The position numbers and the translations under genes were made by a program. Source: Methanobrevibacter sp. YE315 (GTDB lineage Archaea > Methanobacteriota > Methanobacteria > Methanobacteriales > Methanobacteriaceae). From it: a DNA stretch of 64,000 nucleotides. The stretch lies in the NCBI RefSeq assembly GCF_001548675.1, contig NZ_CP010834.1:248001-312000 (forward strand), written 5' to 3'. Below the pieces are notes generated by a model. It was not told the DNA's origin. It saw only the letters and a program-made list of their open reading frames with translations, and did no database searches. Positions 1 to 64,000 of the stretch are shown in pieces (the first letter of the stretch is position 1; each line of letters starts with the position of its first letter).

Positions 1-1
1 T

Positions 2-682
2 GCTGATTTGATTTTAGTTGTTTTGGATACCTTAAATCCACAACATTTGGATGTTATTTTAACTGAATTAAGAAATATTGGTATTAGGCCTAACGAAAGA
101 CCTCCTGATGTTACAGTTAACAGAAAAAAACTTGGTGGAGTTAAAGTTTCTTCAACCTGTCCGCTTACTCATTTGGATGAAAAGACAATAAGGTCAATCA
201 TTAATGAGTACGGTATGCATAATGCAGATGTGCTTTTCCGTGACGATGTAACTATGGACCAATTTATTGACGTACTCGATAGAAATAAAACATATGTTCC
301 ATTGTTGGTTTTATTAAATAAGGTGGATCTTGTCGATGAGGCATACATTGAAGAGCTTAAGAAATACATTCCGGAATTCATTCCAATTTCCGCTGATAAA
401 AAAACAAATATTGAAGAGCTTAAAGATATAATCTTTGATAATCTGGATCTGGTAAGGGTTTATTTAAAACCTCAAGGAAGAAAGGCGGACATGGAAGATC
501 CGTTGGTTATCAAGAAAGGTTCTACCGTAATAGATGCATGCGGCAAACTCCATAGGGAATTTGTTAAAAACTTCAGGCATGCGAAAGTTTGGGGAACATC
601 AGTTAAATTCCCAGGTCAAAAAGTCGGTCCCGACCATGTACTTGAAGATGAAGATGTTTTAAGAATTATTTTGAAAAAATAA
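2..682 (+). CDS. DRG/Obg-family GTP-binding protein with TGS domain, 5' truncated
   Basis: Only the C-terminal part is present; the frame is already open at base 2 ([13 protein letters not shown]). The G4 motif NKVD follows a hydrophobic strand (LLVLLNKVD), and ISADKK matches the G5 (SA) region. The last 75 or so residues, starting near VRVYLKPQG, form a TGS domain ending in [13 protein letters not shown]. This order, GTPase then TGS, is that of archaeal and eukaryotic DRG proteins, ribosome-associated GTPases. The N-terminal P loop lies outside the window. The next gene starts 18 bases downstream on the same strand, so the two are probably co-transcribed. Confidence 0.93.
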
Positions 683-700
683 TTCTTTTTTTTGATTTTT

Positions 701-1246
701 ATGAGCCAAGCTATTTTTATAACAGGAACTCCTTGTACAGGAAAGACAACTGTCAGTGAAGTTTTATCTTCAAAATTAAACTGTAAATTAATTAAAATCA
801 ATGATTTGGCAATTGATAATGATTTTGTTTTAGGTATTGACGATGTCAAAGGATATAAAGTCATTGATATTGATGCATTAAACGAAAAGGTTTCAGACAT
901 TATTTCAAAAAGCAATGAATTAACTATTTTTGAAGGGCATTTAGCGCATTTGTGCTCTGGAGCAGATAAAGTAATTGTCTTAAGGGTGCATCCTGATATT
1001 CTACGTGAAAGACTCGAAGCACGCAATTATTCCGAGTCAAAAATCCGTGAAAACCTTGAAGCTGAAGCAATGGGCGTTTGTACTGCAGAAGCTTTTGAGG
1101 AGTACGGCGATAAGATTTCTGAAATTGATGTCAGCGAATTGTCCATTGAAGAGATCGTCAATGTTATTTCAGATATAATCAACGGAAAAGTTGAGTTTCC
1201 CGTCGGTGAAGTCGATTTCATGGAATGGCTGATTTCAAATGCCTAG
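701..1246 (+). CDS. AK6/Fap7-type adenylate kinase
   Basis: A protein of 181 residues with a P loop at residues 9-17 (GTPCTGKTT), typical of the small AK6 (Fap7, hCINAP) family of nucleoside monophosphate kinases involved in small ribosomal subunit maturation. FEGHLAHL fits the NMP-binding region, and RLEARNYSESKIRENLEAE fits the family's LID and arginine-rich segment. The ATG at 701 is preferred to an upstream in-frame TTG at 692, because the family starts just before the P loop strand. No clear ribosome binding site is seen. It follows the DRG GTPase closely, which suggests a shared transcript. Confidence 0.9.
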   Translation: MSQAIFITGTPCTGKTTVSEVLSSKLNCKLIKINDLAIDNDFVLGIDDVKGYKVIDIDALNEKVSDIISKSNELTIFEGHLAHLCSGADKVIVLRVHPDILRERLEARNYSESKIRENLEAEAMGVCTAEAFEEYGDKISEIDVSELSIEEIVNVISDIINGKVEFPVGEVDFMEWLISNA

Positions 1247-1419
1247 TTTTTTTACATCAATTTTTTACACTTAAAACAATTTTCTTAAATCGCCCCAATT
1301 TTTATAAATCACTATAATTTTTATTATTTTTATCAATACGTACTTGTGCTTTTTTGTAGTTTAAAAATATTTAAATATAATTTGTTTCATATATTTATTT
1401 GACTTTTCTAGCTAGTTTA

Positions 1420-1463
1420 GTTCAAAAGTGTTTGTGTATTTAAATATTTAATAGCTTTTGAAC
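1420..1463. promoter_or_regulatory. Inverted repeat upstream of the antitoxin gene, possible operator
   Basis: GTTCAAAAG at 1420-1428 is exactly mirrored by CTTTTGAAC at 1455-1463, with an AT-rich spacer that contains TTTAAATATTTAA. It lies about 25 bases before the ribbon-helix-helix reading frame. RHH antitoxins commonly bind palindromes in their own promoters, so autoregulation is a reasonable inference; no binding is shown. Confidence 0.4.
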
Positions 1464-1542
1464 AATAAAACTTTGATAAGGTTGTGATATTATCGTTAAA
1501 ATAAGTTTTGATATTGATGATAATCTATTAAATGGTTTAAAA

Positions 1543-1872
1543 ATGCAAGCATCGAAAAATAAATCTCAAAAAGAAGATTTGATTAAAAAATATATCATAA
1601 ATGGCTTAAATTATGAAAATGGGGTCGATAATATGCAGTCAGTAAATATACCTGATGAGATAATGTTAAAGATGAATGATAGATGTAGAAAAATCCATTG
1701 TAATCCTGAAAAACTGATACATGCAATACTTTTTGATTATTTGAGAACTGTTGAGAGAATTCCCAGCACAATTGATTGTCAAAAACTTTATAGCATGCTT
1801 GAACATGACAATCCGGATGGTGATGATATTTTAGAAAAACTTAGCCGTTTGGGAGATGTCGGTTGGGAATAA
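1543..1872 (+). CDS. VapB-like antitoxin with tandem ribbon-helix-helix segments, start uncertain
   Basis: From the first ATG the protein has 109 residues. The open frame continues back to 1480 and encodes IVKISFDIDDNLLNGLK, a convincing RHH beta strand and first helix, but without any ATG, GTG or TTG. A GTGAT ribosome-binding-like sequence sits at 1484-1488, just before ATT 1489 and ATC 1492. A second RHH-like segment starts at ATG 1633 (MQSVNIPDEIMLKMNDRC), behind a GGGGTCGAT sequence. The C-terminal tail HDNPDGDDILEKLSRLGD would be the toxin-binding part. The PIN-domain toxin follows after 30 bases. The gene may start at a non-standard codon, start internally, or carry a disrupted 5' end. 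Confidence 0.7.
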   Translation: MQASKNKSQKEDLIKKYIINGLNYENGVDNMQSVNIPDEIMLKMNDRCRKIHCNPEKLIHAILFDYLRTVERIPSTIDCQKLYSMLEHDNPDGDDILEKLSRLGDVGWE

Positions 1873-1902
1873 TATTCATTAAACACCACAGGGAGTTGAA
1901 TC

Positions 1903-2298
1903 ATGATTTTCTTAGATACTTCTTATATTATTGGATTAATTATTAAAAACGACCGTTACTGTAATATTTCTAATGATATTAAATCAAATTTGAAAAATGA
2001 AGCTAAAATAACTAATATAACTGTTTTAATTGAGGTATTAAATAGTTTGAATAAGTATAATTTTCATGGTGATGTTGGAGAGTTAGTAAAATATTTATTG
2101 AGTTGTAACATTTTTCATTTTTTAACTTTTGATGATTATCAAATAGCAATTAATTTGTTCAAATATTATGATGGTGGTATCAATTTTTCAGATTGTACCA
2201 TTTTAGAATCAATGCAGAAACATGGAATTACAAGAATTGCATCTTTTGATTCGGATTTTGACAAAATCAGAGGCATACAAAGAATTGGAGGGGTTTAA
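1903..2298 (+). CDS. vapC: PIN-domain ribonuclease toxin, VapC type
   Basis: A protein of 131 residues, the usual VapC length. The acidic PIN residues are in place: D5 in FLDTSYI, E44 in LIEVLN, D97 in NFSDC, and D116 and D118 in SFDSDFD. VapC toxins are Mg-dependent endoribonucleases that cut specific RNAs such as initiator tRNA or rRNA; the target here cannot be told. A ribosome binding site (GGGAG at 1891) precedes the ATG. The antitoxin is immediately upstream. All catalytic residues are intact, so the toxin looks functional. Confidence 0.88.
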   Translation: MIFLDTSYIIGLIIKNDRYCNISNDIKSNLKNEAKITNITVLIEVLNSLNKYNFHGDVGELVKYLLSCNIFHFLTFDDYQIAINLFKYYDGGINFSDCTILESMQKHGITRIASFDSDFDKIRGIQRIGGV

Positions 2299-2358
2299 GG
2301 TTAATTTATTTTTTTTCGTATGAATTTATTTTTAATTTAAAAATCCTATAAATCCATA

Positions 2359-2372
2359 ACCTTTATAAATAG
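2359..2372 (+). promoter_or_regulatory. TATA box for the rnp4-yhbY transcript
   Basis: CCTTTATAAATAG has the form of an archaeal BRE-TATA element. Initiation about 25 bases downstream would give a leader of roughly 110 bases. That leader contains the palindrome TTAACC-TAA-GGTTAA at 2403-2417. Confidence 0.5.
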
Positions 2373-2504
2373 TGATAAACATAATTATTCTTAATATTCA
2401 TATTAACCTAAGGTTAAAATTTTTAACTATGGTTTTTGTTTTAAATTGCGCAAATCATTTTAATCCAATCATGAATATTATATCCTACATAAAGGAGGAT
2501 ATTT

Positions 2505-2870
2505 TTGAGTAGAGGAAAACGACCAAAGTGGATGATTAATATTGCGATTGAAAGAATGAATATTCTTTTTGAACGTGCTGAGATGGAATTCATCACCCAT
2601 CCCGAACGATCTCATCGCTATGCAGAGCTTGCTTTGAAATTATCTACTAAATACAATACCAAAGTCCCCGAAGAATGGTCAAGAAGGTATTGTAAGAAAT
2701 GTGGGAAGTTCCTTTACCCTGGTCATAATTGCACCGTCCGGCTAGTTAACTCGGAAGTTAACATTTTATGTGGTGAATGTGGCCATGTAATGAAGATTCC
2801 TTATCATAAGGAAAAGAAAAATAAAAGGAGAGCTAAATATGAGTCAATCAAAAAAAGAAATGATGAATAG
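2505..2870 (+). CDS. rnp4: Ribonuclease P protein component 4 (Rpp21/Rpr2 family)
   Basis: A protein of 121 residues, the size expected for archaeal RNP4. The zinc ribbon is visible as C63-x2-C66 (RYCKKCGKFL) and C89-x2-C92 (LCGECGH), and the N-terminal helices (IAIERMNILFERAE) match the family. RNP4 pairs with the RNP1 protein on the RNase P RNA and helps 5' processing of tRNA. The start is TTG at 2505, placed by a strong AAAGGAGG at 2491-2498. It overlaps the next gene by 32 bases, which indicates translational coupling. Confidence 0.95.
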   Translation: MSRGKRPKWMINIAIERMNILFERAEMEFITHPERSHRYAELALKLSTKYNTKVPEEWSRRYCKKCGKFLYPGHNCTVRLVNSEVNILCGECGHVMKIPYHKEKKNKRRAKYESIKKRNDE

Positions 2871-3096
2871 AGCTCTTTCCGCTATGACAATTAACATTGG
2901 TAAAAACGGCGTTAATGAAAATGTTATTGAAGAAATCAAACGCCAACTTGAAGCTAATGAAATTGTTAAACTTAAATTTGCAAAAAATATCGCTAGAGAT
3001 AAAGATAAATATATAGATGACATTGTCACTCAAACAAAATCAAAACTTATCGATGTTAGAGGACATGTTGCTGTTATTTATAAGAAAAAGCCTTAA
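2839..3096 (+). CDS. YhbY-family CRM-domain RNA-binding protein
   Basis: A protein of 85 residues covering one CRM domain. The family motif G-x-x-G appears as NIGKNGVNENVIEEI, followed by the strand KLKFAKN and a C-terminal strand ending in GHVAVIYKKK. In bacteria YhbY binds pre-50S ribosomes; archaeal homologues lie beside rnp4 and ribosomal protein genes, as here. An AGGAG at 2825 precedes the ATG, which lies inside the end of rnp4. Confidence 0.92.
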   Translation: MSQSKKEMMNRALSAMTINIGKNGVNENVIEEIKRQLEANEIVKLKFAKNIARDKDKYIDDIVTQTKSKLIDVRGHVAVIYKKKP

Positions 3097-3192
3097 ACAT
3101 TATAAATTTAGAGTTACAGGCCCTATTTTTTTAGGTCTTAAATTTACAGTGGATTAAGCTACAATTATTTAATAAAATATTGGAGAATTAAT

Positions 3193-3918
3193 ATGACTAC
3201 TGTATTTGATGTACCTGCAGATTTATTAATTAAAAAAGTCGCAGAAGAATTTAAAAACAATGATAAGATCAATTCCCCTGCATGGTCCAATTTTGTTAAA
3301 ACTGGTGTTCACAAAGAAAGAAAACCAGAAAATGCTGATTGGTGGTTTATAAGGACTGCTTCTATTATCAGAAGAGTTTACATCGATGGTCCTGTAGGAG
3401 TTATGAGTTTAAGAACTTTTTACGGTGGTAAAAAAGACCGTGGTGTACGTCCTGAAGTATTTAGAAAAGGTAGCGGATCTATTGTCAGAACTGCTTTACA
3501 CCAACTCGAAGATGCAGGATATGTGGAAAAAGTTGAAGGTGGAAGAGTTGTTACTCCAGCAGGAAGATCATTCTTAGATAAAATGTCTGGTGAAATCATT
3601 AAAGACATTCCTGATCTTGAAAAATTCGATAATCAAAGTGGATCTAGTGATGATTCCCGTCCTCATTTGCTTGATAAATTAACTTCAGCTATAAATGAAA
3701 ATTCCAAAATTGAAGATTCAGATAAAGAAGAATTAATCGGAGTCATTTCAAAAATCGATGCTGAACGTGAACATTTATCAAAAGCATTCAACGAATTTAA
3801 GGATGAAATTGAAAGTAAACATTCAAAATCCGTAGATGAATCATTCGCTTCATTACACAAAGAAGATTTAAGTGCTGCTGTAGACTCACTAGTAAAATCA
3901 TTAAGGAGAAAACATTAA
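3193..3918 (+). CDS. rps19e: Ribosomal protein eS19 with long C-terminal extension
   Basis: Residues 1-145 are a complete eS19: TVFDVPADLLI at the N-terminus, PENADWWFIRTASIIRRVYI, GGKKDRGVRP, the helix SIVRTALHQLEDAGYVEK and TPAGRSFLDK. Archaeal eS19 normally ends about here, near 150 residues. This protein continues to residue 241 with an acidic, serine-rich linker (NQSGSSDDS) and a predicted helical tail rich in K, E and S, ending KSLRRKH. No stop codon or frameshift separates the parts, and codon use looks uniform. An in-frame domain addition is the simplest reading. Confidence 0.93.
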   Translation: MTTVFDVPADLLIKKVAEEFKNNDKINSPAWSNFVKTGVHKERKPENADWWFIRTASIIRRVYIDGPVGVMSLRTFYGGKKDRGVRPEVFRKGSGSIVRTALHQLEDAGYVEKVEGGRVVTPAGRSFLDKMSGEIIKDIPDLEKFDNQSGSSDDSRPHLLDKLTSAINENSKIEDSDKEELIGVISKIDAEREHLSKAFNEFKDEIESKHSKSVDESFASLHKEDLSAAVDSLVKSLRRKH

Positions 3919-3955
3919 ATAATATTTTTAACAGGATTATTAGGGAGAGTTTGAT

Positions 3956-4312
3956 ATGAGCGAGTTAGATGAAATTCGTCAAAAAAGAATGGCTGAATTA
4001 CAGGCTCAGCAAGCTGCTATGCAAAACCAAGCTCAACAACAAGCTATGGCACAAGCACAACAGCAAGAGGCTCAGGCACAATTTGAAGCTCAGAAAAAAC
4101 AAATCTTAGTTCAAATTATGACTCCTGAAGCTCGTAATAGATTAGCTAATCTTAAACTAACAAAACCTGAACTTGTTAATCAAATTGAACTTCAATTGAT
4201 TCAATCTGCTCAAGCAGGTAGTTTAAGAGGTAAAGTAACTGATGAACAGCTCAAAGTATTGTTAAGACAAATAGCTGGTCAGAAAAGAGAAATTAAAATT
4301 ACAAGGAAATAA
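3956..4312 (+). CDS. PDCD5-family DNA-binding protein
   Basis: A protein of 118 residues. It begins with the family hallmark MSELDEIRQKRMAELQ and has a long glutamine- and alanine-rich helix (residues 17-48). The conserved core follows: ILVQIMTPEARNRLANL, then KPELVNQIELQLIQSAQAG, then VTDEQLKVLLRQI. Archaeal PDCD5 proteins are small double-stranded-DNA-binding proteins encoded next to eS19 and eL39. A GGGAG ribosome binding site at 3943 precedes the ATG. The stop codon overlaps the next start (TAATG). Confidence 0.94.
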   Translation: MSELDEIRQKRMAELQAQQAAMQNQAQQQAMAQAQQQEAQAQFEAQKKQILVQIMTPEARNRLANLKLTKPELVNQIELQLIQSAQAGSLRGKVTDEQLKVLLRQIAGQKREIKITRK

Positions 4313-4902
4313 TGTCAATGAAAGCTGGCGTATTATATAGTGGAGGCAAAGATTCATCTTTTGTGGCAGTAATGCTTAAAAGATTAGGCCTTGACGTTGA
4401 ATTATGTACCGCAAACTTTGGTGTTTATGATTCCTATATTCCAGCCGGCAAATCTGCTGAAGCATTAGGCTTTAAACATAATGTCTTAAAAATGGATTAT
4501 GACATTCTAGACAAGACATGCGAGATGATTATGGATGACGGATTTCCAAACGATGGAATCAAATTCATTCATGCGCAGACTGTTGAAAAAATAGCAGATG
4601 ATTATGATATTATTGCAGATGGGACAAGAAGAGATGACAGAACTCCAAAATTAACAGTCAATCAAATAAGAAGTCTTGAAGATAGGAAAGATGTTCAATA
4701 CATCAACCTTGACAGTTTCGGACACAAGTCCGTCAAACTAATAACTTCAAATCTATTTGAAATCTCACATGAAAAATCAAATAAGGACAACAGTTCTGAT
4801 TTTGAGGTTGAAATAAGGACTTTGATTGATGAAAAGGGAGGAAACTCATTGGATATATTCCCGGAACATTATCAAACTCGTGTTATTGGATATAAAAAAT
4901 AA
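4312..4902 (+). CDS. PP-loop ATP pyrophosphatase family protein (DUF7411-like)
   Basis: A protein of 196 residues with the PP-loop motif SGGKDS at residues 10-15, which binds ATP and adenylates a substrate in this superfamily. [13 protein letters not shown] is a second conserved segment. The family is fixed in the archaeal cluster between PDCD5 and eL39, but its substrate is not known to me; RNA modification is a plausible guess from the context. The start overlaps the PDCD5 stop by one base; a second ATG lies at 4318. Confidence 0.85.
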
Positions 4903-4928
4903 TTATTATATGTATTACAGGTGAGAAA

Positions 4929-5084
4929 ATGAGTAGAAATAAACCATTAGCTAAAAAATTAAGAATGGCAAAAGCAAACAAACAAAATAGGAGAATTCCA
5001 ATCTGGGCTTATGCTAAAACTAATCGTAAACTTAGATACAGACCAAAACCTAGACATTGGAGAAGAAACAGTCTTAAATTATAA
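4929..5084 (+). CDS. rpl39e: Ribosomal protein eL39
   Basis: This is a short gene of 51 codons, the exact family length. The translation has the expected strongly basic sequence: [18 protein letters not shown], then [15 protein letters not shown] and [14 protein letters not shown]. eL39 lines the exit tunnel of the large subunit. The ribosome binding site GGTGAGA starts at 4920, just before the ATG. The eL31 gene follows after 12 bases. Confidence 0.97.
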
Positions 5085-5096
5085 TGAGGGGTTATT

Positions 5097-5342
5097 ATGG
5101 AAAGAGTTTACACAATTCCACTTAGAAATGTAAAAGATATCAAAAGGACCATTAGAGCTCCTAGAGCTATCAGAGAAATAAGAAACTTCTTAACCAAACA
5201 CATGAAAGCTGAAGAAGTTAAAATTGATGAATCTATCAATCATGCTATCTGGGAAAGAGGTATCCAAAAAATACCTTCCAAAATTACCGTAAAAGCAGTT
5301 AAAGATGAAGATGGTGTTGTTACAGCTACTTTAGCAGAATAG
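5097..5342 (+). CDS. rpl31e: Ribosomal protein eL31
   Basis: A protein of 81 residues. [29 protein letters not shown] and [16 protein letters not shown] are typical eL31 segments; it sits near the tunnel exit of the large subunit. The ribosome binding site TGAGGGG at 5084 overlaps the stop region of eL39, so the two are translated from the same message. Confidence 0.97.
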
Positions 5343-5384
5343 CTTTGATACCATACCAAAAATTGAGTAATGTGAGGTAACAAT

Positions 5385-6059
5385 ATGTTAAAAAGAGTAG
5401 ATATTGTAGGAAATCCAAATTTAGGAGTATTTATTCTAGCAACAGATGATTTAGCTATTGTTCCTTATAACCTTATTGATGAAAAGGTGGAAATTATTAA
5501 GGAAACATTAGAAGTTGACGCTGTTAAATCTTCTATTTCTGGAAGCAGCCTTATTGGATCTTTAGCTGTAGCTAATTCAAATGGTTTAGTTGTTTCCCCA
5601 CATGTTTTAGATAGAGAAATTAAACAGTTTGAAGATTTAGGTTTAAATGTAGCTACTGTTCCAGGTCGTTACACTGCATTAGGAAATATCATTGCAGCCA
5701 ACGACAATGGAGCTATTGTCAGCCCATTTTTATCTGAAGATGCAATCAACATTATTGAAGAGACTTTAGACGTAAATGTCAAAGCAACTTCCATGATTGG
5801 AAGCGACATTATTGGTTCTTTAATCCAAGTTACAAATAAAGGATTTTTAATAAGTTCAAAAGCTGTTCAATCTGAAGTTAGACTTGCTCAAGAAGTATTT
5901 GGTGTAGAAGGGGATATCGGTACTGTTGGAAAAGGAATTCCTTTAGTTGGTGCTTGTTCCATTGCTAATTCAAATGGTGCAATCGTTGCTAAAGATAGTA
6001 CTGGTCCTGAAATGGCTAGAGTTGAAGAAGCATTAGGCTTTTTAGATGATGATTTTTAA
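5385..6059 (+). CDS. eif6: Translation initiation factor aIF6
   Basis: A protein of 224 residues, the full family length. It has the pseudo-fivefold repeat of the pentein fold, with recurring G-S-x-x-I-G-S-L segments (SGSSLIGSLAVANSNG, IGSDIIGSLIQVTNKG) and N-x-x-G turns. aIF6 binds the 50S subunit and blocks premature joining with 30S. A GTGAGG ribosome binding site at 5371 precedes the ATG. Its place between eL31 and eL20 is the usual archaeal order. Confidence 0.97.
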   Translation: MLKRVDIVGNPNLGVFILATDDLAIVPYNLIDEKVEIIKETLEVDAVKSSISGSSLIGSLAVANSNGLVVSPHVLDREIKQFEDLGLNVATVPGRYTALGNIIAANDNGAIVSPFLSEDAINIIEETLDVNVKATSMIGSDIIGSLIQVTNKGFLISSKAVQSEVRLAQEVFGVEGDIGTVGKGIPLVGACSIANSNGAIVAKDSTGPEMARVEEALGFLDDDF

Positions 6060-6083
6060 TTAATATATCATGAGGGATTTTAT

Positions 6084-6308
6084 ATGATAACAAAAATTTA
6101 CAGAGTTAAAGGTACTTTTGTAATGGGCGATGAATATCATAAATTTACTAAAGAATACAAAGCTACTTGTGAAGCTGAAATCGAAGAGAAAATCTACGAA
6201 CGTTTCGGAAGTAAACATGGTATTAACAGGAACCAAATTTCTATCGAAGAAATCGAAGAAATCGCTCCTGAAGATGTTCTTGACCCAATCGTAAAAGAAA
6301 TTTTATAA
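6084..6308 (+). CDS. rpl18a: Ribosomal protein eL20 (L18Ae/LX)
   Basis: A protein of 74 residues, the usual archaeal LX length. The sequence KIYRVKGTFVMGDEYHKFTKE, KIYERFGSKHGINRNQI and IEEIEEI is characteristic. It is a large-subunit protein, in the conserved position between aIF6 and prefoldin alpha. A TGAGGGA ribosome binding site at 6071 precedes the ATG. Confidence 0.95.
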   Translation: MITKIYRVKGTFVMGDEYHKFTKEYKATCEAEIEEKIYERFGSKHGINRNQISIEEIEEIAPEDVLDPIVKEIL

Positions 6309-6327
6309 ACACGTCGAGGGTGTTAAT

Positions 6328-6759
6328 ATGGAAGATCAACAAAGATTAAACAGTCTTCTTAATGAAATCAATGCATACAGACAACAAGCAGAATTAATCC
6401 AACAACAAATTGAATTAATCCAAGCTTCCATTGCTGAAGTTGATGCATTATCCAACACTTTAGATGATATCGAAGGTCAAGAATCTGTTGAAGCTTTTGT
6501 ACCTGTAGGTGCTGGTTCTTTTATTAAAGGAGAACTTAAAAGTACTGATGAGATTATTGTAAGTATTGGTGCAGGCCTTGCCGTTAAGAAAGATGCTGAC
6601 GGTGCTCGTGAAATAATCGCTGGACAAAAAGAGGACTTGAAAGATAGCTTAGATAAAATGTTAGCTAACTTACAACAATGCAGTGATATTGTTGGAAGTC
6701 TTCAAGCTCAAGCTGAACAAATCGCGGCAGCAGCACAAGGCAATATAACCCAAATGTAG
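6328..6759 (+). CDS. pfdA: Prefoldin alpha subunit
   Basis: A protein of 143 residues with the prefoldin layout: an N-terminal coiled coil (residues 1-50, QQAELIQQQIELIQASI), a central beta hairpin pair (EAFVPVGAGSFIKGEL and DEIIVSIGAGLAVKKD) and a C-terminal coiled coil. It assembles with prefoldin beta into the hexameric chaperone that hands unfolded proteins to the thermosome. A GAGGGTG ribosome binding site at 6316 precedes the ATG. A T-rich stretch at 6779-6803 after the stop may end the transcript. Confidence 0.95.
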   Translation: MEDQQRLNSLLNEINAYRQQAELIQQQIELIQASIAEVDALSNTLDDIEGQESVEAFVPVGAGSFIKGELKSTDEIIVSIGAGLAVKKDADGAREIIAGQKEDLKDSLDKMLANLQQCSDIVGSLQAQAEQIAAAAQGNITQM

Positions 6760-6778
6760 AAATACTTTACAATTCTTA

Positions 6779-6803
6779 TCTTTTTTTATTTTTTTTATTT
6801 TTA
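6779..6803 (+). terminator. Oligo-T terminator after prefoldin alpha
   Basis: Repeated T runs (TTTTTTTATTTTTTTTATTTTT) lie about 20 bases after the pfdA stop. Archaeal RNA polymerase terminates at such U-rich stretches without a hairpin. Confidence 0.45.
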
Positions 6804-6936
6804 AATAGTTATTTTCATGTTTGGACTGTAACAAAAAATTGTATTAAATTGCATTTTTTAGCTCTTTTTTAAATAATATGAAAAATATAGATATACATAA
6901 TTAAATTTTTAAACTAACTAAAAGGTTGGATTAATT

Positions 6937-8457
6937 TTGTTCGAATCATTGAAAAAGAAATTTTCACGTACAAGTGAAAAGTTGGAAGAGGAGCTTATTG
7001 AAGAAGCAGAAAAAGAAAACAATCTTCAAGAGGAATCTGGTAAAAGATTTTCATTTTTCTCATTCGGGAGGAAAAAAGAAGATGTTGAAGAAGATGAATC
7101 TAATCTACTTCCTGAAGCTGATGACGAAGAGGTCGATGAAGAAATTGAAGAAAGCATAGGCACTGAAACAGAAGAAGCTGAAGAAAAAGTCGAAGAGAAG
7201 AAATCTCGCTTCTGGAGTCGCAGCAAGGATAAATCTGATGAGGAAGAAGAGGAAGATGATGAAGATTTAGATGATGATGAAGAAGAAGAGGTTGTTGAAG
7301 AGAAGAAATCTCGCTTCTGGAGTCGCAGCAAGGATAAATCTGATGAGGAAGAAGAGGAAGATGATGAAGATTTAGATGATGATGAAGAAGAAGAGGTTGT
7401 TGAAGAGAAGAAATCTCATTTCTGGAGTCGCAGCAAGGATAAATCTGATGAAGATGAAGATGAAGATGAAGATGAAGAGGAAAAAGAGGAAAAATCTCAT
7501 TTCTGGTCTAGATCTAAAAAAGAATCTGCTGACGGCGAAGCCAGTGGAGGAATTTTCTCATTCGTAACAGAAAAAACCATTTCAGAAAAACATGTTGAAG
7601 ATATATTATTCGAACTTGAAATGGAACTCCTTCAAGGAGATGTTGCAATGGAAGTTGCAACCGAAGTTGTTGAGAATGTAAAAGAAAACCTCGTCGGTAA
7701 AAAAATCAAAAGAAGCAATGATATCACAGAATACACATTCTATGCATTGAGAGATGCAGTAGCTGAAATCATTGATATTCCAGGAAAATCAATGACTGAA
7801 ATGATTGAAGAGAAAAAGGCCGCCGGCGAACCTCTTGTTGTAATGTTTGTTGGAATCAACGGTACCGGTAAAACAACAACCATCGGTAAATTAGCTAATT
7901 ACTATCTTAAAAAAGGTTACACTCCTGTAATTGCCGCTTCAGATACTTTCAGGGCAGGAGCTATTGAACAGGTTACCTATCACGCTGATAATGTTGGAGT
8001 TAAAATCATTAAACACCAAAAAGGTTCAGATCCTGCGGCTGTTGCATATGACGCTGTGGAACATGCAAAAGCTCAAGGAAAAGAGTTAGTTTTAATTGAT
8101 ACTGCAGGTAGAATGCAGACTAATACCAATCTTATGGATGAAATGAAAAAGATTAAGAGAGTTTCAAAACCTGATTTAGTCATATTTGTAGGTGATGCAT
8201 TAACAGGTAATGATGCAACCGAACAGGCTAAAAAATTCAATGAAGCTATTGATATTGACGGTGTAATTTTAACTAAAGCTGATGCAGACAGTAAAGGCGG
8301 TGCATCACTTTCAATTGGTTATGTAATTAAAAAACCAATCATGTTTTTAGGTGTAGGCCAAGGATATGATGATATTAAAGAATATGATGCTGAATGGATG
8401 TTGAATCAACTATTCAGTGATGTGGATGAAGAGGAATTGGCAGCTGTGGAGGATTAG
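6937..8457 (+). CDS. ftsY: Signal recognition particle receptor FtsY with expanded acidic N-terminus
   Basis: A protein of 506 residues, longer than the usual 320-410 of archaeal FtsY. Residues 1-200 are a highly charged acidic region with blocks SxFWSRSK separated by D/E runs. The NG domain follows from about residue 205: P loop GINGTGKTT at 307, SDTFRAGA, DTAGRM near 388, and a TKAD motif near 445, ending with GVGQGYDDI. FtsY docks the SRP-ribosome complex at the membrane. Start is TTG at 6937, with AAAGGTTG at 6920 upstream. The capA-like gene begins 3 bases after the stop. Confidence 0.95.
   Translation: MFESLKKKFSRTSEKLEEELIEEAEKENNLQEESGKRFSFFSFGRKKEDVEEDESNLLPEADDEEVDEEIEESIGTETEEAEEKVEEKKSRFWSRSKDKSDEEEEEDDEDLDDDEEEEVVEEKKSRFWSRSKDKSDEEEEEDDEDLDDDEEEEVVEEKKSHFWSRSKDKSDEDEDEDEDEEEKEEKSHFWSRSKKESADGEASGGIFSFVTEKTISEKHVEDILFELEMELLQGDVAMEVATEVVENVKENLVGKKIKRSNDITEYTFYALRDAVAEIIDIPGKSMTEMIEEKKAAGEPLVVMFVGINGTGKTTTIGKLANYYLKKGYTPVIAASDTFRAGAIEQVTYHADNVGVKIIKHQKGSDPAAVAYDAVEHAKAQGKELVLIDTAGRMQTNTNLMDEMKKIKRVSKPDLVIFVGDALTGNDATEQAKKFNEAIDIDGVILTKADADSKGGASLSIGYVIKKPIMFLGVGQGYDDIKEYDAEWMLNQLFSDVDEEELAAVED
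7192..7401 (+). repeat. Two identical 105-base tandem repeats inside ftsY
   Basis: Bases 7192-7296 and 7297-7401 appear identical. Each encodes 35 residues (protein 86-120 and 121-155) starting EEKKSRFWSRSKDKSDE. A third, diverged copy begins at 7402 with SHFWSRSK and a fourth partial block at about 7489. The period is a multiple of three, so the frame is kept. Confidence 0.93.
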
Positions 8458-8460
8458 GTC

Positions 8461-9519
8461 ATGAAACTTAAGCATATTTTACTCATAATTCTATTAATTC
8501 TGCTTGTAGTTGCTACAGGAGCTACATTAATCGGTGAATTTAAAGAGATGGTCACTGAACCTAAGGGAAATGCTTCTGTTGTAGTTACAGGTGATGTTAT
8601 GTTTGCTCGAAATATGCCTGCGGTTTTAGACTTTGATTCCAGTCCATTTAGAGGAGTGACTGATGTAGTTTCAACTGCAGATTTATTGCTGATTAACTTT
8701 GAAAATGCGGCCACATCATCGGAAGATGCTGTGAAGGGTGATGTTCCTTTAAAATGCGACCCAAGTTATGTTCCATTAGCCAAAGCCAATAATAATACTG
8801 TTGCAGCTCTGGCAAATAATCATGCATGTGATTATGGAATTTCAGGTATGAGAGACACTATTTCCAATCTGAAAGATGCCGGAATAACTCCAATGGGTGC
8901 CGGTGAAACAGAAGCAGATGCTCACAAAGCATACACTGAAGTAATCAACGGAAGAAAAATAACTGTATTGAATTATATGGATTCAAATGATTTTTCCGAA
9001 TATAGCTATGATGTCATGCCTTATGCTAACGGCTCTTCACCGGGATATTCCGCATACAGTTCCCAGGATGCACAAAAACAAATTTCTGAACATAATGATT
9101 CGGATTTAATTGTGGCATATTTACATTTCGGAAACGAATATTCCCACTCTCCAAATGAAGATCAAGTTAAGATGGCACATGAATTAATCGATTATGGGGC
9201 AGATGTGGTTATTGGTTCCCATCCTCATGTAACTCAAGGAATTGAGATGTATAAGGACAGACCAATATTTTACAGTTTAGGAAACTTCATTTTCGACCAA
9301 TCTAATGAAGATACACATACAGCTTACTTTGTTCAGTTGAATTTAGTAAATGATACATGTAACTGTAATGTTTATCCAATCCATATTTCCAATTACTTGC
9401 CGATTCACATGGGTACTGAAGATGGTTATAATCTTTTAAGTGGATTAACTCCTAACTGCGAGGAATTGGATATTACAAATGGTGTAGGTAGACTTAATTT
9501 CACTTTGTCTGACAAGTGA
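8461..9519 (+). CDS. CapA-family (PGA_cap) metallophosphatase-like membrane protein
   Basis: A protein of 352 residues with one N-terminal membrane segment (LLIILLILLVVATGATLI), so the rest is outside the cell or anchored. Conserved CapA/PgsA blocks are visible in order: VVVTGDVMFARN, LLINFENA, ALANNHACDYG, YLHFGNEY, VVIGSHPHVTQG and FYSLGNFIFD. These include the H and D/N metal ligands of the calcineurin-like fold. Bacterial CapA takes part in poly-gamma-glutamate synthesis or export; in this methanogen the role is unknown and could concern the cell wall. It follows ftsY by 3 bases and shares its transcript. Confidence 0.87.
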   Translation: MKLKHILLIILLILLVVATGATLIGEFKEMVTEPKGNASVVVTGDVMFARNMPAVLDFDSSPFRGVTDVVSTADLLLINFENAATSSEDAVKGDVPLKCDPSYVPLAKANNNTVAALANNHACDYGISGMRDTISNLKDAGITPMGAGETEADAHKAYTEVINGRKITVLNYMDSNDFSEYSYDVMPYANGSSPGYSAYSSQDAQKQISEHNDSDLIVAYLHFGNEYSHSPNEDQVKMAHELIDYGADVVIGSHPHVTQGIEMYKDRPIFYSLGNFIFDQSNEDTHTAYFVQLNLVNDTCNCNVYPIHISNYLPIHMGTEDGYNLLSGLTPNCEELDITNGVGRLNFTLSDK

Positions 9520-9541
9520 GGTTTAACAGATTAATTTCGTA

Positions 9542-9564
9542 TAAGTGATTTCAATAATCACTTA
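9542..9564. terminator. Hairpin between convergent genes
   Basis: TAAGTGATT at 9542-9550 is perfectly complementary to AATCACTTA at 9556-9564, with the five-base loop TCAAT. It lies 23 bases after the capA-like stop and reaches the stop codon of the convergent minus-strand gene, followed by T-rich sequence. A two-way terminator is likely. Confidence 0.6.
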
Positions 9565-9939
9565 CCATTTTCTTTTTGAAAGTGCTTTCAATCTCTTTTT
9601 TTCTATATTTTTCTCTTTTTCTGATTGGTATTGCCTTTTCTGGCGATTGGTTGTTGTTTCATTGTTTCTCATAATTGTTATAAGGTCAATTGAATTGCCG
9701 CTACAACCCATCAATACTCTGATTTCTTTGTAGTCTTTGTTAATTGGGGCCGGAAATACGACTGCATATGTATTGCTGTCTATATGCTCCCAGCTAATTG
9801 GTTCTTCATTCATTATGCAATCTATGATATATTGCCTTGATATTCCATTATCCTGCAATCTTTCAATGAAATGTCTGTTTTCAAAACACCAATTTATGCC
9901 TGATGTTTCACCCATTATAAATTTGTCAAATACGTTCAT
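9562..9939 (-). CDS. Small DUF4258-like protein
   Basis: A protein of 125 residues from the ATG at 9939. The pattern INWCFENRHFIERLQDNGISRQYIIDCIMNEEP, then YAVVFPAP, then IRVLMGC and DLITIMR resembles DUF4258-type proteins, a small fold seen near toxins and in phage islands. The C-terminal 30 residues are basic (KRQYQSEKEKNIEKKRLKALSKRKW). The longer frame from 10020 would run over the transporter start and is not preferred. No partner gene is next to it. Function unknown. Confidence 0.65.
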   Translation of the reverse strand: MNVFDKFIMGETSGINWCFENRHFIERLQDNGISRQYIIDCIMNEEPISWEHIDSNTYAVVFPAPINKDYKEIRVLMGCSGNSIDLITIMRNNETTTNRQKRQYQSEKEKNIEKKRLKALSKRKW

Positions 9940-9957
9940 CAAAATTAATATGTAAAA

Positions 9958-9970
9958 CTTATTATATATT
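9958..9970 (+). promoter_or_regulatory. TATA box of the transporter gene, leaderless start
   Basis: CTTATTATATATT is centred about 25 bases before the ATG at 9990, so transcription probably begins at the start codon. Confidence 0.45.
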
Positions 9971-9989
9971 GTTTTACAAAAATTTAAGT

Positions 9990-11444
9990 ATGAGTCAAAG
10001 GGTGCAATGGGATTCAACATTGGCTTTTATTTTTGCAATGGTGGGAGCCGCTGTTGGTCTGGGTAATATTTGGAGATTTAGTTATGTACTTTATTCTAAT
10101 GGTGGTGGATCATTTTTCATCCCATACTTTGTAGCAATTGCTATAATGGGAGTTCCTTTTTTAATATTGGAATATGGTGTTGGTTTCTCATTTAAGGAAT
10201 CGTTTTCAAATATTTTGCGGGAGATTAAACCCCAATTCGAGTTAATTGCCTGGATGTTGGTTTTATTTGTATTTCTAGTTACAGTCTATTACATGGTTAT
10301 TTTAGGTTGGGACTTTGTATATCTTATGAGCAGTTTTAAATTCAACTGGGGAACAGATACTGCAGCATTCTTTGTAAATGAGGTAGGTGGAAGTTCAAAC
10401 CTTGCTGATGCGGGTTATCTTTTAATACCTACAACTATTGCAGTTTTAGTATTGTGGTTTATTTTATGGTTTATTTCACAAAAGAATATTGATGAAGGTA
10501 TCGGTAAAGTTTCAAAATTCCTCATTCCGGCCTTATTTGTTATAATGGCAGTCATCATTGTTTATGCGTTAACCTTGCCGGGAGCAAGCATAGGAATTAG
10601 CACTCTTTTAACTCCTGACTGGAGCAAGTTATTGGACATAAACATCTGGCTTGCGGCATTTGCCCAAATTATATTTTCATTGAGTATGGGTCAGGCCATC
10701 GCAACCACATATGCAAGCTATTTGCCTGATGACTCCAAATTAATTGATAATGTCTTGATTGTTGTTGCATCAAACTCATTATTTGAAATATGTACTGCAT
10801 TTGGCGTATTTTCAATTCTTGGACATATGTCCTATTCATTTGGTATGCCAATGGTTCAGTTAATTACTGAAGGTACTGGTTTGGTATTTGTTGTTTTCCC
10901 AATGATTTTCAATGTAATGGGTCCTATTGGTCACGTTTTAGCACCGTTATTCTTTTTAGCAATTCTATTTGCAGGAATAACTTCTGCATTAGGATTTTTC
11001 GAACCGATGTTAAGCTCAGCCACTGAAAAATTTGGCTGGTCAAGGAAAAAAACTGCAACCCTGCTGTCAATTGTTGGTTGCGCAATTTCACTATTGCTAA
11101 CATGCGGAATAGGCAGTTATCTTGTTCAAATCATTGACACTTTTGTAAATGAATTTGGAATATTGCTTTTAATTGCCGTACAATGTATTATATTTGCATG
11201 GTTCTATGGTGTTGATAAATTTTTACCTGCATTGAATAAGTGTTCTTCATTTAAAGTCGGTAAAATATGGATGTTTATAATCAAATACTTATTGCCTGCT
11301 TTTTTAATCATTATCTGGTTAATTGGTATTGTAAAATTGTTTTCAACATCAAATGGCTTAGAATTGCTTATTGATTCAGTAATAGTTATTGTGATAGCGG
11401 TTCTTTCAGTTCTATTGTCCAAAATTAATTATATTACTAAATAA
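9990..11444 (+). CDS. Sodium:neurotransmitter symporter (NSS/SNF) family transporter
   Basis: A protein of 484 residues, almost wholly hydrophobic with about 11-12 membrane segments. The N-terminal signature of the LeuT family is clear: FAMVGAAVGLGNIWRFSY, followed by NGGGSFFIPYF and the EYGVG motif. The unwound TM1 motif (AVGLGNIWRF) forms the substrate and sodium site in LeuT. The substrate is probably an amino acid but cannot be read from the sequence. The ATG at 9990 is chosen over a TTG at 9969 because a TATA box sits 25 bases before it and no ribosome binding site is present, which suggests a leaderless message. Confidence 0.93.
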   Translation: MSQRVQWDSTLAFIFAMVGAAVGLGNIWRFSYVLYSNGGGSFFIPYFVAIAIMGVPFLILEYGVGFSFKESFSNILREIKPQFELIAWMLVLFVFLVTVYYMVILGWDFVYLMSSFKFNWGTDTAAFFVNEVGGSSNLADAGYLLIPTTIAVLVLWFILWFISQKNIDEGIGKVSKFLIPALFVIMAVIIVYALTLPGASIGISTLLTPDWSKLLDINIWLAAFAQIIFSLSMGQAIATTYASYLPDDSKLIDNVLIVVASNSLFEICTAFGVFSILGHMSYSFGMPMVQLITEGTGLVFVVFPMIFNVMGPIGHVLAPLFFLAILFAGITSALGFFEPMLSSATEKFGWSRKKTATLLSIVGCAISLLLTCGIGSYLVQIIDTFVNEFGILLLIAVQCIIFAWFYGVDKFLPALNKCSSFKVGKIWMFIIKYLLPAFLIIIWLIGIVKLFSTSNGLELLIDSVIVIVIAVLSVLLSKINYITK

Positions 11445-11611
11445 CTTTTCCCTATTTTCCATTATTTCATTGAAAAAATATGACATATAATTAATTGCAC
11501 GAGGGATTTAATCATTTTTAGATGGTATTCCATTAAAATTATTGGGCTGTTTTTTAGAATTCAAGTTTATAAAATAAAAGAAGATATATTAAATCATGTT
11601 ATCTGCATGAT

Positions 11612-11827
11612 TCAATAAGTTTTGTATGCATCGTAACCTGCATATAAATGGTATAATGTACTAATCGCACTTCCAAAAATGTTGTTGGCAAAATAATAGA
11701 TTAATGCATGAATCACAAGCATTACTATAAAAAAGATTATGGCTCTTTTTTTATATCCATTAATCGCCTGACCAAGTCCTGGAAGTATAAAGGATAATAC
11801 TCCATTTACCAAGGCATCATTTTCCAT
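11612..11827 (-). CDS. Small TM2-like membrane protein
   Basis: A protein of 71 residues with two membrane segments. The first, VLSFILPGLGQAINGYKKRAI, has the P-G-x-G-Q-x-x-x-G pattern of TM2-like small membrane proteins, and the second is IIFFIVMLVIHALIYYFA. A GAGGTGA ribosome binding site precedes the ATG. It lies 10 bases downstream of the CPBP gene on the same strand, so the two form an operon. Function unknown. Confidence 0.75.
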   Translation of the reverse strand: MENDALVNGVLSFILPGLGQAINGYKKRAIIFFIVMLVIHALIYYFANNIFGSAISTLYHLYAGYDAYKTY

Positions 11828-11837
11828 TTTTTCACCT

Positions 11838-12536
11838 CTAAACTCCTAATAATAGTAGAATAAAAATAAATGCATCTGTAAAAAGATGAGACATGTAGGG
11901 AACAAATAGGTTTTTAGTTTTATAATAACCATAAATTTCAAATATGGTTCCTAAGCCCTGAATTAACAATGCGGAAGCTATTGTAATTGTAAATCCATCA
12001 TAATGGAGCAGTCCAAATCCAATCATGATCATAATTGCCGATACAACCATTGCCAATTTACGATTTGAAGTGTATTTGTAAACAAGCCTCATAATAATCA
12101 TGAGCGGAATGAATTTCAATAATTCTTCTCCCATCATTGAAAATATTAAGGATATGGTCATTTCCACATTAACAACAAACGCATCATCGACCACACTACT
12201 TTCCAGACCCGCTAGTGTTATTATTTCTCCCATAACAACTGAGTATATGATGTAACCTATAAAAAGAAGAACTGCCAAGCCTATCTCTTTTTTTGTCGGT
12301 TTTGTGAATATTAAAGAATAATCCCAATTTGAAAAGTAAAGTAATGGGATTAAAATTCCAAAACAGAAAATTAAAGATCCAATAAACGGATATTGGATAC
12401 TTACAATGATATTTAATAAAAATGAGATAAAAACACAGATTAACAATACAATCCATGCTGTTTTTGAAATTCTCGGATTGTGATTATAATAGGGAAAATC
12501 TTTGGCGCCATCTTCAAATTTAAAAAAATCACTCAT
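11838..12536 (-). CDS. CPBP-family intramembrane protease-like protein
   Basis: A protein of 232 residues with about seven membrane segments. The ABI/CPBP blocks can be seen: MMGEELLKFIPL (motif 1, Glu pair), GFGLLHYDGF (motif 2, F/L-x-x-x-H) and YMSHLFTDAF (motif 3, H-x-x-x-D). The arginine normally found five residues after the first Glu in motif 1 is not at that position, with K one place earlier, so activity is uncertain. CPBP proteins include prenyl-protein proteases and bacteriocin-immunity proteins. The ATG at 12536 follows GTGAT; a GTG at 12545 is an alternative. A TATA-like TTATAA sits near 12574 on the minus strand. Confidence 0.75.
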   Translation of the reverse strand: MSDFFKFEDGAKDFPYYNHNPRISKTAWIVLLICVFISFLLNIIVSIQYPFIGSLIFCFGILIPLLYFSNWDYSLIFTKPTKKEIGLAVLLFIGYIIYSVVMGEIITLAGLESSVVDDAFVVNVEMTISLIFSMMGEELLKFIPLMIIMRLVYKYTSNRKLAMVVSAIMIMIGFGLLHYDGFTITIASALLIQGLGTIFEIYGYYKTKNLFVPYMSHLFTDAFIFILLLLGV

Positions 12537-12905
12537 TTCAATCACTAAGTTAATATTATTTCATAATAACTTATAAAATTTGCCGGCAAGTAAAAAAATT
12601 GTTAATAAAAAAATAGGGGTTGTTAAGTCTAAAGGATAAACCTTTAGACCTTAAACTAAAAATAATTTTAGTATAACACGGGAGTGTGTTACAAATAAAT
12701 ATATGATTTCAGGTATTATTTAAATTTTAACTTATTTTTACATGCCTAAAAATTCTTTTATCAATTTATAATAATTTTCAAGATAAACGTAGTTGACATT
12801 TTCCGTTTTTCAACATTTAAAATTGCATTGAATACTATTTTTAGCATAACTTTTTATTTTAGGTAGGAACATAATATTAATTAACAGTTTTTTGGGGGTT
12901 TTGAA
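12537..12905. other. Intergenic region between divergent genes with a strong hairpin
   Basis: The region separates the CPBP gene and the secreted-protein gene. It holds the promoter of each and one clear inverted repeat, GTCTAAAGG at 12627-12635 and CCTTTAGAC at 12641-12649, with a five-base loop. The hairpin lies just past a GGGGTT stretch. I see no gene in it. Confidence 0.5.
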
Positions 12906-13331
12906 ATGAATAAAAAAATAGTAGTTATTTTATCTTTAACTATTTTGGCTATTTTGGCCGTAGGTGCTGTGTCCGCAGCTGAAGTAACTATCGGGGGATT
13001 GAATTTCACTGTTCCGGATGGCTACAAAGAAAACGTGACACAGGAAATTGTAAATTCGGAAAATCAAGTTGGCAGAATTAATTACACCATGAATGCAAAA
13101 GTATTTGAAAAAGGAAACAGTGAGATTGCAGTGCTTGTTAGCGATTATGGAATCTATAATGTTACCGATGAAATTGTACAACTCGTCGGCGGACAGCAAA
13201 AAACCATAAAAAACGTTTCAGGCTTCTATAATATGGATGGTAATTTCACCTCATTTAGCTTTGCTAAAAATGGTGACTTAGTTGTTCTATCAGCTAATGA
13301 TGAAAAAGCTATTGAAGACTTTTTAGGATGA
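12906..13331 (+). CDS. Small secreted protein
   Basis: A protein of 141 residues. Residues 1-24 are a signal peptide (KKIVVILSLTILAILAVGAVSAA), almost the same type as in the adhesins of this window. The mature part (VTIGGLNFTVPDGYKEN ... FEKGNSEIAVLVSDYG ... FLG) resembles short exported Methanobrevibacter proteins of unknown role. It carries several N-x-S/T sites. Start ATG follows GGGGGTTTTGAA. The gene converges on the next one, with a shared A/T-tract terminator. Confidence 0.75.
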   Translation: MNKKIVVILSLTILAILAVGAVSAAEVTIGGLNFTVPDGYKENVTQEIVNSENQVGRINYTMNAKVFEKGNSEIAVLVSDYGIYNVTDEIVQLVGGQQKTIKNVSGFYNMDGNFTSFSFAKNGDLVVLSANDEKAIEDFLG

Positions 13332-13342
13332 TTCAATTCATT

Positions 13343-13374
13343 CTACTTATTTTTTTTAAAAAAAGAAAAAAAGG
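13343..13374. terminator. T-tract/A-tract between convergent genes
   Basis: TTTTTTTT at 13350 followed by AAAAAAAGAAAAAAAGG gives a U-rich end to both transcripts, and the two tracts can pair. It lies between stop codons at 13331 (+) and 13381 (-). Confidence 0.5.
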
Positions 13375-13380
13375 AGTACT

Positions 13381-14289
13381 CTAGAAGAACTGAGTACTGC
13401 TGTCAGGATTTAAAGTTACAGTTTGAGTGCACTGCAGATTACCGTCTAAATCATATAATTCGATATATGCTTTGTCAGGATAATGAGTATATGCATCTGC
13501 ACTGTTAATATTCACATATCCATCATCACCGATAGTTGCTGTAACCATATTTCCAACGTTTAAGCTATTGCCGTCACGATAATATTTGATTTTAATTATA
13601 ATGGATTCACCAGGGTGCCCTCCATCAATGTAAATTTTAGCATTGGTCTTATCGTCTAGGCCTGATCCGGTTTTGAAGATACCTCCACCAATGTAAATCT
13701 GACCACTAGTCTTTTTACGTGTATCCTCAGTTTTTTTCGGTTCTGGTTTTGGTTTTGGCTTTTCAACTGTTTTTATTACCTTTTTGACAGGTGTTGTATT
13801 TTCCTTAGCTTTAGGTGAGGTAATATTGTCTGTGTTTTTGATTTTAACAGAGTCAATCATTTCATTTAAGACATGGAGATCGGAACCAATAAGAATCAAA
13901 TCAGTATTATTTATTGTTTTAACAATTTGATAGCCTCCATTTGAATGGTATACCTTTTCTGTACCGTTTTTATTGATTAAATCCATGCTTATAGGAATTA
14001 ATTTATCAGTCATATTCTTATTAATTATTATGCCTTCAACCTCTTTAGTATAATTGCCGCTATTTTTCCAATAGACCATTCCTTTATCGCTTTCATTCAT
14101 AATATTTTTAATTGTGAAATTTGAACCTTCAGGAACCTTTATATCAAAATATTTAAAATCAGCGTTTTTTAGATTAACATCATATGCAGTTACATTTTCT
14201 TTAGGTGTGGTGTTTTGTGCAATGACAATCCCTCCCAAGACCAGTAAGATAACTGCAATTGCTGCGATAATAATTGTTTTTGAATTCAT
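13381..14289 (-). CDS. Membrane-anchored extracytoplasmic protein with KP-rich linker
   Basis: A protein of 302 residues. An uncleaved or lipid-like N-terminal membrane segment (TIIIAAIAVILLVLGGIVIA) is followed by an Asn/Thr-rich domain of about 140 residues, a proline-lysine linker (KPKPKPEPKK near residue 180), and a C-terminal beta-rich domain (GQIYIGGGIFKTGSG ... YIELYDLDGNLQCTQTVTL). The ATG at 14289 follows AGGTG; a GTG at 14298 is an alternative. I do not recognise the family. The sugar-wall-like linker and sequons suggest a surface role. Confidence 0.7.
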   Translation of the reverse strand: MNSKTIIIAAIAVILLVLGGIVIAQNTTPKENVTAYDVNLKNADFKYFDIKVPEGSNFTIKNIMNESDKGMVYWKNSGNYTKEVEGIIINKNMTDKLIPISMDLINKNGTEKVYHSNGGYQIVKTINNTDLILIGSDLHVLNEMIDSVKIKNTDNITSPKAKENTTPVKKVIKTVEKPKPKPEPKKTEDTRKKTSGQIYIGGGIFKTGSGLDDKTNAKIYIDGGHPGESIIIKIKYYRDGNSLNVGNMVTATIGDDGYVNINSADAYTHYPDKAYIELYDLDGNLQCTQTVTLNPDSSTQFF

Positions 14290-14429
14290 TTTATACACCT
14301 ACTTGATATTATGGTCGGTCTAATATATATTATTTAATTATTAAGATAGACAAATAATGAATTGTGTAAAATAAAATTTCAATTATTCTTTTTGAAGTTA
14401 ATTGGCACAAAAATTATTAGGTGAAAAAA

Positions 14430-14612
14430 ATGGATGACAAAGAAAAAGTGATTGAAGCATTCAGAAATTCCGAAGACCCTTTAAACGCTAAAAAGGTAAG
14501 TGAACTTTCTGGTGTTGAGAAAAAAGAAGTAGATAAAATCATGAAAGAATTAAAAAAGGATGAAACTATAGTTTCTCCAAAAAGATGTTATTGGACACTC
14601 GCTGAAAAATAA
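14430..14612 (+). CDS. Small winged-helix DNA-binding protein
   Basis: A protein of 60 residues: KVIEAFRNSEDPLNAKKVSELSG, then EKKEVDKIMKELKKDETIVSP and CYWTLA. The helix-turn-helix pattern (separate-x-x-LSG followed by a recognition helix and a beta wing ending in YW) is that of a minimal winged helix, seen as stand-alone small proteins in methanogens. The ATG at 14430 follows AGGTGA at 14420. It stands alone, and no regulated target can be named. Confidence 0.75.
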   Translation: MDDKEKVIEAFRNSEDPLNAKKVSELSGVEKKEVDKIMKELKKDETIVSPKRCYWTLAEK

Positions 14613-15209
14613 TATCTTTTACTTTTTTCTATTTTTTGAATAAAAGTTTTATAATGAGTTTCTTGAATGGAATTTTTTTCTAGAAAATGCATATCTTTCC
14701 TTCATTTTTTATTTTTTCAGCTTTTTCATTATTTATGTTTGAAATTTCATGCTTTTGAAATTTAGATTTAATTTTATTTATTTTAAATATCTTTTTTTAA
14801 ATGAAGTTCAATTGACTATATGATACATCCTTAAAAAGGGAGTTTCAGCAACTTTTCATTTTTAAGTTTTAAGAAGGCATACATTTTTTCGATTTTTTAA
14901 AAATTCATCATTTTCGGATAACTGTCTTTCATATGGGGTGTTTTATTTTATAATTTAAAGATCAGATAATCCACATTAAAATATCTGCAGTTTATAGTTT
15001 TTATGGATAAGGGGGCTCTGATTATCTTTTATTGTAAAAAAATAGCCTCCTAGTAAGTCTTTATTTTTTCCATATTTTTAGTTTAAAAAAATGGCTATTC
15101 TTATTTTGTCGAATAATGCTTTAAAATTTATAATTTCAATGATTAAAGCTTTATTAGAGATGATTCAATTTTATATTTTTGTTTTCAAAAAATACATTAA
15201 TTTTCATGC

Positions 15210-15222
15210 TTTACACTTGAAA
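15210..15222 (-). promoter_or_regulatory. Isolated mini-ORB-like 13-mer
   Basis: TTTACACTTGAAA is identical to the 13-base Orc1/Cdc6 binding repeat I recall for Methanothermobacter thermautotrophicus. Its flank TGCACCTCT also matches the copies at 23751-23771 and 23804-23824, which are in the opposite orientation. Confidence 0.5.
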
Positions 15223-15336
15223 TGCACCTCTCACCTATGAGTAAAAATCATGGTAATTTTATCAGAATCACGAGTTTTTCATTATTTTTTTATTTTTTTA
15301 AAATAAGTGGTAAATTGGAAAATTGCCTTATTTTAA

Positions 15337-15350
15337 TAATTTATATATAG
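15337..15350 (+). promoter_or_regulatory. TATA box of the first adhesin gene
   Basis: AATTTATATATAG lies about 60 bases before the TTG start; initiation near 15370 would leave a leader of about 35 bases that contains the AGGGAG ribosome binding site at 15388-15393. Confidence 0.5.
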
Positions 15351-15404
15351 GCGTGGCTAATAGATAATCAATTATATATTAACATTTAGGGAGATGTTAT
15401 TATT

Positions 15405-18400
15405 TTGAAATCTAATAAAGTCATGATAGTTGGTATTTTTTTACTAGCTATTTTCGCAATTGGGGCTGTCAGTGCAGCCGAGGATATTGACACGACAGAT
15501 AATGTTCTTGCAATTGACTCTGTCGATGAAATTGAAATAACACAGGAAGGCTCTGGTGAGCTTTTATGTTTGGCTGGAGACTCCAGTGGGGAAATTTTAG
15601 AGGAGGATGGAAATTCATATTCTGGTGGAAGTTCCACTGTTGACTCTCACTTTTATGGAACTACAATGACTGAACTATCTAATTTCATAAGACCTGCTGT
15701 TGATGGTGATGTCATTTATTTTGAAAATGATATCACCTCAGATCAAGCTTTTGAAAATACAACTAATGGAATACAAATTAACAAATGCATTACAATTAAT
15801 GGTAATGGGCATACAATTGATTTAAAAGGGTTAACACCGGCATTCTTTATTAAAACAACCAATGTTGTCTTGAATAATCTGACAATTAAAAATGGTCGAG
15901 CTTTCCAGAATGGGGGAGTTATTACATCAAGTAGTGTAGGTTCTTGTACCATAACCAACTGTATTTTTATGGATAATGCTGCGGAAGAACGTGGAGGGGT
16001 CATCTATTTAAATAGTGCCGATTCTTGCAATATAATCAATTCCAATTTTATTAATAATCAGGTATTATCATCCAGTATAGGTTATGGCGGTTCTATTTTT
16101 GCTGTCAATCATATTAATGTAAGAAATTGTACTTTTACCAACAATAAAGGAAATTATGGTGGTGCCATTTATTTAAAAAGCACAGGTGATTTGGCCGGTT
16201 GTAATTTTGTTGGCAACACTGCAGCCGGAAAGGGCTTTGGTGGTGCAATTTATGCTGAAAAATATATAAATTTAAATAATTGTAACTTCAACAACAATGA
16301 CGCAAAATATGGTGGTGCTGTTTATTCAGCAAGCAGCGGTTCATGTGATTTGACCGGTTGTAATTTTGTTGGTAACACTGCAATAGAAGGTGCTGGTGTC
16401 TACAGCTTCAATCGGGCTAATTTAAACAATTGTAATTTCACTGATAATACAATTTCCAATAATGTGGATAATAAGGGTGCTCGTGGTGCTGCTTTCTATG
16501 GTTCAGGTTCTTTTAATAATTGTAACTTTATCAATAATCATGCACAAAGTGATAAGAGCTATGGTGGTGGACTCTACATCAAACAAGATTCCACAATAAT
16601 CAACTGTAATTTCGAGGATAATACTGCAGAAATAAGTGGCGGTGCTGTTTATGCAGGTGTCGGCACTACTTTAGAGATAATTAATTCTAATTTCATTAAT
16701 AATCGTGCTCAAGGTGCTAATGGTTATGGTGGTGCTGTTTTTAGCAATATGACCAATGATTTAATTAGTAATTGTAACTTCACTAATAACTATGCAAAAA
16801 ATACCGGTGGTGCAATTTATTCACCAATTGGGGATTGCAATTTAAACGATTGTAATTTTTATGATAATGTTGCAGAAAATATTGCAGGCGCAATTTATTC
16901 AGTCAATGGTGTTTATGAATTAACTGATTGTGATTTTACCAACAATGCAGCAGAATCCGGTGGTGCTTTTTATGGTGGCGGCACATTAAACAATTGTAAC
17001 TTTACTAGTAATAGTGCTACTGCAAATGATGGCGGTGCTGTTTACAGCCTATTGAATTCCAATATGAATAACTGTATTTTCGTTGGCAATTCTGCAGGCC
17101 GTAACGGTGGTGCTACTTACAACAAGCAAACCTCAAATACAAACAATTGTATCTTTAACAATAATAATGCAGGCCGTAACGGTGGTGCAGCATTCAATGT
17201 TAATGCAAACAATTGTGATTTTGTAAATAATAATGCACAAAGTGATAACAGCGGATATGGAGGCGCGATGTATCAAGGTGATGCATCCAATTGTTATTTT
17301 GTAGATTGTTCCGCAGCCAAAAGAGGCGGTGCAATTGCTAATGGTAATGCACATGATTCAATATTCATAAATTGCGATAATCCATACGGTGTTGTTTATA
17401 ATGGTACTTCTGAAAATTGCATGTTCACTGAATCACCGGTTTTATACTGTCCGGACATTACTGTTGATTATGGTGAGGCAATATCCGTGCCAGTAAGAAT
17501 TCTTGACAAGGATGGCAGTGATGTTAACGGATTGCCTGTTGATGTTAAAGTTTATGAAGGCAATAAGCTGATAGATTCTTTTGCTACAGAATCAGGTTCT
17601 AGTGTAACACTAGACGTTGATGCAGGTAGCTATATTATTGCATTAACTAGCAAATATATTGACCCGATTAATGCTCGCCTTGTTGTTAATATTCCAAAAC
17701 CAAGCCCATTTATTTCAGCACCTCCTGTAACAACCCAATACGGCAAAAACGCAGTCATCACTGTTAATTTATTCAGTGATGTTCCTGGAAATGTAAAAAT
17801 CACCATAAATGGTAATACTCAAAAGGCAAAAATCACAAACGGTGTTGCAACATACACAGTTTCCGGATTAAACTATGGCCTATATCCTGTTGAGATTTCA
17901 TATCTTGGTAACTACAAATATGCTGCTGATTCAATTAACACTACTCTTAAAGTGAATAAAAATTCACCAATAGTCTCAATTGTTGCAAATGATATTGCAT
18001 ACAATGAAAATGCAACAGTAACAGTTAATTTAGCAAAAAATGTGGCTGGAAATGTAAGAATAACTGTAAATGGAGTAACTGAAAAAGTTAAAATTGTAAA
18101 TAAATTAGCATCTGCAACATTCACAGGTTTAAAAGCCGGCACACATGACGTAAAAGTAACATATGCAGGTAATATTAACTATGTTGCTCAAACAAAAACA
18201 GCAACTTTAAAAGTTGTTAAAGGAACTCCTATTATTTCAGCTGATGCTCCTGATGCAGATTATGGTGAAGATGCTGTTATCTCTGTTGCTTTATTTAAAG
18301 ATGTTCCGGGCAATGTAAGAGTTACTGTTAATGGAATTTCCGAAAGGACTAAAATCACAAATGGTGAAGCTACTTATACAGTTTCAGGTCTTAAAACTGG

Positions 18401-18998
18401 ATCTTATGAAGTAACAGTATATTATGCGGGCAATGTTAATTATAATGCACAAACTTTTAAAACTACTTTAAATATTGTTAAAGGAACTCCAATTACTGCA
18501 ATTTCTGTTAATAATATTAATGTTGGGGATACTGCTCAAATTAATGTTTTAACCGCAAAAAATGTCAATGGTAATATAAGAATCACTGTTAATGGAGTAA
18601 CTGAAAGAGTTAGAATCGTAAATGGTGTGGCCACTCTAAATGTAACTGGTCTAAAAGCAGGAACTTATGATGTAACTGCAGTTTATGCGGGTAGTACTTA
18701 TTTCAACTCTCAAACAAAAACTGCAACATTAACTGTAAGCAAAGGTTCTCCAGGCTTGTCATTTACCGCAGTAACAAAAAGTGGTAAAACCACTGTAACT
18801 GCCAAAATTGCTCAAGATGCTCCAGGAAATGTGAAAATCATCGTTGATGGTGTTAATACATACACTGCAAAAATCACAAATGGTGTTGCAACATATGCCA
18901 TTTCAGGTTTAGCAAGTGGAAGCCACACAATCAAAGTAACCTACGGTGGAAACTATAAGTATACTTCACAAAGCAGAGCAAAAACAATAACTGTTTAA
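15405..18998 (+). CDS. Adhesin-like protein: beta-helix followed by five Ig-like repeats
   Basis: A protein of 1197 residues. The signal peptide is MIVGIFLLAIFAIGAVSAAE. Residues 70-680 are a right-handed beta-helix with some 25 coils of the form NCxFxxNxAxxxGGAxY, typical of polymorphic-outer-membrane-like repeats. From about residue 765 to the end there are five Ig-like domains of about 86 residues (GNVxITVNGxxxxxKIxNGxAxYxVSGLxxGxxxVxVxYxGNxxY). There is no C-terminal membrane helix or sorting tail; it ends with the last Ig strand (SRAKTITV). Start is TTG at 15405 behind AGGGAG. Such proteins face the cell surface and are thought to mediate attachment to partners or host. Confidence 0.9.
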   Translation: MKSNKVMIVGIFLLAIFAIGAVSAAEDIDTTDNVLAIDSVDEIEITQEGSGELLCLAGDSSGEILEEDGNSYSGGSSTVDSHFYGTTMTELSNFIRPAVDGDVIYFENDITSDQAFENTTNGIQINKCITINGNGHTIDLKGLTPAFFIKTTNVVLNNLTIKNGRAFQNGGVITSSSVGSCTITNCIFMDNAAEERGGVIYLNSADSCNIINSNFINNQVLSSSIGYGGSIFAVNHINVRNCTFTNNKGNYGGAIYLKSTGDLAGCNFVGNTAAGKGFGGAIYAEKYINLNNCNFNNNDAKYGGAVYSASSGSCDLTGCNFVGNTAIEGAGVYSFNRANLNNCNFTDNTISNNVDNKGARGAAFYGSGSFNNCNFINNHAQSDKSYGGGLYIKQDSTIINCNFEDNTAEISGGAVYAGVGTTLEIINSNFINNRAQGANGYGGAVFSNMTNDLISNCNFTNNYAKNTGGAIYSPIGDCNLNDCNFYDNVAENIAGAIYSVNGVYELTDCDFTNNAAESGGAFYGGGTLNNCNFTSNSATANDGGAVYSLLNSNMNNCIFVGNSAGRNGGATYNKQTSNTNNCIFNNNNAGRNGGAAFNVNANNCDFVNNNAQSDNSGYGGAMYQGDASNCYFVDCSAAKRGGAIANGNAHDSIFINCDNPYGVVYNGTSENCMFTESPVLYCPDITVDYGEAISVPVRILDKDGSDVNGLPVDVKVYEGNKLIDSFATESGSSVTLDVDAGSYIIALTSKYIDPINARLVVNIPKPSPFISAPPVTTQYGKNAVITVNLFSDVPGNVKITINGNTQKAKITNGVATYTVSGLNYGLYPVEISYLGNYKYAADSINTTLKVNKNSPIVSIVANDIAYNENATVTVNLAKNVAGNVRITVNGVTEKVKIVNKLASATFTGLKAGTHDVKVTYAGNINYVAQTKTATLKVVKGTPIISADAPDADYGEDAVISVALFKDVPGNVRVTVNGISERTKITNGEATYTVSGLKTGSYEVTVYYAGNVNYNAQTFKTTLNIVKGTPITAISVNNINVGDTAQINVLTAKNVNGNIRITVNGVTERVRIVNGVATLNVTGLKAGTYDVTAVYAGSTYFNSQTKTATLTVSKGSPGLSFTAVTKSGKTTVTAKIAQDAPGNVKIIVDGVNTYTAKITNGVATYAISGLASGSHTIKVTYGGNYKYTSQSRAKTITV

Positions 18999-19032
18999 AT
19001 AGAGATTAAATTCTCTATTTTTTTCTCTTTTT
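18997..19032 (+). terminator. Hairpin plus T-tract after the first adhesin
   Basis: AAATAGAGA at 18997-19005 pairs perfectly with TCTCTATTT at 19012-19020, with a six-base loop, followed by T-rich sequence to 19032. The hairpin begins at the stop codon. This looks like an intrinsic terminator of bacterial style. Confidence 0.65.
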
Positions 19033-19086
19033 TCCAAATACATTTAAATCCCATATAAAATAAACTAATTATAAAAGACTTTGAGT

Positions 19087-20025
19087 ATGAGTATAATGGG
19101 TGAAAAATACATTAGAAATAATAGGAACTCCTATAATATCGTTAAGAATTCAAAAATCTATGCTAAAATCACGGCTTTAGATGATGCCATTTTTATAAGG
19201 GACTTATTGATAAAAAAAAATTGGGATTTGAATAAGATTCCAGAAACAGTCAAAAAAGATGATAATTATTTAGTTTTGGCAGTCATTGACGAAAAGCTTC
19301 ATCTTTTGGCTAAGTTCAAATCCAAACCGGACTCTGAAACCATAATAAAACTCACAAAAAACAAAATCAGAAACCCGAACAATTCCAAATATGGTCTGAA
19401 CATCACAAAAGTCTTTGATACCTATGTAATCAAAAAGCAAATCGCATCAGACGAGTATATTTTCGGCTATTATGATAATTTGGCTGATGCACAGTTTGTT
19501 AGAAACTTTCTTCTGGATAACAATTGGAACGTCAATGAATTTGGCGAAATAGAATTCGATGAGGAGACCGACTCATACAAAGTCATAAAAGTCATTGATG
19601 ATAATGTCTATGTTATCGATTCCTATGACTCAAAAGATGAAATTGACTTAAAAAAATCATATGAAAATTTCCTATCCCGGATTTCAAAGCACAAATTCGG
19701 GCTTGCCAGTCAACCGCACCTGGACTTGTTAAAAGATAAAATCCCTGAATTGGAAGAAGAATTTGATGTAAAGACAAAAGATGATGTGTGGTCTTTTGAA
19801 GATGTATCTTCGCCGTTAAATGATATTATTTTCAATTTAACTCCATTTCAGCAGAGCGTATATGATTCAATCGATTCAAACACTTCTTTGGATGAAATTA
19901 AAAAATCAATGATAAGGTACAAGTCTAAAAATTTCGATAAAAAAATCTTAAAGAACATTGATGATTTGATTGAATTGAATCTAATCGAAATGGTTGATGA
20001 TGAGGTTTATAGAAAAACGGATTAG
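19087..20025 (+). CDS. Protein with two AP2-like repeats and a C-terminal winged-helix-like region
   Basis: A protein of 312 residues. Two copies of an approximately 100-residue unit can be aligned, at residues 7-106 and 107-206: each has a basic start with Y-x-I-x-K, then a D-A-x-F-V/I-R-x-x-L-L-x-x-N-W helix (DDAIFIRDLLIKKNWD; ADAQFVRNFLLDNNWN), an acidic loop, a hydrophobic hairpin and K-Y/F-G-L. The pattern recalls AP2-like DNA-binding repeats of methanogens. The last 80 residues (LTPFQQSVYDSID ... LIELNLIEMVDDEVYRK) look like a winged helix. A TATA box near 19056 places the start of transcription close to the ATG at 19087. A DNA-binding role is inferred. Confidence 0.65.
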   Translation: MSIMGEKYIRNNRNSYNIVKNSKIYAKITALDDAIFIRDLLIKKNWDLNKIPETVKKDDNYLVLAVIDEKLHLLAKFKSKPDSETIIKLTKNKIRNPNNSKYGLNITKVFDTYVIKKQIASDEYIFGYYDNLADAQFVRNFLLDNNWNVNEFGEIEFDEETDSYKVIKVIDDNVYVIDSYDSKDEIDLKKSYENFLSRISKHKFGLASQPHLDLLKDKIPELEEEFDVKTKDDVWSFEDVSSPLNDIIFNLTPFQQSVYDSIDSNTSLDEIKKSMIRYKSKNFDKKILKNIDDLIELNLIEMVDDEVYRKTD

Positions 20026-20051
20026 ATAAGGAATATTGTCTATTCCCTATC
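20025..20051. terminator. Hairpin between convergent genes
   Basis: GATAAGGAATA (20025-20035) and TATTCCCTATC (20041-20051) pair at 10 of 11 positions with loop TTGTC. It begins at the stop of the plus-strand gene and covers the stop of the minus-strand tautomerase gene, so it could serve both. Confidence 0.6.
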
Positions 20052-20228
20052 GCTTAGAAGTTCACCGGCTACTCCAATACTTTCCTTTGGATAAGCTTGA
20101 ACCAGTACGGTTATAGCTTCAACAGGCAAATCATATGCGTCAGCTACAACTTTAGATACGTTTTTAACCATTTCTCTTTTCTTTTCGACACTTATTCCAT
20201 CATTTCCAGCTATTGTTATTACAGGCAT
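20040..20228 (-). CDS. 4-oxalocrotonate tautomerase family enzyme (DmpI-like)
   Basis: A protein of 62 residues beginning MPVITIAGNDGISVEKKREMV. After removal of Met, Pro1 would be the catalytic base of the tautomerase superfamily. The beta-alpha-beta pattern continues with VLVQAYPKESIGVAGEL, where the usual Arg/Lys region of 4-OT is partly replaced. DmpI-type proteins occur in many methanogens with unknown natural substrates. Start ATG follows GGTGAT. Confidence 0.88.
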   Translation of the reverse strand: MPVITIAGNDGISVEKKREMVKNVSKVVADAYDLPVEAITVLVQAYPKESIGVAGELLSDRE

Positions 20229-20292
20229 GTTATCACCATTTAAAATTTATTAGATAGGTTGTATAAATAAATTATTAAAAGGTTTTGATAAA

Positions 20293-20751
20293 ATGCTCGG
20301 TGAAAAAGAACTTGTTAAGTTGTTTCCAGATTTTGCGGATTTGGTGCAGCCTTCTGGAATTGATTTGGAATTGGATAAAATATACACACAGCAAAGCGGT
20401 GGCTCACTCATTGACAATGAAAAGAACTTGCCGGAAATTAAGGAACTTGAAGGTGATATCTACACCTTAAAGCCACATACTGCATATCTTGCAAGCATTA
20501 AAAGGAAAGTTAAGATACCTAAAGGTTATACAATGCTTTATCTTCCTCGCTCAACACTTTTAAGGTCATTTATTTCAGTTCAAACTGCGGTTGGAGATCC
20601 TGGTTTTTATGGAACATTGATGTTCATGATCTACAATCACGGCGAATATGAGTATAAAATCAAATCAGGCGACAGGATTGCACAGGCTGTCGTATTTCCG
20701 GTTGAAGGCTCAGGGGAATATGACGGTTCTTATCAGGAGGTGGAAGAGTGA
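20293..20751 (+). CDS. dUTPase / dCTP deaminase family protein, probably dUTP diphosphatase
   Basis: A protein of 152 residues. Family blocks are present: QPSGIDLELDKI near residue 19, LPRSTLLRSFI near 84, VQTAVGDPGFYGTLMFMIYNHG from 96 to 117, SGDRIAQAVVF near 125 and a C-terminal YDGSYQ. D102 in the VGDPGFYG motif fits the water-activating Asp of trimeric dUTPases. The Glu that catalyses deamination in dCTP deaminases (G-x-x-T-L-E) is replaced by M112, so hydrolysis of dUTP without deamination is the better inference. A TATA box at about 20266 suggests a leaderless start. The stop overlaps the next start by 4 bases (GTGA). Confidence 0.82.
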   Translation: MLGEKELVKLFPDFADLVQPSGIDLELDKIYTQQSGGSLIDNEKNLPEIKELEGDIYTLKPHTAYLASIKRKVKIPKGYTMLYLPRSTLLRSFISVQTAVGDPGFYGTLMFMIYNHGEYEYKIKSGDRIAQAVVFPVEGSGEYDGSYQEVEE

Positions 20752-22280
20752 ATGTAGCTGACAGATTTGTCCAAATCCTTGAAGAGGAAGGTATTGTTGA
20801 TGTTTTTGGAATTCCCGGCGAGCAAATTATGCCTCTTTACAAAGCATTATCAAAATCCAGCATTAACCATGTCTTGACAAGACACGAGCAGGCAGCGGCC
20901 CATGCGGCTGACGGTTATTACCGGGCAAGCGGAAAAATCGGGGTATGCATTTCAACAGCGTCCCCAGGGGCACTGAATTTTACAATGGCCGTAGCTACAG
21001 CATTCAAGGATAACATTCCCATGCTGATTATAACAGGGGACAATGAGTTAAAGTACAGAAATACGGATTATTTCCAATCCACTCCACAAGTTAATATATT
21101 CAAGCACATAACAAGAGCATCATACAATCCATTGAACGGTACCGAAGCGATGTATGTCTTAAGGGCAGCTATTTATGAGCTTAAGACAATTCCAAAAGGA
21201 CCAATTCACATTAACTTGTCAAAAGATGTGCTTTTGCAAGAGGAGTTCAATGATTTTGACTTGTGTTATCTGTGTGAAGATGATTTATCCAATTTAAGTA
21301 AAGCTCAGGAGTTAATTAATAATTCCCAAAAGCCATTATTCATTTTGGGGGCAGGTGCAATCACCCAAAAGGACAACATCCAAAGGATTGCAGAAAAATA
21401 CCAGATTCCAGTCACTACAACATTTCATGGTAAAGGAATTATCCCTGAGGACAATCCCTTAAACTTGGGATTGGTGGGAATACGCTCAACACCACGCGCA
21501 AAATATGCATTTGAAAATTCAGACTGCATAATTGCATTAGGCGTTAAGGCGTCTGAAAGAACATTTCCAGAAATTCCTGAAAATCTGATTCATGTAAACA
21601 TCAACAAGGATGTCTTAATAGGAGACTATCCGATTCATGGAAAAGTCGAAGACTTTTTGCTTGAAACAAGATTCAGCAAAACCAATTGGCTAGATGAAAT
21701 TTTAGAGATTGATAACCGTGTTGAAATTGAAGGTCTTGATGATGATTTAAAACCGCAGGCTGCAATTAAAAGAATTCTGGATAAATTTGCCGACAACATT
21801 ATCGCTTCAGATGCAGGGTCCCATACCACTTGGACTACTCTTTTGAAAAGGTCAAAACGACCTGGGCAATTGTTGTTTTCAGGGGCAATGGCGCCGATGG
21901 GTTATGGTCTGCCCGCAGCTATTGGTGCAAGCATTGCAACTGGTGAAAAGGTAATTGTCATAAATGGCGATGGGGATGTTCAGATGAACATTCAGGAATT
22001 GGCAACAATAAGAGAGAACAATCTTGATATTGTCATGTTCATTTTGAATAATTCAGAGTTTGGAATTATTCGCCAATGGCAGGAAGACTTTTATGATATG
22101 GAACCTTACCAAGTCAAATTGCATAATCCTGACTTTGCAAAATTAGCTTCAAGTTATGGAATTGATGGGGCTAGAGTTGATAATATAAAAGATTTGGAAT
22201 TGTTGTTGGAAAAGGATTTGACCGGACCGTTTGTTGTGGAAGTCGTCGTTGAAAGTGAAAATATCCCCCTTCCGGAATAA
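20748..22280 (+). CDS. Thiamine diphosphate enzyme, acetolactate synthase large-subunit-like
   Basis: A protein of 510 residues starting at GTG, with GGAGGTGG at 20736 as ribosome binding site. The three ThDP-enzyme domains are complete: the PYR domain with catalytic E47 (TRHEQAAAHAADGY), the central domain (PLFILGAGA), and the PP domain with the ThDP motif GDGDVQMN about residue 407 running to ILNN. It is shorter than biosynthetic IlvB proteins (550-600) and has no small regulatory subunit gene beside it. It is co-transcribed with the dUTPase-like gene. Acetolactate synthase is the nearest named family, but other decarboxylases of this family cannot be excluded. Confidence 0.8.
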   Translation: MNVADRFVQILEEEGIVDVFGIPGEQIMPLYKALSKSSINHVLTRHEQAAAHAADGYYRASGKIGVCISTASPGALNFTMAVATAFKDNIPMLIITGDNELKYRNTDYFQSTPQVNIFKHITRASYNPLNGTEAMYVLRAAIYELKTIPKGPIHINLSKDVLLQEEFNDFDLCYLCEDDLSNLSKAQELINNSQKPLFILGAGAITQKDNIQRIAEKYQIPVTTTFHGKGIIPEDNPLNLGLVGIRSTPRAKYAFENSDCIIALGVKASERTFPEIPENLIHVNINKDVLIGDYPIHGKVEDFLLETRFSKTNWLDEILEIDNRVEIEGLDDDLKPQAAIKRILDKFADNIIASDAGSHTTWTTLLKRSKRPGQLLFSGAMAPMGYGLPAAIGASIATGEKVIVINGDGDVQMNIQELATIRENNLDIVMFILNNSEFGIIRQWQEDFYDMEPYQVKLHNPDFAKLASSYGIDGARVDNIKDLELLLEKDLTGPFVVEVVVESENIPLPE

Positions 22281-22282
22281 TT

Positions 22283-22534
22283 TCAGAGGGTTTTCACATA
22301 TTCTTTAATAATTTCATCAATTTCAACTGCATCATGTAGGGGTGCGAAGTAAAATTCACCATTTTCTTTATAAATTATTCCAACAGGCATAATGGATGCT
22401 GATGAAATCATCCCTTTTATGGAAATGATGTCAATCTGAAACACAAATGTAAATCCACAAAGTTGGCGGAAGCCATATTCATTGATTTTTTCGATGTTGA
22501 ATTTGTCTTCAATGAATTTTTTAATGTCATCCAT
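22283..22534 (-). CDS. Conserved hypothetical protein
   Basis: A protein of 83 residues: IKKFIEDKFNIEKINEYGFRQ, then FTFVFQIDIISIKGMIS, VGIIYKENGEFYFAPLHD and IDEIIKEYVKTL. It is soluble, alternating helix and strand. The ATG overlaps the end of the upstream DUF2953 gene by 8 bases and follows GGTG, so it is translationally coupled to that gene. I do not recognise a family; a role with the DUF2953 and YtfJ pair is suggested only by position. Confidence 0.7.
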   Translation of the reverse strand: MDDIKKFIEDKFNIEKINEYGFRQLCGFTFVFQIDIISIKGMISSASIMPVGIIYKENGEFYFAPLHDAVEIDEIIKEYVKTL

Positions 22535-23111
22535 TCATAACACCTCTGATTAATGTTCTAACTTCCTTTTTTGAAATCAATCTTAATGCCGGTGGGATCA
22601 GTTTTAACAGGTTGATGTCAAGCTCATTAATTCCTTCCGCATCAAGAACACTTCCATTGAAACTGGGTTCGGCAGTTAGCCTTGCGTTTTCATGAGCATT
22701 ATTCACGATAGTTAACAGTCCCCAGATGTATCCGATGTATTGTGCAGTATCTGCATAGGAATCAAGGCCAAAAATAATGTGATTTTTAAGTTTTTTAATT
22801 TTTATGCATTTTACAAATGACTCCAAAAATGTTTTGAAGTCTTCAAAACAAGGTTTGGCTAATTTAAGGATTTCTTTTATGTCAGTGCCACTTTCCTCAT
22901 CATCTTCTTCTTCCTCTTCTTCATAGTCTTTATCCTGTGATGGGAAAGTGATAGAGTAAATTTTGATTTTTTTTAAAATAAGTATTTTCAAACATCCTTT
23001 TAGTTTACTGCCTTTTTTATCATATATTAGAGTTATTTTAACTCCAATATACAGTAAAATAATGATAAATAAGATGATTATTAGAATAATCATCCCTAGG
23101 ATGTTTAACAT
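22527..23111 (-). CDS. DUF2953 membrane protein (YtfI-like)
   Basis: A protein of 194 residues with an N-terminal membrane segment (ILGMIILIIILFIIILLYIGV), a strand-rich part (KITLIYDKKGSKLKGCLKILIL), an acidic patch (YEEEEEEDDEES near residue 62) and the conserved C-terminal block IIFGLDSYADTAQYIGYIWGLL ... LTAEPSFNGSVLDAEGIN. This block pattern is DUF2953. In Bacillus the DUF2953 gene ytfI lies next to ytfJ/gerW; here a YtfJ-family gene is 11 bases upstream. Function unknown. Confidence 0.82.
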   Translation of the reverse strand: MLNILGMIILIIILFIIILLYIGVKITLIYDKKGSKLKGCLKILILKKIKIYSITFPSQDKDYEEEEEEDDEESGTDIKEILKLAKPCFEDFKTFLESFVKCIKIKKLKNHIIFGLDSYADTAQYIGYIWGLLTIVNNAHENARLTAEPSFNGSVLDAEGINELDINLLKLIPPALRLISKKEVRTLIRGVMNG

Positions 23112-23122
23112 AGAGTAGTTTC

Positions 23123-23542
23123 CTATTCTTCTTCTTCGCTTTCAGTGGTTGTAAATTCAGGTTCAATATATTCGGATTCGTCGTAGTATTCGTCATTTTG
23201 TGATCCAAGATAACTTTTAACCAAGTCAGTTATGACTAAACCTAAATCTGATAGGGCCTTGTTTGTTTCACTTCCTTTGCTTAAGTTAAGTACGCGAACA
23301 CCTTCGGCATCAGTTCCTTTTTTAGGAATCATTACCATTGTAATAGGTTCTACACCGGCTCCGGCACCTGCTGCATTGCCTCCTTCTTTACCAAAAAGGC
23401 TTTCGCCAGCTCCAAATCCAACTCCCATTCTCACTACAGGAATTAAGATTTTATCTTCGGTTTCAATCGGTTCGCCGATTACATTGTCAACATTAATAAG
23501 TTTATGTAATTCTTCAACAGTTGTTTTAATATTATTTGCCAT
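23123..23542 (-). CDS. YtfJ/GerW-family protein
   Basis: A protein of 139 residues. The family core is clear: VIGEPIETEDKILIPVVRMGVGFGAGE, a glycine-rich loop (GGNAAGAGAGVEPITMVMIPK) and VRVLNLSKG. The C-terminus is acidic. In spore formers GerW is needed for lysozyme resistance and germination; archaeal members have no known role. A GGATGTGA ribosome binding site precedes the ATG. It is the first gene of the three-gene minus-strand group 23542-22283, and the repeat array lies just upstream of its promoter. Confidence 0.9.
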   Translation of the reverse strand: MANNIKTTVEELHKLINVDNVIGEPIETEDKILIPVVRMGVGFGAGESLFGKEGGNAAGAGAGVEPITMVMIPKKGTDAEGVRVLNLSKGSETNKALSDLGLVITDLVKSYLGSQNDEYYDESEYIEPEFTTTESEEEE

Positions 23543-23702
23543 AGTTTCACATCCTATTTGATATATAATCTATGTTGTTAATATTTAAAATATTTTTAGT
23601 ATCCCGTTTTTAGGAATGTTTTTTTAAGGATGTCATCTTTGTTTTTGATAAAAAAGTTATTCGGGTTTGATGAATTTCTCAAGTATTACTTTTTTTATGA
23701 TT

Positions 23703-24015
23703 AAGACATAAGTTTCAAGTGTAACTTTTTCCTTATAACTTCTTATTTAAGAGGTGCATTTCAAGTGTAACTTTTTTCTTCTAAGTTATAATTCAAAAAT
23801 CAAGAGGTGCATTTCAAGTGTAACTTCTAACTTATAATCAAAATCGGTGTAAAAAATATATTGCTTATAAGTTATACTAAGAAAAAATCCATGTAAAAAA
23901 TACATTACTTATAAGTTATACATAAGAAAATTCATGTAAGAAATATTTTACTTATAAGTTATACATAAGAAAAATAGTGTAATAAATATGTTACTTTTAA
24001 AGTATTACATGATTT
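23703..24015. repeat. Candidate replication origin: mini-ORB-like elements and AT-rich unit array
   Basis: Seven units of about 43-53 bases fill this gap between genes. The first three each carry TTTCAAGTGTAAC (23713-23725, 23759-23771, 23812-23824), whose complement differs by one base from the Methanothermobacter mini-ORB TTTACACTTGAAA; the last two of these are preceded by AAGAGGTGCA. The next four start with variants of GTGTAAAAAAT (about 23847, 23891, 23934, 23977). Six of the seven units, all but the last, contain TATAACTT, AAGTTATA or the close variant AACTTATAA, and the later ones are nearly pure A/T, suitable for unwinding. An orc1/cdc6 gene lies 3.1 kb away. Function as an origin is inferred, not shown. 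Confidence 0.65.
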
Positions 24016-24045
24016 CAAAATTTTAAAAAAAGAAAAAAAATAGAA

Positions 24046-25188
24046 TCATAAATATGATTCTGCGATGGATGATACACCAGCACCAGCATCTTCAATTACG
24101 CCTAAACCTTTTAAGGTCATACCAATAGCGGCAAAGGTTTGAGTTAATTCTTTGTAGGAGATATTTCCCATGTGTCCGATTCTGAAAATATTTCCTTTCA
24201 AGTGGTCTTGTCCACCAGCCAATTCTACACCATACTTATCACGGGTAGTACCTCTGAATTCAGCATCAGTAATTCCTTCAGGCATTTTAACCGCAGTTAC
24301 AGTAGCGGAAGACACTGCTTCATCAGCAAATAATTCTAAACCTAATGCTTTAACTGCATCTACACTAGCTTTAGCTGCTTTGTGGTGACGTGCAACCCTG
24401 TTTTCAAGTCCTTCTTCCATAACCATTTTCAATGCTTCGTTCATTGCATAGGTAAGTGAAACGGATGGAGTGTATGGAGTTTCAGGTGGGACTTTGTCTC
24501 CACTTTTTCTTACAGCTTTCATGTCTAAATAGTAGGTATTGGTTTCTACTTTATCGACTGCAGCCCAAGCGTCATCGCTTAAGGTAATAGCAGCCATTCC
24601 AGGAGGTGCTGCTAAACATTTTTGAGATCCGGTAAGACAGACATCAATGCCGAATTTTTCAACGTCTACATAATCCCCTCCAAGGGATGATACGGTATCT
24701 ACAATGTATAATGCATCGTAGTTTTTCATTACTTTACCGATTTCTTCAATAGGTGCAGCTACACCAGTGGAAGTTTCATTGTGGATTACACTAACTGCTT
24801 TAATATCTTCATCAGCTTCTAATGCTTCTTCAATTGCTTCAGGTGTTACAGCAGTTCCCCATTCGACTGCTAGCTCTTTGGATTCGATTCCATGAGTCTG
24901 AGCTATTTTCATGAAACGTTCTCCGAATTTTCCACCTACAACATTCAACATTTTTTCTCCAGGTGCTACAGTATTTGCAATACCTGCTTCCATTGCAGCA
25001 GTTCCAGATCCAGTTAATAAATAAGAATTATTTGGAGTTTGGAAAACTTTACTCATTAATTCAGTAGTTTCAGTTAAAATTTCACCATATTTAGCGCTTC
25101 TATGATTTACAACAGCTTTAGACATTGCATTAAGCACTCTAGGGTCCACAGTTGTTGGTCCAGGAAGCATTAATAAAATATCATTCAT
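24046..25188 (-). CDS. Class V aminotransferase (alanine-glyoxylate / serine-pyruvate type)
   Basis: A protein of 380 residues. MLPGPTTVDPRVLNAM at the start, LTGSGTAAMEA near 58, VDTVSSLGG near 163 and the PLP lysine K190 in TGSQKCLAAPPG are the family's marks; RIGHMGN near the end binds the carboxylate side. Methanogen members have been reported as broad-specificity aspartate or phosphoserine-related aminotransferases, so the exact substrate is open. A GGAGG ribosome binding site lies 7 bases before the ATG, and a TATA-like AATATATAAAAAG lies near 25259 on the minus strand. Confidence 0.9.
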   Translation of the reverse strand: MNDILLMLPGPTTVDPRVLNAMSKAVVNHRSAKYGEILTETTELMSKVFQTPNNSYLLTGSGTAAMEAGIANTVAPGEKMLNVVGGKFGERFMKIAQTHGIESKELAVEWGTAVTPEAIEEALEADEDIKAVSVIHNETSTGVAAPIEEIGKVMKNYDALYIVDTVSSLGGDYVDVEKFGIDVCLTGSQKCLAAPPGMAAITLSDDAWAAVDKVETNTYYLDMKAVRKSGDKVPPETPYTPSVSLTYAMNEALKMVMEEGLENRVARHHKAAKASVDAVKALGLELFADEAVSSATVTAVKMPEGITDAEFRGTTRDKYGVELAGGQDHLKGNIFRIGHMGNISYKELTQTFAAIGMTLKGLGVIEDAGAGVSSIAESYL

Positions 25189-25515
25189 TAAATTTCCTCC
25201 ATATTGAAAAGATTTAGCATTTCTAAACCTAATTTAATATTTATTTTACTACTTTTTATATATTATTATCGGAAAATCTTTTGCCGGTGAAAATAAAGAG
25301 TTCTGGGAGAGATTTTCTGCTGAAAATTCCCCTTAAAATATAATTTCATTAGTTATTTTCAATTAGAACAGTTTCAGCATGTTTTTCAGTGGTGTAAGTC
25401 AATATAATCCTATTTGAATTACTGATATTGAATAACTGTTAATAAAAAATTCAAAATCAGGGAAGGTTTTCTCATTAATTTAATTTATATAGGAATTTGT
25501 ACAATATTATTAATT
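25189..25515. other. Intergenic region with divergent promoters
   Basis: On the minus strand a TATA-like AATATATAAAAAG (about 25253-25266) serves the aminotransferase gene. On the plus strand TTTATATAG at 25485-25493 is about 25 bases before the next ATG. No gene is seen between them. Confidence 0.5.
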
Positions 25516-26184
25516 ATGGAATTCAGCGGTGAGGAATTAACATTTAAGCGTATATTTAATTATATTTTTGGCTTATTTTTAATCACGTTAGGTGTTGCTT
25601 TTTCAATTAAATCTGGGCTTGGCTCAACGCCTGTTGCATCAATTCCTTATGCTTTGAATCTGATATTGAATGTGGATTTGGGAATTACAACATTCATGTT
25701 TCAAATATTTTTGGTTTGCCTTGAATTAGCCCTTTTAAGAAATAATTTCAAAAGAAAACATTTCCTGCAGGTAGCGGTAAGTCTTATTTTCGGGGTATTC
25801 ACAAGCTTTTCAATTTCTCTAGTGAGTTTCGTACCTCCCGCCGGTAATATCTGGGTTGCTTTTTTATTGTGCATAATTTCCGTATTTCTGATAGCATTGG
25901 GCATATTTTTCTATGTCCCGACCAATATTGTTCCAGTATCCGTTGAAGGGGCGATACAAGCTATTGCAATCGTAACCGACAATCCGTTTCCTAAAATAAA
26001 AATATATTTTGATGTTACTGTTGTGTTGTCCTCCCTGATTTTGAGTTTGGTTTTTCTTGGAAACTTTGGAAGCGTGGGAATTGGAACAGTAATCGGTGCG
26101 GTATTTATCGGTTATGTAGTTAAATTGATTCATAAGTTAAATAAGATGTTGACAGGGGAGGACGTTGACTTAAAAAAGATGTGA
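25516..26184 (+). CDS. YczE/YitT-like integral membrane protein
   Basis: A protein of 222 residues with five to six membrane segments. The start FNYIFGLFLITLGVAFSIKSGLGSTPVASIPYALN is the hallmark of the YczE family (COG2364): G-L-G-x-x-P near the end of the first helix. Function is unknown; members are thought to be transporters. No ribosome binding site is visible, and the TATA box at 25485 sits about 27 bases upstream, so the message is probably leaderless. Confidence 0.82.
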   Translation: MEFSGEELTFKRIFNYIFGLFLITLGVAFSIKSGLGSTPVASIPYALNLILNVDLGITTFMFQIFLVCLELALLRNNFKRKHFLQVAVSLIFGVFTSFSISLVSFVPPAGNIWVAFLLCIISVFLIALGIFFYVPTNIVPVSVEGAIQAIAIVTDNPFPKIKIYFDVTVVLSSLILSLVFLGNFGSVGIGTVIGAVFIGYVVKLIHKLNKMLTGEDVDLKKM

Positions 26185-26385
26185 TTTCAATATATGGATT
26201 CATTTTTGTCCCGTTTAAATTCATCGAAATCATTTTCTATTCATAATATTCCATCTAATTTTTTGTTAAATCATTTCTAAATGTTTTTTCTTATAAATAA
26301 GTTTAGTTTCACAGTTCCAAATCATTTTTTAATACAAAATTATTAATAAATTAAAGGATAAAACTATAATCAGTGAGGTTTAAAT

Positions 26386-27105
26386 ATGGAATTTGGACTT
26401 TGGGAAAAATATTATATGGAAATACTTGATGATTTTGGGTTTTCAAGAAGCGGCGATGAGGAATCAGCAAAATTATTGGATGAAATTTTGTCAACTGAAG
26501 GTTGCCTTACATTGGATGATTTATCACAAATTGTTGGCTTTTCAGATAAGTTTATTGTATTCGGTGCAGGACCATCCCTCAAAGAGCACATTATAATGTT
26601 AAAAGAGGATTATGACTTAAAAAATTATGTTTTAGTCTCAGCAGATGGTGCAACAACCGCATTAATCGAAGAAAGACTGTCTCCTGATATTGTGGCCACT
26701 GATTTGGATGGCAATATTGACGATATACTTCTGGCAAATATAAGGGGGGCAAACATTGTAATTCATGCTCATGGAGACAATATTGATAAGATTGCTTCTT
26801 TAACATCATTTTTCAATAATGTGCTTGGAACAACACAGGCGCAACCAGTAGGAAACCTCTACAACTTTGGAGGATTCACAGATGGGGATAGGGCGCTATT
26901 TTTGGCAGTCGCCTTAGGAGCATCCGAAATCACACTGGCAGGAATGGATTTCGGGGATATCGTAACCCAATATTCAAGACCTAACTTGCCTGTTAAAACC
27001 GCAGAGGCAGATGATTTTAAGAAGAAAAAATTAATGTATGCTGAAAAGTTCACTAACTGGATAAAAGAAAACGAACCGGTTGAAATAATCAATTTATTGG
27101 AATAA
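26386..27105 (+). CDS. mptE: 6-hydroxymethyl-7,8-dihydropterin pyrophosphokinase MptE
   Basis: A protein of 239 residues with DUF115 blocks: FIVFGAGPSLKEHI near residue 57, YVLVSADGATTALIEERLSPDIVATDLDG from about 84, IVIHAHGDN near 125 and LAGMDFGD. MptE transfers pyrophosphate from ATP to 6-hydroxymethyl-dihydropterin, a step towards tetrahydromethanopterin, the C1 carrier of methanogenesis. A GTGAGG ribosome binding site precedes the ATG. The orc1/cdc6 gene follows after 36 bases. Confidence 0.92.
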   Translation: MEFGLWEKYYMEILDDFGFSRSGDEESAKLLDEILSTEGCLTLDDLSQIVGFSDKFIVFGAGPSLKEHIIMLKEDYDLKNYVLVSADGATTALIEERLSPDIVATDLDGNIDDILLANIRGANIVIHAHGDNIDKIASLTSFFNNVLGTTQAQPVGNLYNFGGFTDGDRALFLAVALGASEITLAGMDFGDIVTQYSRPNLPVKTAEADDFKKKKLMYAEKFTNWIKENEPVEIINLLE

Positions 27106-27141
27106 TAACAATTTTATAATAGTTTAAATAAAGTGGATAAC

Positions 27142-28251
27142 ATGGGAATTGAAGATATTTTAATGTATGATGAAAGTCTTTTTCAAAATATAAATGCTTT
27201 TGATCCGGATTATGTACCTCCAAACTATAATTTTAGAGATACACAAATGGAAGCTATGGCAATGTCCATAAGGCCGGCTATGAGAGGCGGTCAACCTTCA
27301 AACGCAATTGTTTTAGGTTCACCTGCTACAGGAAAAACAACAGCAATTAAGAAAGTTTTTGAGCTTGTTGAAAAGAATACTGAAAAGGTAGTTTGCGTTT
27401 ATATTAATTGCCAAATCCACACTACCCGTTTTGGAATATTCTCACAAATATTTAAAAAGATGTTTGGACATCTCCCACCAGAAACCGGAGTTCCATTTTC
27501 CAGAATCTATGACCAAATCATGCAAAATCTTCAAAAAAATGAAAAATCACTTGTCATCGCATTGGATGATGTCAATTATCTATTCCAATCTAACAATGCT
27601 AATAAAATATTTTATGACATGTTGAGGGCATATGAATTATATCCAGGTGTCAGGACATCTATTTTTGCAATATTGTCCGATTTGGAATTTAAATATGCTT
27701 TTGACAAGAATGTAAATACCGTATTTATTCCTCAAGAAATAAACTTCCCGCTTTACACCTACTCAGAAATTGAAGATATCTTAAGAGATAGGGTAAAAGC
27801 AGGATTTTTCCCAGGTGTGCTAAGCGATGACATTTTAGAGCAGGTTGCAATGTATACTCATGAAAATGGCGATTTACGTATTGGCATTAATCTTTTAAAA
27901 TCATGCGGCAATATTGCAGAAGCTTCAGCAAGCCGTGAAATCACTCAAGAACATTTTGATGAAGCCGTTGACTCATTAGTTTCCATTAATGTCAGTGAAA
28001 CATTAAGTTTGTTAAGTGATGTCGAAAGGGATCTCTTAAAAATGATTGTTGATTGGGATGGAGTTTGTAAGGCTGGTGAATTGGCTGAAATGTTTAAAGA
28101 AAAAACAAACTCCAGTTATGCTTCTTTTAATAGGACATTGGATAAACTTGAATTTGTAAGGCTTATTGATACCAAATTTACAGGAAAAGGGGTTAGGGGA
28201 AATTCCCGTGAAATTATATTGCGTTTTAACCCCGATGAATACAACATCTAA
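27142..28251 (+). CDS. cdc6: Orc1/Cdc6-type replication initiator
   Basis: A protein of 369 residues with the AAA+ and winged-helix layout of archaeal Orc1/Cdc6. Walker A GSPATGKTT is at 59-67; Walker B reads ALDDVNYLF with D143 and D144, where most family members have D-E. EDILRDRVKAGF and GDLRIGINLLKSCG are the lid region. The C-terminal 90 residues (LLSDVERDLLKMIVDW ... FVRLIDTKFTGKGVRGNSREI) form the DNA-binding winged helix. The ATG at 27142 is chosen because TTTATAAT at 27113 lies about 25 bases upstream; a GTG at 27133 is possible. It is a likely binder of the repeat array at 23.7 kb. Confidence 0.92.
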   Translation: MGIEDILMYDESLFQNINAFDPDYVPPNYNFRDTQMEAMAMSIRPAMRGGQPSNAIVLGSPATGKTTAIKKVFELVEKNTEKVVCVYINCQIHTTRFGIFSQIFKKMFGHLPPETGVPFSRIYDQIMQNLQKNEKSLVIALDDVNYLFQSNNANKIFYDMLRAYELYPGVRTSIFAILSDLEFKYAFDKNVNTVFIPQEINFPLYTYSEIEDILRDRVKAGFFPGVLSDDILEQVAMYTHENGDLRIGINLLKSCGNIAEASASREITQEHFDEAVDSLVSINVSETLSLLSDVERDLLKMIVDWDGVCKAGELAEMFKEKTNSSYASFNRTLDKLEFVRLIDTKFTGKGVRGNSREIILRFNPDEYNI

Positions 28252-28282
28252 TTTTTCCTGTGGGGGAAATTAGTTTCTGTTA

Positions 28283-28321
28283 ACATTAGATTTTTTGCAT
28301 GGTAAGCCTGCAATCTAATGT
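28283..28321 (+). other. Extended stem-loop after orc1/cdc6
   Basis: ACATTAGATT (28283-28292) pairs perfectly with AATCTAATGT (28312-28321). Inside, GCA pairs with TGC and GG with CC around a TAAG loop, with a small T bulge. It lies 31 bases after the cdc6 stop. It may end the transcript or be a structured RNA. Confidence 0.45.
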
Positions 28322-28354
28322 GTAGCAGTAAGGGTTTGGTATTCAAAATCAAAT

Positions 28355-28380
28355 AAATCCATTATATGATGTATGGATTT
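28355..28380. terminator. Hairpin at the end of the small minus-strand gene
   Basis: AAATCCAT (28355-28362) pairs exactly with ATGGATTT (28373-28380); the stop codon of the minus-strand gene lies within it. Confidence 0.4.
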
Positions 28381-28541
28381 TGAGCAGCTACAACAGAAAT
28401 AACAGATAAAAGTAACGCTGCTATAACTGCAAGCATTACCATGCAAGATTGAATATCTAAATTGCTGTACATAATTTCGTCTTTTATACTACTTCTTTTC
28501 CTTAAATCTACTTGTATTGTGGTGTCATTATTTCCGAACAT
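28362..28541 (-). CDS. Small single-span membrane protein
   Basis: A protein of 59 residues from the ATG at 28541 (MFGNNDTTIQVDLRKRSS), behind a GTGATT ribosome binding site. The N-terminal half is polar and the C-terminal half is a membrane segment (MVMLAVIAALLLSVISVVAA). A longer frame from 28631 would overlap the divergent archease gene and is not preferred. No family is recognised. Confidence 0.5.
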   Translation of the reverse strand: MFGNNDTTIQVDLRKRSSIKDEIMYSNLDIQSCMVMLAVIAALLLSVISVVAAQNPYII

Positions 28542-28629
28542 TTTAATCACTATATTTAAAATTGTTAAAAGACTAATATAAAAAAAGAGTAAGAGAGCAT
28601 TTGAAAAGTAATATTTTTGAGGTAAATTC

Positions 28630-29043
28630 ATGAAAAAATTCGAATATTTTGAAGTAACTGCAGATATAGGCTTTAAAGCTTATGGAAAAAACTTAAATGA
28701 AGCTTTTGAAAATGCAGGATTGGCTATTTTTAATATAATATCAAACACGGATGATATTGATGCTACAGATGAAATATCATTTGAAATAACCTCAGAAGAT
28801 AAAGTTTCATTGCTTTATGACTTTCTTGAAGAACTTCTATTTTACCATGAAGTTGAATTCATGTTGTTTTCGGAGTTTCATGTTGAAATCGATGAAGGTT
28901 TGCATCTCAAGGCCACAATAAGAGGGGAAGGGATAGATTGGGACAAGCATGAAAGAAAAACAGAAATCAAAGCAATAACCTTCCATAAAATGAACATAAA
29001 ACAGAACAGCCATGTGGAACTTCAGGCCATAGTTGATTTATAA
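28630..29043 (+). CDS. Archease
   Basis: A protein of 137 residues, the usual size. The start FEYFEVTADIGFKAYGKNLNEAFENAGLAIF, the middle LLYDFLEELLFYHEVEFM and the end IKAITFHKMNI are family signatures, with the acidic metal site D12 in the ADIG motif. Archease activates RtcB by speeding its guanylylation during tRNA splicing and RNA repair. GAGGT at 28619 precedes the ATG. The rtcB gene lies 0.4 kb downstream on the same strand. Confidence 0.94.
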   Translation: MKKFEYFEVTADIGFKAYGKNLNEAFENAGLAIFNIISNTDDIDATDEISFEITSEDKVSLLYDFLEELLFYHEVEFMLFSEFHVEIDEGLHLKATIRGEGIDWDKHERKTEIKAITFHKMNIKQNSHVELQAIVDL

Positions 29044-29077
29044 ACTTATATATAATATATAATACATACATTTTATT

Positions 29078-29398
29078 ATGAAAAGAACTAGGACCGTATC
29101 AAGAACTTTTGAAATGATAATGGGAATTATAGGATCAGTAATCGGAATATTTTCAGGTTCTTTTTTAATATTTTTAGAACATTTTGGACAGATACACACT
29201 CCTTTTTTAGGTTTAGTGGCTATTATGGCTTCCCTTTTAGGAATAGTATCCAGTTATTATGTTAGAACAAAACCGGATGTTGCAGGTGTTGGTTTTATAG
29301 TTGCAACCATGTTTGTCATTGTTGGATCTGCATACATTAACGTGTTGAGTGCAATATTTTTGCTTATTGCAGGAATATCCGCTTTATTTAGAAAATGA
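29078..29398 (+). CDS. DUF4064-like four-helix membrane protein
   Basis: A protein of 106 residues with four hydrophobic helices (MIMGIIGSVIGIFSGSFLIF, GLVAIMASLLGIVSSYYV, GVGFIVATMFVIVGSAYI, LSAIFLLIAGISALF). This layout and the T-R-x-x-E-x-x-x-G-I-I-G start resemble DUF4064. It lies between archease and rtcB with the same strand. A TATA-like TATATAATAC about 25 bases upstream suggests its own leaderless promoter. Function unknown. Confidence 0.72.
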   Translation: MKRTRTVSRTFEMIMGIIGSVIGIFSGSFLIFLEHFGQIHTPFLGLVAIMASLLGIVSSYYVRTKPDVAGVGFIVATMFVIVGSAYINVLSAIFLLIAGISALFRK

Positions 29399-29486
29399 AT
29401 AATTTTTTTTAATCTTTCTAATTTTTACCAAAACCTTATTAAAACACCATTAATAAATACTAATACATAATAATTTTGTGATTTTT

Positions 29487-30935
29487 ATGAGTATTAAAGA
29501 TGAAATTAAAAAAGTTAGAGATAATGTTTATGAGATTCCAGGATCTTTCAATAAGAAAATGAGAGCTTCTGGAAGGCTTTATATAGCTGATGAATATATT
29601 GATGAATTGGAAGATGGGGCTGTTGAGCAAATTGTCAATGTGGCTTGTCTTCCGGGCGTTCAAAGATACTCAATCGGACTTCCCGACATTCACTTTGGGT
29701 ACGGATTCCCAATAGGTGGTGTTGCTGCATTCGCACTAAGAAACGGTATCGTATCACCGGGGGGAGTCGGATTTGATATTAACTGTGGAGTCAGATTGAT
29801 TAAATCTAATTTGACACTTGAAGATATTGAAGGCAAATTGGATGAGCTTACAGAAAAACTGTTTAAAAATATCCCTTCAGGTGTTGGAAGCAAAGGTAAA
29901 ATAAAGCTTAAAGAAAATGAAATCAACGATGTGCTTGATTATGGTGCTGAATGGGCTGTTGAAAACGGTTACGGTTGGAGTGAAGATCTGGAAGTTTTAG
30001 AAGAAAACGGAAGAATGGTTGACGCTGACTCAAGCATAGTATCTGATAAAGCTAAAAAAAGAGGAATTCCTCAATTAGGCTCACTTGGTTCCGGAAATCA
30101 CTTTTTGGAAGTTCAAATTGTTGATGAAATTTACAATGAAGAAGTGGCGGAAGTATTTGGGCTTGAAAAGGGAATGATTGTTATTATGATTCATTCAGGC
30201 TCTAGAGGATGCGGTCACCAGATATGCTCTGATTATTTGAGGGTGATGGATAAGGCTTATAAAAAATACAAAATTAACATTGATGACAGGCAGTTAGCAT
30301 GTGCTCCACTTGATTCTAAAGAAGCTCAAAATTATATACAGGCGATGGCGGCAGCTGCTAATTATGCATGGGCAAACAGACAAATGATGACCCATTGGGT
30401 TCGTGAAACCTTTGAGGAAGTTTTAGGAAAATCCGCAAAGGACATGGAAATGAATATTGTTTATGATGTGGCCCATAATATTGCAAAAATGGAAACTCAT
30501 AAAATCTTTAATCGCGAAGAGGAAGTTTTAGTTCACAGAAAAGGTGCAACACGCGCATTCGGACCTGGAAGGGAAGAAGTACCTGAAAAATACAGGGCCG
30601 TAGGACAGCCTGTCCTGATTCCAGGAACAATGGGAACAGCTTCATACGTATTGCATGGAACAGATGTTGCAATGGAAGAGACCTTCGGTTCAACCGCTCA
30701 CGGTGCAGGAAGGGTATTGTCAAGATCTAAAGCCAAAAAGCAATATGATGCAGACAAGATTACAGACGAATTGGCATCAAAAGGCATTAAAATCAAAGCC
30801 ACAAGCAAACATGTCATTGAAGAGGAAGCTCCTGGCGCTTATAAGGATGTTGACAGTGTAGTCAGAGTATCCGATTCAACAGGCATCGCAAAACTAGTTG
30901 CTAAAGTCAAACCATTATCTGTTTGTAAAGGATGA
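29487..30935 (+). CDS. rtcB: RNA-splicing ligase RtcB
   Basis: A protein of 482 residues without an intein. Metal and catalytic residues of RtcB are in place: D97 and C100 in GFDINCG, the His in GSGNHFLE, the His in [11 protein letters not shown], the His in VYDVAHNIA, and the guanylylated His region [12 protein letters not shown]. It joins 2',3'-cyclic phosphate or 3'-phosphate RNA ends to 5'-OH ends, using GTP and Mn, in tRNA splicing. The ATG at 29487 follows GTGAT at 29478; an upstream TTG is less likely. The phosphorylase gene starts 4 bases after the stop. Confidence 0.97.
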
Positions 30936-30939
30936 TTGC

Positions 30940-31695
30940 ATGATTGGCATAATTGGCGGCAGCGGTGTCTATGAAATCACTCAAAAGGCGGATTCATGCA
31001 CTAAAAAATTAGTCAAAACTGATTATGGGGATGTTGAAATCTCAATTTTAGATATATGTTCTAAAAAAGTTGCTTTTATACCTAGACATGCTCAAGGCCA
31101 TTCAATCCCGCCGCATAAAATCAATTTCAGAGCTAATATTGATGCTTTGAAAAATGTGGGCGTTACAAAGATTATAGCGACCAATTCAGTTGGCTCCATG
31201 AATGAAGAAATGCCTCCGGGATCATTTGTTGTTCCTGATGACTTTCTTGATTTCTCACAGAATAGGGCTAAAACATTTTTTGAGGATAAAGTCGTTCATA
31301 TTGATGTAACCGAACCGTATTGTCCGAATTTAAGAGATGTTCTGGCCATTTCCGGTGATGTAATCCTGGGCGGAACTTATGTATGTACAGAAGGTCCAAG
31401 ATTTGAAACTCCCGCCGAGATAAAAATGTTCAAGATGCTTGGAGGGGACCTTGTCGGGATGACCGGACTTCCTGAAGTTACCCTGGCACGTGAAAGGGAA
31501 ATGTGTTATAATTCAATATGCATAGTCTCTAATTATGCATCAGGGATTTCTGAAAATGCCTTGACAATTGATGAAGTTTTTGAAATAGTTTCACAAAAGG
31601 AAGTTGAGCTGCTTGAGTTAATATATAATTTTATAAAAAACATTGATGAAAAAGATTGTAGCTGCCATCATGCGTTGGATGGTGCTGAAGTATAG
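30940..31695 (+). CDS. S-methyl-5'-thioadenosine/thioinosine phosphorylase family
   Basis: A protein of 251 residues beginning IGIIGGSGVYEI. Family blocks: PRHAQGHSIPPHKINFRANI, TNSVGSMNEEMPPGSFVVPDDFLDFS, GTYVCTEGPRFETPAEI and GMTGLPEVTLARE. In the base-recognition segment the sequence is SNYASGIS, with Asn where adenosine-type MTA phosphorylases have Asp, which points to a 6-oxopurine substrate such as methylthioinosine, as known for the Methanocaldococcus enzyme. The last residues contain CSCHH, an unusual tail. AAAGGATGA, shared with the end of rtcB, serves as ribosome binding site for the ATG at 30940. Confidence 0.88.
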   Translation: MIGIIGGSGVYEITQKADSCTKKLVKTDYGDVEISILDICSKKVAFIPRHAQGHSIPPHKINFRANIDALKNVGVTKIIATNSVGSMNEEMPPGSFVVPDDFLDFSQNRAKTFFEDKVVHIDVTEPYCPNLRDVLAISGDVILGGTYVCTEGPRFETPAEIKMFKMLGGDLVGMTGLPEVTLAREREMCYNSICIVSNYASGISENALTIDEVFEIVSQKEVELLELIYNFIKNIDEKDCSCHHALDGAEV

Positions 31696-31709
31696 TTTGA
31701 GGGATAAAA

Positions 31710-32030
31710 ATGCGTTTGGCTGTAGTTTCATCAGATGGTGAAAATGTGGATTTGCACCTTGGTAAGGGAAAATCAGTATATGTATATGATTATGATGATG
31801 AATTAAGTTTTGTTGAAAAGAGGGAAGTCGAGATAGCTGAAGATGCAAAACATCAGGGTGGCAAAGTTATCAAAGCTTGTGGGGACTGTGATGTTTTAAT
31901 TGCTGTTCAATATGGATTCAAATCGAAAATTAAAGCAGAAGATGCGGGTATTAGGCTTGTTATGGATGAAGGTCCGATTGATGAAGTCTTGCAAAGATAT
32001 ATTAATCATTATAATTTTATGAATAATTGA
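31710..32030 (+). CDS. NifX/NifB-C-like iron-molybdenum cofactor family protein
   Basis: A protein of 106 residues: MRLAVVSSDGENVDLHLGKGKSVYVYD, then CGDCDVLIAVQYGFKSKIKAEDAGIRLVMDEG. This is the Nitro_FeMo-Co (NifX) fold, with a conserved H-L-G motif after the first strand and a CGDCD cysteine pair. Members bind iron-sulfur or FeMo cofactor precursors; many methanogens carry stand-alone copies unrelated to nitrogen fixation. No nif genes are near. TTGAGGGA precedes the ATG; it follows the phosphorylase by 14 bases. Confidence 0.85.
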   Translation: MRLAVVSSDGENVDLHLGKGKSVYVYDYDDELSFVEKREVEIAEDAKHQGGKVIKACGDCDVLIAVQYGFKSKIKAEDAGIRLVMDEGPIDEVLQRYINHYNFMNN

Positions 32031-32459
32031 CTTCAATTATTCTATTGTAAACATTTTTTGAAAATGAATATTTTGACCTTATTTTCTGATTTAAGGCTCA
32101 AATATTTATTTAAATATTATATTGGTTATATTGTAGAAAAAAATATTTTTTTTCTAATTTAAAAATTTTCATGCAATTTTTGAATTTTTGATAATCTTTA
32201 TATATCATGAGTAAAATAACTAATAATAACCTTTATGGGCGGGTTTTATAAAATAAAACTTAATTAAATATATTTTCTTTAAATAAGGTGAGAATAGCTC
32301 ACAATAATCAAATTAAGTATTGTAAATCTATACTTCTTTAAAATCATTTTTACAGCTTAATTTATGTGTTATACTTAATTTAGAGACAATTTTATAAATT
32401 TTATGGCAATACGCTAAACTATTACATATATAATAATATAATTTTAAACGGTTGATATA
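32031..32459 (+). promoter_or_regulatory. Upstream region of eS1 with TATA boxes and competing inverted repeats
   Basis: A strong CTTTATATAT lies at 32196-32205, and a second TATA-like TTTTATAAA near 32390, closer to the gene. Between them are GTTTTAT/ATAAAAC (32243-32259), GTGAG/CTCAC (32288-32302) and a pair of alternatives: AAATTAAGTAT (32310-32320) can pair with ATACTTAATTT (32371-32381), or its first eight bases with CTTAATTT (32356-32363), the latter continued by TGTAAA/TTTACA (32321-32326, 32349-32354). This may be a long leader or a separate small RNA. I see no protein gene here. Confidence 0.45.
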
Positions 32460-33041
32460 ATGGCAAAATCAAAAGCAAGACGTAGAGTACGTGATACATG
32501 GAAAGAAAAATCCTGGTATACTATCAAAACACCAGTGAACTTTGAAGATAAAGAAATTGGAGAAACTCCAGCAAAAGATCCGGAACTTCTCATTGGAAGA
32601 GGCGTAGAAGTTACCATGAGAGAACTAACCGGAGATTTCTCAAAACAATACATTAAACTCAGATTTGAAATTGATAATGTTGCAGGTGAAGTTGCAAACA
32701 CTAAATTCACCGGTCACAAAACCACTACTGATTATGTAAGAAGTATGATCAGAAGAGGAACTTCCAGAATAGATGCTTCAGCAATCGTAAAAACTAAAGA
32801 TGGCCGCAAATTAAAACTTCAAGTGCTTGCAGTAACCATCAGAAGAGCTAAATCTTCCCAACAAAGATACATGAGAAAAACTATTGAAGATTTACTCGTT
32901 GAAGCAGCAGCTGATAAGTCATTTGATGAATTAGTGAAAGTTGTTGTAAACGGTAAATTAGCATCTGAAATTTACCACAACGCTAAAAAAATCTACCCTC
33001 TCAAAAGAGTGGAAATCATCAAAAGTAAAGTAATTAAATAA
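32460..33041 (+). CDS. rps3ae: Ribosomal protein eS1 (S3Ae)
   Basis: A protein of 193 residues. AKSKARRRVRDTWKEKSWYTIKTP, then IGETPAKDPELLIGRGVEVTMRELTGDFSKQYIKL, then GHKTTTDYVRSMIRRGTSRIDA are diagnostic segments; it is slightly shorter than many eS1 proteins but complete. It sits on the platform of the small subunit near the mRNA exit. A weak GGTTGAT lies just before the ATG. A T-tract at 33050 follows the stop. Confidence 0.96.
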   Translation: MAKSKARRRVRDTWKEKSWYTIKTPVNFEDKEIGETPAKDPELLIGRGVEVTMRELTGDFSKQYIKLRFEIDNVAGEVANTKFTGHKTTTDYVRSMIRRGTSRIDASAIVKTKDGRKLKLQVLAVTIRRAKSSQQRYMRKTIEDLLVEAAADKSFDELVKVVVNGKLASEIYHNAKKIYPLKRVEIIKSKVIK

Positions 33042-33377
33042 TTACTTTTCACTTCTTTTTTTTATTTTTGTTCTATATTAATAATTATAATATATAACTG
33101 CACTTTTTTTCACTGTTTTTCTAAATTAAACTTTAAATCTATTAATTTTTCTTTAATAATTCTAAAATTATATTAATACTTACAATTTTAAGAAATCCAT
33201 TTTAAACACTTCTTCATAAATCATTATTCTTTCTAAATTTTTTTTAATTATTCCTGTATTTTAATTTGATATAAAAATATATATATTATAATCATCTAAA
33301 ATAAATATCACGTTAAGCTCTCCATAATTTTTCGTTAAAATGGAAAGCATTAATAAAAAAAATAAAAGTGATGTTTT
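33042..33377. other. AT-rich intergenic region before the giant adhesin
   Basis: It holds the T-tract terminator of eS1 (33050-33066), a TATA-like AAAAATATATATATT at about 33273-33287 and the leader of the adhesin gene, including the hairpin described separately. No gene is seen. Confidence 0.5.
33317..33348 (+). promoter_or_regulatory. Leader hairpin of the 5832-residue adhesin gene
   Basis: GCTCTCCAT (33317-33325) and ATGGAAAGC (33340-33348) pair at 8 of 9 positions, and an inner TTT/AAA stem closes around TTCGTT. The 5' arm, within TAAGCTCTCCATAATTT, closely matches TAAACTCTCCATGATTT in the leader of the next adhesin gene. Confidence 0.5.
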
Positions 33378-36300
33378 ATGGGAATTAAAAAAAATATAAT
33401 AATAATAATTTTATTAATATGCATTCTCTTTTCACTTCAATCTGTGGCGGCTGTTGATGTTGCTGATGATTCAGCAGTAGTTGGCTCAACAATAACCTCA
33501 GATTTGAGTGTGAATGCTTTAAATGATACAATTGGTACGTCGACGGAAAACGGAATTGTTAGTCAAAATAACAATCCTTCATTATCACTTCCAGATAATG
33601 ATGAAAGGTTAAGTGAGGGTGAAGGATCGTTTACAGATTTGAAAAATGAAATAACTGGCGTTTCAGACGTCCAATTAACAAGAAATTATACATTCAGTAG
33701 TTCTGATAGTGAGTTAGTTAATGGAATACCTATCTCAGGCACAGTAACAATTACAGGTGTAGGCAATATTGTAATTGATGCAAATAATCAAGCAAGAATA
33801 TTTGATATAATGGACGGAGCTACTGTAACACTTAAAGGAATCACTTTTATTAATGCTAATGCTACTGGAGATGGAGGAGCAATTAATTCCCTAGGTATAT
33901 TACATATTGAAAATTGTACTTTTATTAACAATACTGCAAGTGGCCATGGTGGTGCAATATATTTAGAACATAGTACCGAAAGCTCTATCAAAGGTTCTGA
34001 TTTCACAGGTAATAATGCGGGCCGTAATGGTGGTGCGATAGATTGGCGTGCAGGTTCAACTAATGGTAAAGTAATTGATTCCATATTTACCAATAACACT
34101 GCTAAACGTAGTGGTGGTGCTATACATTGGAGTGGTCATAATGGTACTATTAGTAATTCCAACTTTACTAACAATAAGGCTACTGGTGATGTAATAGATG
34201 ACATCGGTAATGTAACCGGTGGTGGAGATGGTGGTGCTGTACTATGGGTAGGTAGTCATGGTATCATCAAGGATAATTGTAACTTTAATAACAATTATGC
34301 TAAAAACCGTGGTGGAGCAATATTCATACATGGTAACTATACAGAAAACTGTACTAATACAACTATATCAGATTGTATATTTACTAGTAATATTGCCGGT
34401 GTTAATGGTGGTGCAGTAGATTGGTATGAAGGTGCACATGATGGTAATGTATATAACTCCATATTCACCGATAATATAGCTGGATCTAATGGTGGTGCTA
34501 TATTCTGGAGTGGTCATAATGGTGATATATATAATTCCAATTTCACTCATAATATTGCTAATGGTTTAGTTATGGATGATCATGGTAATATAGGTGATGG
34601 TGGTGCAATCATATGGTCTGGTCTAAATGGTACTGTGGTTAATTGTAACTTTGTAGATAATGAGGCTAAGTATAATATTGCTTATAAGACTGGTGGTCGT
34701 GGTGGTGCTGTATACTTACAAAACTGTAGTCACGGTAATTGTATAAATACTACATTTAAGGATTGTCACTTCATTAGTAATATTGCTGGTTTTAATGGTG
34801 GTGCTATTGATTGGCATGAAGGTGCAACTGATGGTTTAGTAGATAATTGTACTTTCATTGACAATGTCGCTAACCGTTCTGGTGGTGCAATATACTGGTT
34901 TGGTGAGAATGGTACTGTATGTAATTCTGTCTTTAAAAACAATACTGCATTAGGTAATGTTTCAGGAAATGACTCCTATGGTAGGATTACTAATGGTGGT
35001 CATGGTGGTGCTATTATGTGGACCGGTTCTAACGGTAACATTTCAAATACTACTTTCACTTTGAACAATGCTTCCCAGAATGGTGGTGCTATCTATATGC
35101 AAGGTAGTATGCGAGATGGTGTTGTTCATGATTGTAGTAATATTACTGTTGACGGCAGCAGGTTCTATGATAATTATGCTGGTTTTAATGGTGGTGCGTT
35201 AGATTGGTATGAAGGCGCTCACGATTCAACACTTTCTAATTCTGAATTTGTTAATAACACTGCTAAAAGATCTGGTGGTGCTGTATATTGGTTCGGTCAT
35301 GATGGTACTATTTTCAATTCCACTTTTGAGAATAACACTGCATTAGGTAATGTTTCTGGAAATGACTCTTATGGTAGGCAAACTAATGGTGGTCATGGTG
35401 GTGCTATTATGTGGACTGGTGCTAATGGTAAGGTTTTAAACAGTACCTTTAGACGTAATAATGCTTCCCAGAATGGTGGTGCTATCTATATGCAAGGTAG
35501 TATGCAAGATGGTGTTGTTCATGATTGTAGTAATATTACTGTTGACGGCAGCAGGTTCTATGATAATTATGCTGGTTTTAATGGTGGTGCGTTAGATTGG
35601 TATGAAGGCGCTCACGATTCAACACTTTCTAATTCTGAATTTGTTAATAACACTGCTAAAAGATCTGGTGGTGCTGTATATTGGTTCGGTCATGATGGTA
35701 CTATTTTCAATTCCACTTTTGAGAATAACACTGCATTAGGTAATGTTTCTGGAAATGACTCTTATGGTAGGCAAACTAATGGTGGTCATGGTGGTGCTAT
35801 TATGTGGACTGGTGCTAATGGTAAGGTTTTAAACAGTACCTTTAGACGTAATAATGCTTCCCAGAATGGTGGTGCTATCTATATGCAAGGTAGTATGCAA
35901 GATGGTGTTGTTCATGATTGTAGTAATATTACTGTTGACGGCAGCAGGTTCTATGATAATTATGCTGGTGTTAATGGTGGTGCGTTAGATTGGTATGAGG
36001 GTTCTCACGATTCAACACTTTCTAATTCTGAATTTGTTAATAACACTGCAGCAACAGGTAATGGAGGATCCGTATTCTGGAATGGTAATAATGGTCAAGT
36101 TATAAATTCATCATTCAACAATAACTATGCTAGATTTGAGGGTGGTGCAGTATACATTGAAGGAAATGACTGTCTATTCGCCAATTCAACATTGGATAGT
36201 AACATTGCAGGAGACGACGGTGGAGCAATATTATGGACAGGTCAACACGGTAAGATGTATAACATAACTGCAAACAACAATAGCGGTATCAGTAAGAGCG

Positions 36301-39300
36301 ATGCTCTGAAAAATTCCCACTCAAAAGGAGGTACCATAATTATTACAGGTTCGGACATGTCTATTGACACACTTGTCGTTACAAACAGTTTCGCTAATGA
36401 AGAGGCAGGAGGAGTATTCCTCACAGGTAACAATGTCAATTTAACAAATATCTACTTCGCCAACTGTTCAGCAAGTATGGGTGGTAGCGCACAAAACAAG
36501 ACAAAGGGTGGAGCAATGGAAATTATTGGAAATAACACCCGTATAATAAATGCTACTATCGACAATTCTAAAGCAGAAAACGGTGGTTCAATTTACTGGT
36601 CAGGTAATGACGGTTATGCTTACAATATTAATGTTACTAACAGTTACTCATCTCTGGATGGTGGAGGATTATTCCTCACAGGTAACAATGCCAATTTAAC
36701 AAATATCTACTTCTCCAACTGTTCAGTAAGTATTGATAGTAGCGCAGAAAACAATACAGGTGGAGCAATGCAAATTATTGGAAATAACACCCGTATAATA
36801 AATGCTGCTATCGACAAGTCTAAAGCAGAACAAGGTGGTTCAATTTACTGGTCAGGTAATGACGGTTATGCTTACAATATTAATGTTACTAACAGTTACT
36901 CATCTCTTGAAGGTGGAGCATTATTCATTTCTGGAGACAATTGTCAAATAAATGCTTCAAAATTCACAGACAACGTTGCAGGAGATGATGGTGGAGCTAT
37001 AAATTGGGAAGGGGATAATGGTGCCATTGATGATAGTATCTTTGAAAATAACAGTGCTACCAGTGCTGGAGGCCATCACAGTAAAGGAGGTACAATTTCT
37101 CTAACTGGTGATAATGTAGATATATCAAACTCTAACTTCACAGGCAGTATCTGTAATAATGACGGTAGGAATACTAATTATGGTGGTACAATATTCATCA
37201 CAGGAAATGATGTGGATATTGAAGGATGTAACTTTAATAACTCTATCGCTGAAGGTTCAGATGGTGGTACAATATATATTATTGGTGACCGCACTGTAGT
37301 TAAAAACTCCAATATCACAGACTCCACTGCAAGAGCAGGAGGGGCAATATATATTCAAGGGGTATATGCATCTATTGTAAATTCATCAATCGCTAACGCT
37401 TCTGCGAAAAACGGAAACGATTATACTGCTACTAACTTAGGTGGTGCAATTTATGTAGAAGGTAATTATGCAACTATTGAAGGTTGTGAATTTGAGAATT
37501 CCTCTGCATATGATGGTGGTATAATTTACTTGGAAGGTAATTACTGTAATGTTAACGGTTCTTCATTTACTGATGGTTATGCATACCAAAATGGAGGTGC
37601 ACTTTATTCCACTGGATCACACTCCAGGGTAACTAATTCTAACTTTACAGATAACCTTGTAAGATTGAATGGAGGAGCTCTTTATTGGTATGGTAATTCT
37701 AACTCTAGAAACAATACCGTTGATGGATGTATATTCACAAATAACACTGCTTATGGATTTACTACTAGTGCAGATTTGACAAGAGGTGGTGGTGCTATTT
37801 ACTGGTCTGAAAATGGAGACAGTGGTACTGTTAAAAATTCCAAATTCTATTATAATTCAGTTCAATCCATTAATAAAAAGAAAGTAGACGGTGGTGCTAT
37901 CTTATGGGATAAAAGTACAAATGCACTTGTTGAAAATTGTACCTTTGTAGGTAATTTCGTCACTACTGATGGTGATGGAGGAGGTACTGGAGCTTCAGCA
38001 GTTTGGGCTCAGGGAGGAGCTATGTATTTAAGACCAAATGGTCTTTATGTTATAAGGAATTGTCTATTTGAGAATTGTTCTTCATCTAAGGAAGCTGGTG
38101 CATTGTATATTCAATCTAATCGTAATTTAGCCGGCCGTATGGTTTTACTTGAGAATTCAACATTTATAAATAATGTTGCTTATGGAAAGGGTAGTAACAG
38201 TAATGGTGGAGGTGCGATTCAAGTCAAACAGGCAAATCATGTAGAATTTTATAATATTACATTTATAAACAATACTGCTAATAAGGGTGGAGCTTTATGT
38301 GTCTATGACTCGGTCACTACTTTTACAGTGAATGGTGCTACTTTCATAGGAAATAAAGCAGAAAAAGGTTCTGCAATTTCCGCATCATCATTTTTCACAT
38401 TAAAAGATGCTGTACTTCTTAATAATACTGCAAATACCACCAAATTCGACTTAACTTTTAATAGAAATGCAGGCAGCATCCACATAGAGATGGAAGGAGC
38501 GGATACTCACTTAAATTCAATGTATGTTAAACATGATGGAAGTAAACCAGAAAAGCAATTTAATATATCTTGTAATAATGTTACATATTGGACCGATAAT
38601 AACATAACCATTGGTAAGACAGCTGTTCAAACTGGCATTATATCTTCTGTAACTGTTGGTTCTGTTCCTGAAGCAGGTATAGCAGTACTAGTTGAAATAT
38701 TTGATGGGGACAATAATAAATTACATGAAGGTGTTTATGCAACAGATGCAAATGGTATAATCGACTTGAATGTTGCAGATATTCTAACCGTACCATATTC
38801 ACTAGATGATATTTATGTGAATGCAAGAATTCCAAATGAAGATTACTATACCCCTGCAGAGGCTACTTCAAGAATCAAAGATGTTAATATTGACGCTTCT
38901 GCATTGGACACCATATTCCATAGAAACACAACAGTCACTGCAAACCTCACTGGTCCGAGCGGTAATATTCTACAAAGTGCAAGAGGTATCATCTCTGTTT
39001 ATATTGATGATGTATTTAAAGGAAACATGACCATTGAAAACGGTAAAGGATCTTTGGAAAACATTCTCACTAATGTTACTGCAGATACATTCTTTGAAGT
39101 TGGCAATCACACAGTATTCTTAAAATACTGGGGTGACGCATACTACGATGAAGTTAACACAACAGTTTCATTAAATATAACTAAAGCACAATCCAATTTA
39201 ACAGTCCAAATCGATGACCTTGGGTATGATCTTTACATGAATTTTACAGTCTTCGATGATTGGGATGACAAATTCTATGGGGATGCTAACGGAACAGCAA

Positions 39301-42300
39301 CCGTTGAGTTTTATACTGAAAGCGATCCAACAACCGTTATTAGATATGTAGATGTTAGAATTGTTAATGGTTTTGCTTCTACAGTGGTTCATGATTTGCT
39401 TCCTAGAAATTACACTATAAAGACAACATATCATGATGACCATAACTATAACAGTTCAGTCAATTTAACCAATTATAGTTTGCCTCAAAAAGAATATGCT
39501 GCAGTTTTCCTTAATGTAAGTGCGTATGACATTATGGTGGATGATACAATTTATATCAATGTCACAATCGTTCCGCCGGAAGGATATGATGTACCGGGTA
39601 ATGTAACTATATATCTTGATAATAAAGCTTATAATTTAGCATTAACTAATGGAACTCACAATGCAACAGCTACATTCAACATATCTAATCTGACTGCAGG
39701 AGTTAAGAAGGTAATCGCATTCTATCCAGGTAGTAAACTTTTAGAACCTGCTATGGGTGAAGCTGATTTCACTGTACATAAATATAACACTACACTTTCA
39801 GCAAATGTTACAAACATTACTATCATTCAAAATGAAATAATCAATATTACCCTTTTAAATGACACTACTGGTGTCGTTTCAGCGATTGTTAATGGAGAAG
39901 AATATTTCGGCAGAATCAAGAACGGTACTGTATCAATTGAACTTCCACAATTGCCTGTCGGGGAATATAATGTAACTCTATACTATGAGGGTGATGATAA
40001 ATATAATAATGTTACTAATTACACAGTATTCTATGTAACTCAAATTGAACCTAATATTACAATTGATGTTGACAATGTAACTTATGGAAATGAAACCATA
40101 ATCACAGTAGTGCTTCCAGATGGCGCTACCGGTAATGTAACAGTCAAAGTCAATGACACTTATTACGTATTTGATACACAAGATCTTGTTGACGGTAAAG
40201 CAATATTACCTGGAGTAATATTCGGTGCTGACAACTACACTGTTGAAGTGACCTACGGTGGAGATAAGAACTATTCACGTAGCGTTGCAAGATCCAAATT
40301 CACAGTATTCAAAGCAACTCCTGAAATGGACATAAATGTTGCAAACATGCTCAACATTACTGTTGAAGATATCAACTATGGTGAAAACGCCAACGTAACT
40401 ATCCATGTTGGTGATGGTGTAACTGGAGAAATCACACTCAGAATCAACGGAACCGATAAGAACATTACATTACCGATTGTTGGCGGTAAAGTCAATTGGA
40501 CTCTTGGCAATTTAGCTGTTGGAAACTATGTAATCGTTGCCAATTACAGCGGCAATGCCAACTTCACAAATGCTACAATATCCACTGACTTCAACGTATT
40601 GCAAATCGGCACTACTTTGGATGTCGATGTACATGACGTCCCAGTATGGGATACAGAATATATAAATATTACAATAAGAGACGCTACTGGAACTATTCTA
40701 ACTAATGCTACCGGTAACGTAACAATTAACATTAATGGTGTAAACCACACCGCTGAAATCAAAGATGGAATTGCAAGATTCAACACCTCTGACTTAACAA
40801 TAGGACATAAGGTCGTATGGGTATTCTATGATGGAGACAATAACCTTACCGGAAACAGGGCAATGGCCGAGTTTTACGTAACCCAAAGAACTCCGTTTGT
40901 CAACGTAACTGCTCAAAACATTACTGTAGGTCAAAACGGAAACATAACCATTAAAGTTCCAACCAATGCAACCGGTTATGTCGTAGTTGAAGTCGTCGGT
41001 GATGATACCTACATCAGATATGTATCAGAAGGCCAGGCTGTAGTATATCCTAAAGACTTGAAAGTAGGAAACTACACAGTAAATGTAACCTACTACGGCG
41101 GAGGACTTGATAACTACACAGTTAACAGTAATCAAACTATGTTCACTGTATCTAAATTGAATGCAACAGTAACTATTGACGTTGATGACATCAATTACAC
41201 TGAAACTGCAGTCATTACCGTAACTGTTCCTGCAGGTGTTGAAGGAAACATCACAATCAAACTCAATGATACTGATAATACAAACATTACACAAACAATT
41301 GTTAATGGAAAAGCAGTATTTGAAGTGCCTGACTTGGCTGCAGGCAATTACACAGTTAATGTAACCTATAATGGAAATGAAGATTACAATATTAACAATA
41401 CTGAATCTGACAAATTTGAAGTTAAAAAGATAGACCCTAACTTACAAATCTACCCACCATCCGCAACTGCTGGTGAAAAAGCTATCATAACAATATTCAT
41501 AAATGATAGAATCGATGGTGAGTATGTAACTATTACAGGTCTTGACAAAGAATATAGATCAGAAATAATGAATGGTGTTGTTACATTCACTACCGATGGT
41601 CCATTGAACTATGAAAACTACACCATGGCTGTAACTTATGACGGTAACCAAAACTTCACTGACAGTACAAAATCATTAACTTTCAGACCGGCTAAGATTT
41701 CTGACTATGAAATAAATGTTACTGGAATGAACATTACAGTCGGAGACCCTGAAATAATAACAGTTACTGTTCCAACTGGAGTAACAAATGTATCCATTTG
41801 GGTAAACGGTACCAAATACACTAATGATTCATTCGTAAACGGTGAAGCTACATTCAACATAACTGGCCTTAAAGAAGGAGTATACACAGTTAACGCTACG
41901 GTTAATGATGCTAACTACACAAGCAAAGTAGCCAATAACATATTCACTGTATCAAAAACCTATCCTTCAATCAACATTACTGTTGTTGATGAAGACGGAA
42001 TTTATGTAAATGACACTGTCAAAGTCATTGTAACAGTTCCTGCTGACGTAACCGAAAACGTAACTATTGAAATCAATGGTATTAAATTCACTAACGTAAC
42101 CGTAAACGGCAATGCAACATTCTACATACCAGAAATAACCTACGGCAATAAGACAGTTGTTGCAACCTATCCTGGTGATGACAAATACAGATTCAACTCA
42201 ACAACCGCTAACTTTACTGTTATTAAAAAGGATATAACAATTAGTGTCAATAATACTACTGTCCCATCCGATATTGTTGCTGGTACTCCGGTAATAATCA

Positions 42301-45300
42301 CTGCTAACTTGAATGAGTCCGTTACTGGTGATGTGATATTTACCATTAATGGCGCTAACTACACTGTACATGTTACAGATTCTAATGTTGCCGCTTATGA
42401 GTACACTCCTGTAAATAATGCTACTCTGACTGTTGTTGCTACCTTCGTTGGCAATGATGAGTATAATAGTAATGTATCTGATCCTCAAGTATTTGAAGTT
42501 GACAGAATTCCAACTGATATCAAGGTAACCGTTAAAACTCCGGTTACTTATGGTGATGATGCTCTCATTACTGTCGAGTTGAATGAAACTATAAATACTA
42601 CTGTTAAATTGACTGTTGATGGCAAAGAATATGATGTTGCTATAATCAATGGTAAAGGCGGATTAAATGCTACCGGATTGAATAGCGGAGATCATGAAGT
42701 CAATGTAACCTATGTTGGTGACGATAAGTATTGCGATAGCAAAAACTCTACAAGATTCACTGTAGATAATGCTACTTTAGTTGCTAATGGCACTGCTTTA
42801 AATGTCACTGTTGAGCAGAATACTACATTTATCATCAATGTCACTGATGACTTCAAAGGAAACGTTTCAATAAAAGTTGGAGACAAAGTATTGTACAACG
42901 GCACTGTTCAAACATTAATCTATGCTGATAAATTGCCTGCCGGTGATAAAACTGCTACAGTTGTCTTCTATGGTGACAGCAATTATGATGTATTGACATT
43001 AAATGATGTTGAATTCACTGTTTCAAGAGTCGCTCCTTCCATTAATATGACTATTGCTGATGTGACTTATCCTAATAATGCTACTGCAGTTATTAATGTA
43101 AGCAATGCTGCTAACGGCACTGTCAGAGTCACCGTTAAGCTCAAAGGCACTAATAAAACCAAAGTCTTTAACGGCACTGTATCTAACGGTGTTGCCCGTG
43201 TTGACTTATCTGGTTTAGCAGGCGGCGATTATGAGGCCACTGCTGAGTTCATCACTAGCGATGATTATAATGGCAATGCTACTGCTGACGATGAATTCAC
43301 TGTTTTACCTAATAACTCATTAATTACTATTACTAAAGATAGGAATGGAACTTATAAAGTTGGCGAAGATGTAGAAATTAAATTCACTACAACCAACTCT
43401 ACTGGACTTCTCATTATATTTATTAATGGAAATCAATATAAAAATCCTCTTTCACCTAACCCTGGAAATCATGAAATTTGCATAGAAGGATTAGCTGAAG
43501 GTAATTATACCATTACTGCTGTTTTAGAGGGTGATCAAAACTACACAGGATATACTACATCCACTACAATCAAAGTAGTTAAAAACAATGTGACAATTAC
43601 TGTTAATGATACTACTGTGCCTGCAACTATTTATGTTGGCAGTCCGGTAAACTTCACTGCTAACTTGAATGAGTCAGTTACCGGTGTCGTGGTATTCACA
43701 ATTAATGGTGCTAACTACACTGTACATATTACAAATGCTACTGCTGCTACTTTTGAGTACACTCCGGTTAATAATGATACTATAACTGTTGTTGCTACAT
43801 TCATGGGCAATGATAAGTATAATAGTAATGTATCTGCTCCAAAACAGTTCAACGTTAACAGAATTCCTTCATTCATCAATGTAACTGTATCTGATGGAGG
43901 AATTATCGCTAACGGCACTGATGTGGACATATTCATCGATGGTCCAAGCGACATAACTGGAAATGTAACCGTAATCGTATGGGATAAGATGAGAAATGTA
44001 AACAAAACATACACTGTTTATGTCAATGGTGGAGAAGGCATATTGCACCTTAAAGCTCCTGCCATTGGTAATTATACTGTAAATGCAACATATCTTGAAA
44101 ACAGGAAATACCTTGAAAGTAAAAATTTCACAGTATTTGAAATTTATGATACTGAAAAAGTACTTGAAATTGTTTCAGATGATATATCAGTATTTGATAA
44201 TGAGATAGTATATGTCCATGTGGATGGAGATCAAACAGGCAACAATTTAACAGTCATCATTACCAATGCTGATGGTGAAGTAATCAGGAATGAAAGCGTA
44301 ATCTTTAACCATTACATTTCCCAGTTCAACTTCAGTTCCGCTCAATGGAAATTACCGCTATTAGATGCGGGTCAATACAATGTAACAGCAATCTACATTG
44401 AGCATGCAGGACCTAGAACATTCATACATAAAGGAAACAACAGCTTTTTAGTATACAAAGTAGCTTCTGAAATCACAATCAAGGAAATCCAAAACATCAC
44501 TGTAGGTCAAAATGTCACAATCGAACTGGAATTGACTCCTGGCGCTACAGGAAACATCAGCGTATTCGTAAACGGCATTGAACATAAGACAACTGCCGAT
44601 AACCTTACAATCATTATTCCTAACTTGGGTGCTGATGTATATGTCGTAGATGCATTCTACCATGGAGATAAAAATTATAATGCATCCAATGACACTTCAT
44701 CATTCAGAGTGGACAAAAACAATGTTCCTTTAAGCATCGACATAGCCAACCTTGGAGATGTCGTGCAAATCAACGTGACTGTAGGAAACAACGCAACAGG
44801 TCAAATCTTGCTTGACATAGAAGACAACCACTACTATGCAAACATCACAGACGGTGTTGCACAGTTCAACATAACAGGTCTTAAAGCAGGTAAACATAAT
44901 GTGACTGCAAGGTATGTTGAAAACGATAAATATTATGGCAATACAACAAAGTCAAGCTTTACCATATCAAAATATCAACCTGAATTCACAATCAACGGAA
45001 CAGATATTGACTTTGGTAATGCTGAATTAATTACTATTGAGACTAAAGATGATATTACCAGCTTAGTGGAAGTTGAAGTAAACGGTAGAAATTACACAAC
45101 ATTCATCAAAAATGGTAAAGGTAACTTAACATTAAATGACCTTGCAGCTGGAGATTATAATATTACATTATACTTCCCTGCTAACGATAAATATGAGGCT
45201 GCAACCGCTAATGGTTCATTCAAAGTAAGTCAAATTACTCCAGACATCAACGTTGTTGTTCAAAACATTACTTACGGTGAGGTTGAAACTATTACTGTTC

Positions 45301-48300
45301 ATGTAAATGCTGAGGGTAATGTTACAATCGAAGTCGGAGGTTATGAATTTATAGAAAAACCTTTAATTAACGGCCTAGTAACTGTTGATGTTCCTTACTT
45401 AAATGCAAATAACTACACTGTTAATGTGACCTACAATGGAAATGCTAACTACACACGTAGCAATGCTAAAGCCAACTTCACTGTTGCAAAGGCAGATCCA
45501 ATAATAACCATTGATGTTAAAGACATATTCTATGGTGATGTTGAACATATAATAGTTCATGTAAATGCTGAAGGTAATGTAACTGTTATAGTTGATAACA
45601 GAACTGCTGAAGAAATTTCATTAGATAATGGTGAGGTTACCTTAAGAGCATCCAGATGGAATGTTCCTTACTATAAAGGAAATGCTACAGTTAATGTTGA
45701 AGGCTTAAATGCAGGACACTATCCTGTTGTAGCGATTTTCAATGGTAATGAAAACTACAATAAGGCAACCGCAACCGTGGACTTCGAAGTATATAAAGTA
45801 AATACAACAGTAAGCGTTGACGTTGAACCGACAATGAAAATCGGTGAAAGCCAAGTAATCAACATCACAGTCAACAATACTAATGCTACAGGAAATGTAA
45901 TTGTCATTGTCAATGGTGTAAACAATACTGTGCCTGTCACAAATGGTACTGCTAACTTTACTATTGAAGCACTCACAAGCGGAAATCATACCCTTGTCGT
46001 GATATATGGAGGAGATAACAATCTAAACGGTAACTGGACATCTGCAACATTTGAAGTTACAAAACTTGATGCTCCAATAAACATGACTATTTCAAACAGC
46101 ACTGTTGGAGGAAAACAAACTATTACAGTAGAAGTTCCTGCAAATGCAACCGGTCAAGTATTAATTGACATTAATGGCCAACATTACTATGCTAATGTAA
46201 GTGATGGTAAAGCAATCTTAGAAATTGATACATTACCTGCAGGAGAATATGATGTGGTCGCTACTTACTTGGGTGATGACACATACTTACGCAACTTTAC
46301 TTCAGACAAATTCAATGTAAGTAAGAATAACTCAACCTTAGAAATCACTCCTCAAAATATCACATGTGGTGAAAGTGAAACAATCACATTCACTGTTCCT
46401 GAGGATGCAACTGGAAATATTACAGTCGTCGTTAATAATGAAACTCATACTGTACCGGTATCTGGTGGAACCGGTACATTAACTATTCCAAAATTACCTG
46501 CTGGCAATTACACAATTAATGCAACTTATAACGGTGATGGAAAATACAAACCGGTTACAAGCTCTGCTGAATTTGAAGTATCCAAAGCTAATGATACAGA
46601 CATTAAAGTCATTGATCAAGGCAACGGTACTGTTATGGTAGTTGTCGGTGATAATGCTACTGGTAACATAACTATTAAAGTTGGAGACAATAATTACACT
46701 GCTGAAATCATTAACGGTACTGCCGTGATTGATTTAGTGAATGAAACTCCGGGTATTCATGACATTGAAGTTATCTACTCCGGTGATGACAATCATGAGC
46801 CATCAACTACAACTGGAACTGTTACTATTCCTAAACTCGAAACTCCAATCAGCGTTGATGTAAACGATACAAATGTTGGAGATGTAGCTAAAATAATTGT
46901 AAATGTTCCTGATGATGCAAAAGGAAATGTAACTATTGAAATCAATGGTGTGGAATACACAGCACCAATTGAAAACGGCAAAGCAACATTTGAAATTGAA
47001 AACTTAACAGCAGGAACCAAGACTATTGCAGTTGATTATGTTGGTGACAATAACTACACTGGTAACCACACAACCGCTAACTTCACAGTAAATAAAGTTG
47101 CTCCTGAAATCACAGTTAATGCAACTAATGTTACTGTTGGAGATAAGACTTTAATTGAAGTAACAGCTCCTAGTGATGTAACCAGACCTGTACTTGTTGA
47201 TGTTGATGGCGTAGGATATTATGTAAATCTTACAAACGGTAAAGGTTCAATCGAAGTAACTGTCTCAAAAGATGGAATCCATAATGTATCTGCAACTTAC
47301 TTAGGTGATGACAAATACACCAATGCAAGTGCAAATACCACATTCAAAGCTTCAAAAGTTTCAGATTCAAGCATTAATGTGACTGTTGAAAACATTACTG
47401 TTGGAGAAAATGCAGTCATTGAGGTCAGTGTTCCTAAAGATGCAACCGGAAATGTGACAATTACTGTTGGTGGTGAGGACCATGTTGTTCCTGTTGCTGA
47501 TGGTAAAGCAACTTTGGTTGTTCCTGGTCTTGAAGCTGGAAACTACACTGTTGATGTGGTTTACAATGGTGATAACAAATATGAGCCAAGCACCAATTCA
47601 ACTAAATTAGAAGTATCTAAAGTTAAATCTGATGATATTAAAATTATTGATCAAAATAACGGCACTATCACTATTGTTGTTGGTGATAATGCTACTGGTA
47701 ATGTGACTGTTAAAGTTGGTAATGAGACTTATATCGCAGAAGTTGTTAATGGTACTGCAGTCATTACATTAGAAAACAACACTCCTGGAACTTATGATGT
47801 TGAAGTGATATATTCCGGTGATGATACACACGATGGTGGAAATGCAACTTCAAGAGTAACTATTCCTAAACTTGAAACTCCAATCAGCGTTGAAGTTTCA
47901 GACATCAAAGTTGGCGATACTGCAGAGATTGTTGTAACCGTTCCTGATGATGCAAAAGGAAATGTGACTATTGAAATCGATGGTCAAGAATACACTGCCC
48001 CAATTGAAAACGGCAAAGCAACTTTCAATGTTGAAAACTTAACTGCCGGAACTAAAACAGTATACGTAGACTACATCGGTGATAACAACTACACTGGAAA
48101 CCACACATCAGCCAGTTTCACTGTAGACAAACGCAATTCAACAGTTGAAGCTAACACAACACCAATCAATGTTGGTGAAACCGCTGTAATTGAAATCACT
48201 GTTCCTGATAATACAACTGGATATGTTATTGTAGAAATTGCAAATAAAACCTATGCGGTTGAAGTTGAAAACGGAAAAGGAACTTTAGAAGTCGATGGAC

Positions 48301-50876
48301 TCTCCAGTGGAACTCACGATATTAATGTGAAATACTTAGGTGATGACCAATACTTGCTAAGCAACACAACATCAACTATTGAAGTATCCAAAGTTCCTTC
48401 AACTATTAATGTAACTGCTGAAAACATCACTGTTGGCGATAAGGCAGTGATTAATGTGGAAGTTCCTGAAGATGTATGTGGTAATGTGACTGTCAGCGTC
48501 GACGGCAAAAACTACACAGTATTTGTTTCAGGAGGTAAAGGAACATTAGTGATTCCAGACCTTGAAGCAGGCGATTACACTGTTGATGCAATATTCGCTG
48601 GATGCAAAAAATACGAACCAAGCAATGCTACAACCAAATTCACAGTATCCAAAATAAAAACTGATGACATCAAAGTGATTGACCAAGGTAATGGTACTGT
48701 TGTGGTTGTTGTTGGTGATAATGCTACCGGTAATGTGACCATTAAGGTTGGTGATAAGGAGTATAATGCTACTGTTGTTAACGGTACTGCTGTTGTTCAA
48801 TTGGATGGTAATGTAACTCCGGGTACTCATGAAATTGAGGTAATCTATTCCGGTGATGATACCCACAATGGCACTTCAACACTCGCAAACATAACTGCTC
48901 CTAAATATAATGCTCCAATTGATGTTGAAGTTGGTGAAGCTAAAGATGGCGAGCCTGTTGTTATTACTGTTACTGTTCCTGATGATGCTACTGGTAATGT
49001 TACTGTTAGTGTTGGTGGTAAAGACTATCCTGCAGTGATTAAGGATGGTAAAGCTGTTGTTACTGTTGATGACTTGGCTCCTGGTGATCACACTATTGCT
49101 GTTGTTTATGATGGTGATGATAATTACAATTCTAATTACACTATTGGTAACTTGACTGTTGAGAAAGCTAAAGAAGTTCCTGACATGAAGGTCATTGATC
49201 AAGGTAATGGTACTGTCGTGGTTGTTGTTGGTGATAATGCTACAGGTAATGTGACTGTTAAGGTTGGTGATAAGGAGTATACTGCAGAAGTTGTTAACGG
49301 TACTGCTGTTGTTCAATTGGATGACAATGTAACTCCTGGTACTCATGAAGTTGAGGTAATCTATTCAGGTGATGATACTCATGAGGCATCTAACACTACA
49401 GCTGAGATAACTGCTCCTAAATATGATGCTCCAATTGATGTTGAAGTTGGTGAAGCTAAAGAGGGCGAACCTGTTGTTATTACAGTTACTGTTCCTGATG
49501 ATGCTACTGGTAATGTTACTGTTAGTGTTGGTGGTAAAGACTATCCTGCAGTGATTAAGGATGGTAAAGCCGTTGTTACTGTTGATGACTTGGCTCCTGG
49601 TGATCACACTATTGCTGTTGTTTATGATGGTGATGATAATTACAATTCTAATTACACTATTGGTAACTTGACTGTTGAGAAAGCTAAAGAAGTTCCTGAC
49701 ATGAAGGTCATTGATCAAGGTAATGGTACTGTCGTGGTTGTTGTTGGTGATAATGCTACAGGTAATGTGACTGTTAAAGTTGGTAATGAGACTTATACTG
49801 CAGAAGTTGTTAATGGTACTGCAGTCATTACATTAGATAACAACACTCCTGGAACCTATGATGTTGAAGTTATCTATTCCGGTGATGATACTCATGGATC
49901 TCAAGTGGAAGATTCAAAAGTGACAATTCCAAAATACAACACTCCAATCAACGTTGATGTGGATGATTGCTATGTTGGAGACACTGCTGTTGTAACAGTA
50001 ACTCTTCCGGATGATGCTACTGGTACTGTAACTATTGAAATCAACGGTAAAACATACACTGCAGAAGCCAAAGATGGTAAAGCCGTATTCAATGTAGATG
50101 GCCTTGAGGCTGGCGATAAGACAGTTGCAGTCAAATATGATGGTGACAAAAACTATGTAGAAAACTCAACAACCGGCCAGTTCACTGTATCAAAACGTCC
50201 ATCTACTGTATCTGCTAGCGGAAAAGATATTAAAGTTGGTAATGATGAAGTTATTACAGTAACTGTTCCTAGTGATGCGACTGGTCGTGTACTTGTCGAT
50301 ATAGATGGTGTGGGATACTATGGAACTATCGTAAACGGTAAGGCTAAAGTTGTTATTCCAGAACTTCCTAGCGGAAAATACACTGCAAATGTAACCTATG
50401 AAGGTGATGGAAAATACTTGCCAAGCACAACTACAACCCAATTCACAGTAGCAAAAGTTTCAACACCTATCTCAGCTACCGGTGATGAAATCTATCAGGG
50501 TGAAGATGCGAATGTTGTAGTGAATCTCCCTAGTGATGCAACAGGTACTGTTACAATAACTGTTGATGGCAAAGAATATACTGAAGAGGTTAAAGACGGA
50601 AAAGCAAAATTCGTCATCCCTGGATTAACTGAAGGAGATCATGTAGTTACCGCATCATATTCCGGTGACAAAAAATACGAAGCAAATGATACCATAACTG
50701 ATATCGAGGTTCATTACAGTGATTCTCCAAGCCCATCTCAAGAAGGGGGAGATGCTGCAAAACCTGGTGAAGGTGCAGTTGATTTAACCAAACATGCAAC
50801 AGGTAATCCAATACTTGTCTTATTGTTAATCATGTTGGCTGTCGGATCAATTCAAATCAGAAGGTTTAGGAAATAA
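33378..50876 (+). CDS. Giant adhesin-like protein, 5832 residues, membrane anchored
   Basis: An unbroken frame of 17.5 kb. A signal peptide (IIIIILLICILFSLQSVAAV) is followed by a cap segment (GSFTDLKNEITG) and a right-handed beta-helix to about residue 1730, built from coils like GGAIxWxGxNGxIxNSxFxNNxA. From about residue 1850 to 5780 come roughly 45 Ig-like domains of 85-95 residues (VPxDATGNVTIxVxGxxYxAxVxNGxAxFxVxxLxAGxxTVxVxYxGDxxY), rich in N-x-S/T sites. The C-terminus has a Ser/Pro spacer and a membrane helix (PILVLLLIMLAVGSIQI) with a basic end RRFRK. GTGATG precedes the ATG. It would extend far beyond the pseudomurein wall; attachment to other cells is inferred. Confidence 0.93.
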   Translation: MGIKKNIIIIILLICILFSLQSVAAVDVADDSAVVGSTITSDLSVNALNDTIGTSTENGIVSQNNNPSLSLPDNDERLSEGEGSFTDLKNEITGVSDVQLTRNYTFSSSDSELVNGIPISGTVTITGVGNIVIDANNQARIFDIMDGATVTLKGITFINANATGDGGAINSLGILHIENCTFINNTASGHGGAIYLEHSTESSIKGSDFTGNNAGRNGGAIDWRAGSTNGKVIDSIFTNNTAKRSGGAIHWSGHNGTISNSNFTNNKATGDVIDDIGNVTGGGDGGAVLWVGSHGIIKDNCNFNNNYAKNRGGAIFIHGNYTENCTNTTISDCIFTSNIAGVNGGAVDWYEGAHDGNVYNSIFTDNIAGSNGGAIFWSGHNGDIYNSNFTHNIANGLVMDDHGNIGDGGAIIWSGLNGTVVNCNFVDNEAKYNIAYKTGGRGGAVYLQNCSHGNCINTTFKDCHFISNIAGFNGGAIDWHEGATDGLVDNCTFIDNVANRSGGAIYWFGENGTVCNSVFKNNTALGNVSGNDSYGRITNGGHGGAIMWTGSNGNISNTTFTLNNASQNGGAIYMQGSMRDGVVHDCSNITVDGSRFYDNYAGFNGGALDWYEGAHDSTLSNSEFVNNTAKRSGGAVYWFGHDGTIFNSTFENNTALGNVSGNDSYGRQTNGGHGGAIMWTGANGKVLNSTFRRNNASQNGGAIYMQGSMQDGVVHDCSNITVDGSRFYDNYAGFNGGALDWYEGAHDSTLSNSEFVNNTAKRSGGAVYWFGHDGTIFNSTFENNTALGNVSGNDSYGRQTNGGHGGAIMWTGANGKVLNSTFRRNNASQNGGAIYMQGSMQDGVVHDCSNITVDGSRFYDNYAGVNGGALDWYEGSHDSTLSNSEFVNNTAATGNGGSVFWNGNNGQVINSSFNNNYARFEGGAVYIEGNDCLFANSTLDSNIAGDDGGAILWTGQHGKMYNITANNNSGISKSDALKNSHSKGGTIIITGSDMSIDTLVVTNSFANEEAGGVFLTGNNVNLTNIYFANCSASMGGSAQNKTKGGAMEIIGNNTRIINATIDNSKAENGGSIYWSGNDGYAYNINVTNSYSSLDGGGLFLTGNNANLTNIYFSNCSVSIDSSAENNTGGAMQIIGNNTRIINAAIDKSKAEQGGSIYWSGNDGYAYNINVTNSYSSLEGGALFISGDNCQINASKFTDNVAGDDGGAINWEGDNGAIDDSIFENNSATSAGGHHSKGGTISLTGDNVDISNSNFTGSICNNDGRNTNYGGTIFITGNDVDIEGCNFNNSIAEGSDGGTIYIIGDRTVVKNSNITDSTARAGGAIYIQGVYASIVNSSIANASAKNGNDYTATNLGGAIYVEGNYATIEGCEFENSSAYDGGIIYLEGNYCNVNGSSFTDGYAYQNGGALYSTGSHSRVTNSNFTDNLVRLNGGALYWYGNSNSRNNTVDGCIFTNNTAYGFTTSADLTRGGGAIYWSENGDSGTVKNSKFYYNSVQSINKKKVDGGAILWDKSTNALVENCTFVGNFVTTDGDGGGTGASAVWAQGGAMYLRPNGLYVIRNCLFENCSSSKEAGALYIQSNRNLAGRMVLLENSTFINNVAYGKGSNSNGGGAIQVKQANHVEFYNITFINNTANKGGALCVYDSVTTFTVNGATFIGNKAEKGSAISASSFFTLKDAVLLNNTANTTKFDLTFNRNAGSIHIEMEGADTHLNSMYVKHDGSKPEKQFNISCNNVTYWTDNNITIGKTAVQTGIISSVTVGSVPEAGIAVLVEIFDGDNNKLHEGVYATDANGIIDLNVADILTVPYSLDDIYVNARIPNEDYYTPAEATSRIKDVNIDASALDTIFHRNTTVTANLTGPSGNILQSARGIISVYIDDVFKGNMTIENGKGSLENILTNVTADTFFEVGNHTVFLKYWGDAYYDEVNTTVSLNITKAQSNLTVQIDDLGYDLYMNFTVFDDWDDKFYGDANGTATVEFYTESDPTTVIRYVDVRIVNGFASTVVHDLLPRNYTIKTTYHDDHNYNSSVNLTNYSLPQKEYAAVFLNVSAYDIMVDDTIYINVTIVPPEGYDVPGNVTIYLDNKAYNLALTNGTHNATATFNISNLTAGVKKVIAFYPGSKLLEPAMGEADFTVHKYNTTLSANVTNITIIQNEIINITLLNDTTGVVSAIVNGEEYFGRIKNGTVSIELPQLPVGEYNVTLYYEGDDKYNNVTNYTVFYVTQIEPNITIDVDNVTYGNETIITVVLPDGATGNVTVKVNDTYYVFDTQDLVDGKAILPGVIFGADNYTVEVTYGGDKNYSRSVARSKFTVFKATPEMDINVANMLNITVEDINYGENANVTIHVGDGVTGEITLRINGTDKNITLPIVGGKVNWTLGNLAVGNYVIVANYSGNANFTNATISTDFNVLQIGTTLDVDVHDVPVWDTEYINITIRDATGTILTNATGNVTININGVNHTAEIKDGIARFNTSDLTIGHKVVWVFYDGDNNLTGNRAMAEFYVTQRTPFVNVTAQNITVGQNGNITIKVPTNATGYVVVEVVGDDTYIRYVSEGQAVVYPKDLKVGNYTVNVTYYGGGLDNYTVNSNQTMFTVSKLNATVTIDVDDINYTETAVITVTVPAGVEGNITIKLNDTDNTNITQTIVNGKAVFEVPDLAAGNYTVNVTYNGNEDYNINNTESDKFEVKKIDPNLQIYPPSATAGEKAIITIFINDRIDGEYVTITGLDKEYRSEIMNGVVTFTTDGPLNYENYTMAVTYDGNQNFTDSTKSLTFRPAKISDYEINVTGMNITVGDPEIITVTVPTGVTNVSIWVNGTKYTNDSFVNGEATFNITGLKEGVYTVNATVNDANYTSKVANNIFTVSKTYPSINITVVDEDGIYVNDTVKVIVTVPADVTENVTIEINGIKFTNVTVNGNATFYIPEITYGNKTVVATYPGDDKYRFNSTTANFTVIKKDITISVNNTTVPSDIVAGTPVIITANLNESVTGDVIFTINGANYTVHVTDSNVAAYEYTPVNNATLTVVATFVGNDEYNSNVSDPQVFEVDRIPTDIKVTVKTPVTYGDDALITVELNETINTTVKLTVDGKEYDVAIINGKGGLNATGLNSGDHEVNVTYVGDDKYCDSKNSTRFTVDNATLVANGTALNVTVEQNTTFIINVTDDFKGNVSIKVGDKVLYNGTVQTLIYADKLPAGDKTATVVFYGDSNYDVLTLNDVEFTVSRVAPSINMTIADVTYPNNATAVINVSNAANGTVRVTVKLKGTNKTKVFNGTVSNGVARVDLSGLAGGDYEATAEFITSDDYNGNATADDEFTVLPNNSLITITKDRNGTYKVGEDVEIKFTTTNSTGLLIIFINGNQYKNPLSPNPGNHEICIEGLAEGNYTITAVLEGDQNYTGYTTSTTIKVVKNNVTITVNDTTVPATIYVGSPVNFTANLNESVTGVVVFTINGANYTVHITNATAATFEYTPVNNDTITVVATFMGNDKYNSNVSAPKQFNVNRIPSFINVTVSDGGIIANGTDVDIFIDGPSDITGNVTVIVWDKMRNVNKTYTVYVNGGEGILHLKAPAIGNYTVNATYLENRKYLESKNFTVFEIYDTEKVLEIVSDDISVFDNEIVYVHVDGDQTGNNLTVIITNADGEVIRNESVIFNHYISQFNFSSAQWKLPLLDAGQYNVTAIYIEHAGPRTFIHKGNNSFLVYKVASEITIKEIQNITVGQNVTIELELTPGATGNISVFVNGIEHKTTADNLTIIIPNLGADVYVVDAFYHGDKNYNASNDTSSFRVDKNNVPLSIDIANLGDVVQINVTVGNNATGQILLDIEDNHYYANITDGVAQFNITGLKAGKHNVTARYVENDKYYGNTTKSSFTISKYQPEFTINGTDIDFGNAELITIETKDDITSLVEVEVNGRNYTTFIKNGKGNLTLNDLAAGDYNITLYFPANDKYEAATANGSFKVSQITPDINVVVQNITYGEVETITVHVNAEGNVTIEVGGYEFIEKPLINGLVTVDVPYLNANNYTVNVTYNGNANYTRSNAKANFTVAKADPIITIDVKDIFYGDVEHIIVHVNAEGNVTVIVDNRTAEEISLDNGEVTLRASRWNVPYYKGNATVNVEGLNAGHYPVVAIFNGNENYNKATATVDFEVYKVNTTVSVDVEPTMKIGESQVINITVNNTNATGNVIVIVNGVNNTVPVTNGTANFTIEALTSGNHTLVVIYGGDNNLNGNWTSATFEVTKLDAPINMTISNSTVGGKQTITVEVPANATGQVLIDINGQHYYANVSDGKAILEIDTLPAGEYDVVATYLGDDTYLRNFTSDKFNVSKNNSTLEITPQNITCGESETITFTVPEDATGNITVVVNNETHTVPVSGGTGTLTIPKLPAGNYTINATYNGDGKYKPVTSSAEFEVSKANDTDIKVIDQGNGTVMVVVGDNATGNITIKVGDNNYTAEIINGTAVIDLVNETPGIHDIEVIYSGDDNHEPSTTTGTVTIPKLETPISVDVNDTNVGDVAKIIVNVPDDAKGNVTIEINGVEYTAPIENGKATFEIENLTAGTKTIAVDYVGDNNYTGNHTTANFTVNKVAPEITVNATNVTVGDKTLIEVTAPSDVTRPVLVDVDGVGYYVNLTNGKGSIEVTVSKDGIHNVSATYLGDDKYTNASANTTFKASKVSDSSINVTVENITVGENAVIEVSVPKDATGNVTITVGGEDHVVPVADGKATLVVPGLEAGNYTVDVVYNGDNKYEPSTNSTKLEVSKVKSDDIKIIDQNNGTITIVVGDNATGNVTVKVGNETYIAEVVNGTAVITLENNTPGTYDVEVIYSGDDTHDGGNATSRVTIPKLETPISVEVSDIKVGDTAEIVVTVPDDAKGNVTIEIDGQEYTAPIENGKATFNVENLTAGTKTVYVDYIGDNNYTGNHTSASFTVDKRNSTVEANTTPINVGETAVIEITVPDNTTGYVIVEIANKTYAVEVENGKGTLEVDGLSSGTHDINVKYLGDDQYLLSNTTSTIEVSKVPSTINVTAENITVGDKAVINVEVPEDVCGNVTVSVDGKNYTVFVSGGKGTLVIPDLEAGDYTVDAIFAGCKKYEPSNATTKFTVSKIKTDDIKVIDQGNGTVVVVVGDNATGNVTIKVGDKEYNATVVNGTAVVQLDGNVTPGTHEIEVIYSGDDTHNGTSTLANITAPKYNAPIDVEVGEAKDGEPVVITVTVPDDATGNVTVSVGGKDYPAVIKDGKAVVTVDDLAPGDHTIAVVYDGDDNYNSNYTIGNLTVEKAKEVPDMKVIDQGNGTVVVVVGDNATGNVTVKVGDKEYTAEVVNGTAVVQLDDNVTPGTHEVEVIYSGDDTHEASNTTAEITAPKYDAPIDVEVGEAKEGEPVVITVTVPDDATGNVTVSVGGKDYPAVIKDGKAVVTVDDLAPGDHTIAVVYDGDDNYNSNYTIGNLTVEKAKEVPDMKVIDQGNGTVVVVVGDNATGNVTVKVGNETYTAEVVNGTAVITLDNNTPGTYDVEVIYSGDDTHGSQVEDSKVTIPKYNTPINVDVDDCYVGDTAVVTVTLPDDATGTVTIEINGKTYTAEAKDGKAVFNVDGLEAGDKTVAVKYDGDKNYVENSTTGQFTVSKRPSTVSASGKDIKVGNDEVITVTVPSDATGRVLVDIDGVGYYGTIVNGKAKVVIPELPSGKYTANVTYEGDGKYLPSTTTTQFTVAKVSTPISATGDEIYQGEDANVVVNLPSDATGTVTITVDGKEYTEEVKDGKAKFVIPGLTEGDHVVTASYSGDKKYEANDTITDIEVHYSDSPSPSQEGGDAAKPGEGAVDLTKHATGNPILVLLLIMLAVGSIQIRRFRK
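35067..36050 (+). repeat. 393-base tandem repeats in the beta-helix of the giant adhesin
   Basis: Units begin at 35067, 35460 and 35853 with AATGCTTCCCAGAATGG. The first two full units (131 residues, protein 564-694 and 695-825) differ at very few bases, for example CGAGAT against CAAGAT near the start; the third is partial and ends near 36050. Conservation extends to synonymous positions. Confidence 0.9.
48675..49900 (+). repeat. 516-base two-domain repeats in the Ig-like part of the giant adhesin
   Basis: Units start at 48675, 49191 and 49707 with the codons for IDQGNGTVVVVVGDNATGN. Each covers two Ig-like domains (172 residues, protein 5100-5271 and 5272-5443). The stretch 48910-49290 and its copy 49426-49806 are nearly identical at the DNA level, while older repeats elsewhere are much more diverged. 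Confidence 0.88.
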
Positions 50877-51414
50877 TTTTTCCTACTTTTTTTCTTATTT
50901 TCAAATGCTTTTAATGAAGCAATATACTAATTAATGCTTTTTTTAGATAGTTTACCTTGTCTATTCGTGATGATTAATTTTCTATTGGATATACTTAATT
51001 GTCTTTCACCAGATTTTTTAAGTGTTTCAGGGGTTATGTACATTCTATTCATATGATTCATGTGTGTATTTTTCATTAAATTTTTCTAATATTTTTATAA
51101 TTTTCCATGTTTTTTTAACATTTTGTTTAAAATTAAGTGTAATTTGATAATCTGCTATGTTTTGCATAGATTTTGTTTAGTTTAACCTAAGTCTTTAAAT
51201 TTTAAATGATTTTTTGTTAAATAGGTTATGTTATTCAAAATATAATTCAATTTAATGTTTATTGTTTAAAATATAATTTATTTTATATTAATATTTTTAA
51301 TACAAATCCAAAAAGTAAAACGTTTATATTAGTAAGAACTAATATAGAAATTACTATAAACTCTCCATGATTTCTTTATGAAATCTAAATTTAAAAGTGG
51401 AGGGAGGATGCAAA
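50877..51414. other. Intergenic region between the two giant adhesins
   Basis: About 540 AT-rich bases. It holds a T-tract after the upstream stop (50878-50900), a TATA-like CGTTTATATTAG at 51321-51332 and the leader of the next adhesin with its hairpin. A minus-strand frame of 44 codons exists at 50927-51061 but lacks a clear ribosome binding site. Confidence 0.5.
51361..51407 (+). promoter_or_regulatory. Leader hairpin that can cover the ribosome binding site of the last adhesin
   Basis: CTCTCCA (51361-51367) can pair with TGGAGGGAG (51398-51406), which is the ribosome binding site itself (GGAGGGAGG, 8 bases before ATG 51415). A perfect inner stem GATTTC (51369-51374) / GAAATC (51380-51385) brings the arms together. 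Folding would hide the start region. Confidence 0.5.
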
Positions 51415-54400
51415 ATGAAGAATAAAAAGATATTAATTTTATGTTTAATAATATGTTTCATTTTCTCAATGCAGGCAGTCTCATCTGCTGACATTGATTT
51501 AAATGTTACATTGACATCTGATGCAGATGTTTTAACACAAAGTAATGGTCTTTCAATTCAAGCAACTCCCGAATCGAATGATTTATTGGGCGCTGATGAA
51601 GGATCATTTACAGACTTGAAGAATGATATTTCCGCAACAGGAACTGTTGTATTGACAAGGAATTATACTTATGTTGATTCAGACAGCGCACTTAAAGACG
51701 GTATACCACTTTCTGGAACAATAACCATTAAAGGTAATAACATTGTAATTGATGCTAGCCATAAGGCAAGAGTATTCAATATTGCTAGCGGAGCTAATGT
51801 TACACTACAAGGAATTACATTTATCAACGGAAATAGTGATGGTAATGGAGGGGCCATTACTTCCCAAGGCATATTAAATGTAGACAATTGTAACTTTATC
51901 AACAATACTGCAGCAATCAATGGTGGTGCTATCCACTGGGCTCAAGGTGCTCATAATGGTAAAGTCACTAATTCAGAATTTATTGGCAATGTCGCTAACC
52001 GCAGTGGTGGTGCAATATACTGGTTTGGTCAAAATGGTATTATTGAACATTCCGTCTTCACCAACAATAAGGCTTTAGGTAATATTGAGTCTGAGGACTC
52101 ATATGGTAATTTAACCTATGGTGGTAATGGTGGAGCTATCATGTGGGTAGGTTCTGATGGTAGCGTATCTGATTGTATATTTAAAGATAACTCTGCTATT
52201 AATCATGGTGGTGCTGTTTACTTGCAAGGTAGTAGTGAAGGTATCTGTAATAATACTAGGTTTGATGGTTGTACATTTATTAGTAATGAAGCTGGTGTTA
52301 ATGGTGGTGCTATTGATTGGTATCGTGGTGCTAGATATGGTTTAATTAATAATTCTGTATTTAAGGATAATGTTGCTAATAGGTCTGGTGGAGCCGTATT
52401 CTGGTCAGGTATAGTCGGTGCTGTTAGATCATCCACCTTTACCAATAATACTGCTAAAGGTATTAAGGAAGCTGAAGACAGTTTTGGTGATATGACCTAT
52501 GGTGGTTATGGTGGTGCTATAATGTGGACCGGTTCTGATGGTATTGTAGATGATTGTAGGTTCGATGACAACAAAGCTATGTTTAATGCTGCTACTAAAT
52601 CAGGTGGTCGTGGTGGTGCAGTATATCTACAGGGTAGTGTAAGAGAAGGTGTATTAACCAATTGTTCCAATACTATATTTACTAATTCTATATTCACAAA
52701 TAACTATGCTGGTATGAATGGTGGTGCTATTGCATTTGATGTAGGTTCATACAACTGCGCAATCCAAAGTTCTGAATTCAATAATAACTTTGCTGAAGGT
52801 GACGGTGGTGCAGTCAACATTGCAAAAAATTCACACATATTCACTGTTGCGGATTCAATATTCAACAATGATTCCACTGGAGACGATGGTGGTGCAATCA
52901 ACTGGGAAGGTTATTCAGGTGTTATTAAAAACATAACATGTTACAACTGTACTGGTTTAGCACATATAGATCCTTCAGATAATACACGATCCACTTCAAA
53001 AGGAGGTACAATCTGTCTTACTGGAGACAACATTACAGTCACCGAATCCAAATTTATATTAGGAAAAGTGTTCTATAATCCGGGCGGTAAACTCGGAGAA
53101 ACCGATGGTGGTGCACTATTCGTGACAGGTCAAAATACAACTATTTCACACTCCGAATTTATTGACTGTTCTTCACCTAACCAGGCGGGTGCAATAAAAG
53201 TGATAGGTAACGGCACTGTAATTGATAACTGTACATTTTTAAGATGTACCGTGCCTGAAGATGGTGGAGCAATTTATGTTGAAGGTTTAGACTGTAAAGT
53301 ATATAATTCCACTTTCACAGATAACACTGCTGGAGATGATGGTGGTGCAATCCTCTGGGAAGGTGCAAGAGGTTTGATTTACAATTCCACTTTCACAAAC
53401 AATAAAGCTCTAGGTTTGGATGGCGCTCACGCTAGCGGTGGTGCAATCAACCTTGTCGGTGATTATACTGTTGTTGAAAAATCCAAATTTGATAAGAACA
53501 CTGCAATTGTAGATGGTGGTTCTATCTACGCTTCAGGTGATTATATTAACATTACCGATTCTACATTCAGTAATTCTAATGTTACTCATACTAAAGAAAA
53601 TAATTATGCTCACGGTGGAGGTGCAATATATATTGAAGGTCACGACACCAACATTATAAATTCCACATTCGATCAGACTACTGCAAGAAACGGTGGAGTT
53701 ATTTATCTACAAGGTTATGATGCATCAATTATTAATTCCACAATCACTAACAGTTATGCTGTAACAGGTGGTGCGGTATACATTGACGGTCAACATGCAT
53801 CCGTCATCAATTCATCATTCAACGGCACCAATGCAAAAACCACATCCAGTTTCGTTACAGACAATAAGGGTGGTGCAATATATATTATTGGTAATTATGC
53901 TACTATTGAAGGTTCCAATTTCACTAAGGCATCTGCTTATCAAGGTGGTATCCTTTACCTGCAAGGCCAATACTGTAATGTTATTAACTCCTCATTGGAT
54001 AATGGTTATTCCTACCTTCAGGGTGGTGCTTACTATTCTACAGGTACAGATTCTAATGTTACCGATTCCAACTTTACAAACAATCTTGCTAGAGGTGATG
54101 GTGGTGCTCTCTTCTGGCTTGGATCCAAATACAATTATGTAACCGGTTGCATTTTTGATAATAACACTGCTATTGCAGAGTCCAGTGCAACTACTAAAGG
54201 TGGAGGTGCTATCTACTTTTCAGAAGGGGGGTCATATTGTGGTATAAAAGATTCTAAGTTCTTCAATAATTCAGTGCAGTCTAGGACTAAAGCTGACGGT
54301 GGAGCTATTTTATGGGATAAAAGTTCCCATATCTTCATTGACGGATGTCTTTTCGATGGTAATTATGTTATGTCTTCTGATTATCTGAATCCTAAGACTT

Positions 54401-57400
54401 GGATACAAGGAGGGGTAATGTATGCAAGGCCTGGTGAAAATTTAACTATTAGTAACAGCGTATTCCAAAATTGCTGGTCTCAAAAGGAAGCGGGTGCATT
54501 ATACTTGCAAAACGGTGGAACTATAGGAATTCATTTAATCAACAATACATTCATAAATAATACTGCTTATAGTGATAAAATAACTAATGATAATGACCTT
54601 GGTGGTGGAGCAATTTTAATAAAAAGTGCTACAATAATGTCATTCATAAATTCCTCATTCATAAACAATACTGCAAACTTTGGTGGAGGAGTTTGCATCA
54701 ATTCTGTTAATGATCTCACTATAACCAATGCTACTTTTGATGGCGATAAAGCTACCTTTGGTGGTCAAGATTGTGGCCAAGGTGGAGGTATCTGGACTAG
54801 GGTTAAGTTTACTGCGAATAATATCACATTTGTAAATTGTGAGGCTACAAATAGAGGTGGAGGCCTGTATATTTCTAATAGTGCTGATATGCCATATACT
54901 AATTTAACTTTCATAAATAACTCCGCAATTTTAGGTGGTGGATTATACTGGAGTAGAAGTAGTGTTACAATTGATGGCATGTCCTTTATTAATAACTCTG
55001 CAGATCTAGGTGGTGCTATATATATCCCTACTGGTGGTTCTGGTGCACAAACTCCTACTTCTGTTATAAATAGTAATTTCTCAGGCAACTCTGCAAACAG
55101 TGGTGGTGCTATTTATTCAAATAATGCAGGAAATATAAAAATTTCAAATAATAATTTCACTTATAATACTGCTGTTAATGATGGTGGTGCTATTTACACT
55201 CCTTATAGTACTTCTGCTAATGTTGATATAGCTTACTCAGATTTCATAGGAAATAATGCTTCCCATGGTGGTGCAATATATTCAGGAGCCAAAGGTATTG
55301 ATAATTGGAATATTCATGATTGTAATTTCACCAATAATAGTGCTGTCGCATCAGGTGGTGCTATATATGTTGCCAATGTCCAATTCATTAACAATTGTAT
55401 GTTCGATGCAAACACTGCTGATGGAGAGGGTGGTGCTGTTTATGTCACAGAAGGCGTAACAGGAGCAAAAATTCAAGATTCAACATTTACAAATTCATAT
55501 GCCAGCAATGGTGGTGCTGTTTATTATGGAGGTACAACTACTATAAATAGCGGTCTTAAAATTATAAATTGTACTTTCCTCAAAAACCTTGCTGTTTATA
55601 ATGGTGGTGCTGTCTTATACGTCACCAATAATGGAATTAATAACTACAGAGATTATAATAACTTTGACGGAATAGGTATTCCAGTAGAGGGTGGCAGAAC
55701 CACAGTCAAAACAAACGGTACAAATGTTGAAATTATTTCCAAATCATTATTTGAAGATAATGAGGATTATGAGTTACTCCTTAGAGTTATCTCTGATAGG
55801 GAATCTCCATTCATTGCTGTTTATCTGGATAGTCCTAGAGACTGGAGAACTAATAAACTTAGGTTTGTTGTTAATTTAACCAATGCAACCACTCATGAAT
55901 TAATCAGTTCTGTAATTGTTAATGCATCCAACTATGATACTCATTATAGGGATGGAATGTTGTATGTAGCTTTCAGTAATCTTATAATTAATCAAACATA
56001 TAACATCACTGCTTCATTTGAAGACTTGGCTCATATGTATAAAGAAAATTCTACAACAGCAAAAGCTCACGGTGAAGTTATGGGTGAGTTCAAGCTCCTT
56101 CAAAAATTAATCGAGGATGCTCTTGAACGTGGTGACAGTGAACTTGTTTTAAACAGGACTTTCACTTTCACTCCGGAAATCATGGGAATAACTGAAAATA
56201 TGGATGACAGATGCATCAATTTAACACATATTGATCGCCCATTCACAATTCGTGGTGAAGGCTGGCTTATTGATGCAGCGGGATATTCAAGAATATTCTA
56301 CATAACTTCCCCAAATGTCACTATTGAAAATGTTGTATTGGTGGGAGGTAATGCCAGCGGTAAATATGGTGATCCAATGTATCATGACGGTGACATTGGA
56401 GGAGCCATATACTGGGCCGGAGCAAACGGTACTTTGATAGATTCACATGTTGAAGATAACCATGCAAATATAGGTGGAGGAATCTATTTCAATGCTTCCG
56501 CTCCAAATTGTAAAATTATAAATACAGTATTTGAACAAAACACTGCAGTCACCAATGGTGGAGCTATTGACTGTAATGCTTCTAGAATGGAATTATATAA
56601 CAATACATTTAGAGAAAACTCTGCACATACCGGTGGAGCTTTATGTAGGGAAATCAACTCTACTAACGGTCGTGGTGTAAACAACACCTTCGAAGATAAC
56701 AATGCCACATATGCCGGTGCGGGAATTGCATGGATAAATGCAACACACATCTCCATTGACGGATATAAATTCTATAATAACCATGCAGGTTACAGTGGAG
56801 GAGCACTTTATGTTGGAGAAGGCAGTCTAAACTGTGAAATATTGAATTGTATATTTGCTGACAATGCAGTTGATAATAATAGTGATGGTCATGGTGGTGC
56901 TATTGAATGGTATTCTGAGAAAGGTACAGTCTATAATTCCGTTTTCACTAACAACCATGCATATGAGGGCGGTGCAATTTATGTAGGTGAAGGTTCTGGC
57001 CATATCAATATTACCAAATCTACTTTCATAGACAACGTTGCGGTCACCACAGGTGGTGCAATCAGTATTGAAGCATCTGCCGTTACTATAAACCAATCCA
57101 ACTTCTACAATAACACTGCTAAAGACGGTGGTGCAGTATATGTTGGTGGTAATGGTACTAATAATTACGTATATTCATCTGTTTTCGAAGGAAATAAGGC
57201 AATAGGTGATGTAGATGCAATGAATGGTCTTGGTGGAGCTATTGATTGGGGCGCTTCTTCAGGTACCATTATCGATACTAGATTTACAGATAACTGTGCA
57301 GATTATGGTGGTGGAGTATACTTTGGTGTAGAGTCAGAAGAAAGTACAATCATAAACTGTACATTCGAGCGCAATCAGGCTAAATATGATGGTGGTGCTA

Positions 57401-60400
57401 TAGACTGTAACGCATCCATGATGTATATTGAAGGCACATTATTCGATGGCAACATTGCGCAATTCGGTGCAGCATTATGTAGGGAAACTAATGCAAAATC
57501 AGGTGCCGGTAAAAATAATGTTTTCAAAAATAACCATGCTATTGTTGCAGGTGCAGCTTTAGGATGGATGGGATCTTTCGGTATTACAATTACAAATTAC
57601 ACATTCATCAACAACACTGCTGATGTTGCAGGTGGAGCTATTTACGTAAGTGTCGACAGCCAAAACTGTTCAGTTAATGACTGTAGATTTGAAGATAACT
57701 ACGTGACCGATAAAACAGACAATTGGTCTGGTGATGGTTACTTCACTTGGACTGCATGGGATGGCACACTAATGATGTACACTACTGAATGGACAGGTGA
57801 TCCTTCTAAAGCCACAACTGCAGATGTATTGCCTACCGTAACAAAATTCTATTATAATTCCACTGAACAACTCGATGCCGCTTTAGGTACTGGTGGAGCA
57901 ATGACCATTTTCGGAGCTAATGCAACAATTAACAACACTAACTTCACAGCAAACCATGCTAGAGTAGGTGGAGGAGTATACATAGGTGCTAGTTCAGGTA
58001 ACGCAAACATAGATTATACAATATGGAGAGATAATGTCGCTACTGAACGTGGTGGAGCTTTAATGGTATACGCCTCAGCGGTACATATTGATGACAGTGA
58101 ATTCTATAACAACCTTGCTGTAAACGGCAGTGCATTGTATGTTGGTGGAGAAGGTACCGAAAACAATGTGCACAGATCTATTTTCCAAGGAAACAACGCT
58201 ACCGATTATGGTGGAGCTATCTATTGGGTTGCATATGTTGGCGAAATTCACGATTCAGAATTCATTGAAAATGCTGCTGAATATGGTGGAGGTATTTACT
58301 TCAACGGAAGGTCTGCTAATACTACTCTCATCAACGACACATTCCGCTCAAATAGAGCTGTCAAGAATGGTGGTGCTATAGACTGTAATGCATCCAACAT
58401 AGGTATTTACAACATAACATTTGAAGAAAACTATGCTGGAGAGTATGGTGGTGCTTTATGTAGGGAAATCAACGCTACCGGTGGTCATGGTCTAAACAAT
58501 ACCTTCTTAAGAAACCATGCAGGAATTTCAGGTGCAGGTCTTGCCTGGATGGGTGTGAAAGATATCCATATTATCGACTATCATTTCATTGACAACACTG
58601 CGGAAAGAAGCGGTGGAGCTATATTTATTGATGAAGGTAGTAATAATGACATAATTGAGAATTGTACATTTACAGGAAACCACTTAACCAATATGACTGA
58701 ATGGCACAATGGTGGTGCTATCGATTGTAGAGGTGAAAATTTAACAATTGACTATGTTAACTTCACAAATAATGGCGCATATACCGGTGGTGCGATCTAT
58801 GTGAGTTCCAATTCCAAAAACATTCGCGTATTTGATTCCAACTTCACTGAAAATTATGCTGTTGGTGATGGTGGTGCTCTTGCATTGAAAGCTGAAGCTT
58901 TAGCTATCAACAATACCATTTTCAAATCAAACACTGCAGGACATGATGGTGGTGCAGTATATGCCGGAGGTAACGGTACCAACAATACTATTCGTTATTC
59001 CGTATTTGAAGATAACCGTGCAGGCAATCACGGTGGTGCTATTGACTGGCTTGCTTCCGCAGGAACTTTCGAATATCTTAATTTCACAAGAAACAATGCT
59101 GCATATGGTGGTGGAATCTACTTAAATGGTGTTTCAACCAATTCCACCTTAAATTACATTATCTTTAGAGAAAATAGTGCTACAAAAAACGGTGGTGCTA
59201 TAGACTGTAATGCAACTATGATGGGTCTTACTAATTCCCTATTCATATCAAATCACGCTGGTGAGTATGGTGCTGCTTTAGCTAGGGAAGAAAATGCTAC
59301 CGGAGGATATGGTAGAAACAATACATTCATTTTAAACCATGCGGATATTTCAGGTGCAGCTCTTGCTTGGTTAGGTGTAGATGGAGTTACCATTAACAAT
59401 TACACATTCATCAACAATACTGCATTTTCCTCAGGTGGAGCAATTTATGTAAGGGCAGACAGTACAAACTGTACTGTATATAACTCCAACTTTGAAGACA
59501 ACTATGTAATTGACGTTAAAAATGGTCAAGGTGGAGCTATTGACTGGGGAGGTTCTAACGGTTTAATTGAAAACGTTACTTTCACAGATTCATTTGCAGT
59601 AAATGGTGGTACAATATATGCTGGTCAAAACTCAACCAATCTTACAATATTCAATACTTCCTTCATAGGTTCCCGTGCATTAGGTGATGGTGGAGCAATA
59701 GCTTTATACGGTGACAATGCCAAAATAACCTATTCAAACTTCACTTACACATTGGCATTAACAAGCGGTGGTGGAATTTCAGGTCATAATGCAAATAATG
59801 CCACAATCGACCACTGTATTTTTGATTATGGTATGGGTGCAGGATATGTTGATTCAACACTCAAAGCATATGGTGAAGGTGGAGCTATACACTGGGAGAA
59901 TTCCAAAGACCTAAATGTATCAAATTCACAATTCTCAAATATTAGGTCCAATTCAAATGGTGGTGTAATCTCAGTTATAAATACTAATGCTTCCAATTTA
60001 TACAATTTAACATTTAATCAATCATATTCAAGCTTAAATGGAGGTTCAATCTCTTGGATCAATTCAACCGGCTTGACATTTGATTTACTTAAAGTTGAAG
60101 ATTCCGAAGCTCACACAGACGGTGGTGCAATCTATTTAGTGGGCATCAACGACACTACCATTAAAAATTCAGTATTCAACAATACCATTTCCCCACGTGG
60201 TACTGGCGGTTCAATGTATATTAATGGTAATGCGACTTTAATAAACAACACTTTTGACGGATATGAAGCTTATAAAGATTATGGAGACTCATTATTCCTT
60301 GAAAATGGAAATATTACTGTTGCTAATTCTTCATTCAATGGAAAAGATGCGATTTGGATTAATTACGATGCCATTGTATATTTAAATAATAATACAATAA

Positions 60401-63400
60401 CAGGACCTGAACCAAACAGGGACCTTTACTATTTAATAGATGGATATAACCAATTGATAAGCTATGCAGTATGGAATGACGGAAACCTATATCTTTTAGG
60501 TGACAGCAACTATGATTATATAATAATAAATAACGGAACCATTTGGACTCCAACAACCACTGAACTGCTGGATAACGAAACTTATAATGTTACCTGGAAT
60601 GAAAACTTCACATTCTGGGCTCATATCTATGATGATTCAAAATATGAAAACACAATCATTTCTGTAGACTCATTGAACACTACCAATGATGTTTACCATG
60701 ATGTTGCTCACTCATACATATTACCATATAATTGTATAACTCTTAACTGCACATATCAAGGTTCATTCAAGCTTGCTCCATCAGATGTGAATTTAAGGCA
60801 GAACACAGTTTATAATGGAACATTGAATGTAAAAATGCCTGTTGATTTGGAATTAATCATTACTAACATTGATGACTATTCAGTTGGAGTTTGGGCAAAA
60901 TTAACTCCTCAAGCAAAAAGTAACTTTACAATTCAAGGTCAAAATGTAACCATTAATGTTGATGGTAAGGAATATGTCGTAAATATAACAGTTAATGAAC
61001 AACTCGTCAATCCATTCACCACATGGACTGTTGGTAATGCATCCCAGTTCCTTGAACGTCTGAATGCAGGTGAATATACTGCTACCGCAAGTTATGCTGG
61101 AGATACTGTTCATTTAGGTGTAGAAAATGTAACAAAAACATTCTACATTCAGTTACATGATATTTGGATTGGTCTTAATATTACCGATATCTTCCATGGT
61201 CAGACAATCATATTAAATGTAACTTCCAATGCCACTAAAACTAAAGAAGGATATGCAACCATATGGATCAATGGTAAAGAAGTTTTCAATTACATAAAAC
61301 TTGATGAAAACGGTTCCAGCTTACTATACTTAGATTATGATCAGTATAAGGACATAATAACTCAGCCAGGTACACAGGCCGCTTCCATAGCATTCACTAA
61401 TGGTAGTTACTACAATTATCAATTGAATTTCACAAGTTTTGTAGTGAAAAAATACAATACAAACATTACTGCAAACGTATCAACTCCTATTGATGTCGGA
61501 AGTCCTTTAGTTGTTAATGTGACAGTAAATGAAACTGCAACAGGATATGTAAAATTAACCATTAATGGTAAAGTGCACATTGAAGAACTCCATAACGGTA
61601 CAGCAACCTTTGAAATTTACGGATTGGCTGCTGGCGATTACATAAACAAAACCGTGGAATATGGTGGTGACGACTGGTTCAGTGGAAACTCAACCAACAT
61701 CACATTTGTTGTTGTTCCAAAATCAGATTATGTAATTGATGTGATAGTTGATAACATTACCTATGGAAACAATGCTACAATTAGGGTTTTAGTTCCAACT
61801 GACGCTACTGGAAACGTGACATTCTATGTTGATGGTAACATTGTCGAAAATGTAACTGTCGTAAATGGTATTGCTATATTGAATGTGGTTAAACCTGTTG
61901 GTGGAGAACATGTTGTAAATGTAACATATAATGGTGATTCAAAATATTCACCTAAAGACAAAAACGGTACAAAATTCATGGTAAATCCTAATAACACTTG
62001 GGACATGACCATTGTTGGAGACTACAAACCATATGGTGAAAATTCAACATTTACAATTAGAAACATACCTTCTGATATTTTAGGAAACAATGTAACTATA
62101 AAAATCGATAATGTCAGTTATGTTGTTCCTATAAATGGCGGTGTTGCTACTTTGACATTGAACAATCTTTCAGCAGGCCAACACAGTGCGTCAGTAACAT
62201 ATGATGGAGATGCAAATTACATTAATAAAACTAAAAAATTCTTCCCAGATATTCCTAAAGCAACTCCTACAGTTACATTAATACAAAATGGCACTGATGT
62301 AATTGCTTTAGTCACAGGTAATGTGACTGGTAACGTAACATTCAGTGTAAATAATGTGGAATATACAGTTGATTTAACATCAGGAAGAAATGCAACATTG
62401 ATTGGCAAATTAAGAATCGGAGAAAATTATGTGCTTGCCACATATAATGGTGATGAGAATTATACTCAAGCAAATGCAATGAATGTATTCAATGTTGACA
62501 AATTAAATACTACAATCACAGTAACTCCAACAAACATTACATTCGGCGAAGATGAAATAATCAAAGTAAGTGTTGATCCGAGAGCTACTGGTTTCATTGC
62601 GATAAATATCGATGGTAAAATATCTGTTGAATATATCAATGGAGAAGGTGTTGCCACATTCAACATTACCGGATTGGCCGCTAAAAAATATACTGATGTC
62701 AGAGTGACATATTACCCAACTACCACTGACTTCAATGCAAATGTCACTACAACTTCATTTACAGTTAGTCCGACCACCGATTATAAATTACATGTAATAT
62801 CTGATGATATAGAATACGGACAGAATGCTACCGTTAGGGTAATCGTGGATCCATCCGCAAACGGAAATGTGACAATCTATGTCGATGGAAAACCTGTAGG
62901 AACTGTAAACATTACAAATGGTGAAGCGGTATTATCAAACATCAGCGGATTGGCTGGTGGCCAACATGTTGTAAACGTAACATATAATGGAGACTCAAAA
63001 TTCGCTCCTAAGGAAAACGGTACAAACTTCATGGTAAAACCAAACACTTCCTGGAAAGTTAACATAACTGAAGTGGACTACAGACCATACGGTGAAACTT
63101 CAACAATCAACATTACAAACATACCTTCCGATTTCACTGGTGAGAATTTAACCATAAAAATCGATGGCATTCCATATGTTGTTCCTATCGTTGATGGCAA
63201 AGCAACCTTAAGCTTAAACAATCTCTCTGCAGGTTCACACATGGCAACAGTTAATTATGGAGGTGACGCTAATTATAGTGCAATTTCACAAGTATTCCGT
63301 CCGAACATCCCTCAAGCAACTCCTACAGTCACATTGACCGAAGTCAATGGAGACGTGGTTGCCACTGTCAGCGGAAATACAACCGGAAATGTGACATTCT

Positions 63401-64000
63401 ATGTAAATGGTAAAGAATACACAATTAACCTCACTTCCGGAAGAAATGCAACATTAACCAAAGATCACTTAATCATTGGAAATAATAGTGTGGTAGCTAT
63501 TTACAACGGTGATAAGAATTACACATCCGCAAGAACAGTCGGTAACTTCACTGTTGATAAAATATCCACTGACTTAACTGTTGTTGCAACTCCAGAAACT
63601 GTATATGTAGGTCAAAATACAACAATTACAGTAACAATGGTAAATGTAACCAAAGGTAAAGTATTAATTGAAGTCAATAATTATAACTACACTGTTAATA
63701 TTAATAATGGTGTTGCAGTATTGAACCTTACCTTGCCTGTTGGAAACTACACAGTTAAAGCATATTACCCGGGTAATTCAACTCACAAAGTATCCAACAA
63801 AACAGGCAATGATTTCAAAGTCCTTGATAAGATAACTCCTGTAATTGAAATAACTGTTCCTAGTGATGTAAAAGTTGGTCAAACTGTTGAAATTCCTGTT
63901 TCATCCAACGGATATAACTTAACCGTTTGGATTAATGGTGTAAAACAAACAATTACTGACGGTAAAATCTTATACAATGTAACTGAAGTTGGAATTTACA
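51415..64000 (+). CDS. Giant adhesin-like protein, 3' end beyond the window
   Basis: The frame is open for at least 4195 codons. Signal peptide ILILCLIICFIFSMQAVSSA is followed by a cap (GSFTDLKNDISATGTVVL) and a beta-helix. At about residues 1410-1620 the coils stop, a globular piece appears, and a second cap-like segment (GEFKLLQKLIEDALERGDS) opens another beta-helix up to about residue 3040. Ig-like domains follow from about residue 3100, with a higher-order repeat of about 351 residues near the end. The ATG at 51415 follows GGAGGGAGG. The C-terminus, where a membrane anchor may lie, is not in view. A surface adhesion role is inferred from the family. Confidence 0.92.
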   Translation, partial: MKNKKILILCLIICFIFSMQAVSSADIDLNVTLTSDADVLTQSNGLSIQATPESNDLLGADEGSFTDLKNDISATGTVVLTRNYTYVDSDSALKDGIPLSGTITIKGNNIVIDASHKARVFNIASGANVTLQGITFINGNSDGNGGAITSQGILNVDNCNFINNTAAINGGAIHWAQGAHNGKVTNSEFIGNVANRSGGAIYWFGQNGIIEHSVFTNNKALGNIESEDSYGNLTYGGNGGAIMWVGSDGSVSDCIFKDNSAINHGGAVYLQGSSEGICNNTRFDGCTFISNEAGVNGGAIDWYRGARYGLINNSVFKDNVANRSGGAVFWSGIVGAVRSSTFTNNTAKGIKEAEDSFGDMTYGGYGGAIMWTGSDGIVDDCRFDDNKAMFNAATKSGGRGGAVYLQGSVREGVLTNCSNTIFTNSIFTNNYAGMNGGAIAFDVGSYNCAIQSSEFNNNFAEGDGGAVNIAKNSHIFTVADSIFNNDSTGDDGGAINWEGYSGVIKNITCYNCTGLAHIDPSDNTRSTSKGGTICLTGDNITVTESKFILGKVFYNPGGKLGETDGGALFVTGQNTTISHSEFIDCSSPNQAGAIKVIGNGTVIDNCTFLRCTVPEDGGAIYVEGLDCKVYNSTFTDNTAGDDGGAILWEGARGLIYNSTFTNNKALGLDGAHASGGAINLVGDYTVVEKSKFDKNTAIVDGGSIYASGDYINITDSTFSNSNVTHTKENNYAHGGGAIYIEGHDTNIINSTFDQTTARNGGVIYLQGYDASIINSTITNSYAVTGGAVYIDGQHASVINSSFNGTNAKTTSSFVTDNKGGAIYIIGNYATIEGSNFTKASAYQGGILYLQGQYCNVINSSLDNGYSYLQGGAYYSTGTDSNVTDSNFTNNLARGDGGALFWLGSKYNYVTGCIFDNNTAIAESSATTKGGGAIYFSEGGSYCGIKDSKFFNNSVQSRTKADGGAILWDKSSHIFIDGCLFDGNYVMSSDYLNPKTWIQGGVMYARPGENLTISNSVFQNCWSQKEAGALYLQNGGTIGIHLINNTFINNTAYSDKITNDNDLGGGAILIKSATIMSFINSSFINNTANFGGGVCINSVNDLTITNATFDGDKATFGGQDCGQGGGIWTRVKFTANNITFVNCEATNRGGGLYISNSADMPYTNLTFINNSAILGGGLYWSRSSVTIDGMSFINNSADLGGAIYIPTGGSGAQTPTSVINSNFSGNSANSGGAIYSNNAGNIKISNNNFTYNTAVNDGGAIYTPYSTSANVDIAYSDFIGNNASHGGAIYSGAKGIDNWNIHDCNFTNNSAVASGGAIYVANVQFINNCMFDANTADGEGGAVYVTEGVTGAKIQDSTFTNSYASNGGAVYYGGTTTINSGLKIINCTFLKNLAVYNGGAVLYVTNNGINNYRDYNNFDGIGIPVEGGRTTVKTNGTNVEIISKSLFEDNEDYELLLRVISDRESPFIAVYLDSPRDWRTNKLRFVVNLTNATTHELISSVIVNASNYDTHYRDGMLYVAFSNLIINQTYNITASFEDLAHMYKENSTTAKAHGEVMGEFKLLQKLIEDALERGDSELVLNRTFTFTPEIMGITENMDDRCINLTHIDRPFTIRGEGWLIDAAGYSRIFYITSPNVTIENVVLVGGNASGKYGDPMYHDGDIGGAIYWAGANGTLIDSHVEDNHANIGGGIYFNASAPNCKIINTVFEQNTAVTNGGAIDCNASRMELYNNTFRENSAHTGGALCREINSTNGRGVNNTFEDNNATYAGAGIAWINATHISIDGYKFYNNHAGYSGGALYVGEGSLNCEILNCIFADNAVDNNSDGHGGAIEWYSEKGTVYNSVFTNNHAYEGGAIYVGEGSGHINITKSTFIDNVAVTTGGAISIEASAVTINQSNFYNNTAKDGGAVYVGGNGTNNYVYSSVFEGNKAIGDVDAMNGLGGAIDWGASSGTIIDTRFTDNCADYGGGVYFGVESEESTIINCTFERNQAKYDGGAIDCNASMMYIEGTLFDGNIAQFGAALCRETNAKSGAGKNNVFKNNHAIVAGAALGWMGSFGITITNYTFINNTADVAGGAIYVSVDSQNCSVNDCRFEDNYVTDKTDNWSGDGYFTWTAWDGTLMMYTTEWTGDPSKATTADVLPTVTKFYYNSTEQLDAALGTGGAMTIFGANATINNTNFTANHARVGGGVYIGASSGNANIDYTIWRDNVATERGGALMVYASAVHIDDSEFYNNLAVNGSALYVGGEGTENNVHRSIFQGNNATDYGGAIYWVAYVGEIHDSEFIENAAEYGGGIYFNGRSANTTLINDTFRSNRAVKNGGAIDCNASNIGIYNITFEENYAGEYGGALCREINATGGHGLNNTFLRNHAGISGAGLAWMGVKDIHIIDYHFIDNTAERSGGAIFIDEGSNNDIIENCTFTGNHLTNMTEWHNGGAIDCRGENLTIDYVNFTNNGAYTGGAIYVSSNSKNIRVFDSNFTENYAVGDGGALALKAEALAINNTIFKSNTAGHDGGAVYAGGNGTNNTIRYSVFEDNRAGNHGGAIDWLASAGTFEYLNFTRNNAAYGGGIYLNGVSTNSTLNYIIFRENSATKNGGAIDCNATMMGLTNSLFISNHAGEYGAALAREENATGGYGRNNTFILNHADISGAALAWLGVDGVTINNYTFINNTAFSSGGAIYVRADSTNCTVYNSNFEDNYVIDVKNGQGGAIDWGGSNGLIENVTFTDSFAVNGGTIYAGQNSTNLTIFNTSFIGSRALGDGGAIALYGDNAKITYSNFTYTLALTSGGGISGHNANNATIDHCIFDYGMGAGYVDSTLKAYGEGGAIHWENSKDLNVSNSQFSNIRSNSNGGVISVINTNASNLYNLTFNQSYSSLNGGSISWINSTGLTFDLLKVEDSEAHTDGGAIYLVGINDTTIKNSVFNNTISPRGTGGSMYINGNATLINNTFDGYEAYKDYGDSLFLENGNITVANSSFNGKDAIWINYDAIVYLNNNTITGPEPNRDLYYLIDGYNQLISYAVWNDGNLYLLGDSNYDYIIINNGTIWTPTTTELLDNETYNVTWNENFTFWAHIYDDSKYENTIISVDSLNTTNDVYHDVAHSYILPYNCITLNCTYQGSFKLAPSDVNLRQNTVYNGTLNVKMPVDLELIITNIDDYSVGVWAKLTPQAKSNFTIQGQNVTINVDGKEYVVNITVNEQLVNPFTTWTVGNASQFLERLNAGEYTATASYAGDTVHLGVENVTKTFYIQLHDIWIGLNITDIFHGQTIILNVTSNATKTKEGYATIWINGKEVFNYIKLDENGSSLLYLDYDQYKDIITQPGTQAASIAFTNGSYYNYQLNFTSFVVKKYNTNITANVSTPIDVGSPLVVNVTVNETATGYVKLTINGKVHIEELHNGTATFEIYGLAAGDYINKTVEYGGDDWFSGNSTNITFVVVPKSDYVIDVIVDNITYGNNATIRVLVPTDATGNVTFYVDGNIVENVTVVNGIAILNVVKPVGGEHVVNVTYNGDSKYSPKDKNGTKFMVNPNNTWDMTIVGDYKPYGENSTFTIRNIPSDILGNNVTIKIDNVSYVVPINGGVATLTLNNLSAGQHSASVTYDGDANYINKTKKFFPDIPKATPTVTLIQNGTDVIALVTGNVTGNVTFSVNNVEYTVDLTSGRNATLIGKLRIGENYVLATYNGDENYTQANAMNVFNVDKLNTTITVTPTNITFGEDEIIKVSVDPRATGFIAINIDGKISVEYINGEGVATFNITGLAAKKYTDVRVTYYPTTTDFNANVTTTSFTVSPTTDYKLHVISDDIEYGQNATVRVIVDPSANGNVTIYVDGKPVGTVNITNGEAVLSNISGLAGGQHVVNVTYNGDSKFAPKENGTNFMVKPNTSWKVNITEVDYRPYGETSTINITNIPSDFTGENLTIKIDGIPYVVPIVDGKATLSLNNLSAGSHMATVNYGGDANYSAISQVFRPNIPQATPTVTLTEVNGDVVATVSGNTTGNVTFYVNGKEYTINLTSGRNATLTKDHLIIGNNSVVAIYNGDKNYTSARTVGNFTVDKISTDLTVVATPETVYVGQNTTITVTMVNVTKGKVLIEVNNYNYTVNINNGVAVLNLTLPVGNYTVKAYYPGNSTHKVSNKTGNDFKVLDKITPVIEITVPSDVKVGQTVEIPVSSNGYNLTVWINGVKQTITDGKILYNVTEVGIY
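61726..63831 (+). repeat. About 1053-base higher-order repeat of Ig-like domains
   Basis: SDYVIDVIVDNITYGNNATIR (from 61726) recurs as TDYKLHVISDDIEYGQNATVR (from 62779), followed in both by the same order: NVTFYVDG/NVTIYVDG, YNGDSKxxPK, a PYGExST domain, SAGxH, PDIPKATPTVTL/PNIPQATPTVTL and a DKL/DKI-T domain. One unit is four Ig-like domains. The copies are similar in protein but differ clearly in DNA, so this duplication is older than those in the neighbouring adhesin. Confidence 0.75.

Follow-up and report, generated by a model that had tools for sequence, protein, structure and literature searches.

A 21-base site standing by itself in the chromosome of Methanobrevibacter sp. YE315 is by its sequence an origin-recognition box (ORB), at which binding of Orc1/Cdc6 is predicted, and it belongs to a small set of lone ORBs found at fixed chromosome places in Methanobrevibacter. 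It lies in the window analyzed here, a 64,000-base stretch comprising bases 248001-312000 of the 2,273,296-base genome (Table 1). The explanation that we prefer, and to which as a whole we give an even chance, is that the site is a full-length ORB outside any origin that would serve initiator titration by Orc1/Cdc6.

Table 1 Features of the window that bear on the lone ORB (window coordinates)
Feature	Position	Strand	Remark
Lone ORB AGAGGTGCATTTCAAGTGTAA	15211..15231	-	Exact 21-base identity with two array copies
Adhesin-like gene, Big_3_5 and beta-helix domains	15405..18998	+	Between the lone site and the 314-aa ORF
314-aa ORF, conserved neighbor of the lone site	19081..20025	+	Used to fetch the loci of relatives
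Spore_YtfJ-family gene	23123..23542	-	Adjoins the array
Array ORB copy 1	23704..23724	+	Degenerate before the core
Array ORB copy 2	23750..23770	+	Identical to the lone site
Array ORB copy 3	23803..23823	+	Identical to the lone site
Four AT-rich direct repeats, 43-44 bases (family D1)	23840..24018		Right of the array
Second Orc1/Cdc6 gene cdc6-2, 372 aa	27133..28251	+	TIGR02928 252.7 bits, cut-off 181.3

Sequence of the lone site and its copies in the genome

The published mini-ORB of the Methanothermobacter thermautotrophicus oriC has 13 bases. A sequence-only reading of the window had reported a perfect 13-mer at 15210-15222 in opposite orientation to an array near 23.7 kb, and both statements were borne out, TTTACACTTGAAA being present there on the plus strand with no mismatches. 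The same reading had given 22 bases shared with two array copies apart from one terminal base. The long match with two copies held, but its exact length is 21 contiguous bases and the query that had been printed has 20 letters. The partners are array copies 2 and 3, which read GTTACACTTGAAA, the first base of the 13-mer being the only difference. When up to two mismatches were allowed, 7 copies of the 13-mer were found in the 64-kb window versus 6.7 expected, which is not above chance. Hence, the significance of the lone site comes from the 21-base identity rather than from the 13-mer. From base composition such a 21-mer is expected 5e-8 times per window and 1.8e-6 times per genome, in agreement with the earlier judgment that a match of this length is unlikely by chance. 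Compared with the ORBs and mini-ORBs of Methanobacteriales oriC regions, the lone site is the same word as the oriC boxes here and in relatives, but it is single, lies 222 kb from oriC and has 21 conserved bases instead of 13. The clustering of boxes that marks an origin is absent around it, the nearest box being 8.5 kb away.

A model of oriC boxes was trained on 104 distinct boxes beside the oriC-flanking DUF2299 gene of relatives (17 loci). Under this model the lone ORB scored 30.8 out of a maximum of 30.8 and was, letter for letter, the log-odds consensus given in Table 1. As the training boxes were picked by their core, the consensus match is an independent test in the left nine bases only, and by simple majority letters two of these nine differ from the lone ORB. 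Being the consensus of a model built from oriC boxes only, the lone site is a perfect full-length ORB, and the proposal that it is by sequence an initiator-type site is supported. The genome has two Orc1/Cdc6 genes. With array copies 2 and 3 taken as one, seven strong sites off the origin were scored; five of them reached at least 29.1, versus two of the five oriC boxes, which would be expected if binding off the origin were no weaker than at oriC.

The genome contains 17 exact copies of the core TTTCAAGTGTAA versus 1.0 expected by composition, many of them sharing the bases AGAGGT(G/A)(C/T)A ahead of the core. Exact TGCATTTCAAGTGTAA occurs five times, once each at 41.3, 263.2 (the lone site) and 624.4 kb and twice in the array (271.8 kb). 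With a genome profile (R1) built from 11 sites, the lone ORB left out, the lone ORB was the top-ranked site of the genome (27.3 bits, E 8e-6). Twelve sites were strong (21 bits or more), all within 30-625 kb of the 2.27 Mb: four at oriC (41.26-41.50 kb), two array copies (271.7-271.8 kb) and six single sites, all on the minus strand, at 30.3, 51.1, 77.8, 263.2 (the lone site), 586.9 and 624.4 kb. The next site had 17.6 bits (43.6 kb) and was followed by weaker ones, of which some core-only sites may be chance matches. The genome-wide search that had been suggested thus returned a handful of sites and not a dispersed repeat, but the expected clustering near 23.7 kb of the window failed, the strong sites grouping instead around 41.3 kb of the genome.

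A scan of genome contigs for the 20-base motif gave 81 stretches, whose titles name Methanobrevibacter, Methanosphaera, Candidatus Methanovirga or Methanobacteriaceae, and once merely an archaeon. In one genome (G057) five profile matches with identical scores of 19.4 bits on contigs C4, C5, C7 and C9 look like a small dispersed repeat of that genome. A separate observation is that a stop codon lies at most about 40 bases before four of the six lone ORBs (L017, L020, L023 and L024, at 30, 78, 587 and 624 kb), of which two are oriented against and two with the direction of the preceding gene.

The main origin and the array in the window

The main origin is at 41.3 kb of the genome, outside the window and far from the lone site. 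The cdc6-1 gene lies there at 39.75-40.82 kb (TIGR02928, 401.7 bits), adjoined by boxes on the plus strand at 41.15-41.33 kb and on the minus strand at 41.43-41.50 kb that flank an AT-rich stretch. Total GC skew was sampled in 36 segments. Left of 41.38 kb, 12 of the 13 segments had negative values; on the right, as far as 1.04 Mb, 19 of 23 had positive values, and at 1.18 Mb the sign was negative once more. Total skew is confounded by gene strand; intergenic skew was negative in 11 of 13 segments on the left and positive in 17 of 23 on the right. In the same 36 segments GC3 skew lacked the origin pattern. The M. ruminantium genome paper likewise places oriC upstream of cdc6-1 and describes a second gene, cdc6-2 (PMC2812497).

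Given the skew change, cdc6-1 and the inverted boxes at 41.3 kb, the array of the window is ruled out as the main origin. The sequence-only reading had taken the array for an origin, and what survives of that view is a locus with cdc6-2, AT-rich repeats and conservation that is a candidate for a second origin or an ORB-rich control locus. The array, flanked by the Spore_YtfJ gene and an aminotransferase gene, combines several ORBs with AT-rich DNA and a nearby orc1/cdc6 gene, as origins do. The AT-rich direct repeats, which are a possible unwinding element, have similar counterparts beside the array in relatives. The cdc6-2 gene is 3.3 kb from the array, and its product has a Cdc6_lid match, is 26% identical to Cdc6-1 and matches solved archaeal Cdc6/Orc1 proteins. 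A count of one Cdc6 gene, made from the Cdc6_C domain, was overturned by the TIGR02928 match to cdc6-2. Orthologues of cdc6-2 at over 60% identity were present in 19 fetched loci. The array is also kept in relatives, with 90 sites in 32 fetched loci (some genomes represented twice), usually as three or more boxes, whose linkers are often alike (for example CTTTTCACTTATAACTTATA).

GC skew does not change sign at the array, being positive on both sides, and gives no sign that the array fires often. Inverted ORBs around the AT-rich DNA are likewise absent, all boxes pointing one way both here and in relatives (90/90). Origin prediction should be wary of taking any group of ORBs next to a cdc6 gene for the main origin. 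In structure the array is a composite repeat (window 23704-24018; L141-L145, L152, L154 and L157) in which ORBs alternate with a linker containing a ACTTATAA(G/C)TTATA-type element, and AT-rich repeats with ATGTAAAAAATATATTA then follow.

Conservation of the lone sites

The 314-aa ORF, which matched no Pfam family above cut-off, served as the anchor in relatives. A good match to it (E below 1e-70) was present in 33 of the 49 genomes of the genus, our own included; the other 16, of which nine had weaker matches only and seven had none, were excluded from the count. The lone box was found in 19 of the 33, always in the same orientation (G048 and G051 being counted through loci L131 and L100). 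It was not found in nine, in which 5.7-19 kb of upstream sequence was searched, and in the remaining five less than 5 kb of upstream sequence was covered.

The position of the box relative to the 314-aa gene ranged from inside the gene (G018, G046 and G005) through distances of 45-84 bases to about 18 kb away (G048), with eight genomes having it 45-140 bases upstream, and the DNA in between was variable among genomes. In our genome the distance is 3.85 kb, mostly filled by the adhesin gene. As the box is kept while its neighbors change, it is older than the adhesin gene that is its present neighbor. The lone site is very likely an island of conservation that selection has kept amid changing surroundings. 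The adhesin gene had been placed 180 bases downstream of the site; it is indeed close by, with a measured distance of 173 bases. Its proposed control by the site fared worse. The variable intervening DNA argues against adhesin control, and an adhesin operator was rejected, since the site in relatives lies directly upstream of the 314-aa ORF, within it or far from it. Four 314-aa orthologues (G002, G048, G013 and G017; L168, L169, L170 and L172) have one in-frame TAA, and hence some members of the genus may be losing this neighbor to decay.

The loci of the lone site at -11 kb were fetched by the neighboring amidase gene and not by the motif. Of the 30 loci, 29 had the box, with its orientation to the amidase gene unchanged throughout, and none of the 30 had it when the sequence was read backward as a control. 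Pairwise identity (29 rows) was 0.90 over the 21 bases versus 0.35-0.63 in the flanks; most loci of the 587, 624 and 78 kb classes had been retrieved with the motif itself, which leaves the -11 kb class as the one free of bias in this comparison. No figure is drawn from the "lone" class, in which 12 of 13 rows were correct and row L153 was an array site.

In four genomes of another family (G019, G027, G028 and G029) orthologous genes also flank a lone box, whose place differs from those seen in Methanobrevibacter and which in three of the four is 99-101 kb from the genome's own oriC. This other-family ORB (L225, L226, L227 and L231) has a 399-aa gene on one side and one of about 910 aa on the other, and in three of the four a second, weaker box is found 89-96 bases from it. 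In some relatives (G008 and G009) a lone site is about 950-1090 kb from oriC, and thus proximity to the origin is not strict.

Possible roles of the lone ORBs

The titration that we prefer can be divided into four steps. First, there is little doubt, from the sequence, that the word of the lone site is the one repeated at oriC. Second, as the word repeats at oriC, we infer that the lone site would in good probability be bound by the initiator Orc1/Cdc6, probably Cdc6-1. Third, comparison of genomes makes it highly probable that selection has preserved the site as the DNA around it changed. Fourth, and here we would put the chance at somewhat below even, the lone ORBs together with the cdc6-2-linked array may hold initiator away from oriC. 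By a similarly hesitant estimate, their capacity could double when a fork copies the mostly origin-side sites, and this could buffer or limit re-initiation. Initiator-type boxes outside the origin, as expected of a titration locus, are present, and a conserved off-origin word suggests an initiator having putative parking places or jobs outside the origin. Counting against titration are the uniform orientation, which titration does not need, the nine of 33 genomes in which no site was found in the 5.7-19 kb searched and the far sites of G008 and G009. The lone sites are few, and their number may not suffice for titrating much initiator. A broader reading, which we hold only tentatively, is that the conserved, polar, genome-scale set of single ORBs reflects use of Orc1/Cdc6 off the origin for dosage control or organization of the origin domain, with the cdc6-2-linked array as a hub in Methanobrevibacter and with another locus in order-level relatives.

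The orientation and span of the sites bear on the alternative that the lone ORBs are parS-like landmarks for chromosome organization or segregation, at which bound initiator or a partner protein folds or moves the origin-side domain. Orientation was scored in a frame that has cdc6-1 left of oriC and on the minus strand, and for sites on contigs joined to oriC. The distinct lone loci were minus in nine of nine and the array plus, giving two-sided p values of 0.004 (9/9) and, with the array, 0.02 (9/10), both post hoc and from few loci. Sites under about 17 bits were excluded from this count and some of them are contrary: in G000 the sites at 16293 (16.2 bits) and 171291 (11.9 bits) are plus, and G009 2516798 and G031:C9 76343 are contrary after the frame was turned. 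The common orientation would suit a landmark, as would the confinement of the strong sites to one part of the chromosome, all seven non-oriC loci lying at most 583 kb from oriC (p about 0.009 if uniform, again post hoc). However, the -11 kb site on the left arm is on the same strand, and so the orientation is not mirrored about oriC, and some relatives have far sites. We consider a landmark role unlikely, but it is the strongest of the alternatives.

Somewhat less likely still is that the array, the AT-rich repeats and cdc6-2 make up a dormant or conditional oriC2 to which the lone site belongs as an outlying arm. The closeness of these elements, the conserved orientation of the array and the invariably opposite orientation of the lone site, in relatives as well as here, fit such an arm. 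Against it, skew is positive on either side of the array, the array boxes all run one way, unlike the inverted oriC boxes, the lone site is 5-23 kb off and points outward, and similar lone sites exist without a nearby array.

An operator at which Orc1/Cdc6 controls an adjacent gene, like the DNA-damage regulator Orc1-2 of Sulfolobales, is improbable. Orc1 orthologues can serve as transcription regulators (PMC9738581), and the eight genomes with the box shortly upstream of the 314-aa gene would agree with such a role. A constant place at one promoter is nevertheless absent, the box lying within the 314-aa gene in some genomes and up to 18 kb from it in others and the downstream gene here being an adhesin, and other lone sites stand just past gene ends. 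A chance match or functionless dispersed repeat, toward which the chance-level count of the two-mismatch 13-mer in the window and the weak core-only sites might point, has only the slightest probability and was rejected on the 21 exact bases, the conserved positions with diverged flanks and the few copies, around which the unrelated flanks show no mobile element.

To return to titration, known systems offer comparisons. oriC2D of Haloarcula hispanica is ORB-rich, lacks origin activity and restrains oriC2, likely by titration of Cdc6E (PMC3936714). It shares with the present case ORBs outside an origin, a group of ORBs close to a cdc6 gene and a proposed titration, but its 11 ORBs lie directly downstream of cdc6E (PMC3936714), whereas here single boxes are spread over about 600 kb together with one array. 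Thermococcales have an ORB and a mini-ORB inside the DP1 gene (PMC2643942), which are likewise outside the canonical intergenic origin, but in a cdc6-linked replication gene, whereas the boxes here are at unrelated, distant genes. If titration holds, the lone ORBs also resemble E. coli datA as an initiator-binding locus away from the origin (PMC4010727, PMC3936714), although datA is one cluster of boxes for the bacterial DnaA and the boxes here are of the Orc1/Cdc6 type and mostly single.

Among titles and abstract openings on Methanobrevibacter or archaeal origins, ORBs, Cdc6 and titration, none describes conserved ORBs standing alone in genomes of this order; an earlier mention may exist in the primary work on M. 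thermautotrophicus. The papers searched gave nothing for the bare 13-mer, nor for thermautotrophicus with "13 bp". Genus-wide lone ORBs far from origins would imply a function of Orc1/Cdc6 away from the origin, and since the conserved sites are few and well defined, such a role can be tested. To our knowledge, the limits on re-initiation in archaea with one main origin are poorly understood.

Two further observations concern other genes of the window. The archease and RtcB RNA-ligase genes that follow cdc6-2 (window 27133-30935) are adjacent to one another in many relatives. Window positions 33378-50876 on the plus strand are a single ORF of 5832 aa, which, judging from its length and its neighborhood, may encode a giant surface protein.

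Follow-up and report, generated by a model that had tools for sequence, protein, structure and literature searches.

A conserved array of initiator boxes and segA-type motifs in Methanobrevibacter: a candidate Orc1-1/SegB composite site distinct from the main origin

An intergenic gap near 272 kb in the genome of Methanobrevibacter sp. YE315 carries an array in which initiator boxes (ORBs) are interleaved with a second motif, TTATAACTTATAA, that also fills the region upstream of segA. The array is conserved among relatives, coincides with no break in nucleotide skew and is not the chromosome's main origin. The reading that we favour – at a probability of roughly 0.55 – is that it constitutes a conserved composite site of Orc1-1/SegB type, at which initiation of replication would be coupled to, or balanced with, segregation. 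Which proteins bind the array, and what they do there, we infer from the sequence.

The array was analysed within a stretch of 64,000 bases (the window), which spans bases 248,001–312,000 of a single contig of 2,273,296 bases; its features are collected in Table 1. It opens with three exact copies of TTTCAAGTGTAAC on the plus strand (window positions 23713, 23759 and 23812) – three of the five exact occurrences in the 2.27 Mb genome – and continues with four AT-rich units of 43–44 bases, just as the preliminary description had it. That description also took the repeats for ORB-type initiator boxes, and the extended form, AGAGGTGCATTTCAAGTGTAA, indeed agrees with the ORBs of the real origin; in Methanothermobacter, Orc1/Cdc6 binds a 13-bp repeat, TTTACACTTGAAA. 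An element of AAGTTATA/TATAACTT type had further been attributed to six of the seven units: five hold the exact octamer (the three beyond the ORB-bearing units at 23869, 23913 and 23956), and the sixth has only the variant AACTTATAA. Between the gap and the nearby orc1/cdc6 gene lie genes for a class-V aminotransferase and a YczE-like membrane protein together with mptE, that is, mptE and two others where three others had been counted. A search of the gap against Rfam found no RNA family.

Table 1. Features of the array and associated loci (window positions unless given as genome positions)
Feature	Position	Strand	Remarks
Solitary full ORB, no second motif	15211..15231 (= 263.2 kb)	-	in 14299-15404 gap
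YtfJ-like gene (Spore_YtfJ)	23123..23542	-	left gap boundary in most relatives
ORB 1 (AGACATAAG + TTTCAAGTGTAAC)	23704..23725	+	weakest extended match
segA-type motif TATAACTT after ORB 1	23734..23741	+	
ORB 2, full extended form AGAGGTGCATTTCAAGTGTAAC	23750..23771	+	
segA-type motif AAGTTATA after ORB 2	23783..23790	+	
ORB 3, full extended form	23803..23824	+	
Variant motif AACTTATAA after ORB 3	23829..23837	+	
Four AT-rich 43-44-nt units without ORB	23840..24018	+	TTATAAGTTATA in 3 of 4 units (23865, 23909, 23952)
Class-V aminotransferase	24046..25188	-	right gap boundary
Orc1-2, second divergent Orc1/Cdc6	27133..28251	+	2qby_A E 2e-31; 2v1u_A E 6e-36
segA-upstream cluster	genome 17,749-18,163 (L014 7749-8163)		about 400 bp; packed TAAGTTA-type half-sites, conserved positions

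The order of YtfJ-like gene, gap and aminotransferase gene is kept across most of the genus, and comparison of the gap in related genomes, proposed earlier as a check, bore out the array: defined as two or more ORBs, it is present in 39 of the 54 genus genomes judged, with 2–6 ORBs each. The aminotransferase tree on which these were placed holds 56 genus genomes, two of them left unjudged because the contig ends; a first scoring gave 38 with the array and 16 without, and G030 was then reassigned, its five-ORB array being parted from the aminotransferase gene by an inserted gene. Over 33 homologous gaps the ORB count was 125, where dinucleotide shuffles gave 0.7, and AAGTTATA/TATAACTT octamers numbered 117, where shuffles gave 3.6; the repeats of the array exceed chance. 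Across the same gaps all ORBs but one (124 of 125) share an orientation, and 60 of 91 intervals between them measure 53–54 bp. An exact octamer comes after 74 of the ORBs, in 47 cases at an offset of 22 nt. Most array ORBs have the TTATAACTTATAA motif next, usually at 22 nt, and the consensus unit reads AGAcrTgcaTTTCAAGTGTAACTTTTcACTTATAAcTTaTaA. The tree, many of whose inner branches are weak, was fitted by one gain of the array at the base of a clade of 50 genomes, with later loss in one nested clade and a few single genomes; genomes G033, G014, G078 and G128 are all without it. Since a nested clade has lost it, the array is dispensable.

The main origin lies elsewhere. A gene of Orc1-1 type occupies 39.7–40.9 kb, away from the array; in the gap on its upstream side are six ORBs, four in one orientation facing two in the other. 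Joint analysis of GC and AT skew, with coding strand corrected for, puts the break at 41 kb and the terminus near 1.08 Mb (219 bins of 3 kb, sampling about one third of the chromosome, regressed on coding strand and replichore), and moving the origin to the array (about 271–272 kb) costs some 50 log-likelihood units. The same was found in genome G010, where a break at its own oriC (402 kb) is 48 units better than one at its own array (603 kb). An extra break at the array gains only 0–0.2 log units here (271.8 kb) and at most 0.7 units in either genome; skew reflects long-term history, and a rarely used origin could leave no skew break. The earlier proposal that the gap is a chromosomal origin gives way to the skew break and the two-way ORB cluster beside the Orc1-1 gene, both at 41 kb – a skew minimum and initiator repeats elsewhere being what that proposal had itself named as counting against it. 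The array has the ORB cluster of an oriC, with the same extended ORB consensus; it has neither the break in GC/AT skew nor ORBs that stand beside the initiator gene and flank an AT-rich core, facing it from either side. Of the unit consensus, oriC conserves the ORB part alone, and the ORBs there lack the second motif.

It is unlikely, if conceivable, that the array is a dormant or conditional second origin which fires rarely, with Orc1-1 on the ORBs, the AT-rich 43-nt units melting and Orc1-2, encoded nearby, lending help. Clustered full ORBs do adjoin an AT-rich repeat block, and the second orc1/cdc6 gene, 3 kb off, is kept near the aminotransferase gene across the genus; but it is found there in genomes with and without the array, the skew signal is absent at the array in two genomes, the array ORBs share one orientation whereas those of oriC face each other, and oriC is without the second motif. 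The preliminary description had looked to this nearby Orc1/Cdc6 as binder of the array. The likely ligand of the array ORBs is Orc1-1 rather than the divergent Orc1-2 (E 2e-69 versus E 2e-31, both to 2qby_A). A scan of named genomes with Orc1-2 as the query returned two loci only, both in Methanobrevibacter. Orc1-2 was also considered as reader of the second motif and set aside, as every other genus checked has the motif upstream of segA and Orc1-2 keeps its place in genomes without the array.

An origin captured from a plasmid or virus was set aside because BLAST searches of plasmids and phages with the gap as query turned up nothing beyond short AT-rich matches, all of them in bacteria or their phages, and because no composite unit of ORB and second motif was found in viral contigs. 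One viral contig of 12 kb (IMGVR_UViG_3300028242_001578, from IMG/VR) carries three host-type ORBs in a single intergenic gap (5999–6230), as if the virus had borrowed the host initiator.

The character of the second motif emerges from its other location. A whole-genome scan with the pattern ACTTATAAGTTATA showed it clustered at two positions, 18.1 kb and the array, and otherwise only in scattered single places, and among 684 kb sampled only two low-GC intervals held at least three octamers: the region upstream of segA (seven) and the array (five). The former lies 23 kb from the origin, directly upstream of the segAB operon, in which a ParA-type SegA and SegB are encoded (16.4–17.7 kb, with the SegB gene at 16.4 kb). 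SegB, the partner encoded downstream of the ParA-type gene, starts MARKGLGKGLDSLIP, as ParB does, and matches Sulfolobales SegB by sequence and profile (PDB 7duv/7dv2, E 1e-6); its structure prediction is of low confidence (mean pLDDT 54). The TATAACTT element, assigned at first to an AT-rich origin, is instead the motif found upstream of segA, and it occupies that position in the other genera inspected, closely packed in relatives and reduced to a few copies in distant families. It is found there across the order, even where the array is absent, and persists out to other families though the gene beyond it differs. In an unbiased ranking of 8-mers, six words lead upstream of segA in 14 genomes outside the genus, and all six recur among the top seven of ORB-masked arrays. 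The segA-upstream cluster has no paired ORBs; it is a candidate centromere and/or operator, with some form of it across the whole order.

As the same motif fills the segA-upstream region throughout the order, the likeliest role of TTATAACTTATAA is that of DNA site for the SegAB system. The assignment draws on Sulfolobus, where the known binding place of SegB is a set of sites upstream of segA (PMC5120986). In Sulfolobales the SegB palindrome is TCTAGASTCTAGA, and more degenerate sites are expected in Euryarchaeota (PMC12284271). By reading, that palindrome is present neither in the array nor upstream of segA, where the motif is of AAGTTATA type. Because of this difference SegB is proposed as the reader of AAGTTATA from position alone, and a different regulator of segAB could read it instead. 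Two marks of a SegAB centromere-like site are nonetheless in place at the array: SegA and SegB are both encoded in the genome, and the segA-upstream motif is shared.

A further connection between the array and segAB comes from an ORB that follows the segB stop by no more than about 100 nt and occurs nearly always in array-bearing genomes. Array and segB-adjacent ORB are both present in 25 genomes, both absent in 14 and discordant in 3 (G004, G030 and G016), counts over related genomes that reduce, as independent events, to roughly one gain and two losses of both together. Such co-variation is unexplained if the array only titrates Orc1-1, as a datA-like sink with the second motif as a structural or chromatin element, and so is the near-fixed register of the segA-upstream motif; we hold this to be slightly less probable than the dormant origin. 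The array is, to be sure, an ORB cluster far from the origin and by skew not the main one, and, as titration of the datA kind supposes, initiator boxes lie outside the origin, among them solitary full ORBs that are mostly intergenic. These solitary full-length ORBs are found at genome positions 30.3, 77.8, 263.2, 586.9 and 624.4 kb, all five on the minus strand. Beyond the gap that holds the one at 263.2 kb, window positions 15405–18998 encode on the plus strand a protein of 1197 residues that reads as adhesin-like, with Ig-like repeats and numerous short ones.

Transcriptional control of the ytfJ-like gene or the aminotransferase gene, through Orc1-1 and a second regulator, is improbable: the first ORB typically stands upstream of ytfJ, some 100 nt from its start, but the integrity of the array is independent of its distance to either flanking gene – it is intact at 413 and 547 nt from ytfJ in two genomes, and in G030 with a whole gene between it and the aminotransferase gene – and most array-less relatives retain both flanking genes.

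The composite site that we favour could operate as follows. Orc1-1, whose gene sits beside the real origin, would bind the full ORB of each complete unit, and SegB would read the TTATAACTTATAA motif of the same unit. As the units run in one direction and recur every five helical turns or so, the bound proteins would be stacked on one face of the DNA, with Orc1-1 and SegB on alternating sites some 230 kb from the origin. The array might then act in segregation as an accessory, centromere-like site, sensing the initiator or keeping it in balance. Pairing or balancing the initiator with a segregation protein could ensure that segregation comes after initiation, or that free initiator is held in check.

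The nature of archaeal centromeres and the way in which archaea coordinate segregation with replication are listed as open questions (PMC5120986), and SegB sites are ill-defined in Euryarchaeota (PMC12284271). For gut methanogens, the two motifs offer candidate sites at which binding by each protein can be tested. Conservation of the segA-upstream motif extends over an entire archaeal order, and the composite array forms a discrete locus open to deletion or relocation. A bolder claim, to which we give a little less than an even chance, is that a single conserved element sets initiator and segregation protein next to each other in phased 53-bp units, forms a physical link between initiation and segregation in archaea, and brings with it the first SegAB centromere-type motif in methanogens.

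The array invites comparison with three known systems. With archaeal oriC regions bound by Orc1/Cdc6 it shares the ORB sequence, including the AGAGRTG extension, clustered in an intergenic gap; unlike them it has no skew break and no adjacent Orc1-1 gene, its boxes lie in one orientation only, and its units contain an extra motif. As with the SegB site clusters of Sulfolobales, the motif is concentrated upstream of segA with more copies elsewhere on the chromosome, but the methanogen motif belongs to the AAGTTATA family rather than TCTAGASTCTAGA, and here one secondary cluster stands in register with initiator boxes. In bacteria, datA/DARS and origin-proximal parS clusters are initiator boxes or centromere sites that lie away from the origin and affect initiation or segregation. 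The array likewise has such sites at a distance from the origin; its function is putative and the protein families differ, and, unlike the bacterial loci, it interleaves both kinds of site within one repeat unit.
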